Below, one piece after another: positions 1 to 53,111 of a stretch of DNA of 53,111 nt. Source of the DNA: a virus; the IMG/VR virus record IMGVR_UViG_3300025141_014934, positions 1-53,111 of that record, one strand, 5' to 3'. The notes below the pieces were generated by a model. It saw only the letters and a list, made by a program, of their open reading frames with translations, was not told where the DNA came from and did no database searches. Position 1 is the first letter of the stretch. Every line of letters starts with the position of its first letter. A program made the translations under genes and the position numbers.

Positions 1-3000
1 ATCTGTTTCCATGAAGGATATTGATAGGGACCGTTGCGGTGATGCATAAGCCCGTTGAACATCTTTTCTTTGCCTTTATATTTGTTCGACCATCCGTAAA
101 CTAGTCCACCTTGATATACTTGGTCAACAAGACCAGGAGGAATGGAAGCTGACCACTCATAGTCTAACGGATACCCAACAGTGTTGATACTAGAGCTTAC
201 CGGTTCATAAAGGTTGGTGTTCAAACCTACAAAATCATCCGGGATAAACTCAAAATACGCAGTTGAAGTTGGCAGTCCCCATGGAATACCATAGTAGCGT
301 ACGCTATCCCAGTAGTAAAGACCAGATCCTACGTCACTACTACTAAGGAATGTTATATCATCAGATGCTGTTGCGTACCCCAAAGCCTTGGAACTCTGCA
401 TCGATGAGGTGATCCATAGGTACTGTGAGTCAGACTGGGGGATAGCATGTTGAACGAACCAGTTGTCGTAGACTGCACTGCCAGGGAGAGCCTTTGTGAT
501 GCTACTTGCAGTCAAGCTACAAGGACCGATACCGGCTTGGTGTGAGGAGGCTGTTGCGGCGGTCAACCCGAAACTCCCGCTAGCTCCGTTAATTATAGCA
601 GTGGCAGAGTCGCCGGGAGTGTCTCCAAACCTATATACGGCTTTTACTGAACTTGATATTCCATGCGTTGAGTGGAACGAATCGCTGTAGTTCGTATAAG
701 GATCTGTTGGTCCCGGAGTATAAGCTGTATCTCCCACATAGCGATAGAACGGCGCGCTAAAGGCGGTACTAGTGCTATCGACAGAGGGAGTAACATATCC
801 AGTGAAGAAAGATAGCTGTGCAATTTCTCCTCGTAAGAAGTTGGCGTAGGCGAGGGTGGCATGCTGCTCGCCGCCGACGGTCAGTATATCAGTGGTACCC
901 ATAGCCATACCCATACGGATGGAGGCGCCCCACCAGACGCCGTCTAGATAACCATCGCCGACATATTTGCTGGTTCCTGCATTGTAATACGAACCAAAAG
1001 TGACGTGGTGCCACTCTCCATCATCCACGCGATTGGCACTAGTGTTAAAGTTTGCACTCGTTGACAATCCTTCATCGGTATCAATGGTCAAGATTCCACT
1101 CGTAGTTACTGTGAGACGGCAGCGAAGTGTGCCAGCGGTGGCGTTCCAAGAAAAAATGGTTTGACTGTACGCAGCCTGTATAGTCTTGAACCATACACTA
1201 AAGCTGACTGGGTGTGGCTCACTGGCGGTTTTGCCACCAAACCACTGAAGCTCTGCGGCTGTTGGGCCATTGAAATACTTACCTGTGTAAAGGTTTGTTA
1301 CGGGCGCGCCGAACACAGCACAGTGCTTATTCTCTGTGGCGTAGAAGCGGCCGGGGTAAGGGATTGTACTCCCCGTTGGCGCTTCTAGAGAAATACGGCC
1401 GGCCGAGGCGGTATTATACGGCACAGCGTAACTGCTGTTTCCACTGAAATCTCTAAGGGTGCGAGGTGCCTGACCTTCAACAAACTCAGAATCATCACCC
1501 ATTCGGTACCAAGCAACCAAACTACCAGAGGCAGGATGCAGTTGGAGATCTGTCGGTCCTGGGTTGTTGTTGTTCCCTGAGTCATAAAGACGCACGATGT
1601 CGCTGCCGGTTAACTCCGTGTTCCAGACTGCAACGTCGGATATCCACCCATTAAATCCGTTATCGAAGAATTTATTTTGGTTGCCGATCCCTATTTTGTC
1701 AGTGGAAGCAATAGAGGAGGAGAAACTTGTTAAAGCAGCGCTCGTATTTACAACCTTGCCGTTAATATACATGGTACCATAGGTAACGCCGCCGTCGCCG
1801 TTGTAACGACACGTGAGCCCAATGTTGTACCACTCACCCTCTGTAAGTACAGAAGAGTCAAAAGAGTCAGAAGAACCAGCATAGGAATCTGCCCGGACGG
1901 CGCCGGTGCTACGGATCCCCAGAGACATTTTTGCATTGTTACCCTGGCTGCCAAGAGCTACCACCACTCCCGTGCCGCTATCATGAGAGAACCCTACAGG
2001 AAACTTTACCCACGCAAACATTGAAAAAGAAGTATTAGTCAAGTTTAAGGTTGAAGCATCTTCTAGTGAAAGATACAGTTTGCAGTCACTGCTGTCGGTC
2101 TGACACGTGCCCTGAGGGAAATAGATTGAATAGTGATTCTCAAATCTCGCATCTTTCTCGTATCTTCGAGCCGTATTTCTGTTGGTCCCCTGATAGTTGC
2201 CGACTACATAATGCGGAAGATTGTCTAACTGCTGCGAGGAAGTTAGGCTGAACGCCTTTATTCCATACTGACCAGAGTGATCTTTAAGTAGTGAATTGAG
2301 TGGCTGCCTTACGCTTAAGTTTCTCCATGGCATTGCATTATATGGAGAGTACTCCTCGGAAGTGTAATCTCTTGTTCCTCTCGCCATCACTTCACCAGAG
2401 CCTGGGGCGCTGAATCTTTCAGTTATGACGGTTTGGTTTGTCGTCCTCTCCGGTAAGGAGTAGTCGACAACACCAGTTACGTATGAGGACTCGCTATTGG
2501 AAATTGACAGATTTTCAATGAACAAATTGTTGGCTTTTCTGCCGCTTGTTTGAACAACTTGGTAATTCTTTTCGAAGTTGCCGATCTTGGTTATACCGGA
2601 GCTTGTAACCTGTTGGATGTTGGCAATGTTAACGGGCCGCTTCGCGTACGTCTCTCTTGTTCTATTGGCGAATGGAAGATATTTATATGCGTTGTCAGCT
2701 TGAAATGTAGTGGGTGGGGCGGCGCCGCGGGTTGGACCTGAACTTACAGTCCCCAAAGTATTTGAGTTACCTGAAGAATCATATAGAAAGCTTTTTTCAT
2801 CAACGCCAAAGCGCCACCAGGCAGCCACATTATTGGGGAATTCCTCCATAACATTCCATGCCCCGGGTCCACCGAGTTTTGAAGCGCCGTAAAGAGATTC
2901 TACGGCATCAATAGTGCCCGTGCTGTACACTACAATCTCGCCAATATGACCCCTGTAGGGAGTGTTGGACGAGGCAGCCACGGTGTCTGCACCAATAGCG

Positions 3001-6000
3001 ATACTGTTCCCGAGTGTAATATCATTTTGAGATGGGTCAGTAGTAGCGTCATCAACAAGTACCCCATCAACATAAAGATATTCATCTTTTATCGGCTGGA
3101 GAAAGAGAGGTTTGGTAAACTCCCTAATATAATGAATAAAGTGCCACTCTCCGTCATTAATTGCAGTACTGCCTTGAATAGTCGGGGTGCCGCCGACGGC
3201 GCCGGCGCTGATGAAGTTGTTCTCATCGATGTAGATTGCAAAGTGATTGGTAACCCCTTCATATATGCGGAAAAGCATACCCCCATAAGTATCAGCAGAA
3301 AAGTCTGCATCCGTTTTGATCCACATAGTAACGCCATCCTGCTGCAGCGGGTTACCCGTGGTGATCTCTCCGCTTAAATCCAAAGTATCAGAGATAGAAC
3401 TAGACAGCACCCTAATGCCAGAAGAGCCGCCGACCGTGTTGTCGAAAAACGCTGAGGCTTCTAGCGTGCCAGTACGACTAGTAGCGGGCCCGGCAACAAC
3501 TACCGAACTACCCGTTCCTCCCACTTCCGTATCCGTTATTATACGATAACCCTCGGGGCGGCTAAACCGGGTATCGAGTACGTGCTCTGGGGATGAATAG
3601 TTTACGTCTACGTGACGATACTGATAACCTCCGACATACTTCTCAGTGAAGGGACCCTGAAGTGGTGTCTCATAATCAGGACCATATGAATCATTATGAA
3701 GATTAGTTGCCTCAATCCCTTCAAAGCCTCCGATTTCATGGATCGTTTTAACATACCCTGTAGTTACTGAGGAAGAATAAAACGTAAACGGAGCATTCTC
3801 TTTGATAACTTCTGTCGGAGATCCATCACTAGCAGAGCCAGTATGGGTATAGTACGATACTCTCTTTTTGGTAGCCGGGTTGCCTTCCGCATCTATAAAT
3901 GTTGGCTTTAGGACATCATCACAGTCCTCAAGCTGTTCGAGATCGGAACCTGAGATATACGAGTAATCGTGATAAAGAGCCATGGACCCTTCATTTTCAA
4001 CACTATCAAACGTTGACAATAGTAATTTTTCTTTTGCATTCGTTGGGGCGTTGGAACCAGCCCTTATATCCTTGACTTCAACTGCCCTGAATTCATAAAC
4101 CGAATTTAACTTTCTATTGAAAGTTTGCTGAGACGCGTCGAGGATCTCTGTCCTATCTGTATTAACACCTGCATCGCTCGATGAAAGGAGCCCGGCGTTG
4201 CGCTCGGCCTTCTGGCGCCACCAAAAACAGTTCTGGCTTTGTAGATTGCTAACCGGGTGGTGTCCGTGCTTCCAATCATATAAAAGCTCGTTGATGCCGC
4301 GGGCAGGATCTTCGGGATCACTAAATTTACTCTCAAGCGTGGGGAACTTGTTCCAGTACTTATTTCTCTCCAGTGCATGACTTTCTACCACAGTTCTAGT
4401 AGTCCCTGCAAAGTTTGCCGATGCTGGGATCAACTGCAGTAGCATTGTCGTTACTGATTGGTCTAGCCACTTATAATACTCCAGATATTTTTCAAACTCT
4501 ATCGTGTCATTTTCAACGTGGCTAAAGAAAATCTCTCGTAATTTCTCTAGATTCTTATAAGACTGACGGTAGCGGTTGACCGACTCGCCAATCAAGTTGT
4601 TGAAATCCGTTATCGTCGCAAAGTATGAGAGCATTTGGCGCGAGACCGCATCATTCATGCTCTTTTCAATTGAGAACATGTAATTCATCGGGCGCGTGGT
4701 GCGATCAAAGTAGAAATCATCGTTCGATGCAACTTTAATCAAGTCAGAACTATCAACGTTTTCCACAGTCTGTTGTTTCTGCATGAAAGCATAATTCGTC
4801 TCGACCACATCAGTTAAATTGGGCAAGAACATTTCGCCGCGGCCCGTGTGTTGTAAGTACAGCAAGTTTCCAAGCCAACCCGCGCCTTGTGAATCTGTTA
4901 GAGAGCCAGAAGAAACATCGATGACATCGAATCCAGCGTCGTTATATATCGGACCACGTGTTCCGGACGAGGAGGAGATGACCAACTCAAAGTCCCAGTC
5001 CAGCATGCGTGTATTAATACGAGGAATGTAATTTTGAATGCTATCATCGCTCCCAGTACCCTGCATCATGAAAGCTTGTCTATACGGATGGAGCCGACCA
5101 AAGCTGGTTGGGTCCTTTGCGTGGGCAAGGATCTCATCATTGTCGAGCACATCCAACCAGGCTCGGGCAGAGGAGATCTTTACATCCGACTGTTGTAGCA
5201 TCGACCCAGTAAAGTTTTGCCTATTTGCACCAACATAGAACCGTTTATGCGCGCGCATGAAAGCTTTCCCTTCTTCCGACGTCATTGTTCCAGTCAGGTA
5301 AAATTCGTGTTGATTCTCACCAAGTTCTACGTTAACGCCATAAAACTCCACTTTGTAATCATCTTCACAACTACCCGTAACCATACACGATTGTGGATAA
5401 GAAGAGGGAGCTACCTTGACAGCAAAGTTCCATCGCTTCGCTGCATACACTCCAGGAATCGCCGATGATGTTAACTCAGGTACAGGTCCTTCAGTCGAGG
5501 CATCCACTTGGGAGCTTGTCAACATAAACTTGACCTCCCCCATTGATGGCTCGCTCTGGGTGTTTTGCTTTACAGCGAATACCTGGAAGTTGGCGCTGTC
5601 GCTGGACTCCCATTGTGTAGTAACACCGTCAGCGACAGGAGTGTGGACTCCGTATATTGATGCGGTGAAAATGGTTGGTCCAATAAGAACGCCCTTTCTT
5701 GTAACGCTGTCATAACCCTGAGGGAATACGACGTCTGCTTCAAACGTCATCCCAAATCCGTCCTGCAAGTATTCAGAACCACTCAAATACGGGGTTGAGT
5801 TCGTGTTGCTGCTAGCGGTCTGTTGGTAGCACACCGCGTTAGAGTTGTCTGCAGTGTGAAAATTGATATACTTTTTTCTAGATGTCTTGTTTCTGAGATT
5901 TTCAGATATCTCGTATTCTACCCCGTCGGCATATATTTTAAGGTCAATTACTTCTTCGTCAACACCGAAGCACCTAACAAGGTTTCTAAACGCGCGTTCA

Positions 6001-7862
6001 GTACCCTTAGATTTATAAATGTGGATGAGGTTATTGTAAACGTTCTCATAAATTCTGCTCTTAACATTGAAGAGATCATCGGCGAACAGTTTATTATCGC
6101 CACGGGCCAAGAGGTCTTCGATAATCGTCGCTTCTACAAACATTTCCGGGGCGGTTAATCCAAGGGACTCAAGCATCTCTCTCATAAACGGATAGGGCTT
6201 ATCTTTGGGAGACGTGTATGTTTTGTTGTCTTTAAGACTTGATAGCTCCTTGATTTGCAAGTAGACACTGTCAAAGTAAGTGGACATTATCTGAACTAAC
6301 TTCTTAAGGGCACCGTTTTCACCGTCTTCCTCTTGAATCCAAGAAGGGAGAGAACGGTACATACTAGAGATGTTCTCGTAATCGTAGACCGATCCAGAGT
6401 TCATCAAGTTTGTCTTAAGTGTAATAACATCCGGATTGTTCTTTCTAACAATCGGATCCTCAAATTCTTTCATTGATGCGCTAGCTTCGATGATCGCCGA
6501 GCCGGTGTTGCGGGCCCCTGCTGCGTACCCAACAAAGGTTCCGTTTGTAATACGTCCGGAATAATCTAAAACTATTCTATCAGTAGCAACGTCACCAGTG
6601 ATGCCTTCGTTAAACTTGTAATAAACACCAAGCTTGTTTGTTGCATCCTCTTTATTTACACCACCGTCAACCTGATCAAGCCAGTTTAGTCCTATCTCCT
6701 TTGCGTTTCTGACAGTTTTCCAATATCTGAATTCGTCTACTGAACCGGAGAGCTTGTACCAGCCTAAGGAGCCAGTTTCCGTAATGACTCCACTACGATA
6801 ACCACGACAGGTGGCACCTATCGTTGCCTGCAGGCTCCCCGTTATGGCTAGTGGCTCATTTCCACAGGCTCGCTCAACAGTGTTTACCAAAGTCCCATTA
6901 CGATAAGTCTTTACCGTCAGAACCCCCGGATAATTAGCTGTGGTTCCGGCGAAGGAGGTGTCCGTGCGCGATTCTACAGAGACAGCATAGTGATTCCACG
7001 AACCGGTGGTAGCAAAATCAAACCCATCATCTACCGAATATATTGGTCTGACAGGAAATGTCGTGTACTTGGATCCACCTCCGATCGTGCCAGATTGGAA
7101 TGTAAATACTAGTCCTTTATAGGCATCACCGCCGCCGTCGGAGTTGTATAGATATAAGGAAACTCGGCCCGAGGAAGCGCCGGCGCCCTGGTCCCATATG
7201 GGAGGAGCCTCTGGGGAGATTCCATTTGACATATCAAATATCATTTGATATGGGGTGGTTGTAGTGGGGTCAAGCTCGCCCATCTTCAACCAGAACTCTA
7301 TCGTCATGCCACTGCCGGAAACGTCACAATAGAGGTTTGATTCTCGAAGACTTCCAGTGTCCCAAACGTTAGATCCACTATAAGTTGTATAGATTGGCTT
7401 TCCAATCATCCCTGCTGAGGCTGTGTTTGGTCCCCCGTAGAAATGGACATATTCCTTCGTGGCTGGGTTTCCCCATTCACCGCTATCAATTGCGTACCCG
7501 CCGGAGGCAAATGTTACGTAGCCGGTTGAGCGCGGGTAATCGTTGTCATACAAATGAAGCTCTAGAAATGATGAGCTATTTTCCCATTGTAATTTTTCGT
7601 AGCGGGATCCATCGTAAGGATAGAGGGTGGTGATGCGATCAATAGCATCTTCGTAATACTTCTCAGCTAAACCAAACTTTACAAAGTTTGAAGCAGATAC
7701 AAAGTCAATATGTGGTAGAAGTCTTCTCTTTTTATCAACATATTCTGCAACGTACTTGTTGGTAACAGAGTTTGTTTCGTCGGCAATCTCAGAGATGCTC
7801 TTGTTATCAAGAGTCGCCCGGTTGCCGCCCTTTTTAAATAAGTTTTTTAAACTGTCGCTCAT
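1..7862 (-). CDS. Giant LamG-domain tail/adhesin protein, C-terminus outside window
   Basis: An uninterrupted reading frame of 2620 codons runs from an ATG at 7862 to the window edge without a stop. The ATG overlaps the stop of the upstream structural gene (ATGA). Four regions look like LamG/concanavalin-type beta sandwiches: about residues 170-390, 1500-1700, 1900-2120 and 2190-2390. Each has the pattern of a hydrophobic FWLK/WIKT/WVKF/WFKT strand, a GEWH/GSWNH-like strand, an NGT/NGK/VDG turn and a final G-x-(I/V)-DE/SDV strand. Around residues 500-640 an alpha-helical segment ending in YKSKGTERAFRNLVRCFGVD resembles phage tail protein I (P2 gpI) family members, which join baseplate and fibre. 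Position after gp25 and gp6 fits a tail or baseplate-attached fibre that binds host glycans. The protein is rich in Ser, Thr, Gly and Asn. Binding specificity is unknown; LamG assignments rest on pattern only. Confidence 0.85.
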   Translation of the reverse strand, partial: MSDSLKNLFKKGGNRATLDNKSISEIADETNSVTNKYVAEYVDKKRRLLPHIDFVSASNFVKFGLAEKYYEDAIDRITTLYPYDGSRYEKLQWENSSSFLELHLYDNDYPRSTGYVTFASGGYAIDSGEWGNPATKEYVHFYGGPNTASAGMIGKPIYTTYSGSNVWDTGSLRESNLYCDVSGSGMTIEFWLKMGELDPTTTTPYQMIFDMSNGISPEAPPIWDQGAGASSGRVSLYLYNSDGGGDAYKGLVFTFQSGTIGGGSKYTTFPVRPIYSVDDGFDFATTGSWNHYAVSVESRTDTSFAGTTANYPGVLTVKTYRNGTLVNTVERACGNEPLAITGSLQATIGATCRGYRSGVITETGSLGWYKLSGSVDEFRYWKTVRNAKEIGLNWLDQVDGGVNKEDATNKLGVYYKFNEGITGDVATDRIVLDYSGRITNGTFVGYAAGARNTGSAIIEASASMKEFEDPIVRKNNPDVITLKTNLMNSGSVYDYENISSMYRSLPSWIQEEDGENGALKKLVQIMSTYFDSVYLQIKELSSLKDNKTYTSPKDKPYPFMREMLESLGLTAPEMFVEATIIEDLLARGDNKLFADDLFNVKSRIYENVYNNLIHIYKSKGTERAFRNLVRCFGVDEEVIDLKIYADGVEYEISENLRNKTSRKKYINFHTADNSNAVCYQQTASSNTNSTPYLSGSEYLQDGFGMTFEADVVFPQGYDSVTRKGVLIGPTIFTASIYGVHTPVADGVTTQWESSDSANFQVFAVKQNTQSEPSMGEVKFMLTSSQVDASTEGPVPELTSSAIPGVYAAKRWNFAVKVAPSSYPQSCMVTGSCEDDYKVEFYGVNVELGENQHEFYLTGTMTSEEGKAFMRAHKRFYVGANRQNFTGSMLQQSDVKISSARAWLDVLDNDEILAHAKDPTSFGRLHPYRQAFMMQGTGSDDSIQNYIPRINTRMLDWDFELVISSSSGTRGPIYNDAGFDVIDVSSGSLTDSQGAGWLGNLLYLQHTGRGEMFLPNLTDVVETNYAFMQKQQTVENVDSSDLIKVASNDDFYFDRTTRPMNYMFSIEKSMNDAVSRQMLSYFATITDFNNLIGESVNRYRQSYKNLEKLREIFFSHVENDTIEFEKYLEYYKWLDQSVTTMLLQLIPASANFAGTTRTVVESHALERNKYWNKFPTLESKFSDPEDPARGINELLYDWKHGHHPVSNLQSQNCFWWRQKAERNAGLLSSSDAGVNTDRTEILDASQQTFNRKLNSVYEFRAVEVKDIRAGSNAPTNAKEKLLLSTFDSVENEGSMALYHDYSYISGSDLEQLEDCDDVLKPTFIDAEGNPATKKRVSYYTHTGSASDGSPTEVIKENAPFTFYSSSVTTGYVKTIHEIGGFEGIEATNLHNDSYGPDYETPLQGPFTEKYVGGYQYRHVDVNYSSPEHVLDTRFSRPEGYRIITDTEVGGTGSSVVVAGPATSRTGTLEASAFFDNTVGGSSGIRVLSSSISDTLDLSGEITTGNPLQQDGVTMWIKTDADFSADTYGGMLFRIYEGVTNHFAIYIDENNFISAGAVGGTPTIQGSTAINDGEWHFIHYIREFTKPLFLQPIKDEYLYVDGVLVDDATTDPSQNDITLGNSIAIGADTVAASSNTPYRGHIGEIVVYSTGTIDAVESLYGASKLGGPGAWNVMEEFPNNVAAWWRFGVDEKSFLYDSSGNSNTLGTVSSGPTRGAAPPTTFQADNAYKYLPFANRTRETYAKRPVNIANIQQVTSSGITKIGNFEKNYQVVQTSGRKANNLFIENLSISNSESSYVTGVVDYSLPERTTNQTVITERFSAPGSGEVMARGTRDYTSEEYSPYNAMPWRNLSVRQPLNSLLKDHSGQYGIKAFSLTSSQQLDNLPHYVVGNYQGTNRNTARRYEKDARFENHYSIYFPQGTCQTDSSDCKLYLSLEDASTLNLTNTSFSMFAWVKFPVGFSHDSGTGVVVALGSQGNNAKMSLGIRSTGAVRADSYAGSSDSFDSSVLTEGEWYNIGLTCRYNGDGGVTYGTMYINGKVVNTSAALTSFSSSIASTDKIGIGNQNKFFDNGFNGWISDVAVWNTELTGSDIVRLYDSGNNNNPGPTDLQLHPASGSLVAWYRMGDDSEFVEGQAPRTLRDFSGNSSYAVPYNTASAGRISLEAPTGSTIPYPGRFYATENKHCAVFGAPVTNLYTGKYFNGPTAAELQWFGGKTASEPHPVSFSVWFKTIQAAYSQTIFSWNATAGTLRCRLTVTTSGILTIDTDEGLSTSANFNTSANRVDDGEWHHVTFGSYYNAGTSKYVGDGYLDGVWWGASIRMGMAMGTTDILTVGGEQHATLAYANFLRGEIAQLSFFTGYVTPSVDSTSTAFSAPFYRYVGDTAYTPGPTDPYTNYSDSFHSTHGISSSVKAVYRFGDTPGDSATAIINGASGSFGLTAATASSHQAGIGPCSLTASSITKALPGSAVYDNWFVQHAIPQSDSQYLWITSSMQSSKALGYATASDDITFLSSSDVGSGLYYWDSVRYYGIPWGLPTSTAYFEFIPDDFVGLNTNLYEPVSSSINTVGYPLDYEWSASIPPGLVDQVYQGGLVYGWSNKYKGKEKMFNGLMHHRNGPYQYPSWKQ

Positions 7863-9358
7863 TTTTCGACTCTAAACTTAAACTCTTTCTCTCCCTCAAC
7901 GTATTTGTTACTCAAGTAATAAATAAATCTTAGAGTGTAAGAGTATCCCGGCTCCAAAGCATCGACATCTATATCAAAATAGCTACCAGTAGTGTCTAGG
8001 GATAACTTTGTACAATTATGATCACTACTGCCGGTGCCATAAGCAAAAATAGGATACTGATCGTAGGTTCTGTACAGACTATAATAAACAGTCTCGACAG
8101 GATAGTTTTCAATTTGAGCTATAGCCTTCGTATAGATATTCGGGTTCCAATTTTTTTGTCTTGTATAGAGTCTAAATCTTGTAGTCTTCTCATCGACATG
8201 GTAAACGGCCTTAAGATTTGTTACTTTCTCAACTAACTCATAATTCAAGTTATAGTTTGAAGAGCCAAAGGTTTTAGGAGTAATGGAAGCAGTATGAAAC
8301 TCAACCCCCGCATCATCATGCCAGATATCAAATAATCTAGTTAATGGAGTTGCGGCAGCCGTAACGGCAAAGGTAGCAGAATAGATGCCTGTCGATACAT
8401 AACCACCGGTTATATTAAGATCATTGGCTGCAGCAACGTCGCCGCCAATACTTAATTGAAGTTTGGAAGCTGACGGCTCACTGTTATCGTCTGAGCCAGA
8501 GTAGACGCTCACATAGATGGCTCCCTGATCGGTCCCGGGAATATCCGCTAACTGCCCTCTAATCACGTTATAGAGATAGAGCGTGTTCAAGTTGTCGGCG
8601 GCCGGGGCTATTGAGCTACTGTAATAGAAGTTCCCTCTATCATCTGTTGTAGAGGAGTCCCATCGTGCCTCGATCAGTGGGCGCTTAAAGAAATATTGCG
8701 AAGAGCGAGCGAAGAATTTCTTGGTGTACTGGGTGGTACCGCCAGTTTCTATGCTTGAAGTGAGGCGTACAACAATTCCGTAGTTGTCCACTCCGGAATC
8801 TCCACTGCCTTTAATCCAGTCCTCGACGAGCGGCGTGATATCTAACTCTATGTCCTCTGTACCATCTTCCATCGCGATATCGAAGACATTCTCATTCTTG
8901 TTTTGATCCAAGAAGTCGCCGCCGGCCGTGGTCCAAGTACTCCCAGAGCCGGCATTAACCCAGTTGGAGCCAGTTTGATCATACGTCAGATCACTATAAT
9001 TCTCCATATCCAAGCCATAACCCTCCTCCCATGATTGGGATACGGGCATGACGGATAAAGTGATGTCTCGTGGAATCGTGGAGGCGTGAGGAGCATTAAA
9101 CATCCGGAGATAGAAAGAGACACTCCCGCTGGCGGGAACGTCGCCGTTTGTTCGGTCAGTAGAAATATCCGAGACCGGGAAGTTGATCAGTACCCGAGAT
9201 AGCTCTTGAGAAGTTGAGGATTCCTGTCCAAAAATGTGAAACACCTCTAAAATATCGGCGCGACCCATGTTGGAGCCGGTACCTCGGGTCACCAAATTTG
9301 TCTCAAAGGCGTTTGTCAGAGTGTTATCTGCATCCGCCGTATATCGCTTGATAGCCAC
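7859..9358 (-). CDS. Virion structural protein, baseplate/tail module (499 aa)
   Basis: The product is unnamed but looks structural: beta-rich, high in Ser, Thr, Gly and Asn, with no signal peptide or membrane segment. Residues 1-180 (LINFPVSDI, SFYLRMFNA, DITPLVEDWI) resemble the DNRLRE-like beta-sandwich layout seen in surface and structural proteins, in which a multi-strand fold ends in a DIT..V..W helix. The C-terminal part contains a further beta domain (residues about 390-499). It starts directly after the gp6-like gene (stop 9359) and overlaps the giant LamG gene by four bases, so it is probably translated together with both. A wedge-to-fibre connector is a reasonable guess from position. 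Fold assignment is tentative. Confidence 0.75.
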   Translation of the reverse strand: MAIKRYTADADNTLTNAFETNLVTRGTGSNMGRADILEVFHIFGQESSTSQELSRVLINFPVSDISTDRTNGDVPASGSVSFYLRMFNAPHASTIPRDITLSVMPVSQSWEEGYGLDMENYSDLTYDQTGSNWVNAGSGSTWTTAGGDFLDQNKNENVFDIAMEDGTEDIELDITPLVEDWIKGSGDSGVDNYGIVVRLTSSIETGGTTQYTKKFFARSSQYFFKRPLIEARWDSSTTDDRGNFYYSSSIAPAADNLNTLYLYNVIRGQLADIPGTDQGAIYVSVYSGSDDNSEPSASKLQLSIGGDVAAANDLNITGGYVSTGIYSATFAVTAAATPLTRLFDIWHDDAGVEFHTASITPKTFGSSNYNLNYELVEKVTNLKAVYHVDEKTTRFRLYTRQKNWNPNIYTKAIAQIENYPVETVYYSLYRTYDQYPIFAYGTGSSDHNCTKLSLDTTGSYFDIDVDALEPGYSYTLRFIYYLSNKYVEGEKEFKFRVEK

Positions 9359-11155
9359 TTACCTAAATGTTCCCTTAATGTCAACTTTGGGGTATTTAAT
9401 TTCCCATATAAAATCGATTGGCATCTCTATAATTCTTCCGTCAATTGTCATATGATCATTTATAATAAAAGAGGTTGCGGAATAATTCCCCCCAGTTAAG
9501 ACCTTGATAGTAACATCAGTCACGTCAACCACCCCTTCAGAATCGTTTACCACGTTGTAAATGTCAGAAATGAAAAAGGACTCTCCCATATTCGGAACAG
9601 TGTCAAAGTAATCCTCTAAAGCTGCCTGAACATCACTCATAACATCTACCCTGTTAGCCCCGTAATCAAGGACTGCACTGAAATCTATTCCAAAGTTTAT
9701 TACTCTCGCATCCAATATATCAACGGTATCATTAATCATTTTAACGCTGGTTAACCACTTCTTTATATTTTGTTTCAGCGTAGCATTCGAAGATATCAGG
9801 CGGCCAGCCCTATTCTCAGAAATAACATATAAATTCAGATTTCGCTTAAAGGAATCTTTGTCCTGCACTATGTTGCATCTCTTTACTGCGCCAAATTCGG
9901 CTGGCATGTTGTATACCATCGTTATGTAGTCTTGTTTTGTGACCGCGCGGTTTTGTGTTGCGAAAGCAGCGTACGCCTTTTTCTTGATTTCCTCTGCGGT
10001 GGGGTAAGAAACACTCCCCACGATAGAATTTTCATTACTAACTTCTAGAGATGATATAACTTGATTTGCAGTTGCAAGATTCAAAGAAGAAAGATTATCA
10101 AATCTCGCAATTGGTCCCACAACATTGTTAAGGGCGCCTGGAGCAGCATTCATGTTTGCTTCACTATTCGTCCTGTATTTAATTGTCAACGTTGTGTCAG
10201 ATGGTCCGACTCCAAGCTTATCTGTTTGAAGAAGACGACTGGGATCGACTGTCTTATCTGTAAAGTAATCGCGACCAATGACCTTTAAAACTACTTGACT
10301 GGGATCGGCGATGGTCCTAGTGTCAAGCTCAGAGTCTGAACCGAAACCAAACTGGAGTACGATCTGAGTGCGATCCTTTTCTACAATGAACCGGCGTGGA
10401 ACTGGTACGGCAGTAAGGACAGAGTTAACATCGTCTTTATCAGAATTCCGATTTCTTGTGGGCTTATATACAACATCTTGCGATAGGTAATCTACTTCGA
10501 AGTATTCATTGCCCTCAGAATCTTTTACTGACAAGACTTCAGTTATATTCTCGCCACTCAACTTGATCTTTCTAAACTTTTCAAAGTTTCCAACGATGAC
10601 ATCCTCGCTCAAGATATCTCCAGATATTACTTGCCCATAAGCTTTGACGGCAAAAAAGCTCGTATTACCTGTTGTCGGATCCTGGCGGGCGGAAACAGGG
10701 TCAATGCCCTCTAGACTCCCGAAGTTCACGTCTTCATTTAAAATGTACCCTCTCCCGTCAGCCGTGGACACTGTTGTGCCGCGCTCAAGGACGGGCATAT
10801 ATTGAGTATCAGGAGCTAATGTGACAGGATCAGCAGGGATAAGAAGATAAAAAGCCGCAGTTCCAAAAGCACTAGGGGTTAGATCCAGCTTGTATCCCAA
10901 CTGTCTCGATAGTTTGACAACATTATCATATTCGATCGCAGTAGGCAAAAAAGACTCGTTCGCCTGATAATCAAGATAGAACGAAAGCATATCGCCCACA
11001 TAAGCTACTGTATCAAGCATCAAGGAGCCAAAACCAGCATCACCAAAATCTCTGAATGTGTCAGGATAATAACGTTTTGCATAATCTACTAAATCCGTTT
11101 TAATGGATTCAAAATCCCTGCTCGTATATTTAACTGCTACTTTTTTCTTTGGCAT
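9359..11155 (-). CDS. gp6: Baseplate wedge protein, T4 gp6 / baseplate J-like
   Basis: This 598-residue protein has the N-terminal signature of the gp6/baseplate_J family: YTSRDFESIKTDLVDYAK, followed by a FGDAGFGSLMLDTVAYVGDML segment and NESFLPTA with a VVKLSRQLGYKLD helix. T4-like gp6 is a dimer that, with gp7, gp10, gp53 and gp25, forms the wedges around the central hub and carries the conformational change during contraction. Length agrees with marine T4-like gp6 (about 600 residues). A middle domain around residues 390-430 (KKKAYAAFATQNRAVTKQDY) is the conserved region preceding the C-terminal dimerisation part. It lies 18 bases after gp25, as in many T4-like genomes. Confidence 0.93.
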   Translation of the reverse strand: MPKKKVAVKYTSRDFESIKTDLVDYAKRYYPDTFRDFGDAGFGSLMLDTVAYVGDMLSFYLDYQANESFLPTAIEYDNVVKLSRQLGYKLDLTPSAFGTAAFYLLIPADPVTLAPDTQYMPVLERGTTVSTADGRGYILNEDVNFGSLEGIDPVSARQDPTTGNTSFFAVKAYGQVISGDILSEDVIVGNFEKFRKIKLSGENITEVLSVKDSEGNEYFEVDYLSQDVVYKPTRNRNSDKDDVNSVLTAVPVPRRFIVEKDRTQIVLQFGFGSDSELDTRTIADPSQVVLKVIGRDYFTDKTVDPSRLLQTDKLGVGPSDTTLTIKYRTNSEANMNAAPGALNNVVGPIARFDNLSSLNLATANQVISSLEVSNENSIVGSVSYPTAEEIKKKAYAAFATQNRAVTKQDYITMVYNMPAEFGAVKRCNIVQDKDSFKRNLNLYVISENRAGRLISSNATLKQNIKKWLTSVKMINDTVDILDARVINFGIDFSAVLDYGANRVDVMSDVQAALEDYFDTVPNMGESFFISDIYNVVNDSEGVVDVTDVTIKVLTGGNYSATSFIINDHMTIDGRIIEMPIDFIWEIKYPKVDIKGTFR

Positions 11156-11173
11156 TCAATAAGTTCTCTAAGT

Positions 11174-11569
11174 TTACATTTCTATGATAGTACCGTCTCT
11201 CAAGGAAGTACTAACATCTATACTATCTGCGACACCGAGTGATGGTACTCGATATTGAATTGAAACATGTACTGCATTAGATTCATCTATATCCGAAACG
11301 TCAATATACTGAAGCTCCACATAAGGCATGTATTTGCCCACTTGTTGCGAGATCGCAATCTTCAAGTTTTCGTGAACCTCAAAAACATTCTGAGAGAATA
11401 GGTAGTTTCGTAAGCCCACGCCGAAGACCGGATCCATCATCCGTTCACCAGGACTTGTCAGCACAATATTTTTTAAATTCTGTGTTATTAGGTCTGCGTA
11501 TGTCTGAATTAAAGCATATCCGTCTTGAGGAGTTCGCTCTATCGGCAATCGTGGGGTAAGTCCTGGCAT
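11174..11569 (-). CDS. gp25: Baseplate wedge subunit, gp25-like (GPW/gp25 family)
   Basis: The 131-residue product contains the hallmark of the GPW/gp25 family, GERMMDPVFGVGLRNYLF at about residues 41-58, which corresponds to the conserved G-E-R-x3-P-x-F-G-x-G-L-x3-L-F core. gp25-like proteins sit in the wedge next to the sheath and nucleate sheath polymerisation. The ATG has a good ribosome binding site (AGGA five bases upstream). It is the first gene after a 66-base gap, one of the longer gaps in the structural module, and is followed closely by gp6. Length is typical of the family. Confidence 0.94.
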   Translation of the reverse strand: MPGLTPRLPIERTPQDGYALIQTYADLITQNLKNIVLTSPGERMMDPVFGVGLRNYLFSQNVFEVHENLKIAISQQVGKYMPYVELQYIDVSDIDESNAVHVSIQYRVPSLGVADSIDVSTSLRDGTIIEM

Positions 11570-11635
11570 TTTTATCCTACACTAATTATGAACTTGGACG
11601 GAAAACTAGCAAAGTTTTATCTATAGTATCCAATT
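11570..11635 (-). promoter_or_regulatory. Intergenic gap with a T4-late-promoter-like TATAGATA
   Basis: This 66-base gap before gp25 carries TATAGATA on the minus strand at 11618-11625, one mismatch from the T4-type late consensus TATAAATA. Overlapping it downstream is a weak AT-rich inverted repeat (AAAACT/AGTTTT). Because a gp55-like sigma factor is encoded 10 kb upstream, a late promoter here is plausible, but a single near-match is weak evidence. Confidence 0.3.
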
Positions 11636-14600
11636 TCAGCTATCGTCCGGTTCAGCTGGAGGGCTGGCACTGAAAGCCCAGGCCGAGAGTGGGGATTGTT
11701 CGGATTTGTTGTCGCTGGCGTCCAGGGCGATGCGGGTAGCGGCCCTCTCAGCGTCTTGACGCGTCTCCTTAGCCGTATCCAGTGCCTCTTTCGTGGTGTA
11801 AGTGATCACAGGATCGTTGGGCCCAAGTCCCGGCTTAAACTCTTCTGGAATCTCCAAGAGTTGATTTCCGTCGGGCCCTTTAATAATCGTGTACTGGGGC
11901 ACGTTTAGGCACTCTGGTGAAAGTCCGCCGGTCTTGCATGCTGTGGGAGAGTCAGATGATGGAAGTTGCGGGAACGGAGGTAACGTTAGGCAGTCCCACT
12001 CCTTCTTAATTGTTCTGCCGAAGCCACCAAACTCCCCCTCAGTGGGTATTAATGGGCAAAGCACTAACTTTAACAGCCCAAACGGATCTATGGCAGATCC
12101 TAAGATGTTAACGGCCGCCATGAGGATCGATGCAAAGAAGTCAAACGTGATCTGTATAATATCGATGCCCATATCTTCCATAATTGAACCCCAATCAAGT
12201 CCCATTAGCGATGCCATGATGTCTGCGTCTTCGTATTCTTTGCACTTATTAATAGGATCATCGTTAATCAGCACGTAGAACAGATTCCTTAATGCCCTCT
12301 TAACTGCTGTATAAGAGTTGTTGGTTTCTCGATAGTTTTGAGAAACGTTAAGGTTAACATTTACAAAGGCATCTGCGAACAATCTATCTGTTGGGAAGAT
12401 ATAATCAAATAGAAACTTAAACTCTGGCTCATTTTCCAGTTCGCTTCTTAAATCTACAATTCGTGTATTTTGAGCGGCGAGATGGTTATTGGAGCGGGCT
12501 GCCACGCGGGACCAAGAGTCACCGCTAGCGATCAGGTCGAACTCTCTTTCCATGAGCGGCAAAGAAATTATTTGACGAGTCATCGGTGGTACAGTATGGG
12601 TGACCTGCAGCAGGCGGCCGGCTTTCTCATTTCGAGAAAATTCTGGGTTCATCACCGAAACGAGGGTTTCCGGATCTGCAAAAATGCTGTGACCGTCAAC
12701 ACCAAGGATATTATCTGGATCATCTACTGGCGGTAGGGCGGGGTCGCCGGGAAATTGTGAATAAGGAAGTACATATACAAGCCTCACTCCAAGTGATACA
12801 CTTTCAAAAAAGTCTGACGGCTTGTTTGTTAAAAGAAGATCGCTTATTCCCTCTTGTTCTCTAGCATCGTCCCAAAATGCACTCCAATCCTCAATGTTTA
12901 CAACATTAACTAAATCTGGTTTGGAAAAGAAGTCTTGAATCCTGTGGTAGTAGGGATGGCCCTGGAGCGGGTGTTGTAACCACGCTTCCTCTATCATAGC
13001 GGCTCGTCGTTTAGTACCTGTTGCCGGCGGTACTCGTACGATACTTAACAAATTGGTTATCGCATTGTTTTGTGGCATTTGATCTTCGGGTTTGTCAATT
13101 ACCCGTATATATTTTTCAAAGTAAAACTTTCCGCCGCTACTGCCCTCATATTTTTCCCCTGAAGGATTGGTATAAAATGCATAATTTGAAGCACAATCTA
13201 GAGTGTCCGGATCTAACAAAAAGAAATCTAGAGGTTTCTTCTTCTTGTCGCGTCGGACGCGTTCCCACGCACGTTGCTTCTCTGGCGTCAATAAGTTTAG
13301 ACCCTCCATTTCTTTAAGGTGATCCTCAATAATGTATTCGAATTCCTCATTCAAGGAAGCAATCTGCTCCTTTATGAAGAACACCAACATATCGTCTTGT
13401 GAATTCATCTCAATGGGGCGGCCGGTGATGGGGTCGCGACTCACAAGTTCATCGTTTCTTATTTTCCTCTCCCTCATAATACTGCCGGCAATTTCCATAA
13501 AGTCACAATAAAATCCCGCATCTTGGCTAAGATCTGCCTTGAATTTTTGTGCGATATGAAGAGGAACCAAATTAGAGCGACAAATGTCAAGAAGACTATA
13601 CTGTACTGAGAATGGATATATTTTCATGAAGAATTGTAGTGTATATGTCCTCATGTAGAGGTATATGACCCCCAGGAGTGCGGCTTTGGCTAATTGTGGT
13701 ATGTTCTTATCCTCTAGCGGTGAGCCGGCAGGATCACATACAGGCGTTTCCTGGAAAGCATCCTTTACCAGCTTCTTTAGGGCACGCATGCTAGTGAGAT
13801 CCCCGTGCGGGACCGAGGGTGGGATTTCCATAAAATCAATTGGCTTTCCCGGTGCAACAGGGGCTCCGTCAAGAGGAGGGCGCTCTATGAAGCCATTTGC
13901 TCTCCATGTTCTATCCTGACGTGAAGGAGTAAACTCTATATTTGTCAGATCATCAGCCGTCTGAATCGGGCCATTTGGTGCAGTATCGATAACTTCGGCC
14001 GTATAGAGCAAGCACTGCATCATGTAAGCTTTTTTAAATTTAAATTTATCGACATCATCAGCGAGTGATACATCTGCGCGAAGCTGAAAATATCTATCAA
14101 TTTTCTTTAAAAACATCTCGCTCTTTTCTTCGCCAGGCGGCTTTAACTCTGGGTCAGTTCCATTTTCAACAATATCATAATAATTAACGTCATACTGTTC
14201 CACGTTAGTAAGGGAGGGGTCTTCGGCAGCAGCCGGCTGTGTTACTTCGGTACTATTGTTATAAAATGCCCGGAACTCATCCCGATCATTTGCACCTGTA
14301 TCGATCTTATCTGTAAGCACCTGGCTAAGATTCATCTTAAATTCCAACTTAGAGTTGGGCTCTTTATTAAATTTAACTTCGCTGATGTTGTTGTACGCAA
14401 ATTGTTTAAACTGCTTTGATAGTTTGTCAACAACTTCTGTGGCAGGGTATAATAATGTCTGTGCCCTCTCAGGAATTCTTGTTATTTGACGTGAGTTCCA
14501 TTGGTTATGGCGGTGGTTCGGAATTTGCCCATCCAGAGTCCCGATAGTGGCAGGGGCAACAACAGCTGCGTTCTCTATTTGATGCATCACCTCAGAAAGA

Positions 14601-17600
14601 GGGGGTGTTGGTCCCGGAAGGCTGTTTTCGTATATTATTACAAAATCGTCAAATGTATTGCCTGAATATGGGGCGCCGAGCATGTCGCCTTGTAAAAACA
14701 AAACATCAGGGAGACTGGGCAGATCGGTCTCTTCTGGTTCGCCAAAATAATGAAGATTTAAAACCTGGCGGCGCACTGAACCGCCGCTGCCGCGTCCGCC
14801 GGCGAGGGAGAATTCGTCTTTGACAAAATCTGCGTGTGCCAACGGAACTATACCAGGGGTTATAAAGCGTACAAATCCGGGGGAGGCGCTCATTGCTGTC
14901 AGCTTTTCAGATATCGCTATCTTTTTAGCTGCAAATAGGGTGTTGGCGTCCTCGTCGCCGTCGCTGGCGCGAGAGTAGGCTTGTTGAATTTCTAGGGCCC
15001 TGGCGTAGTCTGCAGCGGTAAGTGGTGCTTCTCTAGTCGTCGCCTCGTCAGACAACTTGATCGTGTTTTTGTAAGACGAGGGTATATTGGAAGCAAAGCG
15101 CTGTTTAATATTGGCATAAAACACATTGATCGCAGTATTGTTCGAGGCTTCGACAACTGGGATAGCCTTCCAGTTTACAACGGGAGGCTTTGGCGGGGTT
15201 GCCGACGCAGGATCCGCAGGGGGCGGATTGCACGGGGGCTCTATTAAATTATCCATGATCTGGCTTTGATCACCAGAGGCTAGTTTCAAATACTGTTGGA
15301 GTTGTGCGTCTAAATCCTGCTTAAGATCCTGATAATCCTTTTGGTTTCTCTGCCCTAGATTATCGGAAGGGGGAGGGATATCGCACGTGTCATCTATTAT
15401 GTCCTCGTTGAAGGATAACAACGAAGCACAGAACCCTGGGCTCACCAGCGATCCTAAGCGCAAGAAAACCTGTCGCGTAGTGTCCGCATCCAAGAAAACG
15501 TCGCGTAGCTCTGGGTGGCGTCTAGCGGACTTAAGTGTGCTTTTGAGCGTAGCGGACGATGCAACGCCATTAAGTAAGTTGCATAGAGTACTGGGTAACA
15601 TTTTAGAGGTTATCTCGTCCAGGAACAACTGTAGCTGTGCTGCCGTGTTATCGCTTGATACGGATAACTCGAACGGTGCCTTGAATTTGGGGAGAGCACC
15701 TTTTCCTGAGTTACCGTCAGGTCCGAACAGTCCGTCGAGGAGACCCTGTAGATCTGCCGCAGAGATTGGTACCTTGGGTGTATCACCTACTTGCTTTCCC
15801 GCCTTGACCGCATTTCGCAAATCCTGACATATCCTAAGGATTGTTTTGAGAAGTGCGCGGACTAAACCAGCGGTTGCCTTTTCGATCGCCTCTTGGAGAG
15901 CCTCCTTCATCGCTTCACCAATCGCATCAAGCAGTGCGCCGGTGGCGATCGGTTTTATGGTGGGAAGACCAATCTTAGGAGGATTTGGCATTTTAAAGCT
16001 GAAACTAAGATCATTGAAGCCAATATCAGTTACGATGTCCATCAACTGGCTTAAGTAGCTTGCTAAGTTTTCACAAATTGACTCTAATTCGAATCTTTCA
16101 CCTAGTTCCTCGATGAATAACGCTGCGTCTTCGGAAAAATCTACAAATGACGCCCGCTTCGTCGTCTGGGCATCTAGCTCGGCTAGCCCTTGTTTGGCGC
16201 CGGCGGCGCTTTCAAAGGCTTTTTCCAAATCCTCAGCGCTCATGAACATATAAGAGCTATCTATTTTGGCCAAAGAACCGTAATAGGTTTCACGACGACG
16301 TTGACGAACTGGCTCTAGAGCGGCTTCGGCTTGTGCGTACGTACTTGCAGTCGATTTAGCAAGGGCGTCTGCGCCCCAGCCAGCGATCTCAAAATAAGGA
16401 AGAAGGACGTTCTTTCTAAACTCTTCTACACCAAGATAATTAAAGGCGGCTTCAAGGCGAGCTTCACAACTCCAGTCTATCCCTATTAGTTCAATTATGC
16501 ATTGCATAATCTGCTTAGCAACTTCAGTTACACCATACTTGGCAAGGAAGTGTTCATATGCATCGCTAATGCTTTGTATTTTTGACGTAGTCTGTTCTAG
16601 GAATACAAAAGTAGGACTCCCACTCCAGTGAGCCCTCTTTTCAGTGGCTTCTGCTACCATTTCCTGGATCTTGACGTCGCTCAGATAGTTGTTTTCTTCG
16701 TTAAGTTGTTGGAGTGTTTTCACGCTGTCATGAAGTTTACCCTTCTCCGTAGAAGTAGGAGTAAGAGTCGGGGGACTAATGACAAAATCTCTTAGGAAAT
16801 CTCCTATACTTTTCTTCGCCAGGTCCGCCTCAACAATTTGCTCCATGTTAATGAGATACAGTATGTTTTGTTTAGATACTGCGAGATCATTTCGGAAGGC
16901 GCCAAACCCAATTCTGAGCGGCCTTTTTTGCCCGTTGACAATTGCGTAAATGCCCTTTAAAGAATAGGCAGAGTCGCAAATGAATACAAGTTCTCCCTTC
17001 TTTTCAGCAAGTTCACGTGGCTTTACCTCATAACCATGAGAAGAGTTTGTTTCTAAATATTCGGCGGCGCTGCCCTCAAAGTATCTTGAGGGTGCAACAA
17101 GTTGTGTAAAACTATCAAATTGACTTAATTGAGGGCCGGAGGGTGATCCATAGATAGCGAAATTCTCGTCGCTGATGATCGAGTTCCGCTTCTCTTCCTC
17201 CAGTTTGTCTTGGAAGCTTTCCATTGCTAAGGTGAACTTTTCAAGACTCTTTTCGAAACTGCCGTTGAACCTAAGGTGGTGTTCGTAATAACCTCCGTAG
17301 TATGAGCCCTCACCAAAAGCTATCTCATACTTGGACATTTGGTTAGTGTTGCGCGGGAGCACATCAAAGTAACTTCTGTGTATGGTTGCCGTAAGAAAAA
17401 GATTTCCCCCTTTTTCTTGATGGTAGTTGGTCACGAAGGTATGATTGGCTATGAGTTCCAAAACCTTCGGATTCGACCATCCTCGATCGGTGGGTCCACC
17501 CATCTTATCAAGATTTTTTAATATATGACTTACGGCTGATTTTTTGACTTTCTCAAGAAATTTCTCTTGTCCCTCGCCAGATACTGACAACCAGTCTCGT

Positions 17601-18967
17601 GAAGAGTCTCCCAAATATCTTCCTAGAGGTGTCTGCGCTGCAGGGGTGGGTCCAGCAAGACTGTTGGTAATATTTTCTTTAATCTCTGATTCTTTAGTGC
17701 CAAGTAAACTTTCAAAGTCTTCTGCAACGATGGGGGATGTAAGAGCCAGAAAGAACAGATCTGGTACCTCGCCCGTGTAAAGTTTTATCCATTTAGAATC
17801 ATCACCAAGGAGGTTTTCGGCGCGGTCTGCTGTACTCTCGGGGACTAAATCCGTATATGGGCGGGTAACCACTCCATCACATTCTATCGTAATGTTGATC
17901 GTGTTAAAGAGTTCTTCGCGCCAGGGCTCCTCGTGGCTTTTTTCATACCACTTTGTCCCGTCAAAAAGTGGAAACGGCAGCGGTGTACTATTGGTTATTC
18001 CGTTGAAGTGCGTCCACTTACCTTCTTCTATATTATCAATAAAGCCAATATTGTATTCCAATACTTGCTGAAATGCTCCACCAGGAATCAAATATTGTGG
18101 ATCTATTTTTTGTCTCACATCCTTGGTGGCATCGTTGGCGGCACTATTAAACCCCTGTAAGCCCCGGCTTGTTAGATCTCCGCCTTTTTGCCATTGTTCT
18201 ACAATTTGTGCTTTGTAAGAGCTTCGCCCAAGCAAGTATCTTTTCTCAATTAAAGCCTTTGGAAGTCCAGAGTCTTCATCGATCTTCTCTTTTGCATATT
18301 CTTCTATTGCCCCATTCTCTTCTTCAAATTCAATATTGGCAGCATTCAGTAATGAGGCACGGCCGTAAACGTAAGCAATTTGTGCCTCTGAGCCGGGAGG
18401 GGCTTCTATCATTGATGCTGGCAGTGGAGAGTTTGGGCGCCCTAGCGGAGCCTTGTAGTGTGCTGGGTCATTGAATGAATTTTGAAATGTTTTTAAAGGC
18501 GCGCCTAGCTCGATTGCCGTACGAAGCTTATCGATTGATCCCGGAGGGTACCCTAAGATCTCTCCGAGATACACATCTAGATACCAATTACGGAATTGTT
18601 CAGATGCCACAATATCTGCACCATCAGGTACTGACGATACGGCTAGCTTATACGAAGACTCCATTAGGTCTACTGTCGCGTTTTCTGCAGCAGCACCATA
18701 GGCGTCCACACGAAGCTGGGGGCTTAGCTGCTGTCCGAAAGATGCCTTATAATCCTCAAAAATGTTCGTGGTGGTGTCACTCCAGAGGTCCTCATTTCCA
18801 AGAGCAACATCGGAAATGTCGGCGCCCATGTCCAGCGTACGCTCCACGCTGGGGGCGTTGTCCCCATAATACCGCCAGCCATAACCATTTTCAACAGCCA
18901 AGCGTAGCCAGTTAATGAGTTTGGATTTAAGTGCCTCAGGTTTATGTTCGCTTACTCTTAAACTCAT
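11636..18967 (-). CDS. Giant 2443-residue baseplate-associated virion protein candidate
   Basis: I do not recognise a named family. The 2443-residue protein lies between the spike-like gene and gp25, inside a baseplate module, so a virion role is inferred from position. It is mostly soluble and acidic. Visible features are helix-rich segments (for example the amphipathic stretch near residues 1000-1060 with repeated EAL/EAI/KAL heptads), a proline-rich linker around residues 1230-1270 (PPCNPPPADPASATPPKPP), and a hydrophobic block near residues 2300-2345 (DFFASILMAAVNILG) that could insert in or touch a membrane. Several Cys-containing patches (ICQDLR, LCNLLNG, FCASLL, DTCDIPPP) are notable for a cytoplasmic virion protein. 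A tape-measure protein is an alternative, but those usually lack so many proline linkers and sit elsewhere in T4-like genomes. Confidence 0.7.
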   Translation of the reverse strand: MSLRVSEHKPEALKSKLINWLRLAVENGYGWRYYGDNAPSVERTLDMGADISDVALGNEDLWSDTTTNIFEDYKASFGQQLSPQLRVDAYGAAAENATVDLMESSYKLAVSSVPDGADIVASEQFRNWYLDVYLGEILGYPPGSIDKLRTAIELGAPLKTFQNSFNDPAHYKAPLGRPNSPLPASMIEAPPGSEAQIAYVYGRASLLNAANIEFEEENGAIEEYAKEKIDEDSGLPKALIEKRYLLGRSSYKAQIVEQWQKGGDLTSRGLQGFNSAANDATKDVRQKIDPQYLIPGGAFQQVLEYNIGFIDNIEEGKWTHFNGITNSTPLPFPLFDGTKWYEKSHEEPWREELFNTINITIECDGVVTRPYTDLVPESTADRAENLLGDDSKWIKLYTGEVPDLFFLALTSPIVAEDFESLLGTKESEIKENITNSLAGPTPAAQTPLGRYLGDSSRDWLSVSGEGQEKFLEKVKKSAVSHILKNLDKMGGPTDRGWSNPKVLELIANHTFVTNYHQEKGGNLFLTATIHRSYFDVLPRNTNQMSKYEIAFGEGSYYGGYYEHHLRFNGSFEKSLEKFTLAMESFQDKLEEEKRNSIISDENFAIYGSPSGPQLSQFDSFTQLVAPSRYFEGSAAEYLETNSSHGYEVKPRELAEKKGELVFICDSAYSLKGIYAIVNGQKRPLRIGFGAFRNDLAVSKQNILYLINMEQIVEADLAKKSIGDFLRDFVISPPTLTPTSTEKGKLHDSVKTLQQLNEENNYLSDVKIQEMVAEATEKRAHWSGSPTFVFLEQTTSKIQSISDAYEHFLAKYGVTEVAKQIMQCIIELIGIDWSCEARLEAAFNYLGVEEFRKNVLLPYFEIAGWGADALAKSTASTYAQAEAALEPVRQRRRETYYGSLAKIDSSYMFMSAEDLEKAFESAAGAKQGLAELDAQTTKRASFVDFSEDAALFIEELGERFELESICENLASYLSQLMDIVTDIGFNDLSFSFKMPNPPKIGLPTIKPIATGALLDAIGEAMKEALQEAIEKATAGLVRALLKTILRICQDLRNAVKAGKQVGDTPKVPISAADLQGLLDGLFGPDGNSGKGALPKFKAPFELSVSSDNTAAQLQLFLDEITSKMLPSTLCNLLNGVASSATLKSTLKSARRHPELRDVFLDADTTRQVFLRLGSLVSPGFCASLLSFNEDIIDDTCDIPPPSDNLGQRNQKDYQDLKQDLDAQLQQYLKLASGDQSQIMDNLIEPPCNPPPADPASATPPKPPVVNWKAIPVVEASNNTAINVFYANIKQRFASNIPSSYKNTIKLSDEATTREAPLTAADYARALEIQQAYSRASDGDEDANTLFAAKKIAISEKLTAMSASPGFVRFITPGIVPLAHADFVKDEFSLAGGRGSGGSVRRQVLNLHYFGEPEETDLPSLPDVLFLQGDMLGAPYSGNTFDDFVIIYENSLPGPTPPLSEVMHQIENAAVVAPATIGTLDGQIPNHRHNQWNSRQITRIPERAQTLLYPATEVVDKLSKQFKQFAYNNISEVKFNKEPNSKLEFKMNLSQVLTDKIDTGANDRDEFRAFYNNSTEVTQPAAAEDPSLTNVEQYDVNYYDIVENGTDPELKPPGEEKSEMFLKKIDRYFQLRADVSLADDVDKFKFKKAYMMQCLLYTAEVIDTAPNGPIQTADDLTNIEFTPSRQDRTWRANGFIERPPLDGAPVAPGKPIDFMEIPPSVPHGDLTSMRALKKLVKDAFQETPVCDPAGSPLEDKNIPQLAKAALLGVIYLYMRTYTLQFFMKIYPFSVQYSLLDICRSNLVPLHIAQKFKADLSQDAGFYCDFMEIAGSIMRERKIRNDELVSRDPITGRPIEMNSQDDMLVFFIKEQIASLNEEFEYIIEDHLKEMEGLNLLTPEKQRAWERVRRDKKKKPLDFFLLDPDTLDCASNYAFYTNPSGEKYEGSSGGKFYFEKYIRVIDKPEDQMPQNNAITNLLSIVRVPPATGTKRRAAMIEEAWLQHPLQGHPYYHRIQDFFSKPDLVNVVNIEDWSAFWDDAREQEGISDLLLTNKPSDFFESVSLGVRLVYVLPYSQFPGDPALPPVDDPDNILGVDGHSIFADPETLVSVMNPEFSRNEKAGRLLQVTHTVPPMTRQIISLPLMEREFDLIASGDSWSRVAARSNNHLAAQNTRIVDLRSELENEPEFKFLFDYIFPTDRLFADAFVNVNLNVSQNYRETNNSYTAVKRALRNLFYVLINDDPINKCKEYEDADIMASLMGLDWGSIMEDMGIDIIQITFDFFASILMAAVNILGSAIDPFGLLKLVLCPLIPTEGEFGGFGRTIKKEWDCLTLPPFPQLPSSDSPTACKTGGLSPECLNVPQYTIIKGPDGNQLLEIPEEFKPGLGPNDPVITYTTKEALDTAKETRQDAERAATRIALDASDNKSEQSPLSAWAFSASPPAEPDDS

Positions 18968-18976
18968 GAAGATTCT

Positions 18977-19933
18977 CTAGTTGGTATTATTGAACGCACT
19001 CAAAATATAGAACGGGGCGCTATCGATAAGGTAGTTACCAACATATGTTGCGTTATTTACACGTGCTACTACCAAATCTGGCATCAATTTGCCTGCCAAC
19101 TCTTTTGCATTTTGTTGTGCTGCAACCGGTAATAGTGGTGACGGTGTCGTGGGCGCAGCAAACGCAGGGCTAATGTGATTATGACTAGCTACGGCAGCAT
19201 TCCAGGCTAACTGATATGCTGAAAATGCTGCTACCGAGTTGATCACGCTTGAGATTTGAAACGCCAATTCTTCCAGAGCAAGAGATATGTTAATGCCCTT
19301 GACTAGAGGTTGGAGTAGTGGGTTCCCTTCTGCATCTGTACCGTCGCTGTTTAATGCAATCAGATCAATACCACTCTTTGCTGGCTCACCACCAAGAGCG
19401 TTGGTCTCGCCCTTTCTTCCTTGCCCTGTAACTATTTTGATTCCCGAGCGACCAATTAACCTGACACTGTCGGCTTTAACCACAACTGCGGAGGTAGCTT
19501 TGGGGCAGCCGACTTTTCCCTCCACTATGCCAAAATTCTGGTCACAATTGGTCTTTTGAGAGATATAGATGCGTGCTGCGTCGCGGAATGGATCCGGATC
19601 AACGTATTGTTGCGGGCTTGAATTGTTGCCATTTCGTCCGACGACAAGGTCAATTCGGGCGCTGCGAGTTTCGCCAGATCCGCCAAAGCCATGGCTGCGT
19701 GGACCCAAGTTATCGGTACCCATGCACATGGAAGCCCCTTCAGGATGAATATGATTAATTTCATTGGGGCGCGGAATGTAGTGCGGGGCGACTGAAGCTT
19801 GGGGGTGACAATACACCCCTTTATAATCTACGGGTGGGGCGCCCTGGTCTTTCATTTGTTGATTACGGAGACGTTCATCTGACGTCATGCTCTCCGTATC
19901 ACGGGCGACGGTCCTAATCGATGGCTTACTCAT
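18977..19933 (-). CDS. Baseplate spike-like structural protein (318 aa)
   Basis: The product is not firmly assignable. Residues about 145-185 (SAVVVKADSVRLIGRSGIKI) have the alternating hydrophobic pattern of a short beta-helix, as in T4 gp5 C-terminal spikes or VgrG tips. The N-terminal 80 residues are rich in His, Pro and Gly with no transmembrane segment. It begins with ATG overlapping the last base of the hub gene (19933), which implies coupled translation with the hub, and it precedes the giant protein. A central spike or hub accessory role is inferred. A PAAR tip is unlikely because no PAAR repeat is visible. Confidence 0.6.
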   Translation of the reverse strand: MSKPSIRTVARDTESMTSDERLRNQQMKDQGAPPVDYKGVYCHPQASVAPHYIPRPNEINHIHPEGASMCMGTDNLGPRSHGFGGSGETRSARIDLVVGRNGNNSSPQQYVDPDPFRDAARIYISQKTNCDQNFGIVEGKVGCPKATSAVVVKADSVRLIGRSGIKIVTGQGRKGETNALGGEPAKSGIDLIALNSDGTDAEGNPLLQPLVKGINISLALEELAFQISSVINSVAAFSAYQLAWNAAVASHNHISPAFAAPTTPSPLLPVAAQQNAKELAGKLMPDLVVARVNNATYVGNYLIDSAPFYILSAFNNTN

Positions 19934-21636
19934 TATTCTTTTGCGGCGGCTGGCTCTTCGGCATCATCCACACCTGGCTCGGCAGCGGGATAGCCGGGCG
20001 GAGGCGTTGTGGTCCAGTACCTGTCTTCAAACAGTCTAGGGAGTTCGGCTCTTTGACGCTTTGCTCTATCGTGATATTCTCCTAGGGCGGTCACCTCTCT
20101 TCTAATATTTGCCTCCATGCCGCCGGTGTGGGTGCCGTGCTTATCCAGCTGATACCAACGGGGGCCCCCGTGCTTGGCAGTCCAGTGAGTCGTCGTTGGT
20201 ACGTTTCCTCGACCCTGCTTTCCAGGGTTTCGAACATCGTAGTGGACAAACCCTTTCTGTCTACCAGTCTTGATGTTCCGTCCATACGAGTAGTAGCCAA
20301 GACCACCATCTTTCATGGCGCCTCGGTAAATAAGATCTGAAATTGCTAAGAAGACTTGGCGTGGAGGAAACTTAGTAAATACGATATCTGAGGCACGGGC
20401 GAGCATATGCTGACTAATCTTTGATGTACCTTCGGTTTCAGCATTTTTTTTGCGACTACGATAACCACTGGTGATCCTAAACTCTTTGAAGTTTCGTGCT
20501 TTAATTTTAGTAACCCCTTCTGGGTGTAGGTATTGAATCAACACTTCTAAATTCATAGCCAAGATCTTAACATTTTTATAAAACTTCCGGGGGACATTTC
20601 CGAAATCCTCCAAATACAAGTTTTTTGTTAACTGCTTCTTTGAAGGATCAATAAATGTCTCATTCATTTTTCCAACAAAAGGCAGTCCTGCTATGTTTTC
20701 ATCCGTGAGTTTCGAGTCTTGCTTTGTAGGGTCCGCAACCACCTGTGGGGGGAGCGGAGGGTCTAGACACGGATTGGTGACTTCCTTAGCCTTAGCCTTA
20801 GCTCCGGGAGGACCCCCGCCAGATAGGATAATGGGCTGGCTGTTATCGTTTCTTATAACCTCAAGTATTGTGCCTCCTTGAGAGACATCCGGGACTCCAG
20901 AAGTGATCCCTTGGGGTCCCATGGGTTTATAGGTCAATCGGACTCGGACAAGGGCACCTGGGGTGATAAAGTTTTGATCTGTTAAGCTCAACCCATATTG
21001 AAACACCGGGTACGTTTCGGCAATCGATAGTGACAGTTTTTGCCCCTTGCGGCAGCCGGCTTGAAGATCCCCTGCTGCCGAGCTTGGCCACTCAGAAGGA
21101 AGTGGTCGTGGATCGAGTTCGGGAATGCATACTCTAACATATCCTATGTTGTTCTGTACTTCTGTAGCGTTTAAGATGTTGGTCGTAAATGCCTTGTTTT
21201 TTTCTTTGCATTCAATGTACTCTTTGCGTTTCCGTTTCCAGTCTGCCATATCGGCGGATCCATCGTCGGCTGCGCCGGCTTCGGCGCCATAGCGGCCGCC
21301 GCCGCGGGCGTGTGTTGCTTTAGGTTTGGGTCCGGGGTGTTTGCATTCCTCAACCCGTGCAGCGTTTGTTTCAATCGTCTGTAATTGTTGTCCTTCGTCT
21401 TTGCAGCTAAGAATGCTTCTCTCAATTTTTACTACGATCCCAACGAACTCGCTTTCAGTCTTAAGTACTTGAGGATTTACATAGTCGTCTATCACGCCTC
21501 GCATTAAAGAAAATTCGTCAACAGCGTTAGTGTCATACGGAGTTTGTTTGGAAACCACGGCCGGGTTTAGTTTACCATATGCCAACCCTGTTGTTCCAAA
21601 GGCATTCTCCAGTTCTGAATCGTTATAATTGGCCAT
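19933..21636 (-). CDS. Baseplate hub protein with M15-type peptidase domain
   Basis: The 567-residue protein joins an N-terminal part with an OB-fold-like region (about residues 165-260, with YVRVCIPELDPR and ALVRVRLTYK) to a peptidase M15-like domain at about 380-480. The peptidase domain shows FRITSGYRS, then SQHMLARASDI, then GLGYY and FVHYDVR; the two His and the Asp match the zinc ligands of the PF08291-type D-Ala-D-Ala carboxypeptidase fold. T4 carries a lysozyme in the equivalent hub protein gp5, so this looks like a hub in which a peptide-cleaving enzyme replaces the muramidase for local wall opening during injection. An Ala/Gly/Arg-rich stretch near residues 105-135 is likely a flexible linker. 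The tail ends in a Pro/Ala/Glu-rich segment. Confidence 0.82.
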   Translation of the reverse strand: MANYNDSELENAFGTTGLAYGKLNPAVVSKQTPYDTNAVDEFSLMRGVIDDYVNPQVLKTESEFVGIVVKIERSILSCKDEGQQLQTIETNAARVEECKHPGPKPKATHARGGGRYGAEAGAADDGSADMADWKRKRKEYIECKEKNKAFTTNILNATEVQNNIGYVRVCIPELDPRPLPSEWPSSAAGDLQAGCRKGQKLSLSIAETYPVFQYGLSLTDQNFITPGALVRVRLTYKPMGPQGITSGVPDVSQGGTILEVIRNDNSQPIILSGGGPPGAKAKAKEVTNPCLDPPLPPQVVADPTKQDSKLTDENIAGLPFVGKMNETFIDPSKKQLTKNLYLEDFGNVPRKFYKNVKILAMNLEVLIQYLHPEGVTKIKARNFKEFRITSGYRSRKKNAETEGTSKISQHMLARASDIVFTKFPPRQVFLAISDLIYRGAMKDGGLGYYSYGRNIKTGRQKGFVHYDVRNPGKQGRGNVPTTTHWTAKHGGPRWYQLDKHGTHTGGMEANIRREVTALGEYHDRAKRQRAELPRLFEDRYWTTTPPPGYPAAEPGVDDAEEPAAAKE

Positions 21637-21944
21637 TACTCTTCTTGTCCTCCGCCATTAATAATGTCGAACAACTCAGACTTGTCAACTTCGCTAAGTC
21701 CTTGAGTCTTACTGTCTTTTTTGTGGAGAATGCTTGATACTTTAACAAGTTGCTCATTTGAGCGCTGGAGGGTTTCTACGTACTTCGAAGCGATCAGTCC
21801 GCACTCTTTATGTGAAGAGTCGTCCTTCTTCATGTAGATGATAAGATCGGCCAGAAGCGAGTGAATGATTGTACGATCTTTGCGCACATTATCTACTGCT
21901 TCTTCTAATCTCTCTTCTAAGTTTAAATCTTTCCCTCGTCCCAT
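21636..21944 (-). CDS. Small helical protein of unknown function (102 aa)
   Basis: No family recognised. The product is strongly helical and charged (ERLEEAVDNVRKDRTIIHSL at residues 11-30), with no membrane segment and a Gly-rich C-terminus. Its start overlaps the end of the gp55-like gene by 22 bases and its stop meets the hub start, so it is expressed with both. Small helical proteins in this position can be chaperones or terminase-like adaptors, but nothing here decides. Confidence 0.7.
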   Translation of the reverse strand: MGRGKDLNLEERLEEAVDNVRKDRTIIHSLLADLIIYMKKDDSSHKECGLIASKYVETLQRSNEQLVKVSSILHKKDSKTQGLSEVDKSELFDIINGGGQEE

Positions 21945-22618
21945 TTTCTCTTGAAAATCCTATATTTCTCGCGCATTTTGTTGAGATTGTTGACAACTTG
22001 CTTGGTATTCAAACCAGTTATCTCTCTCATATACAGGTAAATAGCTTTTTTATTAAAAATTTCAATATCATCTGGCTCAGTTAGTAATATTTTAACTGCT
22101 TCATACACCTTGCGTTCGTTAACCTTCATCCCGTCGCCTAAATCCCATGATTGCATCTCTGTCCATAGGAAGTCCCAAAACTCCTCTTTCTCTCGCAATC
22201 TATGATATCCTAAGTCGGTCGACAAATGGGTGTGTTCAAGATCCTTTGATATATCTTCAAAGTAAACCTCACGTTTATTTTGCTGAGATATCTTCTTTAC
22301 TTTGTGAATAAACCAGTTTTTGGTTATAACGCTGAAGTAAGAGAATGCTTTTGAGCCTTTGTTGGGATCATATTTGTCTAATATTGTGGTCAGCCAGAGC
22401 TTACATTCCTCGCTTAGCGAGTCGATATTGGGAAGAGTTGTGAACTTATAGGTATAAACGATCTTATTTACCATCTCATTGAACGCTGGCTCAATAAATT
22501 CAATATAAAGCTCTGTTTTTATTTGTAAATCGTCCGTTAAAGCATATTTTACAATTGCGTTTTCGTGGTCTTTTGTAAAATAATACCGCTTGGTATCTTT
22601 TTTGCGCTGGTTTGCCAC
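21923..22618 (-). CDS. gp55: gp55-like late-transcription sigma factor
   Basis: The 231-residue protein matches the pattern of T4-superfamily gp55, a minimal sigma-70 relative that directs host RNA polymerase to late promoters. The region 2-like core is visible at about residues 80-120: LDKYDPNKGSKAFSYFSVIT followed by KNWFIHKVKKISQQNKREV, comparable to [20 protein letters not shown] and the lysine-rich helix of T4 gp55. A C-terminal helical tail (TGLNTKQVVNNLNKMREKYR) resembles a helix-turn-helix, which T4 gp55 lacks; it may help DNA binding. The gene sits directly upstream of the structural module whose late expression it would drive. Confidence 0.85.
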   Translation of the reverse strand: MANQRKKDTKRYYFTKDHENAIVKYALTDDLQIKTELYIEFIEPAFNEMVNKIVYTYKFTTLPNIDSLSEECKLWLTTILDKYDPNKGSKAFSYFSVITKNWFIHKVKKISQQNKREVYFEDISKDLEHTHLSTDLGYHRLREKEEFWDFLWTEMQSWDLGDGMKVNERKVYEAVKILLTEPDDIEIFNKKAIYLYMREITGLNTKQVVNNLNKMREKYRIFKRKWDEGKI

Positions 22619-22977
22619 TATGCTGCCTCAGTCTCTTCAGGAGCTTCTTCCTTAGCTTCTTCCTCAGAGAGTTGATCTGACCATTTAAAAGCCTCATCAA
22701 TTTGCTCATCGTCGATGAGGAAGATCTCTACGTACTCCCTTACACTGGCATTAATGATCTGAGTGTGTTCTAGGAGATTTTGCAGGATAGGTTCTCCAAA
22801 AAAAGTATCCATTGAGTACACCGCTTTCAGGTGGGACTCATACCCATTGAGATTATATTGTAAATCAGAAATCCCCTCAGAATAAGTGGTAAACTTGCTC
22901 AATACTGCGCGCAGATAAAGAACCAAAAAAACGTTGAGCACGATTGATAGTGCTAACCCAAAATATATCCAATTCAC
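22618..22977 (-). CDS. Membrane-anchored small protein (119 aa)
   Basis: Residues 4-24 (IYFGLALSIVLNVFLVLYLRA) form one N-terminal transmembrane helix, followed by a soluble helical domain and a glutamate/alanine-rich C-terminal tail. No enzymatic motif is visible. The ATG overlaps the end of the zinc-ribbon gene and the stop overlaps the gp55-like start by one base. Proteins with this layout next to gp55 and an FmdB-like gene recur in marine T4-like phages as I remember, but no function is known to me. Confidence 0.75.
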   Translation of the reverse strand: MNWIYFGLALSIVLNVFLVLYLRAVLSKFTTYSEGISDLQYNLNGYESHLKAVYSMDTFFGEPILQNLLEHTQIINASVREYVEIFLIDDEQIDEAFKWSDQLSEEEAKEEAPEETEAA

Positions 22978-23243
22978 TTTTTTGTTTCCTTTTTCATCTC
23001 TTTCTTTTGTTGCTCAAGATCCTTCCTTGAGTCCTCAATAAACCTCTTTACTGTCGCTCCTACGCGTTTTGGAGAGGCTTCTGTATTAGGACGATGGATG
23101 TTGACAACTCCGAAGAGTTTTTTAACGGGGGCCGACTCTGTACACTCACTTATGTCTGCACAAGTTTCGATTTTTTCACCGAGAGTGTGAATAGACTCAA
23201 TCTCTTTTTCACATTCTAAGCACACATAAGTGTAACGCGGCAT
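22974..23243 (-). CDS. FmdB-like zinc-ribbon protein
   Basis: The 89-residue product begins MPRYTYVCLECEKEIESIHTL, the classic FmdB/CxxC putative regulatory protein start (PxYxYxCxxC), with a second metal-binding half at TCADISEC about 20 residues later. The rest is basic and Lys/Glu-rich. Such proteins are believed to bind zinc and act in regulation or as small adaptor factors; partner unknown. It is embedded in the gp55 transcription unit with four-base overlap, which hints at a role in late transcription or assembly. Confidence 0.8.
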   Translation of the reverse strand: MPRYTYVCLECEKEIESIHTLGEKIETCADISECTESAPVKKLFGVVNIHRPNTEASPKRVGATVKRFIEDSRKDLEQQKKEMKKETKK

Positions 23244-23584
23244 TAACTGTCGTCAGCATCCGTAGCGCTGACTTTGACTGTCGCTTTCACACGTTTCTTT
23301 GATGGTGCACGGCGGCTTGGAGCCTTCTTAGCTCTCGTCTTTGTGGTAGTCTTTTTCTTTTTAGTTTTGGTCTTGGTCACAGGAGTAGTAGTCTCCTCTG
23401 ACACAGCGTTAATGCGCTCAAAGTCATCATCAAACCTCACAATAGGGGGATTCATTACAACCAGTCCCGTATCAGAACTTTGAAACTTAAACCCCTTCAA
23501 AACTGGAACAATGTCTGATTGCTCCATTAGGCTCTTTTGAAGAGCCATCATAACTGCGCCTAGCGCTTGATCTGATAATTGCAT
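23243..23584 (-). CDS. Small protein with Lys/Ala-rich C-terminal tail (113 aa)
   Basis: The start is placed at the ATG at 23584 because AAGGAG lies at good distance upstream; a longer frame adds seven residues (MYGKGEK) lacking a better site. Residues 1-60 are ordinary and soluble (SDQALGAVMMALQKSLMEQ). Residues 65-105 form a basic low-complexity tail (KTKTKKKKTTTKTRAKKAPS) resembling histone H1-like or nucleoid-binding tails. It could bind DNA or RNA, but no domain is recognised. Confidence 0.7.
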   Translation of the reverse strand: MQLSDQALGAVMMALQKSLMEQSDIVPVLKGFKFQSSDTGLVVMNPPIVRFDDDFERINAVSEETTTPVTKTKTKKKKTTTKTRAKKAPSRRAPSKKRVKATVKVSATDADDS

Positions 23585-23594
23585 TTTTTCTCCT

Positions 23595-24548
23595 TTACCA
23601 TACAAAATTATCCTTATAATACTTCACTATGGAACCAATTTCCTCGTCAAAATTCTTCTTCGGCTCCCAACCCAAACTCCTCAATTTGTCATCGTTTAGG
23701 GCGTAACGTACATCCTGTCCGGGCCGTACGTAGGACAAATCTACATACGATTCCCAATTAATCTCTGTATCATTATAATATGATTCAATTATTTTTTTAA
23801 CTGTTAACCTGTTTTCTTGCTCAAAACCGCCTGCTATATTGAAAATCTCATTCTTAATCCCACTTTCTATGATGGTTGTGACGGCTGTTGCTGTGTCGGC
23901 CGCATGGAGCCAGTTACGTATTGGGGTCCCTTTGTTGTGAAGCCTCACCTTCTTCCCACCTTGTAACAGTTTTACGGTTAGTGGAATCAACTTTTCTGGG
24001 TATTGTCTTTCCCCATAGTTGTTTGTTGGTCTCAAAATAACATATTCTATTCCATATGTTCGAGACCATGACGTGACCAGCAGGTCGGCGGCCGCTTTAG
24101 AGGCTGAATACGGGTTGCTTGGACTTAGAAAGTCCTTTTCAGTGTGCTCTCCCTCGTCGATATCTCCATAAACCTCGTCTGTGCTAATGTGTAGTAAAAT
24201 GGGTCTCTCGCGTACATTCGTAGGCTTATTTTTAATGAGGTCTAAGAGGTTTTTGACCCCCTCAACGTTAGATCTGATGAAGTCTGTGCTGTCAATGATA
24301 CTGTTGCCGACGTGTGTTTCGGCTGCTACGTTGATCAAGTAATCACAATCAGGAAGACTCTTTAGATCGCAGATGTCTTTTTCTAGAAATGTAAAGTTCT
24401 CGTTCTTTAGAAAGGTCTCAACCATTTCTCGGTTGCCCGCGTACGTGAACTTGTCGATTCCCAAAACGCGGTAGCCACTGGTGAGAGCCTCTTCTGCGAT
24501 ATAAGAGCCTATGAAGCCCGCGACCCCTGTTATAACAACATTCTTCAC
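23595..24548 (-). CDS. rmlB: dTDP-glucose 4,6-dehydratase-like protein (RmlB family)
   Basis: This 317-residue short-chain dehydrogenase of the extended type has the NAD-binding motif GVAGFIGSYI at residues 8-17, the catalytic STDEVYGD region (with the Asp-Glu pair specific to 4,6-dehydratases) and the YSASK catalytic Tyr-Lys, plus RPTNNYGERQYPEKLIP, a strongly RmlB-like segment. RmlB converts dTDP-glucose to dTDP-4-keto-6-deoxyglucose, the gateway to dTDP-rhamnose and amino-deoxy sugars. No RmlA, RmlC or RmlD is visible in the window, so it must rely on host enzymes or genes outside. It is the last gene of the sugar cassette and overlaps the GDPD-like gene by four bases. A different NDP-sugar substrate is possible. 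Confidence 0.88.
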   Translation of the reverse strand: MKNVVITGVAGFIGSYIAEEALTSGYRVLGIDKFTYAGNREMVETFLKNENFTFLEKDICDLKSLPDCDYLINVAAETHVGNSIIDSTDFIRSNVEGVKNLLDLIKNKPTNVRERPILLHISTDEVYGDIDEGEHTEKDFLSPSNPYSASKAAADLLVTSWSRTYGIEYVILRPTNNYGERQYPEKLIPLTVKLLQGGKKVRLHNKGTPIRNWLHAADTATAVTTIIESGIKNEIFNIAGGFEQENRLTVKKIIESYYNDTEINWESYVDLSYVRPGQDVRYALNDDKLRSLGWEPKKNFDEEIGSIVKYYKDNFVW

Positions 24549-24979
24549 TTTAACAACCCCACATAATCACTGCAAACACCAGCCAAGCCTTTAAGTGCGG
24601 TGGCTTGTGTCTCTTCTGCGGAATGACATACAATAACTGATCTCTTACCTACTGGCTTTTCAGGGTAGGTCCAAATATAGCCTTTGCTCGTTAAGGTAAA
24701 GTCATCGGTCTGGTGCCAGAAACAATGCACATCATTTTCTACCATTCTTTCCAAGACTTCCCGTGATTTTGCGTGGCACCAAAGTCCAGGGGTCTTTAAG
24801 AATTCTATATCCACTTCGTGCATGGATTCATCATGCCCCAGATAAAACTTATCATCAATATACCATACGTCTATCTCGCTATCATAGCCACCCTTTAGTG
24901 CTTCCTTGATATATGCCGGGTTGTTCTCTCGTTCGGGATTTCGCCCGTGTGTATTACCACGATGTGCGATTAAGATCAC
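24545..24979 (-). CDS. GDPD/PI-PLC-like phosphodiesterase, short
   Basis: At 144 residues this is much shorter than usual GDPDs (about 240 and more), yet it begins with LIAHRGN and has SEIDVW plus YLGHDE, which match the HRG...E-x-D...H core that binds the metal in glycerophosphodiester phosphodiesterases. It likely acts on a phosphodiester within a glycan or nucleotide-sugar precursor. The stop overlaps the rmlB start (ATGA). Comparable short GDPD-like genes occur in capsule clusters beside sugar nucleotidyltransferases. The substrate is unknown. Confidence 0.7.
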   Translation of the reverse strand: MILIAHRGNTHGRNPERENNPAYIKEALKGGYDSEIDVWYIDDKFYLGHDESMHEVDIEFLKTPGLWCHAKSREVLERMVENDVHCFWHQTDDFTLTSKGYIWTYPEKPVGKRSVIVCHSAEETQATALKGLAGVCSDYVGLLK

Positions 24980-25693
24980 TTATCGGTTCTCCAAAAAGTG
25001 CTTAAGATCTTCCGGCGTCCCAATGCCCCACATCTTGTGGACATAAAATGGGATCAGTGACTGACCCTCTTCTATGAGTTCGTTGTATACCGGCGCGATA
25101 TAGAATTCATTATTGACTCTGACATTTTTCTCAATCATGCTCTTTGCATGTCTCACGAAGTCAGATCCCTTGCGATACCAGTAAATGCCACATGTGGCGA
25201 TATTGGATATGGGCTTCTTTTCTGCAACTTCCGTAATGTACCCTCGTGAATTAGTTTTTACAAACGACCACTTAGGGTGCACTGCGTTGAAAGTGAACAC
25301 GATAGCATCTGTGCTCGTTAAATTCTTGAAGGCTTTGAAGTTTTCTGCCTCGTACTCAATATACTGATCGGAGTTTGCGATAAGAAGATCCTCATCGTTG
25401 TCTATATGTTCTTCAGCCAACAATGCAGTACAAGCCGCACCCTCCGTAAGTCCATCGACTACAACGTACTTGAACCGGTCATTAGTAATGCGGCCGAGTG
25501 TATCTAACACTCCTTCATACTTCTGGATATGTTCTCTTCGTACCAAAAAAATGTACTCGCAATCAAAATCTAAGTTCTCAACAACCGTCTGGATCATTGG
25601 CTTTCCGGCGACGTCTATTAGCGGTTTGGGGAAGGTGTATCCCTCTTTAACAAAACGACTTCCCTCACCCGCCATAGGAATTAAAATTTTCAT
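24980..25693 (-). CDS. Sugar-phosphate nucleotidyltransferase
   Basis: The 237-residue protein starts MKILIPMAGEGSRFVKEGY with the PMAGEGSRF nucleotide-binding loop, FPKPLIDVAGKPMI, and further the conserved NSDQYI (metal-binding Asp) and GIYWY motifs of NTP_transferase enzymes. It is close in layout to the small capsule-type cytidylyl/uridylyl transferases of the Cj1416/HddC type. It activates a sugar or polyol phosphate as a nucleotide derivative. The first 29 bases overlap the HAD phosphatase gene. It is paralogous to the N-terminal domain of the product at 28356-29516. Confidence 0.85.
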   Translation of the reverse strand: MKILIPMAGEGSRFVKEGYTFPKPLIDVAGKPMIQTVVENLDFDCEYIFLVRREHIQKYEGVLDTLGRITNDRFKYVVVDGLTEGAACTALLAEEHIDNDEDLLIANSDQYIEYEAENFKAFKNLTSTDAIVFTFNAVHPKWSFVKTNSRGYITEVAEKKPISNIATCGIYWYRKGSDFVRHAKSMIEKNVRVNNEFYIAPVYNELIEEGQSLIPFYVHKMWGIGTPEDLKHFLENR

Positions 25694-26303
25694 TTATGTA
25701 ATCCTCCACTGTATTTTTTGTAACCTGTTCGGAGTTCTTTACCTCCATTACACTACACCCTGATGCGTAGGCGGACGCTAGTCCCTTAGGAGAGTCTTCG
25801 ACTATCAACGTCTCGGATGCCGCCACTTTGTAGTGTTCCAGTATCTTAAGATAACCTTCAGGGTGAGGTTTGGCTTCGTGTACATCCTGATTAGTCACCA
25901 ACATATCAAGATGCTCATAAATCCCTGTTTTTTCAAGCATCAACGTTGCAGTCTCTCGAATGCTGTTTGTGAAGCATGCTACATTTATTGAATTATTCTT
26001 AAGCCACGTAATAAGCTCTATTTTCTCATTGCGCTTTTTGGCTAAGCGCTCAATAATTTCGACTGTTTTCGCTTGCTTAAGTTCATTAATAAGAGGTGAC
26101 TGCTCAGGTGTCAATGTACCAGCTTCTACTAATAAGTTTAGCTTAGTTTTCGTCGGGAGCCCGTTAAAAGTAGTATAGTGTTCCTCAATTGGTATCTCCC
26201 AGCCAGCCACCTCTTGTAACGCCTCGTTCAAGGCAACGCGGTGCCACTCACAAGCCTCTACCAGCACTCCGTCCATGTCAAAGATTACCAGACGTAAACT
26301 CAA
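25665..26303 (-). CDS. HAD-superfamily phosphatase, beta-phosphoglucomutase-like
   Basis: The 212-residue protein has motif I DMDGVLVEA, a helical cap, motif II ACFTNS, the Lys region, and motif IV VEDSPKGLASAYASG, typical of subfamily I HADs that dephosphorylate sugar phosphates or act as phosphomutases. The start is a TTG at 26303 with GAGG six bases upstream, overlapping the stop of the sulfotransferase remnant (TTGA). Partner of the neighbouring nucleotidyltransferase in making an activated sugar, by inference. Substrate not predictable. Confidence 0.82.
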   Translation of the reverse strand: MSLRLVIFDMDGVLVEACEWHRVALNEALQEVAGWEIPIEEHYTTFNGLPTKTKLNLLVEAGTLTPEQSPLINELKQAKTVEIIERLAKKRNEKIELITWLKNNSINVACFTNSIRETATLMLEKTGIYEHLDMLVTNQDVHEAKPHPEGYLKILEHYKVAASETLIVEDSPKGLASAYASGCSVMEVKNSEQVTKNTVEDYINENFNSYGG

Positions 26304-26419
26304 CAGATACCTCGTTTTTCATAATCCATACCGATCTCCTTCAGGGAAATATGAATTGAGCTACCCCCCGTCTTAGGGACGTGTATAAATACAAATTTGT
26401 CTTTGAGTGAAACAAACAT
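26300..26419 (-). pseudogene. Sulfotransferase N-terminal remnant (39 codons)
   Basis: A 39-residue frame from an ATG at 26419 reads KFVFIHVPKTGGSSIHISLK before a stop. This is the 5'-phosphosulfate-binding motif (FxHxPKxGGSS) that begins Sulfotransfer_2-type enzymes, which are 200 residues or more. It is preceded by AAGG and its stop overlaps the TTG of the HAD gene. The remainder of the enzyme is missing, so it looks like a deletion remnant, perhaps retained because it couples translation of the next gene. Confidence 0.65.
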
Positions 26420-26426
26420 TCAAACC

Positions 26427-27230
26427 TTAGGAGGTTGCATCATCCATTGTGTCAACTGCATGGTGATTGCTGAATAAGTCATCAGGATAGTCGGGTTGTC
26501 CCTTGTACCACTCTTTCTTGGCGCCGCTGCGGCGGAGTCTGTAACCATCAAGCTCGTTTACGTTAACAATGTGAAAATTGTCTTTAAACGTATCAATGTT
26601 GTTGATATTCTGATCTTGCCACCATGTTGGACCTGGCTGAAGGATTCCCTTTGCCCAAAGAAAGGATAACGCCAGGACAACCTCACATGTTGCGTCGAGG
26701 AAGTTGCCGGGCTTGGCGCCCTCGGCTGCCCACGATTCTAGAGGCAAAAAACCAGACTGCATCGCTACCAAGTGATTTAGACCACTCCTTAAGAGGTCCG
26801 TCCTCGCCATAAATATATGGTCCCCAATGTGATACGGTTTGTCGTCCCACGCTCTTGCAAAGATATTAGCACACACAAGGCGGTCAGGATCCTCAAGAAA
26901 TGGCTCAATCAAAGGTTCAAAATTAGAAAAACACTCGTCGCTCCTTGTCTTTATGACATATTTTGTCTTGACGTGCGCGAGACCATTTAAAATAGAATTT
27001 GTGGCATAGTAAAAGCTGCTCCCATCAAGAACACCAGAAACGTTCCCTCCAAGTGTCGGCTGGGGGTGCACTATGAAGGGGGCTGAAAACGACTCGGGTA
27101 TTTTACAAGGACTAGGACTATCCCACGTACTTACAACGACTTCTCCATACTTCTCATATGTTTCTAGAACTGACTCTCTCATTGAGTTCTCATGCAGAGG
27201 ACCTTGGATGAGGATGCTGATATCTGACAT
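26427..27230 (-). CDS. WavE-like glycosyltransferase
   Basis: The 267-residue protein begins with DISILIQGPLHE, then VVVSTWDSP, later KTRSDECFSNFEPL and HIGDHIFMARTDLL. These are the features of the WavE lipopolysaccharide-synthesis family (PF07507), GT-A-like transferases of LPS outer core. The R-S/T-D element is the likely metal/nucleotide site. It shares operon context with the transketolase genes (three-base gap). The donor sugar is unknown. Confidence 0.78.
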   Translation of the reverse strand: MSDISILIQGPLHENSMRESVLETYEKYGEVVVSTWDSPSPCKIPESFSAPFIVHPQPTLGGNVSGVLDGSSFYYATNSILNGLAHVKTKYVIKTRSDECFSNFEPLIEPFLEDPDRLVCANIFARAWDDKPYHIGDHIFMARTDLLRSGLNHLVAMQSGFLPLESWAAEGAKPGNFLDATCEVVLALSFLWAKGILQPGPTWWQDQNINNIDTFKDNFHIVNVNELDGYRLRRSGAKKEWYKGQPDYPDDLFSNHHAVDTMDDATS

Positions 27231-27233
27231 TGC

Positions 27234-27716
27234 TTACCTCGACAAGTTAATGTAGCATGGTTTAGGCTCATTAACAAACTGCTCAAACGCCTTTTCCATT
27301 TCTGCTCGATCTTCGGGCCACATTTTAATAATGTTTTCAAAGCCGCTTAGATGCTTTTTGTCATCAGTTGCCCAGTGTGAGAAGCCGGCTTCGGCATAGT
27401 CCTTATCGCGTCCTGCTGCAGCTAACATGACCGGGATCTCTTCGTGGTCAATATAAGTTCTTAATATCTCAAAAGGTCGATAGAGAAGAAACGGGGTCAT
27501 AGAATAGCATACAGGTAATTTTCCATCCATTGCAAAACCACAAGCCATACCAAGTATTAGTTGTTCTGCGGCACCTGGATTGAACACTCTGTCGGGAAAC
27601 TCTTCCCTTATCTCGTCGAAGTGACCGTAACCGAGATCCCCAATGATAAAAACGACGTCTTCGTTCTTTCTCATCTCTTGATGTAATATTTTTGCAAACT
27701 CTTTTCTAATGCTCAT
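27234..27716 (-). CDS. Transketolase, pyrimidine-binding half (minimal)
   Basis: The 160-residue protein is the Pyr domain of a transketolase: IIGDLGYGHF, NPGAAEQLILGMACGFAMDG (with the essential Glu in AAEQ that activates thiamine pyrophosphate) and PFLLYRPFEILR. Normal C-terminal halves of split transketolases are about 300 residues because of a third domain; that domain is absent here. It is translated with the N-terminal half, whose end it overlaps by 11 bases. Together they should form an alpha2beta2 enzyme transferring two-carbon units between sugar phosphates. Confidence 0.87.
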   Translation of the reverse strand: MSIRKEFAKILHQEMRKNEDVVFIIGDLGYGHFDEIREEFPDRVFNPGAAEQLILGMACGFAMDGKLPVCYSMTPFLLYRPFEILRTYIDHEEIPVMLAAAGRDKDYAEAGFSHWATDDKKHLSGFENIIKMWPEDRAEMEKAFEQFVNEPKPCYINLSR

Positions 27717-28350
27717 TATTTAGAATCTCCAAAGCTTCCTTATATTGCTCCTCGTTGATCTTAATATAGTGTGCATCAATTCCCTTGAGGAATGGAAATG
27801 GAAAAGTTTGTTTTTCAGTGCGATGAAAGTGAATCCTTGGTAGAAAAGACTTGCAGCGGCGCTCTAAATAGTCAACATCCATTTCGTCATAACAGGCATA
27901 CCCATTCGCGTTAACATGGACTTCGATGTTCTTGACACCCTTTTCTTCAATAAAACGCAATGCTTCCCAAACAGAACCCTCAGTGGATTCACCGTCGCTG
28001 ATCATGACATGTACCGTCCTTTCAGGCTTGGCTAGGGCGCGTCCGACGGACATCATGATACCCATCCCAAGACTGCCGGCGGAGCAGTAAATGTGATTCT
28101 CCTCATCCCTGTTCGGATGACCTCCGTGCTTTTTAACCAATTCATCGGCATCCACGTGATCGTAATACTTGTCTAAAATACTATAAAGCGCAAAAGCAGC
28201 GTGACCATTGGATAATATAAAGATATCATCTTCTGCCTTATTTTCAAAGATGTCATCAATTATATCGATACAAGAGAAGCAACTACCAACATGCTCTTCG
28301 TTGTGTTCGTAGAGCAGTTTTAAAAGCCGTTTATTTAAATCATAGTCCAT
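27706..28350 (-). CDS. Transketolase, thiamine-diphosphate-binding half
   Basis: The 214-residue product carries LSNGHAAFALYSIL, KHGGHPNRD and the thiamine-diphosphate motif SDGESTEGSVWEALRFIEEK...NAN, comparable to GDG-x(n)-N of transketolase N-terminal halves (usually about 270 residues). Substrate-site His residues (NGHAA, GGHPN) are kept. It is shortened at the C-terminus compared with cellular enzymes. Lies next to the RpiB fusion, so pentose phosphates are likely substrates. Confidence 0.88.
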   Translation of the reverse strand: MDYDLNKRLLKLLYEHNEEHVGSCFSCIDIIDDIFENKAEDDIFILSNGHAAFALYSILDKYYDHVDADELVKKHGGHPNRDEENHIYCSAGSLGMGIMMSVGRALAKPERTVHVMISDGESTEGSVWEALRFIEEKGVKNIEVHVNANGYACYDEMDVDYLERRCKSFLPRIHFHRTEKQTFPFPFLKGIDAHYIKINEEQYKEALEILNNEH

Positions 28351-28355
28351 AATAC

Positions 28356-29516
28356 TTACCCAACTGTCTTCTTCATTCTCGTCATGTGGCGGCCGCCGTC
28401 AAAAGAGGATTGTTTCCAAATCTTCACCATCTTGTCAAGCATAGCACCACTAACGTATTTTTCTGGAACTGTTAGGAAGTTTGCGCAGTTATGGCGAATT
28501 GCGTACTCTGCTGTGTACTCGTCAAAGACTAAGGCAGCCCTTGTGTTCTCCAGATGGTTTGCTAACATGTTTATACCTTGTCCTGTTCTGCAAAACCCAA
28601 GTACAAAGTCACACGTATTCTCACTCATCGCCCGCACAGCCTGAGTCACATACTCATTATAATCACAGTCCTGGTTCACATACGTCCCAAAATCAATATA
28701 TTCTATATCGTTGTCTGTTAACACCCTTCTTGCTTTCTCTTTAAGAGCAAATCCTGAGTGATCACAACACAGTGCTACCGGCTTGGCGCCGAACTTTGGA
28801 GTAACATGATCAACGAAAAACTCTAGCTCGGCCGGGGTTCCCAACACATGCATCTTTTCCGTCTGGTGTACGCCTACATTCATTCCTTCTTCAATTAAGT
28901 AGTTAAACATGGGGCATATATAATATTCATTTTTTACTCGTACGTCCTCTTCTATTAGTCTCTCTGCATACTCGACAAACATTTTGCCGGTACGATAATA
29001 ATACACACCAACGGCGGCATTTTGACTAATCACCTCTTTTTCTGCTGTCCTAATTGCACGGCCGTCTTCATCAAGCTCAACATAACTGTGAGCGGGACTG
29101 TTTGCTTTAAAGGTCAGTAGAAAGCCGTCTAAATCCTTAGATATCGACGCAGGGTCAAACACTGGTCGATAGTAAACATCCGGTGTGTAGATGATCAAGG
29201 GTAGCTCGTTGTCGATGTGCTCTTTGGCTAAGAGACACGTCTCAACCGAGCCACGAGTAATCCGGTCAATGACTACAATCTTTATGTCGTCTCCGAATTT
29301 CTGCCGTAAGATATCGTCAATCGCAAAATTATGTATATGATCTAGCCTTAAAGCAAAGATTATATTACATTCGTCTGTGTTGAAAGAGGACATTGCCCAA
29401 TCGATAATATGCTTGTCCTTGGACATAATAAGCGGTTTGGGCATTGTATAGCCCTCATCGATAAATCTTTGTGCTCTGCCTGCAATAGGCAATAGAAGGT
29501 TGTATTTCTTGGACAT
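28356..29516 (-). CDS. Fusion: sugar nucleotidyltransferase + ribose-5-phosphate isomerase B
   Basis: The 386-residue protein has two enzymes. Residues 1-235 form an NTP_transferase domain (LLPIAGRAQRFIDEGYTMPK, with YTPDVYY and VGVYYYRTG) related to the product at 24980-25693. Residues 245-386 form an RpiB/LacAB domain: ALCCDHSGFALKE, GFCRTGQGINMLANH (catalytic Cys), RHNCANFL and the terminal FDGGRHMTRM. RpiB interconverts aldo- and keto-pentose phosphates; the fusion suggests direct coupling of isomerisation to nucleotide activation. The first domain has RAQR in place of the usual GxGxR loop (GEGSR in the paralogue), so nucleotide binding may be altered. Confidence 0.87.
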   Translation of the reverse strand: MSKKYNLLLPIAGRAQRFIDEGYTMPKPLIMSKDKHIIDWAMSSFNTDECNIIFALRLDHIHNFAIDDILRQKFGDDIKIVVIDRITRGSVETCLLAKEHIDNELPLIIYTPDVYYRPVFDPASISKDLDGFLLTFKANSPAHSYVELDEDGRAIRTAEKEVISQNAAVGVYYYRTGKMFVEYAERLIEEDVRVKNEYYICPMFNYLIEEGMNVGVHQTEKMHVLGTPAELEFFVDHVTPKFGAKPVALCCDHSGFALKEKARRVLTDNDIEYIDFGTYVNQDCDYNEYVTQAVRAMSENTCDFVLGFCRTGQGINMLANHLENTRAALVFDEYTAEYAIRHNCANFLTVPEKYVSGAMLDKMVKIWKQSSFDGGRHMTRMKKTVG

Positions 29517-29524
29517 TTTGATGT

Positions 29525-30412
29525 TTATTTCTCCAGGCTTTGTTTTTTAATAAAGTTTGTCGCGTGTATATGTGCTTGCTCAAGCGCTTCAGGAATGCTA
29601 ATCTCTTTCTGTAACATCTTGGTGATAAACGCTGCGGCGAAGTTATCGCCTGCACCCAGGACGTTAACAGGTCCTTGAAGTATCTCTGGGCACTTTACCT
29701 CGGCGCTGTTGCTCCCATTTGAGCAAAGACTGTAGGTGGGTGTGTGAACAATAGCGTACCCCCGACACTGAGAACCCAACCGATGTGCGGACTCTGCGAC
29801 CGTAGAGGTCTCTGTCAAACTAAGCGCCTCCGTTGAACCCGCAAAAACGTAATCAGCATGATGCAGCATCTGGTTTATCCTGCTTCTTTCCATATCTGTA
29901 TGTTTGTTGCTGCACATATCTAGTGATATTATAGATCTTTTTGAGATACTTTTTAATGATTGTTCTGTTAAATTTGGCAACTTATCAACGTAGAGTATGT
30001 GATGCCAGTTGCTTTTAGTATTGTCAAGCTCAGAAACCTGTTGGCAGGCTCCCCATTTCACGATGCTGCTTCTGACCTTCTTGTTGATGTCTGAGATGAT
30101 TGCTGCCTCGGATGTTGGGATCTCCCACTGTTGTGGTAGATTTACTCCTAATTCGTTTCTATAAAGCTTTCCAAAGTGCTTAAACCATTTAAGGATGTGA
30201 GCGCCGGATGTGTCGTGGCCCAGGAGAGAATCAACAGCCATTGATATGTCAGAAGTTATCTTAGCAACAGCCAAGACCATGTTAGCTAGGGCGCCGGGGG
30301 ATGAATATGCATCCAAACAGTTATTAGATTCTCCCTCCGCAAATTCAGCTACGCAATATACATTGTCTAGAATGAGATTCCCATGAAAGCTTATATCAAA
30401 GCTTTTCGTCAC
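29525..30412 (-). CDS. PfkB-family carbohydrate kinase
   Basis: The 295-residue product has the PfkB C-terminal signature NVLGAGDNFAAAFI (anion hole plus catalytic Asp) near residue 255 and an early NLILDNVY and SPGALANMVLA layout matching the substrate-binding N-terminus. PfkB enzymes phosphorylate sugars such as ribose, fructose or heptose-7-phosphate (as HldE does). Between RpiB and a KdsC-like phosphatase a role in phosphorylating a ketose or heptose is likely. It overlaps the sulfotransferase gene by 17 bases. Confidence 0.85.
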   Translation of the reverse strand: MTKSFDISFHGNLILDNVYCVAEFAEGESNNCLDAYSSPGALANMVLAVAKITSDISMAVDSLLGHDTSGAHILKWFKHFGKLYRNELGVNLPQQWEIPTSEAAIISDINKKVRSSIVKWGACQQVSELDNTKSNWHHILYVDKLPNLTEQSLKSISKRSIISLDMCSNKHTDMERSRINQMLHHADYVFAGSTEALSLTETSTVAESAHRLGSQCRGYAIVHTPTYSLCSNGSNSAEVKCPEILQGPVNVLGAGDNFAAAFITKMLQKEISIPEALEQAHIHATNFIKKQSLEK

Positions 30413-31154
30413 AGTGATATCCTTGTTTAATCAACCAGTCTCCATATCGTGAATTCATGAATTCAATCTCGCTCTGCGTGAAGAATGTTTTGTAAGAGCC
30501 GATCTTACCCTTGTTCGTTACATGATGCTTGGTTAATCTAGTTAACAACTCAAAATTTTCAGCGTCTTGAGGGTTGCGGAGTGCTTCTCCGCTCTCATAA
30601 TAATTTTTGAGACCCTCGCACTCATTAATAATTCTTGCCAAATCCTCATCAGAATTATGCGTGCCCAGAACCGATTGCATTTCCTTAACGATGCGAATCG
30701 GATCCTCTTTGTATTTCTCATAACACCAGTCATAATCCACCGCATGTTCCCATGTTTCGTAATATGAGAGGTTTCTATCGCATATTTCTTTTATAAGCTC
30801 TAAGTTCCACTCTTCCGAACGACTCTTTCTTATGTTTGATGCCGCGGCGTCACGGAGATCTCGTACAACCCTAATAACTGTAAAATTGTTTTCGCGCTTG
30901 GCAGTCTCCCAACCGGGGTTGCGGGGGTTGAGGACGCATGCTGGCGACAGGTCGTGCTGCTTAATCAGCGCGCAACGTTGTCCGGTTGGGTTTGTTCGCG
31001 GTTCCTGACCGATGTGGAGGGGGGGGTCTTCTTGTGCAGAGATGACCACACCTACTCCAGATTCTAGAAGCAACACCCGTGCTAAATTAAAACAAAGAGT
31101 GCTTCCAGACTCCGACATCCCACCAACCATGAGAAGAGATTCAGAACTTTTCAT
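30396..31154 (-). CDS. Sulfotransferase-like P-loop protein
   Basis: The 252-residue protein starts with LLMVGGMSESGSTLCFNLAR, a P-loop-like 5'-phosphosulfate site, and has VIRVVRDLRDAAASNIRKS around residue 95, matching the 3'-phosphate-binding RDPRDxxxS segment of sulfotransferases. It would transfer sulfate from PAPS to a glycan. A kinase role is less likely because no second kinase motif is evident. Overlaps both neighbours, so translation is coupled. A second, truncated sulfotransferase lies at 26300-26419. Confidence 0.72.
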   Translation of the reverse strand: MKSSESLLMVGGMSESGSTLCFNLARVLLLESGVGVVISAQEDPPLHIGQEPRTNPTGQRCALIKQHDLSPACVLNPRNPGWETAKRENNFTVIRVVRDLRDAAASNIRKSRSEEWNLELIKEICDRNLSYYETWEHAVDYDWCYEKYKEDPIRIVKEMQSVLGTHNSDEDLARIINECEGLKNYYESGEALRNPQDAENFELLTRLTKHHVTNKGKIGSYKTFFTQSEIEFMNSRYGDWLIKQGYHCDEKL

Positions 31155-31665
31155 TCTTATCTAGATCCTCAATCTGCTCCATCGTTGCATCAGATACTAA
31201 ACCCTTGCGCAAAAACATCTCAACCATTTCCATAATCACGTTATGCCCACCAGAGGATGTCAATACCCGGGCGGGCCCGCAGATTGTTTTAATTTTTCCG
31301 CAAGAGTCTGCTGGGCAGTATGCATATTCCACCTCTTCCATAATCTTGGCGTCGAATAGATCGTCCCCAATGTAAGCCATCTCCTCTTTGGTAGCACCAT
31401 ATGTCTTAGCCAGGAGGGGCAAGAAATCTGCTTTCTCCTTGCCTCTTGCCGAATAGAAATCAATATTTCTATTTTTTGCCATTTCCTTATTTACAAACTC
31501 ATCTCCCGATAGAAAGCACACCTTTATACCAGCGCCACGGAGGCGCTTTATGGCAGTGAAGTCTTTATCACAATAGGTCTTAGCATATGGCATGCCATTT
31601 TTATCATAGTATTTCCTACCATCAGTCATGACACCGTCTATATCCAGAACAACAAGCTTAATCAT
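31141..31665 (-). CDS. KdsC-like HAD phosphatase
   Basis: The 174-residue protein matches subclass C0 HAD phosphatases such as KDO-8-phosphate phosphatase: VVLDIDGVMTDGRKYYDKNG at the N-terminus, VCFLSGDE (motif II), the GKEKAD segment (Lys) and AYIGDDLFDAKIME (motif IV), then CGGHN-like SSGGHNVIMEM at the end. Length agrees with KdsC (about 180). The substrate could be a sugar phosphate from the adjacent kinase. No KdsA or KdsB is visible here, so KDO synthesis itself is not indicated. Confidence 0.85.
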   Translation of the reverse strand: MIKLVVLDIDGVMTDGRKYYDKNGMPYAKTYCDKDFTAIKRLRGAGIKVCFLSGDEFVNKEMAKNRNIDFYSARGKEKADFLPLLAKTYGATKEEMAYIGDDLFDAKIMEEVEYAYCPADSCGKIKTICGPARVLTSSGGHNVIMEMVEMFLRKGLVSDATMEQIEDLDKNEKF

Positions 31666-32390
31666 TATGCTATTCCTCTTATTTGTGGGTTTATTCCATA
31701 CTCGTATAACAATTCATCAAGTATTAGGCTATATTCTGAGTAATTCCACTGTCCTCGTACGATAGCTGTTGCAACGTATGGATATACAGAAGAGTCGTGG
31801 TGGTACATCCCTCGCTTCGGCTCTCCTCGATATGCATATACACCATGGATCGAGTTCTTTCGGCAGGTCTCCTGACTCTTAGGCTCAAACTCTCGTATGT
31901 GTGATACTTTTGTTTCTGTATAGACAGTCATGAGCGCAGCGGTCTTCCAAATGGTGGGCTGTACAGCAAAGATATACTCCGAATCATGCAGTATGGCAAA
32001 CAACTCAGGGTTCTTCTTGTAGGGGATTTCCCTCATTTCGCCGCCTTTCAAGAGTTTACAGTATGCCAAGTTATTATCTTCATTTAAGCATTTTAGGTAA
32101 GATTCAATTCTGTTCTTATCGGGCGCACTGAAAAGTGGCATGTCCTCGTGATGCAGAATCGAGTATTCCTCGCTCACTGATTCCAGGCAACTTGAAAACC
32201 TTTCGTTGTAAGACATCTCCTCTTTATAATAGATTACCTCCCAGGAAGATGGCAACTCACAGGGCACGCTATCTGTAAAAACATACTTTTTCAGCTCCGG
32301 AAAGTACTTTTCCTGCTGTCCAACAAACATAGGCCAAGCATCGGCGTAGCTGCTGTGACTATACATGATTATCGCTGTGTCTTGAAGCAT
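31665..32390 (-). CDS. Putative glycosyltransferase-like protein (241 aa)
   Basis: Not assigned to a named family. The layout is GT-A-like: IIMYSHSSYADAWPMFVGQQ, then YKEEMSYNERFSSCLESV and an ILHHEDMPLFSAPD block in the place where a metal-binding acid pair would lie. No signal peptide or membrane segment. It starts one base inside the upstream stop and lies between a KdsC-like phosphatase and another GT-like gene, so a surface-sugar role is inferred. Related proteins occur in sugar islands of marine phages to my recollection. Confidence 0.6.
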   Translation of the reverse strand: MLQDTAIIMYSHSSYADAWPMFVGQQEKYFPELKKYVFTDSVPCELPSSWEVIYYKEEMSYNERFSSCLESVSEEYSILHHEDMPLFSAPDKNRIESYLKCLNEDNNLAYCKLLKGGEMREIPYKKNPELFAILHDSEYIFAVQPTIWKTAALMTVYTETKVSHIREFEPKSQETCRKNSIHGVYAYRGEPKRGMYHHDSSVYPYVATAIVRGQWNYSEYSLILDELLYEYGINPQIRGIA

Positions 32391-33217
32391 TATAAGTCCC
32401 TTGTAATATCTATTAACCTAGATTTAGCGTGAAGCCCCGTCTGAATCAGGTGCCACTTATAGAGTTTGTGATTGTCGATACATCCCCACCGCGGAAAGGA
32501 TTGCAGTTTTGAAGCGCGTTGGTTCTTCTCCAAAAAACACTCATTGCTAAACTCGTCTTCGGCATTGCTTTCTGGCCAGCCGGTTGTGACAGCCTTGGTG
32601 TACTCACTGTCTACTTGGTAGTACTCAGTCACGCCGTGATACAGCGCACCAACTGTGTCCATATTTTCAGAATTGGAATAAAACCAATGATCAGCATATC
32701 CGTGATTTGTCTGATTCCAGAATGCACTATACATGTAATCCATGTCCAGCGCAGGGTTGAAGTTCATGTCTGTGGCATAATATTTTTGAGGGTGTTCCTT
32801 GCCGCGGGTACCTAAATCAAATCTCGCCGCCACGACACAATCGTAACGAAAGCCGTTTTCCTCTTCGTGTTGTTTTTTGATCTCTATCGAGCGCATGCGA
32901 GAATACAAAAAACTTAATCCACGAAAAATAGTATTTGTACGATACATCGTGCTTTCACGGTCAAAACCGGAGTTAAACCAGTTCTCATCAAATCTCTTTA
33001 ATTCCTCTTTGAAATCTTTTTGCTTCTCATATTGAGAAATCACAGGAGCATATGTGGTTTCGATTTTTTCTTTATTATCTAAATCCCAGCTATGAACAAA
33101 GATGTCCACATCCCCTTTCTCCAAGACCTTTCGCGTGATATAAGAAATTGCTTCGTCCGAAGCTTTGGCGCCGCCAGCATTGGCATAGTATCCGTGTAAG
33201 CAAAGTGCTATTTTCAT
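32390..33217 (-). CDS. Putative glycosyltransferase-like protein (275 aa)
   Basis: The product opens with IALCLHGYYANAGGAKASDE and has VDIFVHSWD, then CVVAARFDLGTRG about residue 130, a pattern seen in GT-A-type proteins (R-x-D core) of LPS loci. No catalytic proof. Four-base overlap with the DegT-like gene upstream (33214-33217). Soluble, no membrane segment. Call is based on order and motif type only. Confidence 0.62.
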   Translation of the reverse strand: MKIALCLHGYYANAGGAKASDEAISYITRKVLEKGDVDIFVHSWDLDNKEKIETTYAPVISQYEKQKDFKEELKRFDENWFNSGFDRESTMYRTNTIFRGLSFLYSRMRSIEIKKQHEEENGFRYDCVVAARFDLGTRGKEHPQKYYATDMNFNPALDMDYMYSAFWNQTNHGYADHWFYSNSENMDTVGALYHGVTEYYQVDSEYTKAVTTGWPESNAEDEFSNECFLEKNQRASKLQSFPRWGCIDNHKLYKWHLIQTGLHAKSRLIDITRDL

Positions 33218-33831
33218 CGTACGTTTATATCCTTAAATAAATCAAATTCTGTCAAATCGCGATAAGGTGGATCTTCTGGTAAGTCCTCCACATGCTCAGG
33301 GTAGTTCTGCATTAGCATCAAACCCCGGCATGCCTGCTCTGGGCTCATATACATGTTCCATCCCTCCTCAACAATGTTGTCCTCGTGGTAGGGCACGGTG
33401 CCTCGGCCTTCATATCTAGCCTTTTTGTACCAGTCGACAGCTTCTCTATTATCAGCTAAGATCATACCACCCTTTCCAATCTTAAGATGCTTCTTAATAT
33501 GAAAACTCAAGCACATGGTGCTCTGGGGAATATACATTTCCGAGGTAAGTCTCTTCGCTGCGTCATAAATGGGGAATGGCTTAAGTTGATAGATACCCTT
33601 CCACGCAACGTCCTCGAACTGTAGCTTTCCGCCGGCTTGGAGTATGGATTGTGGTGGCGAAAGGTACGTTCTTTTTGGAATTATAACCTCTTGTCCCTCA
33701 ATCTTATGGTATTTGCATGCCAAAAAAATAGCGTTTGTGCAACTATTGACTGACACCGCATAGGGAGCGCCGGTGTAATGAGCGATCTCTTCCTCAAACA
33801 TCTGGACTATTTTGTAGGGGTTATGAAGCAT
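33214..33831 (-). CDS. Half-length DegT/DnrJ/StrS aminotransferase-like protein
   Basis: DegT-family PLP enzymes are usually 360-390 residues; this one has 205. The kept pieces are YAVSVNSCTNAIFLACKYH (PLP phosphate loop), EVIIPKRTYLSPPQSILQAG, PIYDAAKRL (PLP-ring Asp) and LSFHIKKHLKIGKGGMIL, which aligns with SFHPVKNITTGEGG and places a Lys at the Schiff-base position. The C-terminal small domain is missing apart from YMSPEQACRGLMLMQNYPE. It could be a minimal sugar aminotransferase or a degenerate remnant. Its first six residues MLHNPY equal those of the next gene (33833-34555). Confidence 0.72.
   Translation of the reverse strand: MLHNPYKIVQMFEEEIAHYTGAPYAVSVNSCTNAIFLACKYHKIEGQEVIIPKRTYLSPPQSILQAGGKLQFEDVAWKGIYQLKPFPIYDAAKRLTSEMYIPQSTMCLSFHIKKHLKIGKGGMILADNREAVDWYKKARYEGRGTVPYHEDNIVEEGWNMYMSPEQACRGLMLMQNYPEHVEDLPEDPPYRDLTEFDLFKDINVR
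33813..33831. repeat. 19-base direct repeat at gene start, copy 1
   Basis: The plus-strand sequence TGTAGGGGTTATGAAGCAT here is identical to that at 34537-34555; on the minus strand it encodes MLHNPY at the start of both the DegT-like and the FkbM gene. It suggests a shared leader or recombination junction. Confidence 0.8.
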
Positions 33832-33832
33832 G

Positions 33833-34555
33833 CTATGTTATCTTCCTATTTACTAAGAACAAATTTGTTTCTTGTTCTAACTCCCTAACAGTGATTGGGT
33901 TTGATAATGAGTGTAGCTCAAGGGCGCCTGCTGGGGCGAGGGGAGAAATGTGGTAAAACTTTTGAAGGCGCTTTAAAAGCCTTCTCTTTCTCTCCTGACC
34001 AAAAAATGTATGGATTTCCATCACTATGATGGAGACTTTCTCGTAATCGTCAAAGTTTTCCAATATCTCATATTCGCTACCTTCGCAATCTAGCTTGAGA
34101 TAATTAATCCGTGGAAGTTGCAACGTTTCCAACATGTCTTTTAATGAGACTGTTTTGCACCCTTCTTCGAGTTCCACGAATCCATATTTATCCTGTTCCA
34201 AATCAGCGCAACTTATGTCTTTAGAGTGACCCTCTTTGTGGGATTTAAGCGGCAAATCCAGTGCACTGGTGCCATAAACCGCCATGTTATAGGTCTGTAC
34301 ATTTCTAATCTCTAGCTGCTCAAGTACTCGGGTTAGTATGTTGTAATTGTCCCTGAGCGGCTCAAAAGCGTATATTTGTTCGAAAAAGGCACTAGCATGC
34401 ACACAAAACCCACCAACATTTGCCCCGATATCCACTGCAACAGGTAGTCTTGTCTGGACCATAGGGTATGAGCTTCTGCACTCTCTTATACTTTCTTTGA
34501 CCCACTCTTCTATACCTTCGGGAGTAGCGAGATTCCTGTAGGGGTTATGAAGCAT
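33833..34555 (-). CDS. FkbM-family methyltransferase (240 aa)
   Basis: The product has the SAM-binding motif VDIGANVGGFCVHA at about residues 41-54, the IYAFEP acidic residue and YLKLDCEGSEYEIL, which are the FkbM signatures. FkbM enzymes O-methylate sugars or related hydroxyls in glycan loci. It is a paralogue of the gene at 35267-36046 (identical VDIGANVGGFCVHA). The ATG lies in the 19-base repeat also found at 33813-33831. Overlaps the neighbour at 34545 by 11 bases. Acceptor sugar unknown. Confidence 0.86.
   Translation of the reverse strand: MLHNPYRNLATPEGIEEWVKESIRECRSSYPMVQTRLPVAVDIGANVGGFCVHASAFFEQIYAFEPLRDNYNILTRVLEQLEIRNVQTYNMAVYGTSALDLPLKSHKEGHSKDISCADLEQDKYGFVELEEGCKTVSLKDMLETLQLPRINYLKLDCEGSEYEILENFDDYEKVSIIVMEIHTFFGQERKRRLLKRLQKFYHISPLAPAGALELHSLSNPITVRELEQETNLFLVNRKIT
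34537..34555. repeat. 19-base direct repeat at gene start, copy 2
   Basis: Identical to 33813-33831 and covers the start codon and first five codons of the FkbM gene. Confidence 0.8.
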
Positions 34556-35264
34556 CCGGAACCTTCGAAATCAGTATATTACCCGCACCCTCATTGCTGG
34601 ACTTCGAACTCTTCTTAAATTTGTATTTTTTGTTAATGCTCTTTATCCGGCGTTTAAGAGTTGGTAGCTTTCCTGGGTATATCTCTTCAAACTGATGGAT
34701 ATCATCGATCATGATCGTATGTTCCTTGATATTGTGCGCTTTAATCGCTTCAAGCTCTTTAAAAATGGGGAATAACTCTTCGGCAGGAGAATCCTCTGTA
34801 AGATCGCTATTGATGTCGGGGCCCCAGTGGGCATCAAGCCAAAAGGTAGCTTTGTCGGCAATGTTCTCCAAAACGCGAGGGAGAGTGTCCCCACTATCTC
34901 CCCGATAGAGGCTTATTCGGACCTGATTCATAAAACTTACACTAAAATAATCCTCCCTGGCAGTCGTCTCAACTAGAATGTCAGGGTTTGCTATGGCCAG
35001 TAGGGTGATTTTTAACTTCGCAGCCAAAAAGTGAGGTTTACTAAGCTCAATAGAATGAATATCTCGGGCGCCTAGAATAAGGGCAGACATAACCCCGTGT
35101 CCAAAAAACGTGCCCGTCTCAACAAACGTGGTCTCTATGTCCGCAGAGTCCCATATGAGATGTTTCTTGTGCTCCTCCAAATCAAATAAAATATATTTGA
35201 TATCTGCATTATAACCGTGGCGAGTAAGACCAGCGATCGCTATTGATTTCGGTACTGTTATCAT
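34545..35264 (-). CDS. Class I SAM methyltransferase-like protein
   Basis: The 239-residue product shows FVETGTFFGHGVMSALILGA in place of the SAM-binding glycine loop, HSIELSKPHF for the acidic motif and ATFWLDAHWGPD, which resembles the D-x-D-H metal site of macrocin O-methyltransferase-type (TylF/CmcI) enzymes. A sugar O-methylation role is inferred from location between two FkbM genes. The first loop departs from the GxGxG consensus, so activity is less sure than for the FkbM pair. Confidence 0.65.
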   Translation of the reverse strand: MITVPKSIAIAGLTRHGYNADIKYILFDLEEHKKHLIWDSADIETTFVETGTFFGHGVMSALILGARDIHSIELSKPHFLAAKLKITLLAIANPDILVETTAREDYFSVSFMNQVRISLYRGDSGDTLPRVLENIADKATFWLDAHWGPDINSDLTEDSPAEELFPIFKELEAIKAHNIKEHTIMIDDIHQFEEIYPGKLPTLKRRIKSINKKYKFKKSSKSSNEGAGNILISKVPDAS

Positions 35265-35266
35265 GT

Positions 35267-36046
35267 TTATATCCTTTCTCCTTTTTCCAATAAATGCATA
35301 TAATATAAATGCTTATAATATTTCTTATTGACAGCGAACACATTATCTAATTCGCGGAACTCACCGATGCGGTCATTTATAGATCTACTGGGCAACTTTT
35401 CATCAAATTGGATGCGCCCGTCCCACAATTCAAATAAGTAAAAGTGATTGCATAGCTCATCAAGAAGGCTTTGCTTACGCTCAAATCCGTAGTAGTTATG
35501 AAGCTCCATAGCTATGAACGTTATTTTGTCACAATCCTGTAAGCCTTCTAAGATATCATACTCGCCGCCTTCACAATCCAGCTTTAGATAATCAATTCTG
35601 TCTATTTCAAGTTTTTCGAAAATCTGGTTTAGGCTAGTAGTCTCACACGTTTCTCCAGTATCCTGCAGCGTTATCCCTTCTCCTATCTGTTGCAGACATG
35701 TAATGTTGCCCGAGAATAACTCAGAATGAGATGGGTGTTTCAACTTAACTAATCGGCCGGGGTGGGCTGTGACAGCCAGATTAAACAATTGAATATTGTT
35801 AAGGCGTAATTGTTCAAAAACCTGTAGTGCAACTCCGCAATTCTGCGTGGAGGGTTCAAAGGCGTAGATTTTTTCGAAGTGCTTATGGGCGTGCACGCAG
35901 AACCCCCCTACGTTTGCCCCTATATCTACAGCGGTCGGAAGAAGAACGCCATTAAAAAGAGGATAAGAAGTCTTACATTCGGCAATACTCTCATATATCC
36001 ACTTTTTTAATTCCTCATCAGATTTGAAATTTTTAAACTTTTTCAT
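35267..36046 (-). CDS. FkbM-family methyltransferase (259 aa)
   Basis: Same architecture as the protein at 33833-34555: VDIGANVGGFCVHAHKHFEK (SAM loop), IYAFEP and YLKLDCEGGEYDILEGL, plus a similar N-terminal EELKKWIYESIAECKTSYPL. A C-terminal extension of about 20 residues distinguishes it. The two are tandem-style paralogues separated by one methyltransferase-like gene. Its start overlaps the GNAT gene by four bases. Substrate unknown. Confidence 0.86.
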   Translation of the reverse strand: MKKFKNFKSDEELKKWIYESIAECKTSYPLFNGVLLPTAVDIGANVGGFCVHAHKHFEKIYAFEPSTQNCGVALQVFEQLRLNNIQLFNLAVTAHPGRLVKLKHPSHSELFSGNITCLQQIGEGITLQDTGETCETTSLNQIFEKLEIDRIDYLKLDCEGGEYDILEGLQDCDKITFIAMELHNYYGFERKQSLLDELCNHFYLFELWDGRIQFDEKLPSRSINDRIGEFRELDNVFAVNKKYYKHLYYMHLLEKGERI

Positions 36047-36432
36047 CCCCTATCCAGCAAGTAGTATTTCTTTACAAACCCACAACTTTCAAACAGTCTC
36101 AGGCTTGCTTCGTTATCTAGCTTAATTTTGGCCACACAATCAGGATGCAGTTTCACCACTTCATTAACCATGAATTTCCCGATTCCTCGACGTTGAAAAT
36201 CAGGGTGTGTCGCAACCCCGATATCATCCCCCATCACCCGTATGAAGCCGGCCGGGGTGTCGTCAGCCACACAAATATAGAATTTTTCTCCATGTGTCAT
36301 CATAAAACTTATATGTTGTTCAGGCTCAATATACTCTTGCTGTATAAACCCAGGAAGTGAGCGGGGGTCATTACGTAAATTTCTTATAAACTCCCAATAT
36401 TTGGATTCATTTTTAACGAGTTCTAGGCGCAC
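36043..36432 (-). CDS. GNAT-family N-acetyltransferase
   Basis: The GTG at 36432 gives 129 residues beginning exactly where the GNAT fold starts (RLELVKNESKYWEFIRNLRND); an ATG at 36510 is possible but would overlap the upstream gene by 88 bases. A GGAG precedes the GTG at longer than usual spacing. The acetyl-CoA loop VATHPDFQRRGIGKFMVNEV and the C-terminal NEASLRLFESCGFV are typical. It likely acetylates an amino sugar in the cassette. Together with the DegT-like protein upstream, an acetamido sugar is plausible. Confidence 0.82.
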   Translation of the reverse strand: MRLELVKNESKYWEFIRNLRNDPRSLPGFIQQEYIEPEQHISFMMTHGEKFYICVADDTPAGFIRVMGDDIGVATHPDFQRRGIGKFMVNEVVKLHPDCVAKIKLDNEASLRLFESCGFVKKYYLLDRG

Positions 36433-37205
36433 GACTTGTATATATCTCCAAGCGGCTGCCCTTTCCAATACGCTTTTAGGTAATCCCTCTCTAGTGAAAG
36501 GTCGAGCCACTTGTGGAGTGTTGTCCCTATATCAATATAACTGTTTTTGGCGGATAATTTAAACAATTTGTGAATTAGTATCTCACTTAAGCTACTAGCC
36601 GAGAAGAGAAACACGTGTTCTTCTACATTGTTTTCTGTAACCCAGTCCGAAATCTCCTCAATCAAGTGGTGATCATTGACAATGCAGTTTTTTCCTACCC
36701 TAAAGTCTTTTGTAACCTCGAACGGAAGGTTGTCGAATGTAGCGTTTTCACTACAAACCATGACTATCTTATGATTTTTAAACTCTGGGACGAAGTGATT
36801 GACGAATAAGGGATAATTGGCATTAACGAAAAGATTGGGAGTTGTCCAATGTTCTTCTCCGTTCTGATAATGTTCTTTGAGCCATGGTATGAACTCTCCT
36901 ATGGCACATGTGCAATTGGCGCAACCGGCGCCGACGAAATAGTTCTCCTTCTCGAATACGAAAGAATCAAACAATCCCTCCTTAACATGGGAATCACGCT
37001 CTGGTAAGAACTGTTTGTAGTCATCGGCTGAATATCCAAAGTTATACCGGATATCCCCCACCTCAACATGGTCAGCTTCTAAAACAACCTTCTTATTCTG
37101 CATAACGAAAACTTCACCATCAGAATATCGAGTGAAGGCAAAAGGTTCTCCATTCTTAAGCTTGTTTAGGAGTAGGAAAAAGTCTTCTATGTATCCTTTG
37201 GACAC
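36423..37205 (-). CDS. GT-D-type glycosyltransferase (DUF1792-like)
   Basis: The 260-residue protein has FAFTRYSDGEVFVMQ at about residues 22-36, matching the F-x-R-[YF]-x-D-G-E signature of the GT-D fold glycosyltransferases (DUF1792-type), and FVGAGCANCTCAI later. In characterised members a metal-independent glucosyltransfer to a glycoprotein glycan was shown. Here it lies beside WecB and GT4 genes, consistent with glycan building. Acceptor unknown. Confidence 0.72.
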   Translation of the reverse strand: MSKGYIEDFFLLLNKLKNGEPFAFTRYSDGEVFVMQNKKVVLEADHVEVGDIRYNFGYSADDYKQFLPERDSHVKEGLFDSFVFEKENYFVGAGCANCTCAIGEFIPWLKEHYQNGEEHWTTPNLFVNANYPLFVNHFVPEFKNHKIVMVCSENATFDNLPFEVTKDFRVGKNCIVNDHHLIEEISDWVTENNVEEHVFLFSASSLSEILIHKLFKLSAKNSYIDIGTTLHKWLDLSLERDYLKAYWKGQPLGDIYKSCA

Positions 37206-37207
37206 TG

Positions 37208-38209
37208 CTATATTCCCTCAGCTACAAATATTTCCGCTATCTTCTTAGAGGTGTGTCCGTCACCGTAGGGGCACGGCTCGTCGGGGTCTGGAACAGGCTG
37301 TTCATAGGCCCACGAGAAAGCTGCTGGCAGTTCATCCGGGGTGGGGCATAATGTAGAGAACACTCCCATTCCTTCAACGCGCTCGGTGGTCTTTCGACAC
37401 ACAATGCACTTCTTTCTAAAGAATGATGACTCTTCCTGAAGTCCTCCGCTATCTGTTATGACAAAACGGCTCTGGGAAAGCAGCTTGACGAAGTCTTCGT
37501 ATCCCATAGGATCGACGACACGGACATTTTCAAAGATATCCTTGTGTTTATAAACATTTGGGTTGGGGTGGATAGGCAAAATGAATTCTAGATCGGGGTT
37601 TTGTGCAGCTAAGCTGTCAATAGTCTCAAACCACTCTTTAATCAGTGGGTGGTTTTCCCTTCGGTGCATTGTTATAACAATTTTATTGCTATATTCTGGC
37701 TCAATTTCAACGATGTTGTCTAAAACAGTATTACCAACCACATATACCTTCCCTGATATGCGTTCTTTTGCTAGATTGGCGGCTGACTCTTCCGTGGGGC
37801 ATAGGTTGATGTCGGCTAATCGAGATACTGCCTGTCTATTAAACTCCTCCGGATATGGATTTTGCAGATCATAGGTGCGCAAACCTGCCTCAAGATGGAC
37901 CACTTTTAACTTTCTGTGAAACGCAGCTAATGCAATTGCAAAGGCAGAAGAAGTGTCACCCTGTATCAACACACTCGTCACTCCTTCAAAGACTTCATCA
38001 GAATTCATTATAGAAGAAACAATCGAATCTAAGCGATTTGTGCCATCCTCAATTTGTAACCTTCTTACAGTACTGTCTGAAACGTGAGCCAAAAGATCTT
38101 CATGTTGTCCTGTAAAAAGAAGAACGTGCTCGATCTTTCCCTGTAGCTCTTCGATTAATGGCTTGATCTTGATGTATTCTGGACGTGTTCCAAAACTTAT
38201 AAGCAGCAT
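37208..38209 (-). CDS. wecB: UDP-N-acetylglucosamine 2-epimerase, non-hydrolysing
   Basis: The 333-residue protein shows ISFGTRPEYIKIKPLIEEL, TGQHEDLL, HLEAGLRTYDLQNPYPEE (E and R of the active site), TMHRRENH and TDSGGLQEESSF, the full set for the WecB/MnaA family. It converts UDP-GlcNAc to UDP-ManNAc, a precursor for ManNAc-containing glycans. Length is somewhat shorter than E. coli WecB (376). Tight spacing of one to two bases to both neighbours indicates one operon. Confidence 0.9.
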   Translation of the reverse strand: MLLISFGTRPEYIKIKPLIEELQGKIEHVLLFTGQHEDLLAHVSDSTVRRLQIEDGTNRLDSIVSSIMNSDEVFEGVTSVLIQGDTSSAFAIALAAFHRKLKVVHLEAGLRTYDLQNPYPEEFNRQAVSRLADINLCPTEESAANLAKERISGKVYVVGNTVLDNIVEIEPEYSNKIVITMHRRENHPLIKEWFETIDSLAAQNPDLEFILPIHPNPNVYKHKDIFENVRVVDPMGYEDFVKLLSQSRFVITDSGGLQEESSFFRKKCIVCRKTTERVEGMGVFSTLCPTPDELPAAFSWAYEQPVPDPDEPCPYGDGHTSKKIAEIFVAEGI

Positions 38210-38210
38210 A

Positions 38211-39806
38211 TTACTTCTCCTGATCTTTTACTAACGTCCACCCACGAGCGATAGCAGTGCTTACGCAATAATCCCTCTCGGAAAAGAAAGCATGATGGCT
38301 TAAGCTCGAATTGGTGGAGGTTGCTTTATCGTCAATCCCTAATTCATTACCTAAGATAGAACCGTGAAGTTCTTTATCGTCGGGAGGATGAGGCGGGCAA
38401 TAGGTGTTAATGTTTCCGTATTTCTGTGCAGTATATGAGAACTGCATATCTTCACCGTTGTCCCAAGTAATGGGGGCTTCGGCCCACAAGTACTTTAACC
38501 AGTCTCGTTTAAAAAACCATGCGTGCCCCACCAGATCAACCTGTGTTATTTCTGGATTGTGGGTTGGCCAACCGCAGCGCTGATGTGGATTATAAGTATC
38601 TCCCTGAAGAATGACGCCGGCTGATCCTAGGATACCTTCATGGGTCTCCATGGTGCTTAGGCAGTTCTCAAGCCATCGCGAGCCTGGAATTGTGTCGTCG
38701 TCGAATATAGCAATATGCTCTGTCTCTGCCAGGAGCGCTCCCGCAAACCTTCCGTAGAACTTCCAATTATGGTCATTCCTGAACACCTTATCAGAATCTA
38801 TTTGAGTGAAATCAAACCCGTTGAGATCTTCGTGATCGTTAACCCATACCCAGATTTGTTTTGGAGGTCTTGTCTGTTCTCTTATTGCTTTGATTTGCGC
38901 ATCCAAATTATAAGGGCGTCTATAGGCGTTTAGGATAACCGTGATGTCTTCATACGGAGAACGCCTATCCGACAAAAAGGCTGATGTGAACAATCCAGCG
39001 ATTTCGTATCGAGCATTTCTAATATGTTCAATCAATTCTGCGCCCTTCAATGAAAACCATTCCTCGCTCGTGGCGCCAATCAGGGCGTTGGTATATATCT
39101 TGCACCCCAGCATCTTTGCTTCCACAACAACGCGGCTCATCGTCTCCATGACCCCGGGGAAGAATGCAAAACTATCGCATTCACTCAACTCTTTGATGAA
39201 CCCCTCATGGGTACTCGGGGGGATTAGTTTGTACTCATGCCCCTGCTGCTTACAGAATCGTATAGCGCCTTCAGTGTTCTTTACACTGTTTGGCGAGTCC
39301 ATAATACCACATAGTGCCTTTTTGGGGGAGTCTAGATACTTCTCTATAACGCGCAGATGCTCCTCGGGCCAAGGGTTGCCGCCGGCATTGACGATATTCC
39401 TCAAGCCTGTGTTTTTATGCATTACGTCTGCATGCATCTTGCTTTGACACACGACTGCGACGGCGCTGCGATAGAATTCTTGATTGATGACCTGATCTCT
39501 TGGAGCCTGCAGATCTGGGAAAACAGACGGGTCACGCGTTTTTAAGTACTTGTGATCGTGCTCATAAATCACATACCTCTCGCTCTGCAAACGACGACGG
39601 GACGCAGGAGATAAATTTAAAAAATTGCCAACGATGAAGTTGCAACCCGCATGCTCTTCAATAAAGGGCAATGTAACCATATGACTATGAATTCTGATCG
39701 ACTCACCGTCTTGTGAGGCTGACAGGGCTCTTAGTACTTCATCGTTAACAATCTCTCCGCCGCCGGGAACATCTTCTTTAAAAAAGTCAGCTATTAAAAC
39801 ATACAT
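38211..39806 (-). CDS. Fused GT4-like + GT2 glycosyltransferase
   Basis: The 531-residue protein joins two transferases. Residues 1-275 form a GT-B-like module: VPGGGEIVNDEVLRAL at the start and FFPGVMETMSRVVVEAKMLG, an E-x7-E donor motif. Residues 287-500 form a GT-A family 2 domain: TVILNAYRRPYNLDAQIKAI, then AIFDDDTIPG with the DDD metal site. The module likely adds two sugars in sequence. The first part lacks an obvious N-terminal GT-B Rossmann completeness, so one domain could be non-catalytic. Confidence 0.85.
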   Translation of the reverse strand: MYVLIADFFKEDVPGGGEIVNDEVLRALSASQDGESIRIHSHMVTLPFIEEHAGCNFIVGNFLNLSPASRRRLQSERYVIYEHDHKYLKTRDPSVFPDLQAPRDQVINQEFYRSAVAVVCQSKMHADVMHKNTGLRNIVNAGGNPWPEEHLRVIEKYLDSPKKALCGIMDSPNSVKNTEGAIRFCKQQGHEYKLIPPSTHEGFIKELSECDSFAFFPGVMETMSRVVVEAKMLGCKIYTNALIGATSEEWFSLKGAELIEHIRNARYEIAGLFTSAFLSDRRSPYEDITVILNAYRRPYNLDAQIKAIREQTRPPKQIWVWVNDHEDLNGFDFTQIDSDKVFRNDHNWKFYGRFAGALLAETEHIAIFDDDTIPGSRWLENCLSTMETHEGILGSAGVILQGDTYNPHQRCGWPTHNPEITQVDLVGHAWFFKRDWLKYLWAEAPITWDNGEDMQFSYTAQKYGNINTYCPPHPPDDKELHGSILGNELGIDDKATSTNSSLSHHAFFSERDYCVSTAIARGWTLVKDQEK

Positions 39807-39815
39807 ACAACATCA

Positions 39816-41102
39816 TTATTCAAATGTTTGGACTTGTGCAAACTCAGACCGCGACGGCTCTTCAGCTTCTTCCTCTCCCCATGTAGCATCAGCAAATATC
39901 TTGCTTTGATTCTCAAAAGAAAACCTTTCCGTGATATATTTCTTGAGTTTCTTGGCGGTGGTGCGCTTCGTCTTGATATTTTTTAGGGTATCTCGTAAAG
40001 CCTTTTTATACGCATTCTCGCGTGGGAATGCCCAAAGGGCCTCCTTTATAATCACACCCTCCCAGAGGGCTTCGTCCTGAACTGGCGAAAGGTTATAATC
40101 AACTCGCGTAAAGTGACGTTTAGATTTAATCTTGTCTGATCCTTTTTTCTTGGTCGGAGCGTATAAAAAGTCTAGCTGCCCTCCCCAATCTATGGTAACA
40201 ACGGGCAGTCCAGTGCAAGCAGCCTCAAACAGGGGGAGCCCAAACCCTTCGCCATGAGCGATGTTGACCAGGGCGGTCATCTTTGGATGTGCATAAAGTC
40301 CGTGAAGCTCTTGCTCGCTCATCTCTCCGTGCACTACATAAATCTGACATTTGATGTCTTCTGCAGCCAGTTTTGTGTTCTTAACAATGTTTTGGACCAG
40401 CTTCACAGTTCTTTCATGATCGATAATTGATGTATCAGCACAGAAAGTCTTCAAAACAAACCCCACATCGGGATCATCCTTAAATTCCTCAACAAACCAT
40501 CTTATAGTGTTTTCAAGGTTCTTCCTGGGTCCGTTCTGAGCTACAAACAAGAAGTTTGAATTCGTCTCTAGCTCAATCTCCGGTACCTCTGGAGTAATCT
40601 CTCGTACGGGGAAGTTCGCTACCGTGATGGGAGTCTCGCATTTATAATTGGGAAGAACCTGCCCGGTCTGCTTATTTTTGGCATAATATTCCGTGTTCTC
40701 AAAACCGAATTTTGCGTGATTGGAGACAACAATAATCTTATCCATCATATTGGCTTTCTCCACCCATACGGGGGCAATTTTGCTACACTCAATTCCTGCT
40801 GTAAAGCCGATGTTGCAAGTTGCAATTCTCTCCCACTCGTTAGGAATCGTAACCTGGATAGATATATCGTACCTCGGGTTAGGCTGTTCGTTCGTAACGA
40901 TGGTCTTATGAATCAAGTGGTCAATCCAGCGACGCTCTTCGTCATCAAGCGCCAGCCAACTGGTCTGGCCCCACCCCACATTAATGAGAAAAATGTTGAA
41001 TTTCTCCTCATGTGCCCTTAAAGATCGAAGGGCGAACCTAGTCTGCTCTCCATAACCGCTGCGTGATAGAGCCGGTCCTCGGACTATTACTTTTTTTCTC
41101 AT
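39816..41102 (-). CDS. GT4-family glycosyltransferase (428 aa)
   Basis: The product starts VIVRGPALSRSGYGEQTRFA, has FLFVAQNGPRKNLEN (start of GT1/4 C-lobe) and HGEGFGLPLFEAACTGLPVV with the E-x7-E nucleotide-sugar site. Typical length of GT4. It overlaps the next transferase by four bases, and the two share the SGxGxQTRxF N-terminal pattern, so they are related. It probably transfers a hexose in glycan extension. Confidence 0.88.
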   Translation of the reverse strand: MRKKVIVRGPALSRSGYGEQTRFALRSLRAHEEKFNIFLINVGWGQTSWLALDDEERRWIDHLIHKTIVTNEQPNPRYDISIQVTIPNEWERIATCNIGFTAGIECSKIAPVWVEKANMMDKIIVVSNHAKFGFENTEYYAKNKQTGQVLPNYKCETPITVANFPVREITPEVPEIELETNSNFLFVAQNGPRKNLENTIRWFVEEFKDDPDVGFVLKTFCADTSIIDHERTVKLVQNIVKNTKLAAEDIKCQIYVVHGEMSEQELHGLYAHPKMTALVNIAHGEGFGLPLFEAACTGLPVVTIDWGGQLDFLYAPTKKKGSDKIKSKRHFTRVDYNLSPVQDEALWEGVIIKEALWAFPRENAYKKALRDTLKNIKTKRTTAKKLKKYITERFSFENQSKIFADATWGEEEAEEPSRSEFAQVQTFE

Positions 41103-42373
41103 GCTGCTACCTTAATCCTTTCAAAGCGCCAACTCTTATAGTTCTTCCTGGTGTCCCAAGAACCGTTGGTTTCAATAATTTCCTGCATAAGTTCGTCCCA
41201 AACCTCCATGGTTTTATCAAAATTATAATTCTTCATAACATATTTGCGGCCGCGTGCACCCATGGCGTCCCGCTGCTTCTTGGTTTTGTTAAACATCTTT
41301 ACCAAAGCTTTAACCACTATCTCTTCAGAAAGTCGGTCTTCATAAATCATAGGGATATCTTGAGATCCTATAATAGCCTTAGACGTGGGTTCCATGCCAA
41401 TGCCAAACCAACTCTTTCCGTCTGTCACCTGCTCCTGCAACCCTCCGGTCATATTAACAATGATGGGCGTACCACAGGCTAGCGACTCCATGGTTGAGAG
41501 TCCGAAACCTTCCGCATCTGAAACGTTTATGGTACAGTCTGCCATATTATAGATTAGGGCCAACGTTTTTTGATCAAGTTTTTGTGTTGACAACATCACC
41601 TCCCCGTTGTTCATCCCAAGGTTCTTAAGAAGGTACTCTAGGTTTTGACCATGCATATCGTTTGGATCGGTGTGCATAATGAGAAGTGCTTTATCACGAC
41701 CAACCTTGTCCAGAAAAGTCTTAAACCAATAGATCAAGGACCCACTCTGTTTCCGGCGGGCGTTACGGTTATTCCAGAAAAAGACAACTCGGTCTTCTGG
41801 GAAGTTGGTACCGGCGAGGCTGTCACTCTTGAAACTATTTACCTCTTCGTCAGGATACGGCTGAAATATATCCGGAACGACGTGCCCAATGCGCGTGCAG
41901 GGTACGTCCGGGGAGACCGTGCGGACAAGATCGTCGGTTACTTTTGAAATTGTAACGATGTGGTCATTAGAATCATAATACTTCTTGTTGAACATGGGAT
42001 AAGGGTAATTATCCCACACGTGGTGATACACCATGGGACACAGTGGACGTATTTCGTTTTCAATCTCCCACAACCATCGCCAAAAGCGTGGATCAGTCAT
42101 AAACCAGACTACATCTGGTTTTTCTGCACGGAGGATCCCCCGTACAACCTCTTTGGTACCATACCCATCAATGGGATGGATGACCCAATCGTCGCCCCAT
42201 TCCTCAGTCTTAACAGCATTGTAGTTTTCGTGTTTTATGGCGCCGCCGAGAGAAAAGAATTGATAGCGGCCGGTTTTAAGGAGCCCCTCAATAAAATATC
42301 TAGTTTGAGTTCCCACGCCGGAGGGTGATAGTGGATGGTCTCCGAGCGTCAGTATCTTATGTTTCTTAGTCAT
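41099..42373 (-). CDS. GT4-family glycosyltransferase (424 aa)
   Basis: This 424-residue protein shows LGDHPLSPSGVGTQTRYFIE, FFWNNRNARRKQSGSLI and SDAEGFGLSTMESLACGTPIIV. The E-x7-E motif and C-lobe layout place it in GT4. It is the first gene of the sugar cassette in transcription order, starting 11 bases after the nuclease gene stop. Donor and acceptor are not predictable. Confidence 0.88.
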   Translation of the reverse strand: MTKKHKILTLGDHPLSPSGVGTQTRYFIEGLLKTGRYQFFSLGGAIKHENYNAVKTEEWGDDWVIHPIDGYGTKEVVRGILRAEKPDVVWFMTDPRFWRWLWEIENEIRPLCPMVYHHVWDNYPYPMFNKKYYDSNDHIVTISKVTDDLVRTVSPDVPCTRIGHVVPDIFQPYPDEEVNSFKSDSLAGTNFPEDRVVFFWNNRNARRKQSGSLIYWFKTFLDKVGRDKALLIMHTDPNDMHGQNLEYLLKNLGMNNGEVMLSTQKLDQKTLALIYNMADCTINVSDAEGFGLSTMESLACGTPIIVNMTGGLQEQVTDGKSWFGIGMEPTSKAIIGSQDIPMIYEDRLSEEIVVKALVKMFNKTKKQRDAMGARGRKYVMKNYNFDKTMEVWDELMQEIIETNGSWDTRKNYKSWRFERIKVAA

Positions 42374-42384
42374 AACTTAATCCT

Positions 42385-43290
42385 TCACTTACAGTGCTCA
42401 GTATTATAGAACTCGCAGTATCCCCATGGGGATTTGCACCCGAGCCTGTTCTTCAAAAAGTTCTTATTGTTGATATTGTATAGTGCTTTTGTCAATAATT
42501 TAAGAGCATTATCAATTTTTTTATTACCGCTCGTAACACGGAACAGTTCTACTTGGTTATTTTTTGCTGTTCTCTTTAAGAGTGCAAAGTGAGTTTCTAT
42601 CTGGTCGAGGGGAACATTGTGTTTCTTTGACCAGAAATATTTGTAGAATGTCAATTGATATGTAATCATCTTATCGTTCTTCTTGCGCGAATCCCAACCC
42701 CATGAACAGGTCTTCCAATCGATGATGTGGTGTTTGCCATCTGGGGTTTTAACCACTAAATCAATATACCCCTTGAAGTTATATGGTGCATTAGAAAATT
42801 CTTCAATATTCTCATATAGTTGTTCTTCAATGGAGACATATTCAAACTCACCAAAATAGTCATGTAGGGCCGGAATAGCCATCTTTGATAGCACCTGCCC
42901 CTGCGTCTCCATTTGTGAAACACGATCTTTATCCATGGTTTCTAAAACGGTGGATGGCAGCTTTTCTAGCTGCTTCTCAAAAGAACCCAAGAAGTATTTC
43001 CCTGGTTCTGTTGTTTCTTTTAGAATCAGTTTTTCACAAGTTTCGTGAAGAGCCGTTCCGAAAGAAGTATATTCATTACCCTCGAAAGCTCGCAGCTTAT
43101 CTAAGTTAACGAGCTTGTGATAATGAGGACATGTTGTCCAATTCTTCAGTTCTGAATATGATATGTGCTTATTTTTTGCTACTGCGGGATTTTGGTTTTG
43201 TTGTTCGTGTGTCACTATTTGTCTTTTGTGCTGTTTTTGATGCTTTTTGCTTCTTTTCGAAAACCCATGTTCCGATTCTGGTGCGTTCAT
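42385..43290 (-). CDS. PD-(D/E)XK nuclease, Cas4/RecB-like
   Basis: Core motifs are ISYSELKNWTTCP, GTALHETCEKLI (G-x3-H), NFKGYIDLVV (catalytic Asp), HHIIDWKT (D-x-K) and MITYQLTFYKYF (Q-x3-Y), the complete set of Cas4/RecB/AddB-type nucleases. The end has CKSPWGYCEFYNTEHC, spaced Cys residues that could help hold an iron-sulfur cluster, as Cas4 does. It probably processes DNA ends for recombination or packaging. Its ATG at 43290 has no clear ribosome binding site and overlaps the preceding gene by 122 bases, so the true start may be downstream, near residue 40. Confidence 0.86.
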   Translation of the reverse strand: MNAPESEHGFSKRSKKHQKQHKRQIVTHEQQNQNPAVAKNKHISYSELKNWTTCPHYHKLVNLDKLRAFEGNEYTSFGTALHETCEKLILKETTEPGKYFLGSFEKQLEKLPSTVLETMDKDRVSQMETQGQVLSKMAIPALHDYFGEFEYVSIEEQLYENIEEFSNAPYNFKGYIDLVVKTPDGKHHIIDWKTCSWGWDSRKKNDKMITYQLTFYKYFWSKKHNVPLDQIETHFALLKRTAKNNQVELFRVTSGNKKIDNALKLLTKALYNINNKNFLKNRLGCKSPWGYCEFYNTEHCK

Positions 43291-43492
43291 TCAGGTTATG
43301 TAAAAAAAGAGGAGATTCTATGCATGCCCACCCATCTTTGACCGATGATTTTCTTTGGACTGCCTCTATCACATCCGTGCCACTCACCCAAATCTCTTTG
43401 TTCTCTGTACTGTAAGGAGTATCAGGATTAATCGCTGGCAACTCTACATGTGCTCGAAGGGTGGTGCCTTCTTTTTCTATATCTATGTTCAT
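43169..43492 (-). CDS. Small protein of unknown function (107 aa)
   Basis: Not recognised. Residues 1-80 look like a small beta-rich domain (TTLRAHVELPAIN, DGWACIESPLFLH); residues 80-107 form a Lys/Ser/Thr-rich basic tail. Its start overlaps the stop of the metalloprotease-like gene (ATGA). The basic tail overlaps the nuclease gene in another frame. Confidence 0.6.
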   Translation of the reverse strand: MNIDIEKEGTTLRAHVELPAINPDTPYSTENKEIWVSGTDVIEAVQRKSSVKDGWACIESPLFLHNLNERTRIGTWVFEKKQKASKTAQKTNSDTRTTKPKSRSSKK

Positions 43493-44139
43493 CTGTTTTC
43501 GTCCTCCAGTAAGCCTTCTATCTTATTATAGATCGCAGGGCTTATGTTCTTTAAGTAGTTTCGATCCTTTAAAAAATATTCTTCAAACCCAGTAGAAAAA
43601 TACTCCCTGAGGGATGTTACAGCATACGGAGATACGAATAATCCCATAGATAGGCTCGTCAATAATGGGTACCCTAACACTTCGTATAGATACTTGTCAA
43701 ATTGAGCATTGTACTCTGGGTTTAGGAACTGTTTTGCCCATATATTCATCTTACCACTAAACTCTTGCTTAAGCAAGTGAAATAATCTCTTTCTCTTCCC
43801 TAAGAATTCGACCTCTATTTTGCCATCCGAATAAAGAAATCCAGGATCAGACTCTTCTACGGCGTGGGCCGTCTCATGTACAATGTCATCTATCAAGTCA
43901 TCTTCATCATCTTGCTGGTTTGAAACCATAATGGAACCATTTTCATATTTGGCATTTGTATTCTTCTCAACAAAGTCCTCAAATTCTCCAATAACAATAG
44001 TATCAATGCCATAGAACAGGGTTCTGGGCACGCGGTTCTCTATTTCATCTATGACATATGTCAAATCTACTGGCTCTATAAATGAGTCTTTAAACAGAAT
44101 TGGAATTCCGTAAAGGCTATAGCTTGTTGTTGATTGCAC
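43489..44139 (-). CDS. HExxH zinc metalloprotease-like protein
   Basis: The 216-residue product contains DDIVHETAHAVEE, a HExxH zincin motif, at about residue 88 and a downstream TGFEEYFLKD that could donate the third ligand (Glu). It is soluble. The start is a GTG at 44139 with no ribosome binding site. The frame is open upstream of the GTG into the 44148-44435 gene region if one base is gained in the C8 tract, so the protein may be longer. Substrate unknown; virion or prohead proteolysis is possible. Confidence 0.68.
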   Translation of the reverse strand: MQSTTSYSLYGIPILFKDSFIEPVDLTYVIDEIENRVPRTLFYGIDTIVIGEFEDFVEKNTNAKYENGSIMVSNQQDDEDDLIDDIVHETAHAVEESDPGFLYSDGKIEVEFLGKRKRLFHLLKQEFSGKMNIWAKQFLNPEYNAQFDKYLYEVLGYPLLTSLSMGLFVSPYAVTSLREYFSTGFEEYFLKDRNYLKNISPAIYNKIEGLLEDENR

Positions 44140-44147
44140 CTGTGTAT

Positions 44148-44435
44148 CTACGTCGGGGGGGGAGTTTCTTCGGTGGAGGTGTCTTCCTCGTTAGCTGTAG
44201 AATCCTCTAAGCCTTGGGCGTAGCCCCGCATCCAATTTTCCTCGGCCACAGTTAGAAGAAACTCAGGGAATTCCGATGCAAATGTGTTGATCGTCATCTC
44301 CAAAGTCACTTCTTCGTTTTCTGGATCCAGTTTATCTCCGACATAATTTACAACCAGTTCTTTCAAGCCTGTTGTTCCTATTATCTTTTCTTCTAATGCT
44401 GGGTTTGTTTCCAGTTCTTTTATTTCTTTTGTCAT
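44148..44435 (-). CDS. Acidic small protein (95 aa)
   Basis: No family recognised. The product is acidic with a Thr/Glu-rich tail ending in Pro residues encoded by a run of eight C at 44155-44162. The ATG overlaps the stop of the PIN-PhoH gene (ATGA). See the frameshift observation for its possible fusion with the next gene. Confidence 0.62.
   Translation of the reverse strand: MTKEIKELETNPALEEKIIGTTGLKELVVNYVGDKLDPENEEVTLEMTINTFASEFPEFLLTVAEENWMRGYAQGLEDSTANEEDTSTEETPPPT
44155..44162 (-). other. C8 homopolymer, possible frameshift site
   Basis: Eight consecutive C (minus strand) lie just before the stop of the 95-aa gene. A -1 shift here bypasses the TAG at 44148-44150 and reads directly into the frame of the metalloprotease gene (PPPDVDTQ then VQSTTSY). 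Confidence 0.45.
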
Positions 44436-45748
44436 AATACCTTCGATGCCAGTGTTGCTACTCGGGAACGCTCTCCCTTTTTGAGTGTAATATGACCAGA
44501 TAAATCGTGTGTTTTGAATTTTTCAATAGCATAGGTTAGACCATTTGAGGTCTCGTCTATGTATGCATTGTCAATCTGTTCCACGTCTCCGGTCAATATG
44601 ATTTTGGTTCCTTCACCGACTCTTGTAATTATAGTCTTTAATTCGTGACTTGTTAAGTTTTGTGCCTCATCTATTACAATATAAGCATTCGCAATTGAGC
44701 GGCCGCGGATATAGGTTAGTGCTTCGATTTCGATGAGCCCCTTATCAACGTACATATCCAACACATCTTTGTCATTTCCCATCAAGTATTTTAAATTGTC
44801 CTCGATAGGAGCTAACCATGGAGTCATTTTCTCTTCTAGTGTCCCTGGAAGGTATCCGATGTCTTTCCCGAGTGGCTGAACAGGGCGGGATACTACCAGG
44901 CGACTGTATCTTTTTTGTTCTAACACTTGTTCTAACCCAGAAGCGATCGCCATTAGCGTTTTACCACAACCAGCCTTGCCAACTAGAGTTACAATGGGGA
45001 TATCCGGATTCATCAATAGATCGAGCCCAAACGACTGCTCTTTGTTGCGAGGACGGACACCCCATACACCGTCCTTACTGAATTGGGTTACCTTTTGCAG
45101 AGGTGTTGCATGATCTGCGAATCTTGCCAACGCTGTTTTTTTAGAATTTGCACTCGAAACCAACATGATAAACTGGTTAGGGTTTAGGCTGAACTCATCT
45201 TTATCTATGATAACCGGTTCGCTACTGTAATAACGGTCTACCAACTGATCATCTACCAAGAGGTTAGAAAATCCGTCATATAGCTCATCGATATGATCAA
45301 CAATCTGGTTGTCTACGTAATCCTCGCACAATATCCCTAGGGCATCACACTTTACGCGCATGTTTATGTCTCTAGAAACTAGAACCACCTTTTTGCGAGG
45401 AGAGGTTTCCATTTCTTTGAGAGCAACGCCTATGATCTCGTTATCGGCGTTTCCGGTGGGGAAGTCTGTTGGGAGGGTCGATGCGCCGTCGTAAGGGACC
45501 GCCCTAGCATTCCCAAGGCTCTTTCCTATACGCACCCCTTTACGTAAGCTTCCGGCGCTTCTAAGCTCATCTAGAGCCCTAATCGTGCGTCGAGCGTTTG
45601 TGCCCACACCATCTTGACGCTTCTTGTGCTTGTCAATTTCCTCCAACACCTTGAGTGGGATAACAATATCGTTGTTTCCGTAGCATTTTATTGAATTGGA
45701 GTCCGTCAAGTAGACGTTTGTATCTAGAATATATGTCTTCTTTGCCAC
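44432..45748 (-). CDS. phoH: PIN-domain PhoH-like ATPase (PhoH2 type)
   Basis: The 438-residue protein fuses an N-terminal PIN ribonuclease domain (YILDTNVYL, residues 5-13; later DNEIIGVAL and VSRDINMRVK) to a PhoH P-loop ATPase with Walker A VGKAGCGKT at about residues 246-254 and Walker B YIVIDEAQNLT. This is the PhoH2 architecture, an ATP-dependent RNA helicase plus RNase. PhoH is common in marine phages, usually as the ATPase alone; the two-domain form is typical of bacteria and some phages. Starts 14 bases after the protease gene stop. Confidence 0.92.
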   Translation of the reverse strand: MAKKTYILDTNVYLTDSNSIKCYGNNDIVIPLKVLEEIDKHKKRQDGVGTNARRTIRALDELRSAGSLRKGVRIGKSLGNARAVPYDGASTLPTDFPTGNADNEIIGVALKEMETSPRKKVVLVSRDINMRVKCDALGILCEDYVDNQIVDHIDELYDGFSNLLVDDQLVDRYYSSEPVIIDKDEFSLNPNQFIMLVSSANSKKTALARFADHATPLQKVTQFSKDGVWGVRPRNKEQSFGLDLLMNPDIPIVTLVGKAGCGKTLMAIASGLEQVLEQKRYSRLVVSRPVQPLGKDIGYLPGTLEEKMTPWLAPIEDNLKYLMGNDKDVLDMYVDKGLIEIEALTYIRGRSIANAYIVIDEAQNLTSHELKTIITRVGEGTKIILTGDVEQIDNAYIDETSNGLTYAIEKFKTHDLSGHITLKKGERSRVATLASKVL

Positions 45749-45761
45749 GATTAACCTTAAT

Positions 45762-46568
45762 TTAATTAGTTTTGGGTCTTGTTAATTCCAACATATTTCG
45801 ATGCCATGAATCATAATAATCAGTAATGTTGTCATCAATAAAGCGATTAAGGAGAGTCACATCAGAAGCAAAGGTAACGTGGTGGAATCCTCGTATTACG
45901 GAATGAAGTACTCCTACGAGGCGGCCGCGACCGTCTATTATTGGAGAACCAGAACTACCGGGGGCGGCGGGGATTGAAAAGGACGTCGTAAACCGATTAT
46001 AGTTACCTAGAAAACGTCCTTCCAGAAGAGGAACAAATTTGGTCTCTGCTGAGCCAAGAGGGGAAGCAATATTGTAGTATTTTTCGCCGACGTCCAACTC
46101 TCCATAATATCGTTTGAGAGGCTTAACTGAAAGCCTCTTAGCAAACAGGATGCAAGCGTCTAGCTCTTCGTCCATTGCCACGATATCGGCGATCGACTTA
46201 TCCCCCATGAACGTGTGCACGTGCATTTTCTTTTTAATTCTTATCTTTTTCTTTTTTCTGATTTTCTGCGGAATCAATATATTCCCAAATATCTGAACGA
46301 TCTTCTTGTCCATCTTGCGACAGACATGTTCGGCCGTCAATATGAAAACACCAATTGAATTAGTGGCGATAACGGCGCCAGAACCTTGACTACCCACAAC
46401 GAGGTCCTCTACAACAGTGCAGTCTTTTTGTTTGTCACAAACTTCGAAGTAATTTTCGTTTCGTACTTTGATGAAGGAACCGCGAGCAGCAGTGGGGAAA
46501 GAGTCAGAAATACAGGACAGGCTTAGTGTTGTCAGAAGTAGTATAATCGTTAACGATAACCATTTCAC
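45762..46568 (-). CDS. Trypsin-like serine protease with lipoprotein signal
   Basis: Residues 1-19 (WLSLTIILLLTTLSLSC) are a signal peptide with lipobox LSLSC, so the product should be a lipoprotein. The catalytic triad fits His in TAEHVC, Asp in ELDACILFA and Ser in AAPGSSGSPIID, the order of S1/trypsin-like proteases (268 residues). The start is GTG at 46568. An exported lipoprotein protease in a phage genome is unusual and might act in host-surface exclusion or in lysis. A 50-base gap separates it from the upstream gene and contains a hairpin over the start codon. Confidence 0.85.
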   Translation of the reverse strand: MKWLSLTIILLLTTLSLSCISDSFPTAARGSFIKVRNENYFEVCDKQKDCTVVEDLVVGSQGSGAVIATNSIGVFILTAEHVCRKMDKKIVQIFGNILIPQKIRKKKKIRIKKKMHVHTFMGDKSIADIVAMDEELDACILFAKRLSVKPLKRYYGELDVGEKYYNIASPLGSAETKFVPLLEGRFLGNYNRFTTSFSIPAAPGSSGSPIIDGRGRLVGVLHSVIRGFHHVTFASDVTLLNRFIDDNITDYYDSWHRNMLELTRPKTN

Positions 46569-46585
46569 CCTAAAATAAGTAGGGT
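46566..46585 (-). promoter_or_regulatory. Hairpin covering the protease GTG start
   Basis: ACCCTA (plus 46567-46572) pairs with TAGGGT (46580-46585), leaving a 7-base loop; in the minus-strand transcript the first two bases of the GTG start (46568-46567) lie in the stem. It could limit initiation of the exported protease. Confidence 0.4.
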
Positions 46586-46618
46586 CTACAAACCTTAAAA
46601 AGTGTTTAAGTTAAAAAT

Positions 46619-46846
46619 TTATTCTTCTGAAAGGAGGATTGCAAAGTTTTCTACGACTCGGCCCGTGTTCTCTTCGCGAATCTCTAATTGGCTATATTTC
46701 CTGTGATCTAAGCCAGTTATGGCACGACGGTCAGCGGTACATGGCTTTATGTACTCCCAAGTTCTAAAAGTAAGAAAACTTCCCTCAGGTGTGCTGTAGG
46801 GTTTCTTGACGCCCCACAGGTGATAGCTAATTTTTTGCTTTTTCAT
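46619..46846 (-). CDS. Unknown small protein (75 aa)
   Basis: No domain recognised. Basic N-terminus (MKKQKISYHLWGVKK), no membrane segment. The ATG at 46846 has GAGG four bases upstream, which supports the start. Confidence 0.65.
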   Translation of the reverse strand: MKKQKISYHLWGVKKPYSTPEGSFLTFRTWEYIKPCTADRRAITGLDHRKYSQLEIREENTGRVVENFAILLSEE

Positions 46847-46869
46847 GTGTCCTCGTTAGTATTTTTAGT

Positions 46870-47094
46870 CTAATTGATTACGTTGTCTTTTTTAAGACCC
46901 ATTTCGATAAATCTCAATATTATCTCTTTTTTTACAGGATCATAGATTAGACTCAGTCCCTCGGAGGGCTTAATATTCTCCAGATCTTTTTTAGTAATCT
47001 TTACTTCACCCCCGAACTTCTTAATGAGAGCAGAGAGCATCGTAAATAAATGTTCTTTGTCGTCTAAAAGCTTTTTTGGCTTACGCTTGGGCAT
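46870..47094 (-). CDS. Unknown small protein (74 aa)
   Basis: Small, charged and helical (HLFTMLSALIKKFGGEVKIT), no membrane segment, no recognised domain. Similar small proteins often adopt ribbon-helix folds, but nothing decides here. Confidence 0.6.
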   Translation of the reverse strand: MPKRKPKKLLDDKEHLFTMLSALIKKFGGEVKITKKDLENIKPSEGLSLIYDPVKKEIILRFIEMGLKKDNVIN

Positions 47095-47115
47095 ATGGTA
47101 AGTATGCTGTCGCTC

Positions 47116-47385
47116 TTATAAAAGCCAAGTCTTTAGATACCCCGTATTGGAATGATCACCAACTTCATATGTTAATCTGTACTCTAAAAAGACTTTTATG
47201 ACATGCTGTTGCATGTCGTATGAGTTGCCAGTAATTATGTGAACTTCTTTGCCTGAATTCCAGCGTGATTCTAAGAATCGTATGGTGGTGCTTCTAGCTG
47301 TGTCGTAGTCCAAACCGTGGAGATCTAAAACCTCCGGAGTGTTTCTTCTTCTCTTTTTTCTATTTCTCGGCACCGGCTGATACAA
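47116..47385 (-). CDS. Smr-domain protein (putative nuclease)
   Basis: The 89-residue product has EVLDLHGLDYDTARSTTIRF, then HIITGNSYD and the C-terminal hydrophobic GYLKTWLL, resembling the small MutS-related (Smr) domain with its DLHG motif. Smr domains nick DNA or cut RNA. The start at 47385 is TTG with no convincing ribosome binding site; a GTG 12 bases downstream is an alternative. The frame overlaps the next gene upstream by 26 bases. Confidence 0.72.
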   Translation of the reverse strand: MYQPVPRNRKKRRRNTPEVLDLHGLDYDTARSTTIRFLESRWNSGKEVHIITGNSYDMQQHVIKVFLEYRLTYEVGDHSNTGYLKTWLL

Positions 47386-47560
47386 GCTCCAAAAAATTAA
47401 TGTGGAATAGATGAGTTGTCATGTCATCAAAGAGTACTCTCACCATATCTCCCTCATAATTCGGATCAATCTCTACAATCACGCCAATCTTGTCGTGGTA
47501 ATATCTGCTCCACACGAAGAGTTTTTGACTGTCGATCATGACTAAGTCTCCTACTTTCAC
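47360..47560 (-). CDS. Unknown small protein (66 aa)
   Basis: The first 60 residues form a beta-rich barrel-like pattern (VGDLVMIDSQKL, GVIVEIDP, GDMVRVLFDD), resembling an SH3-like or KOW-type fold, which could bind RNA or protein. Overlaps both neighbours. Not more is supported. Confidence 0.6.
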   Translation of the reverse strand: MKVGDLVMIDSQKLFVWSRYYHDKIGVIVEIDPNYEGDMVRVLFDDMTTHLFHINFLELVSAGAEK

Positions 47561-47856
47561 TCATCTTGTGCTCCGACGGCAAGTTCTTCAAGCAATAGGG
47601 CGGTCGCGCGGTCGACCTCTCTTTCCAGAGAGGCGCTAAGGAGCGGTACCGCTATTCCAATCTTCTGTCTGACCACGGTTGGTCGCCTCGTGCGCCAGGA
47701 CGAATCTTCTGTATCATACTCTCGAAATGAAACAATCAGCCCATTCCCAGGAGTTTGTACAGTGTAAAACCCAATCTGACGGCCGTCTTTTATAACTCGT
47801 TCAGTATAGCATCCATATCCTTGTAGATATGACTTATAATCGAAATTAAAATTCAT
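47557..47856 (-). CDS. Unknown protein (99 aa)
   Basis: Not recognised. Soluble, beta-rich first half (GFYTVQTPGNGLIVSF) and helical end (REVDRATALLLEELAVG). The start directly follows the stop of the upstream gene, four-base overlap downstream. Confidence 0.6.
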   Translation of the reverse strand: MNFNFDYKSYLQGYGCYTERVIKDGRQIGFYTVQTPGNGLIVSFREYDTEDSSWRTRRPTVVRQKIGIAVPLLSASLEREVDRATALLLEELAVGAQDE

Positions 47857-48228
47857 CTATCTTGACGACGCTGCCGTTTTCGTCTTGCCCTGCCAAATAC
47901 TATTCCTAACTTTGATGGTTACATGCCACCGCTTGTGTACTTCTGAGGAGACTCTTTCTTTAAGGGGGACTATCATGGTATGCGTTAGTCTTGTGTCAAA
48001 GGGCATCAACTGCTGTACTATGACGAGCTTTACTTCGGCATCAAACTCAAGAAACTTGTATCGGACACCTTCCCGCAAAAACAACTTATCACTCTCCTCA
48101 CCGCAGATAACTTCTGCTAGAGCCACCTTTTCTACAAAGCTTTTTTGCTTCGCAAGTGCTCGTAGATCCGCTGCTGTCGCCATAGGTTGAATTCCCTCGC
48201 TCTCTTTATTAGTTAGTTGGTTGGTCAT
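47857..48228 (-). CDS. Unknown protein (123 aa)
   Basis: The ATG at 48228 overlaps the upstream stop (ATGA), so I choose it over a longer start at 48258; a third ATG at about 48183 has GAGGG ten bases upstream and is possible. Sequence is soluble with a helical N-terminus and a basic end. No domain recognised. Confidence 0.58.
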   Translation of the reverse strand: MTNQLTNKESEGIQPMATAADLRALAKQKSFVEKVALAEVICGEESDKLFLREGVRYKFLEFDAEVKLVIVQQLMPFDTRLTHTMIVPLKERVSSEVHKRWHVTIKVRNSIWQGKTKTAASSR

Positions 48229-48443
48229 CTGATAGGCACTAAATTTTTCCTGCACCAATGGAGCGTACGCTCTCTTTCGTTCCCAGACTTCACCGTCTTA
48301 ACAAGAACCCGGCCAATATCTTCGTGTATACTGATTACAACAAGCTTGATGGTCGGATTGGACTTCAGGTGGTATTCACCCGGGGTGATCTCAATGTGCT
48401 TATACTTCTCATATTCTTCGAGATATCTTTGTTGTCCATTCAT
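48225..48443 (-). CDS. Unknown small protein (72 aa)
   Basis: The ATG at 48443 is chosen because AGGA lies five bases upstream, while the first ATG at 48482 has only a weak site. The product has a beta-strand-rich pattern (KLVVISIHEDIGRVLVKTV). No family recognised. It is the first gene after the tRNA-like element. Confidence 0.58.
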   Translation of the reverse strand: MNGQQRYLEEYEKYKHIEITPGEYHLKSNPTIKLVVISIHEDIGRVLVKTVKSGNERERTLHWCRKNLVPIR

Positions 48444-48492
48444 GGTTGTCCTGCTGATTGGTGTAACTCTTTTTACTCTCATTTCTTTACTC

Positions 48493-48572
48493 TGGTGGGC
48501 GATCTGGGGCTTGAACCCAGGTGTGACCTGCTACTCTTTCTACGGTTTATAAGACCGAGGAGATAATCGCCC
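48493..48572 (-). tRNA. tRNA-like gene with CCA, candidate anticodon UAU (Ile), abnormal D region
   Basis: The acceptor stem pairs perfectly (GGGCGAT with ATCGCCC), followed by A and encoded CCA; the T arm CTGGG-TTCAAGC-CCCAG is canonical. A central hairpin (CTCGGT...ACCGTAG with one bulged T) has loop CTTATAA and would give anticodon UAU. However, only about six bases lie between the acceptor stem and this arm, so no D arm fits, and the stretch after it is about 19 bases. Total length is 80. It may be a permuted or degenerate tRNA, or a tRNA with a structure I cannot resolve. A consensus promoter precedes it. Confidence 0.5.
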
Positions 48573-48580
48573 ATGTTCTT

Positions 48581-48609
48581 AATATACCAGATTAAAAACC
48601 AAATGTCAA
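48581..48609 (-). promoter_or_regulatory. Sigma-70-type promoter of the tRNA-like gene
   Basis: On the minus strand TTGACA (48604-48609) is followed by 17 bases and TATATT (48581-48586). The start site would fall at about 48574, directly at the 5' end of the tRNA-like element. The same spacing occurs at the tRNA-Leu promoter. Confidence 0.8.
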
Positions 48610-48634
48610 GGAAAGTTTATCCAAAGTAAGACGA

Positions 48635-49105
48635 TCATTTGTTTTCCAACAAAAGTTGTAAATCTGAAACCCATGTCTTTTCTATTTTTTGCATAGAAGC
48701 AATTTTATTCCGATAAGTCCTATGGCACCGAAGTTCATTGGTTCGAGCGTAACGATAATCATTTTTTACTCCTGTATGTTCACTCACATCAACAGAAACA
48801 AAATCAGAAAATGCGTTGTCATAAAGCCTATCTGGTACTTTTCCTCTACTTTTCTGGAACTCGGCTTTTAGACATCCATCAGGATAAGCTTCATTTCTTG
48901 CTCTTTTGTGTTCCATTGTTTTTCCATTTATAATAAAGTCTGGATTTCCAGCATTGTCGGACTCTGTGACTTCAACTTTGTAGCCGAGAGAGTCAAGATA
49001 AAGCTTGTGTCTGATTTGTGATAAAGCGCCGCGGAAGGCTACTCCAAATCTTTTGTCTTTTTCGACAAATTTAAGAACCTCTTTAATCTCTTCTTCCGTG
49101 ATCAC
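48635..49105 (-). CDS. Putative PD-(D/E)XK endonuclease-like protein (156 aa)
   Basis: The 156-residue product has ESDNAGNPDFIINGKTMEHKRA, a PD-x(n)-E-x-K arrangement (Asp in NPDF, Glu and Lys in EHK) matching a minimal PD-(D/E)XK restriction-endonuclease-like core. No methyltransferase partner is visible. It lies immediately upstream of the tRNA promoter, with the promoter between. Could be a homing-type or defence endonuclease. Function is unproven. Confidence 0.62.
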   Translation of the reverse strand: MITEEEIKEVLKFVEKDKRFGVAFRGALSQIRHKLYLDSLGYKVEVTESDNAGNPDFIINGKTMEHKRARNEAYPDGCLKAEFQKSRGKVPDRLYDNAFSDFVSVDVSEHTGVKNDYRYARTNELRCHRTYRNKIASMQKIEKTWVSDLQLLLENK

Positions 49106-49124
49106 CCTCCTTACCTCCGCCGTC

Positions 49125-49415
49125 CTAAAGAATCATCTTCTTTACTTGTTCGTAAGCTTCAACAAGTGCGTCAATATCCTTCTCGTCTTTAATCATCCGG
49201 TAAGCTCTGACGGCCGCCCAAATCTCTTCCTTGGTCAGATAACCCTCGTCAATGTAAGATTTGCGCACATCCCTCTTGTGTTCTTTGAAGGGTGCCATAG
49301 CATCCTCAGTGGCTACAAGATCCTTAAGGTAATTCTTTACGTGCTCTTCTTTTGAAAGAATTACCTCCTTCTTTTCATCGTCCTTATAAGATTCAATTTG
49401 AATTACATTGCTCAT
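49125..49415 (-). CDS. Unknown helical protein (96 aa)
   Basis: Acidic and helix-rich (LKDLVATEDAMAPFKEHKR), no membrane segment, no recognised family. Stop sits 20 bases before the nuclease-like start; start abuts the stop of the small membrane protein. Confidence 0.6.
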   Translation of the reverse strand: MSNVIQIESYKDDEKKEVILSKEEHVKNYLKDLVATEDAMAPFKEHKRDVRKSYIDEGYLTKEEIWAAVRAYRMIKDEKDIDALVEAYEQVKKMIL

Positions 49416-49610
49416 TTAAGCTTCTCCTTTCTTAACCCAATCATCAATAACAAACCAAGTAGTCGCTAGACCACCGAGTGCGAAATATAGCACCAAAGTA
49501 CCTTTGGCAGCTTCGGCAGCATCGCTAGTGATACTCCAGAAGCACGTAAAATTAAACAATATCAATAGTAGGAAACCCACTAGTGTTCTTGCTGCCTGTG
49601 TTTTAAACAT
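49416..49610 (-). CDS. Small two-helix membrane protein (64 aa)
   Basis: Two hydrophobic segments at about residues 9-27 (LVGFLLLILFNFTCFWSI) and 39-57 (TLVLYFALGGLATTWFVID) indicate a hairpin membrane protein. Such a size is compatible with a holin-like or regulatory membrane peptide, but the topology alone does not prove that. Located directly downstream of tRNA-Leu. Confidence 0.65.
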   Translation of the reverse strand: MFKTQAARTLVGFLLLILFNFTCFWSITSDAAEAAKGTLVLYFALGGLATTWFVIDDWVKKGEA

Positions 49611-49634
49611 AATAACCTCCTTCAGTTAAATTTA

Positions 49635-49718
49635 TGGTAGGGAAGGCGGGATTTGAACCCGCAAGCCCGGGGGCGGGAGATTTTAAGTCTCCTGTGTATG
49701 CCATTCCACCACTTCCCC
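49635..49718 (-). tRNA. tRNA-Leu (UAA)
   Basis: Acceptor GGGGAAG/CTTCCCT (one G-T pair), D arm GTG...CAC, anticodon arm GGAGA-CTTAAAA-TCTCC giving anticodon UAA, long variable arm (CGCCCCCGGGCTT) and T arm GCGGG-TTCAAAT-CCCGC, then A and encoded CCA. All parts of a class II tRNA-Leu are present over 84 bases. It decodes UUA/UUG. A consensus promoter lies immediately upstream. Confidence 0.95.
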
Positions 49719-49731
49719 AAATCATAGTAAT

Positions 49732-49760
49732 ATAATACACGGTTTGAGGAACGGTGTCAA
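49732..49760 (-). promoter_or_regulatory. Sigma-70-type promoter of tRNA-Leu
   Basis: TTGACA (49755-49760) and TATTAT (49732-49737) on the minus strand are separated by exactly 17 bases, with the tRNA starting 13 bases after the -10 box. It sits in the gap after aceA. Confidence 0.85.
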
Positions 49761-49768
49761 GTGTTTTT

Positions 49769-50998
49769 CTAAAATTGTTCTTCTTCTGTCGAGCCGTCTA
49801 GGGCTAACGTAGAAGAGTCCTGAGATATTGTTTGAGCAACTAAGTCAAAATAGCCTGTTCCCACTTCTCTCTGATGCTTTGTTGCTGTGTATCCGTGTTT
49901 CTCAGATTCAAACTCTTTCTCTTGAAGTGCCGAATACGCAGACATGTCTCTCTTCTCATAATCGCGGGCCAACTCAAACATGTTGTAGTTCAGGTTATGA
50001 AAACCGGCGAGGGTAATGAATTGAAATTTATATCCCATCGCCCCAAGTTCTCGTTGGAACTTAGCAATTGTGCTATCGTCTAGGTTTTTCTTCCAGTTGA
50101 ACGATGGCGAGCAATTATATGCTAGCATTTTATTGGGATACTTGTCGTGAATAGCCTCAGCAAACTGCTTAGCTTCATCTAAATCTGGCTTTCCAGTCTC
50201 GCACCACAACAAATCAGCATATGGGGCGTACTGGAGTCCCCGATTGATAGCCATATCAATACCGCCATAAATATGTCGGAAACCCTCGCTAGTAATATTT
50301 CCAGAACAAATGAATGGGGTATCCTCACGATCAACGTCAGACGTTAGCAGCCTGGCACTGTTGGCGTCAGTGCGAGCGATAAGTACCGTGGGAGTATTCA
50401 TGACGTCTGCCGCTAATCTAGCTGCAATAAGCTTCTTAATGAACTCAGAAGCCGGAACAAGTACTTTTCCTCCCAGATGACCGCACTTCTTAGCAGAACT
50501 AAGCTGGTCTTCAAAGTGTACGCCTGCTGCTCCTGCTCGAATCATTGACTTCATCAGTTCAAATGCATTTAAGGGGCCGCCGAAGCCAGCCTCAGCGTCG
50601 GCTATGATAGGAGCAAACCACTCACGTTGAGTTTGGCAGTTATTCTCAAGCCACTCAACCTGATCTGCTCGACGAAAAGCGTTATTGATCTTTTGTACAA
50701 GCATCGGGACGCTGTGAGCGGCGTACAGGCTTTGATCAGGGTACATCTCGTGTGAATCATTTGCATCGGCAGCTACCTGCCAGCCTGAACAGTAGATTGC
50801 TTCCATCCCAGCCTTTACCATTTGCATAGCCTGGTTGCCCGTCACAGCCCCCATGGCGTGCACATAGGGCTTGGACTCTAATAGTCCCCAAAGTGTCTCA
50901 GCAGCCCTTGTGGCCACTGTATAGCTCTCCTGTATTGAACCTCTCAGTCGTAATACGTCTACAGATGAGTATGGTCTGATGATATCGTCGTTTCTCAT
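49769..50998 (-). CDS. aceA: Isocitrate lyase
   Basis: The 409-residue enzyme has [16 protein letters not shown] with the catalytic Cys of KKCGH, upstream [10 protein letters not shown] and [10 protein letters not shown] (metal-binding Asp region), and the [12 protein letters not shown] segment, all characteristic of isocitrate lyase; E. coli AceA has 434. It splits isocitrate into succinate and glyoxylate. The ATG overlaps the aceB stop (ATGA). All catalytic elements look intact. The order aceB-aceA matches cellular operons; no aceK follows. The end (STEEEQF) carries no targeting signal. Confidence 0.96.
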
Positions 50999-52503
50999 AG
51001 TAATTCATAAGCCTTTATAGTTAAAAAATCATCTAATGTTTCGTTTAAGCAGAAGTTCCTTAACAATCCAGTTGCTTCTTCGGTACTGGAAACTTCTTCA
51101 CTTACCTCGTCCAGCACCTCGTTGAAATAATCGGGCGTCACGACTTGGTATGTATCCAGTACTACGTCATACTTCAGCCATTGCCAAATCTGTGCTCTTG
51201 ATATCTCTGCTGTCGCAGCATCTTCCATCAGATTGTTTATTGGGACACACCCATTTCCTGCTAGCCACGAATTCAAATAACGGAGTGAGACTTCAATGTT
51301 CTTACGTAGTCCAAATTCGGTAAACGTTCCTTTCGGGGGTTTTACTAAATCCTCCTCGAAAGCTGTATTTTCTGTCTGTCGGCTAATTTGGTTCGGAGTT
51401 GGCATATGCTCGTCAAAAATCTCTTTTGCAATTTGTACTAATCCTGGATGTGCAACCCAGGTTCCGTCATGTCCATTTTGGACCTCCCGCAGTTTATCTT
51501 CTCTAACTTTGTTTAAAGCCCTCTCATTGGACTCAGAATCGTTTTTAATGGGGATTTGAGCCGCCATACCTCCCATGGCGTGAACACCCCTACGATGGCA
51601 CGTGTGTACCAGCAAATCGCTATATGTACGCATGAAGGTCTGAGTCATCGTAACTTGGTCCCGATCTGGTACCAAACAGGCTGAATCTCCGTGTAAAGTT
51701 TTGATATAACTAAAGATATAGTCCCATCGACCACAGTTGAGTCCAGCAGAGTATTCACGGAGGGCATAAATGATTTCATCCATCTGGAATGCTGCTGGCA
51801 GCGTCTCTATAAGTACTGTTGCACGGATGGTACCATGCTCAATCCCTAATTCTCTCTCAGAGAAGGCAAAGATATCGGCCCAAAGTTGTGCTTCGTGGAA
51901 ATGTTCCAGTTTTGGAAGGTAGAAATAAGGGCGTGTTCCCTGTTCTATTAGTGATGCAGCGTTGTGAAAGAAATACAATCCAAAATCAAATAATGAGGCT
52001 GGAATAGCTTCGCCATTATGAGTCAAGTGCTTCTCGGTTAGGTGCAGCCCGCGGGGGCGAACGAATAATGTGGCTGTTTCACTATTTAGTTTATAGTGTT
52101 TGTTCTTTACATTATCGTGATACTCAATTGTCTTTACGGCTGCGTCGCGAAGATTAACCTGTCCTAGGATGCAATTTTCCCATGTTGGTGAGTTTGAATC
52201 CTCGAAGTCAGCCATAAAGACGTTAGCCCCAGAATTCATAGCATTAATGATCATCTTTCGATCAACCGGTCCCGTAATCTCAACTCGCCGATCTAAAATA
52301 TCCTCAGGAATTGCAGCTGCTGTCCAATCATCCTCACGAATTGACTGTGTGGCTGAGAGAAATGTTGTCTTTGAGCCAGTTTTGCGCAGATTCAATAGAT
52401 TTTTAATCTTTTGGCCGTAACCCTCAGTTAACTTAGTTAAGAATTCGAGGGCTTCTGGGGTGAGAATCTGCTCACATTCAGGGATATGCTTTAAGATCTT
52501 CAT
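50995..52503 (-). CDS. aceB: Malate synthase A
   Basis: The 502-residue enzyme shows [31 protein letters not shown] (catalytic Arg region), [41 protein letters not shown] and WVAHPGLV, matching malate synthase A (E. coli AceB 533). It condenses glyoxylate with acetyl-CoA to malate, the second step of the glyoxylate shunt. GGAGAT lies six bases before the ATG, itself three bases after the stop of the calcium-repeat gene, so the three genes form one transcription unit without an own aceB promoter. Confidence 0.96.
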
Positions 52504-52506
52504 TTA

Positions 52507-53111
52507 TTATCTCCGAAAAGGGAGTACCAATGGCTGTGGGAGCAAAACGTTACACCCCGTCAATTCCTCTCCAGAGCCCACCACATCGGTCTTTCCCACT
52601 TCCTCGCATTCTGCGGCGTTGACGAAACCTACTGCCCCGTTCGCGCAATAATCGTCCGGACTCCACTCAGATACGTCTGAGATTCCATTGCCGTCCATAT
52701 CAAAGTCACACTCGTCCCCAATGCCGTCTCTATCTGAGTCGATTTGGTGGTGATTGTAGACGGAGATACAATTATCTGCATGGTCATTAACACCGTCGTT
52801 GTCATGATCCGTTACACACTGCATGTTTTTGGTATAGTCACGACGGTGAAGGAGTGGGCACTCGTCAACTAGGTCTAAAACCCCGTCATTATCATCATCA
52901 GAATCGCAGACATCGCCCCAACCGTCACCGTCGGTGTCAGTTTGACTTGGATTTCCCACATCTGAGCAATTATCTTCAGAATTAATTACCGAGTCTCCGT
53001 CTAGATCCTCGTCGCAAGAATCCCCAAGACCATCAGCGTCCCTATCAAATTGATTTGGATTCCAACTAGTGCGGCAGGTGTCGCATGCGTCGCCCCAACC
53101 ATCTGAGTCTA
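52507..53111 (-). CDS. Thrombospondin type-3 calcium-repeat protein, N-terminus outside window
   Basis: The frame is open to the window edge; at least 200 residues are visible. They consist of repeated D-x-D-x-D-G-x(2)-D-x-C units (DTDGDGWGDVCDSDDDNDG, then DSDRDGIGDECDFDMDGNG) with paired Cys, the thrombospondin type-3/calcium-binding pattern of surface or secreted proteins, frequent in deltaproteobacterial lineages such as Myxococcota. It ends in a non-anchored tail (GCNVLLPQPLVLPFRR) following ECEEVGKTDVV. The protein would be an extracellular or virion-displayed calcium-stabilised rod. Its start and any export signal are not in the window. Confidence 0.9.
   Translation of the reverse strand, partial: DSDGWGDACDTCRTSWNPNQFDRDADGLGDSCDEDLDGDSVINSEDNCSDVGNPSQTDTDGDGWGDVCDSDDDNDGVLDLVDECPLLHRRDYTKNMQCVTDHDNDGVNDHADNCISVYNHHQIDSDRDGIGDECDFDMDGNGISDVSEWSPDDYCANGAVGFVNAAECEEVGKTDVVGSGEELTGCNVLLPQPLVLPFRR

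Follow-up and report, generated by a model that had tools for sequence, protein, structure and literature searches.

The window analyzed here, a fragment of 53,111 bases from a virus record in IMG/VR, carries a giant open reading frame (ORF) that leaves the contig at its low-coordinate end without a stop codon. An earlier note had described positions 1 to 7862 as a single reading frame of at least 2,620 codons and had given no strand; the ORF lies on the minus strand, and its ATG overlaps with the TGA of the preceding gene (AATGA). The single frame is confirmed both by its length of 2,620 codons (the chance of an equally long open frame at the same composition is ∼10^-62) and by 18 homologous loci, which were retrieved in a first scan with the giant protein itself at 32 to 39% identity, mostly near full length. 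The features of the locus, in the direction of transcription, are as follows:

11174..11569, minus: gp25-like wedge subunit
9359..11155, minus: gp6/Baseplate_J-like wedge subunit
7859..9358, minus: conserved neighbor of 499 amino acids (aa), homologous to gp159 of phage immuto and to a protein of phage Mel-JY01
3..7862, minus: giant ORF, ATG at 7862, 2,620 codons seen, C terminus absent
6468..7529, minus: LamG1, pentraxin/LNS-like jelly-roll, residues ∼112 to 465, in essentially all orthologs
5898..6467, minus: conserved helical KGT-motif segment, gpI-like, residues 466 to 655, the best-conserved part of the core
5112..5897, minus: beta-strand-rich domain, residues 656 to 917, possible diverged jelly-roll (weak)
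4263..5111, minus: remaining conserved core, residues 918 to 1200, homologous to the Mel-JY01 protein
2733..3530, minus: 266-aa insert, residues 1445 to 1710, with LamG2 (1508 to 1650), site 1360
2172..2732, minus: conserved scaffold between the inserts, residues 1711 to 1897
603..2171, minus: 523-aa insert, residues 1898 to 2420, with LamG3 (1942 to 2089) and LamG4 (2215 to 2360), site 1541
3..602, minus: conserved scaffold after the inserts (YDNWFVQH ... GPYQYPSWKQ), cut by the contig end

The gene order in the window is thus gp25, gp6, a gene of ∼500 aa, and the giant gene. Relatives keep the last three, and the order matches that of the cultured phages immuto and Mel-JY01; the extra ∼500-aa gene between gp6 and the giant gene, whose product matched no known family, is a difference from T4. 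Downstream of the giant gene, relatives carry a gene of ∼300 to 370 aa, commonly followed by one of 1,070 to 1,350 aa. Since the giant gene is located directly downstream from the gp25-like and gp6-like wedge genes, attachment of its product to the baseplate is likely, in agreement with the baseplate-anchored reading of the earlier note.

Other genes of the window were also observed. A 2,443-aa ORF just upstream of gp25 (11636-18967) is in the tape-measure position; neither Pfam nor PHROGs matched it significantly. A 567-aa protein with a Peptidase_M15/endolysin-like part (19933-21636) is encoded between the baseplate genes and a late sigma factor-like gene. Positions 23595-42373 hold genes for sugar-nucleotide and glycan functions (GDP-mannose dehydratase/epimerase, nucleotidyltransferases, sugar isomerase, PfkB kinase, FkbM methyltransferase, UDP-GlcNAc 2-epimerase, and glycosyltransferases).

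Relatives and predicted full length

A scan with a profile of the conserved core found at least 497 relatives. Complete orthologs are mostly 2,600 to 4,300 aa long, with conserved flanking genes. In a few cases, the ortholog is split into two adjacent genes with varying break points (1,229 + 2,242 aa in L093; 1,808 + 1,511 aa in L094, the second halves of both being joined to the giant by adjacency and not by individual homology). The window ends at a PSWK motif, from which the extent past the contig end was measured: because orthologs run 1,180 to 1,760 aa beyond this motif, the full-length window protein is probably 3,800 to 4,400 aa, or else its gene may be split like those of L093 and L094.

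The relatives of the window virus are, by their structural genes, T4-superfamily contractile phages. Gp23 was detected in G003 to G006, immuto, and Mel-JY01 (E values of 1e-58 to 1e-85), as was a tail sheath gene, which scored over the cut-off in five of these six; neither gene was seen in the window itself. The only cultured phages found to share the core were immuto (vB_FspM_immuto), which infects Flavobacterium, and Mel-JY01, which infects Microcystis. These distant relatives, together with metagenome-assembled genome (MAG) contigs labeled Maricaulis, Flavobacteriales, Poseidoniales, and WOR-3, give hints alone, and therefore we claim no host.

Three further observations were made among the relatives. 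A core homologue with 42% identity (L202, CP070664.1 583579-597013) lies in a 2.8-Mb record labeled as a WOR-3 bacterial chromosome and may be a provirus or a mis-assembly. At L017 (2639-18107), the ortholog is broken after ∼315 aa of core and resumes past a pair of unrelated ORFs of 642 and 544 aa, neither with a Pfam match; this is a gene-sized insertion within the LamG1 region. Proteins distinct from the giant and bearing three to four LamG domains (L101, G003:63500-67500; L102, G004:100400-103500) are encoded near the gp23 capsid gene and possibly decorate the head.

LamG domains and the conserved core

Four LamG-like domains had been proposed for the giant protein, and their number holds up, although their boundaries differ from those first given. 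The Pfam profile Laminin_G_3 (PF13385; curated cut-off of 27.6 bits) matched the whole protein in four stretches, with an E value of 4.1e-34 and 118.3 bits. As separate pieces, copies 2 to 4 scored above the cut-off (E values of 1.2e-10, 9.5e-11, and 2.1e-8; 42.2, 42.5, and 34.9 bits, respectively) and copy 1 under it (1.4e-4; 22.4 bits). A LamG model seeded with the three copies of the window alone gave no further matches; the working model, reseeded with 18 phage domains, places the copies at residues 182 to 390, 1508 to 1650, 1942 to 2089, and 2215 to 2360.

Structure prediction with AlphaFold2 for residues 1 to 1200 (82 sequences, mean pLDDT of 78), combined with fold comparison by VIA-align, identified LamG1 as a pentraxin/LNS jelly-roll. 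A LamG fold had been expected at residues 170 to 390 and was found there, but the domain is wider, since the two methods set it at ∼112 to 465. Its best fold match was PAPP-A (Z 20.1, rmsd of 3.0 over 222 residues), with Z scores of 17 to pentraxins and 13 to 14 to neurexin LNS; most pentraxin, PAPP-A, and LNS comparisons fell at Z 13 to 20, with rmsd values of ∼2.6 to 3.4 Å over ∼175 to 222 residues. The matches to botulinum toxin and PAPP-A were taken as the common jelly-roll fold and nothing more. This fold-level evidence covers LamG1, and LamG2 to LamG4 rest on profile matches. Residues 656 to 917 are a weak fifth candidate (hhalign, 13.5%, with a score exceeding those of 40 shuffles).

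The helical segment at residues 466 to 655 is also present in immuto and Mel-JY01, and in 92% of ortholog pairs LamG1 is less conserved than this segment. The core is homologous to immuto gp161 (1,265 aa; hhalign, 97.8%) and Mel-JY01 WWT39511 (1,336 aa; 98.4%), which are likewise encoded after gp6-like and ∼370- to 390-aa genes plus an intervening small or ∼413-aa gene. Unlike the giant protein, both have another N terminus, no LamG domain that we could find, and no multi-thousand-residue C-terminal scaffold.

The earlier note had also seen a segment like P2 gpI. The Tail_P2_I profile (PF09684) gave no match at E values of ≤10 in the window, in four related virus records, or in the immuto record. 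Compared with an alignment of 13 diverse gpI proteins (the gpI relatives among viral contigs were nearly identical and so unhelpful), the core segment reached 6.5% in hhalign with a score of 25.5, which none of 200 column shuffles attained (highest, 22.0), and the two cultured relatives reached 16.7%; the likeness is restricted to the KGT motif, ∼31 to 55 columns. A direct profile comparison of T4 gp7 with the core yielded nothing, and the core profile matched no sequence in the PDB. The isolated segment gave a poor model (pTM of 0.30) and a PDB fold search at noise level, which is not counterevidence. What stands of the proposal is the KGT motif and the fitting gene order, which point weakly to a kinship with P2 gpI.

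TssF and TssG, which are similar to gp6/gp7 and gpJ/gpI, assemble into 2:1 heterotrimers (PMC6300606). Like P2 gpI, T4 gp7, and TssG, the single-copy partners of gpJ, gp6, and TssF in the wedge heterotrimer, the giant is found near gp25 and gp6, and it has the short KGT motif in common with P2 gpI; in contrast to gpI (176 aa) and gp7 (1,032 aa), it is far larger, carries LamG insertions, and shows no family-level match.

Insertion sites along the scaffold

The most interesting part of the protein, absent from the first reading, is its set of fixed insertion sites. Among 55 complete orthologs of more than 2,500 aa, a single LamG domain is present in 41, two are present in 10, three in 3, and five in 1; the window protein has four already within its truncated part. 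When aligned to a scaffold model built from single-LamG orthologs, nearly all extra LamG domains fall entirely inside insertions at a few recurring scaffold positions (1146, 1343, 1360, ∼1446, 1541, 1620, 1644, 1921, and 2142, as placed by hmmalign, which can favor one same insertion state). In insert-free phages the flanks are unbroken, as in L010, where GINELLYNWEFGFHPL runs directly into NSEDNKCLWW; in L016, closely similar flanks are 268 residues apart.

The closest relative of an extra LamG domain is often at another site: the domain at site 1146 of L022 is closest to that at site 1541 of L016, and the domain at site 1541 of L073 is nearest to that at site 1191 of L006. On a quick core tree, from which the LamG columns were left out, 15 changes account for 18 carriers of extra LamG domains, and 6 changes account for the 6 carriers at site 1541, counts that do not separate gain from loss. 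The same sites are also occupied by other domains, namely, MAM (L081; E value of 1.8e-7) and a Reelin subrepeat (L064; 2e-7). Because the extra LamG domains appear on the tree nearly one carrier at a time, often have their nearest relatives at other sites, and can be substituted by MAM or Reelin-type domains, we interpret them, on this comparative evidence, as independently acquired cassettes at separate scaffold sites and not as repeated copies. The suggestion that domain repetition reflects recognition of repetitive surface sugars is therefore not upheld, since the extra domains are independent cassettes and copies 2 to 4 of the window share no mutual BLAST similarity at an E value of 1e-3.

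Proposed role and alternatives

With moderate confidence, we propose that the giant protein is a wedge-anchored scaffold showing exchangeable, probably carbohydrate-binding, domains in an uncultured T4-superfamily contractile phage. The N-terminal core of ∼1,200 aa, comprising the invariant LamG and the gpI/gp7-like helical segment, would anchor the protein beside the gp6-like wedge subunit in the baseplate of the virion. LamG or other beta-sandwich domains would occupy discrete insertion sites in the long C-terminal scaffold and bind a polysaccharide or glycoprotein of the host surface during adsorption, and swaps of cassettes between sites and phages may retune specificity and, with it, host range. 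Counting against this proposal are the missing Tail_P2_I match, the empty comparison with T4 gp7, and the cultured relatives, in which neither a LamG domain nor the long C terminus was found.

LamG folds serve in protein-protein contacts as well, and the main rival explanation, which we regard as unlikely, is that the LamG cassettes are structural, providing protein contacts or spacers in a baseplate skirt, and that downstream genes bind the receptor. LamG1 behaves in part as would be expected of a structural domain, being moderately conserved (39% mean pairwise identity) and the only LamG in the majority of orthologs, and large genes do follow the giant gene, with annotated fiber/spike genes downstream in the cultured immuto. 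However, the extra LamG domains vary from site to site and from phage to phage, with other binding-type folds taking their place, which is unusual for structural contacts. It is quite improbable that the giant is a tail-fiber-like or side-fiber protein that merely lies within the baseplate operon and is no wedge subunit: the baseplate operon of T4 does extend to gp8-gp10 and connector genes, similarity to gpI is weak, and a ∼500-aa gene stands between gp6 and the giant gene, but residues 466 to 655 are the most conserved part and keep the same position in two cultured phages, as for a core structural protein, and neither Pfam nor PHROGs gives a fiber family in the giant. That the LamG-like domains belong to a polysaccharide depolymerase attacking the host capsule is very improbable, since, despite the glucanases of the concanavalin A-like superfamily and a weak overlap, under the cut-off, with the N-terminal lectin domain of a sialidase, Pfam finds neither a glycoside hydrolase nor a lyase catalytic domain in the part seen, and the fold neighbors of LamG1 are mostly noncatalytic binding folds (pentraxin, neurexin LNS, and perlecan/laminin LG modules).

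The wedge-anchored display scaffold that we favor has partial counterparts. LamG3 domains on tail/virion proteins of jumbo phages have been described, with carbohydrate binding proposed (PMC7824862); these proteins have LamG folds (Laminin_G_3, PF13385) as in the giant, where, by contrast, the folds are inserted at sites that recur along a conserved scaffold from the baseplate operon and turn over between orthologs. The gp7-like wedge part of AlgoCIS is an evolutionary hotspot for re-engineering, fiber attachment, and varied appendages (PMC8894135). Its Alg12, compared here by description only, is a gp6-gp7 fusion that binds separate fibers, whereas the giant has its putative binding domains inside the polypeptide itself. 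A literature search found no papers on this giant baseplate-operon protein family.

More tentatively, the family may represent a natural display scaffold with about nine fixed sites, through which a widespread clade of uncultured phages could alter host recognition by swapping domains (LamG, MAM, and similar) in a wedge-anchored polypeptide and not by exchanging separate tail fibers. Receptor recognition of uncultured phages is difficult to predict. If confirmed, the giant family would show where the variable binding modules sit within one protein, and with their location known, cassette content could be used to study host range. The family would then also provide natural, evolution-tested sites for domain insertion in a virion protein.
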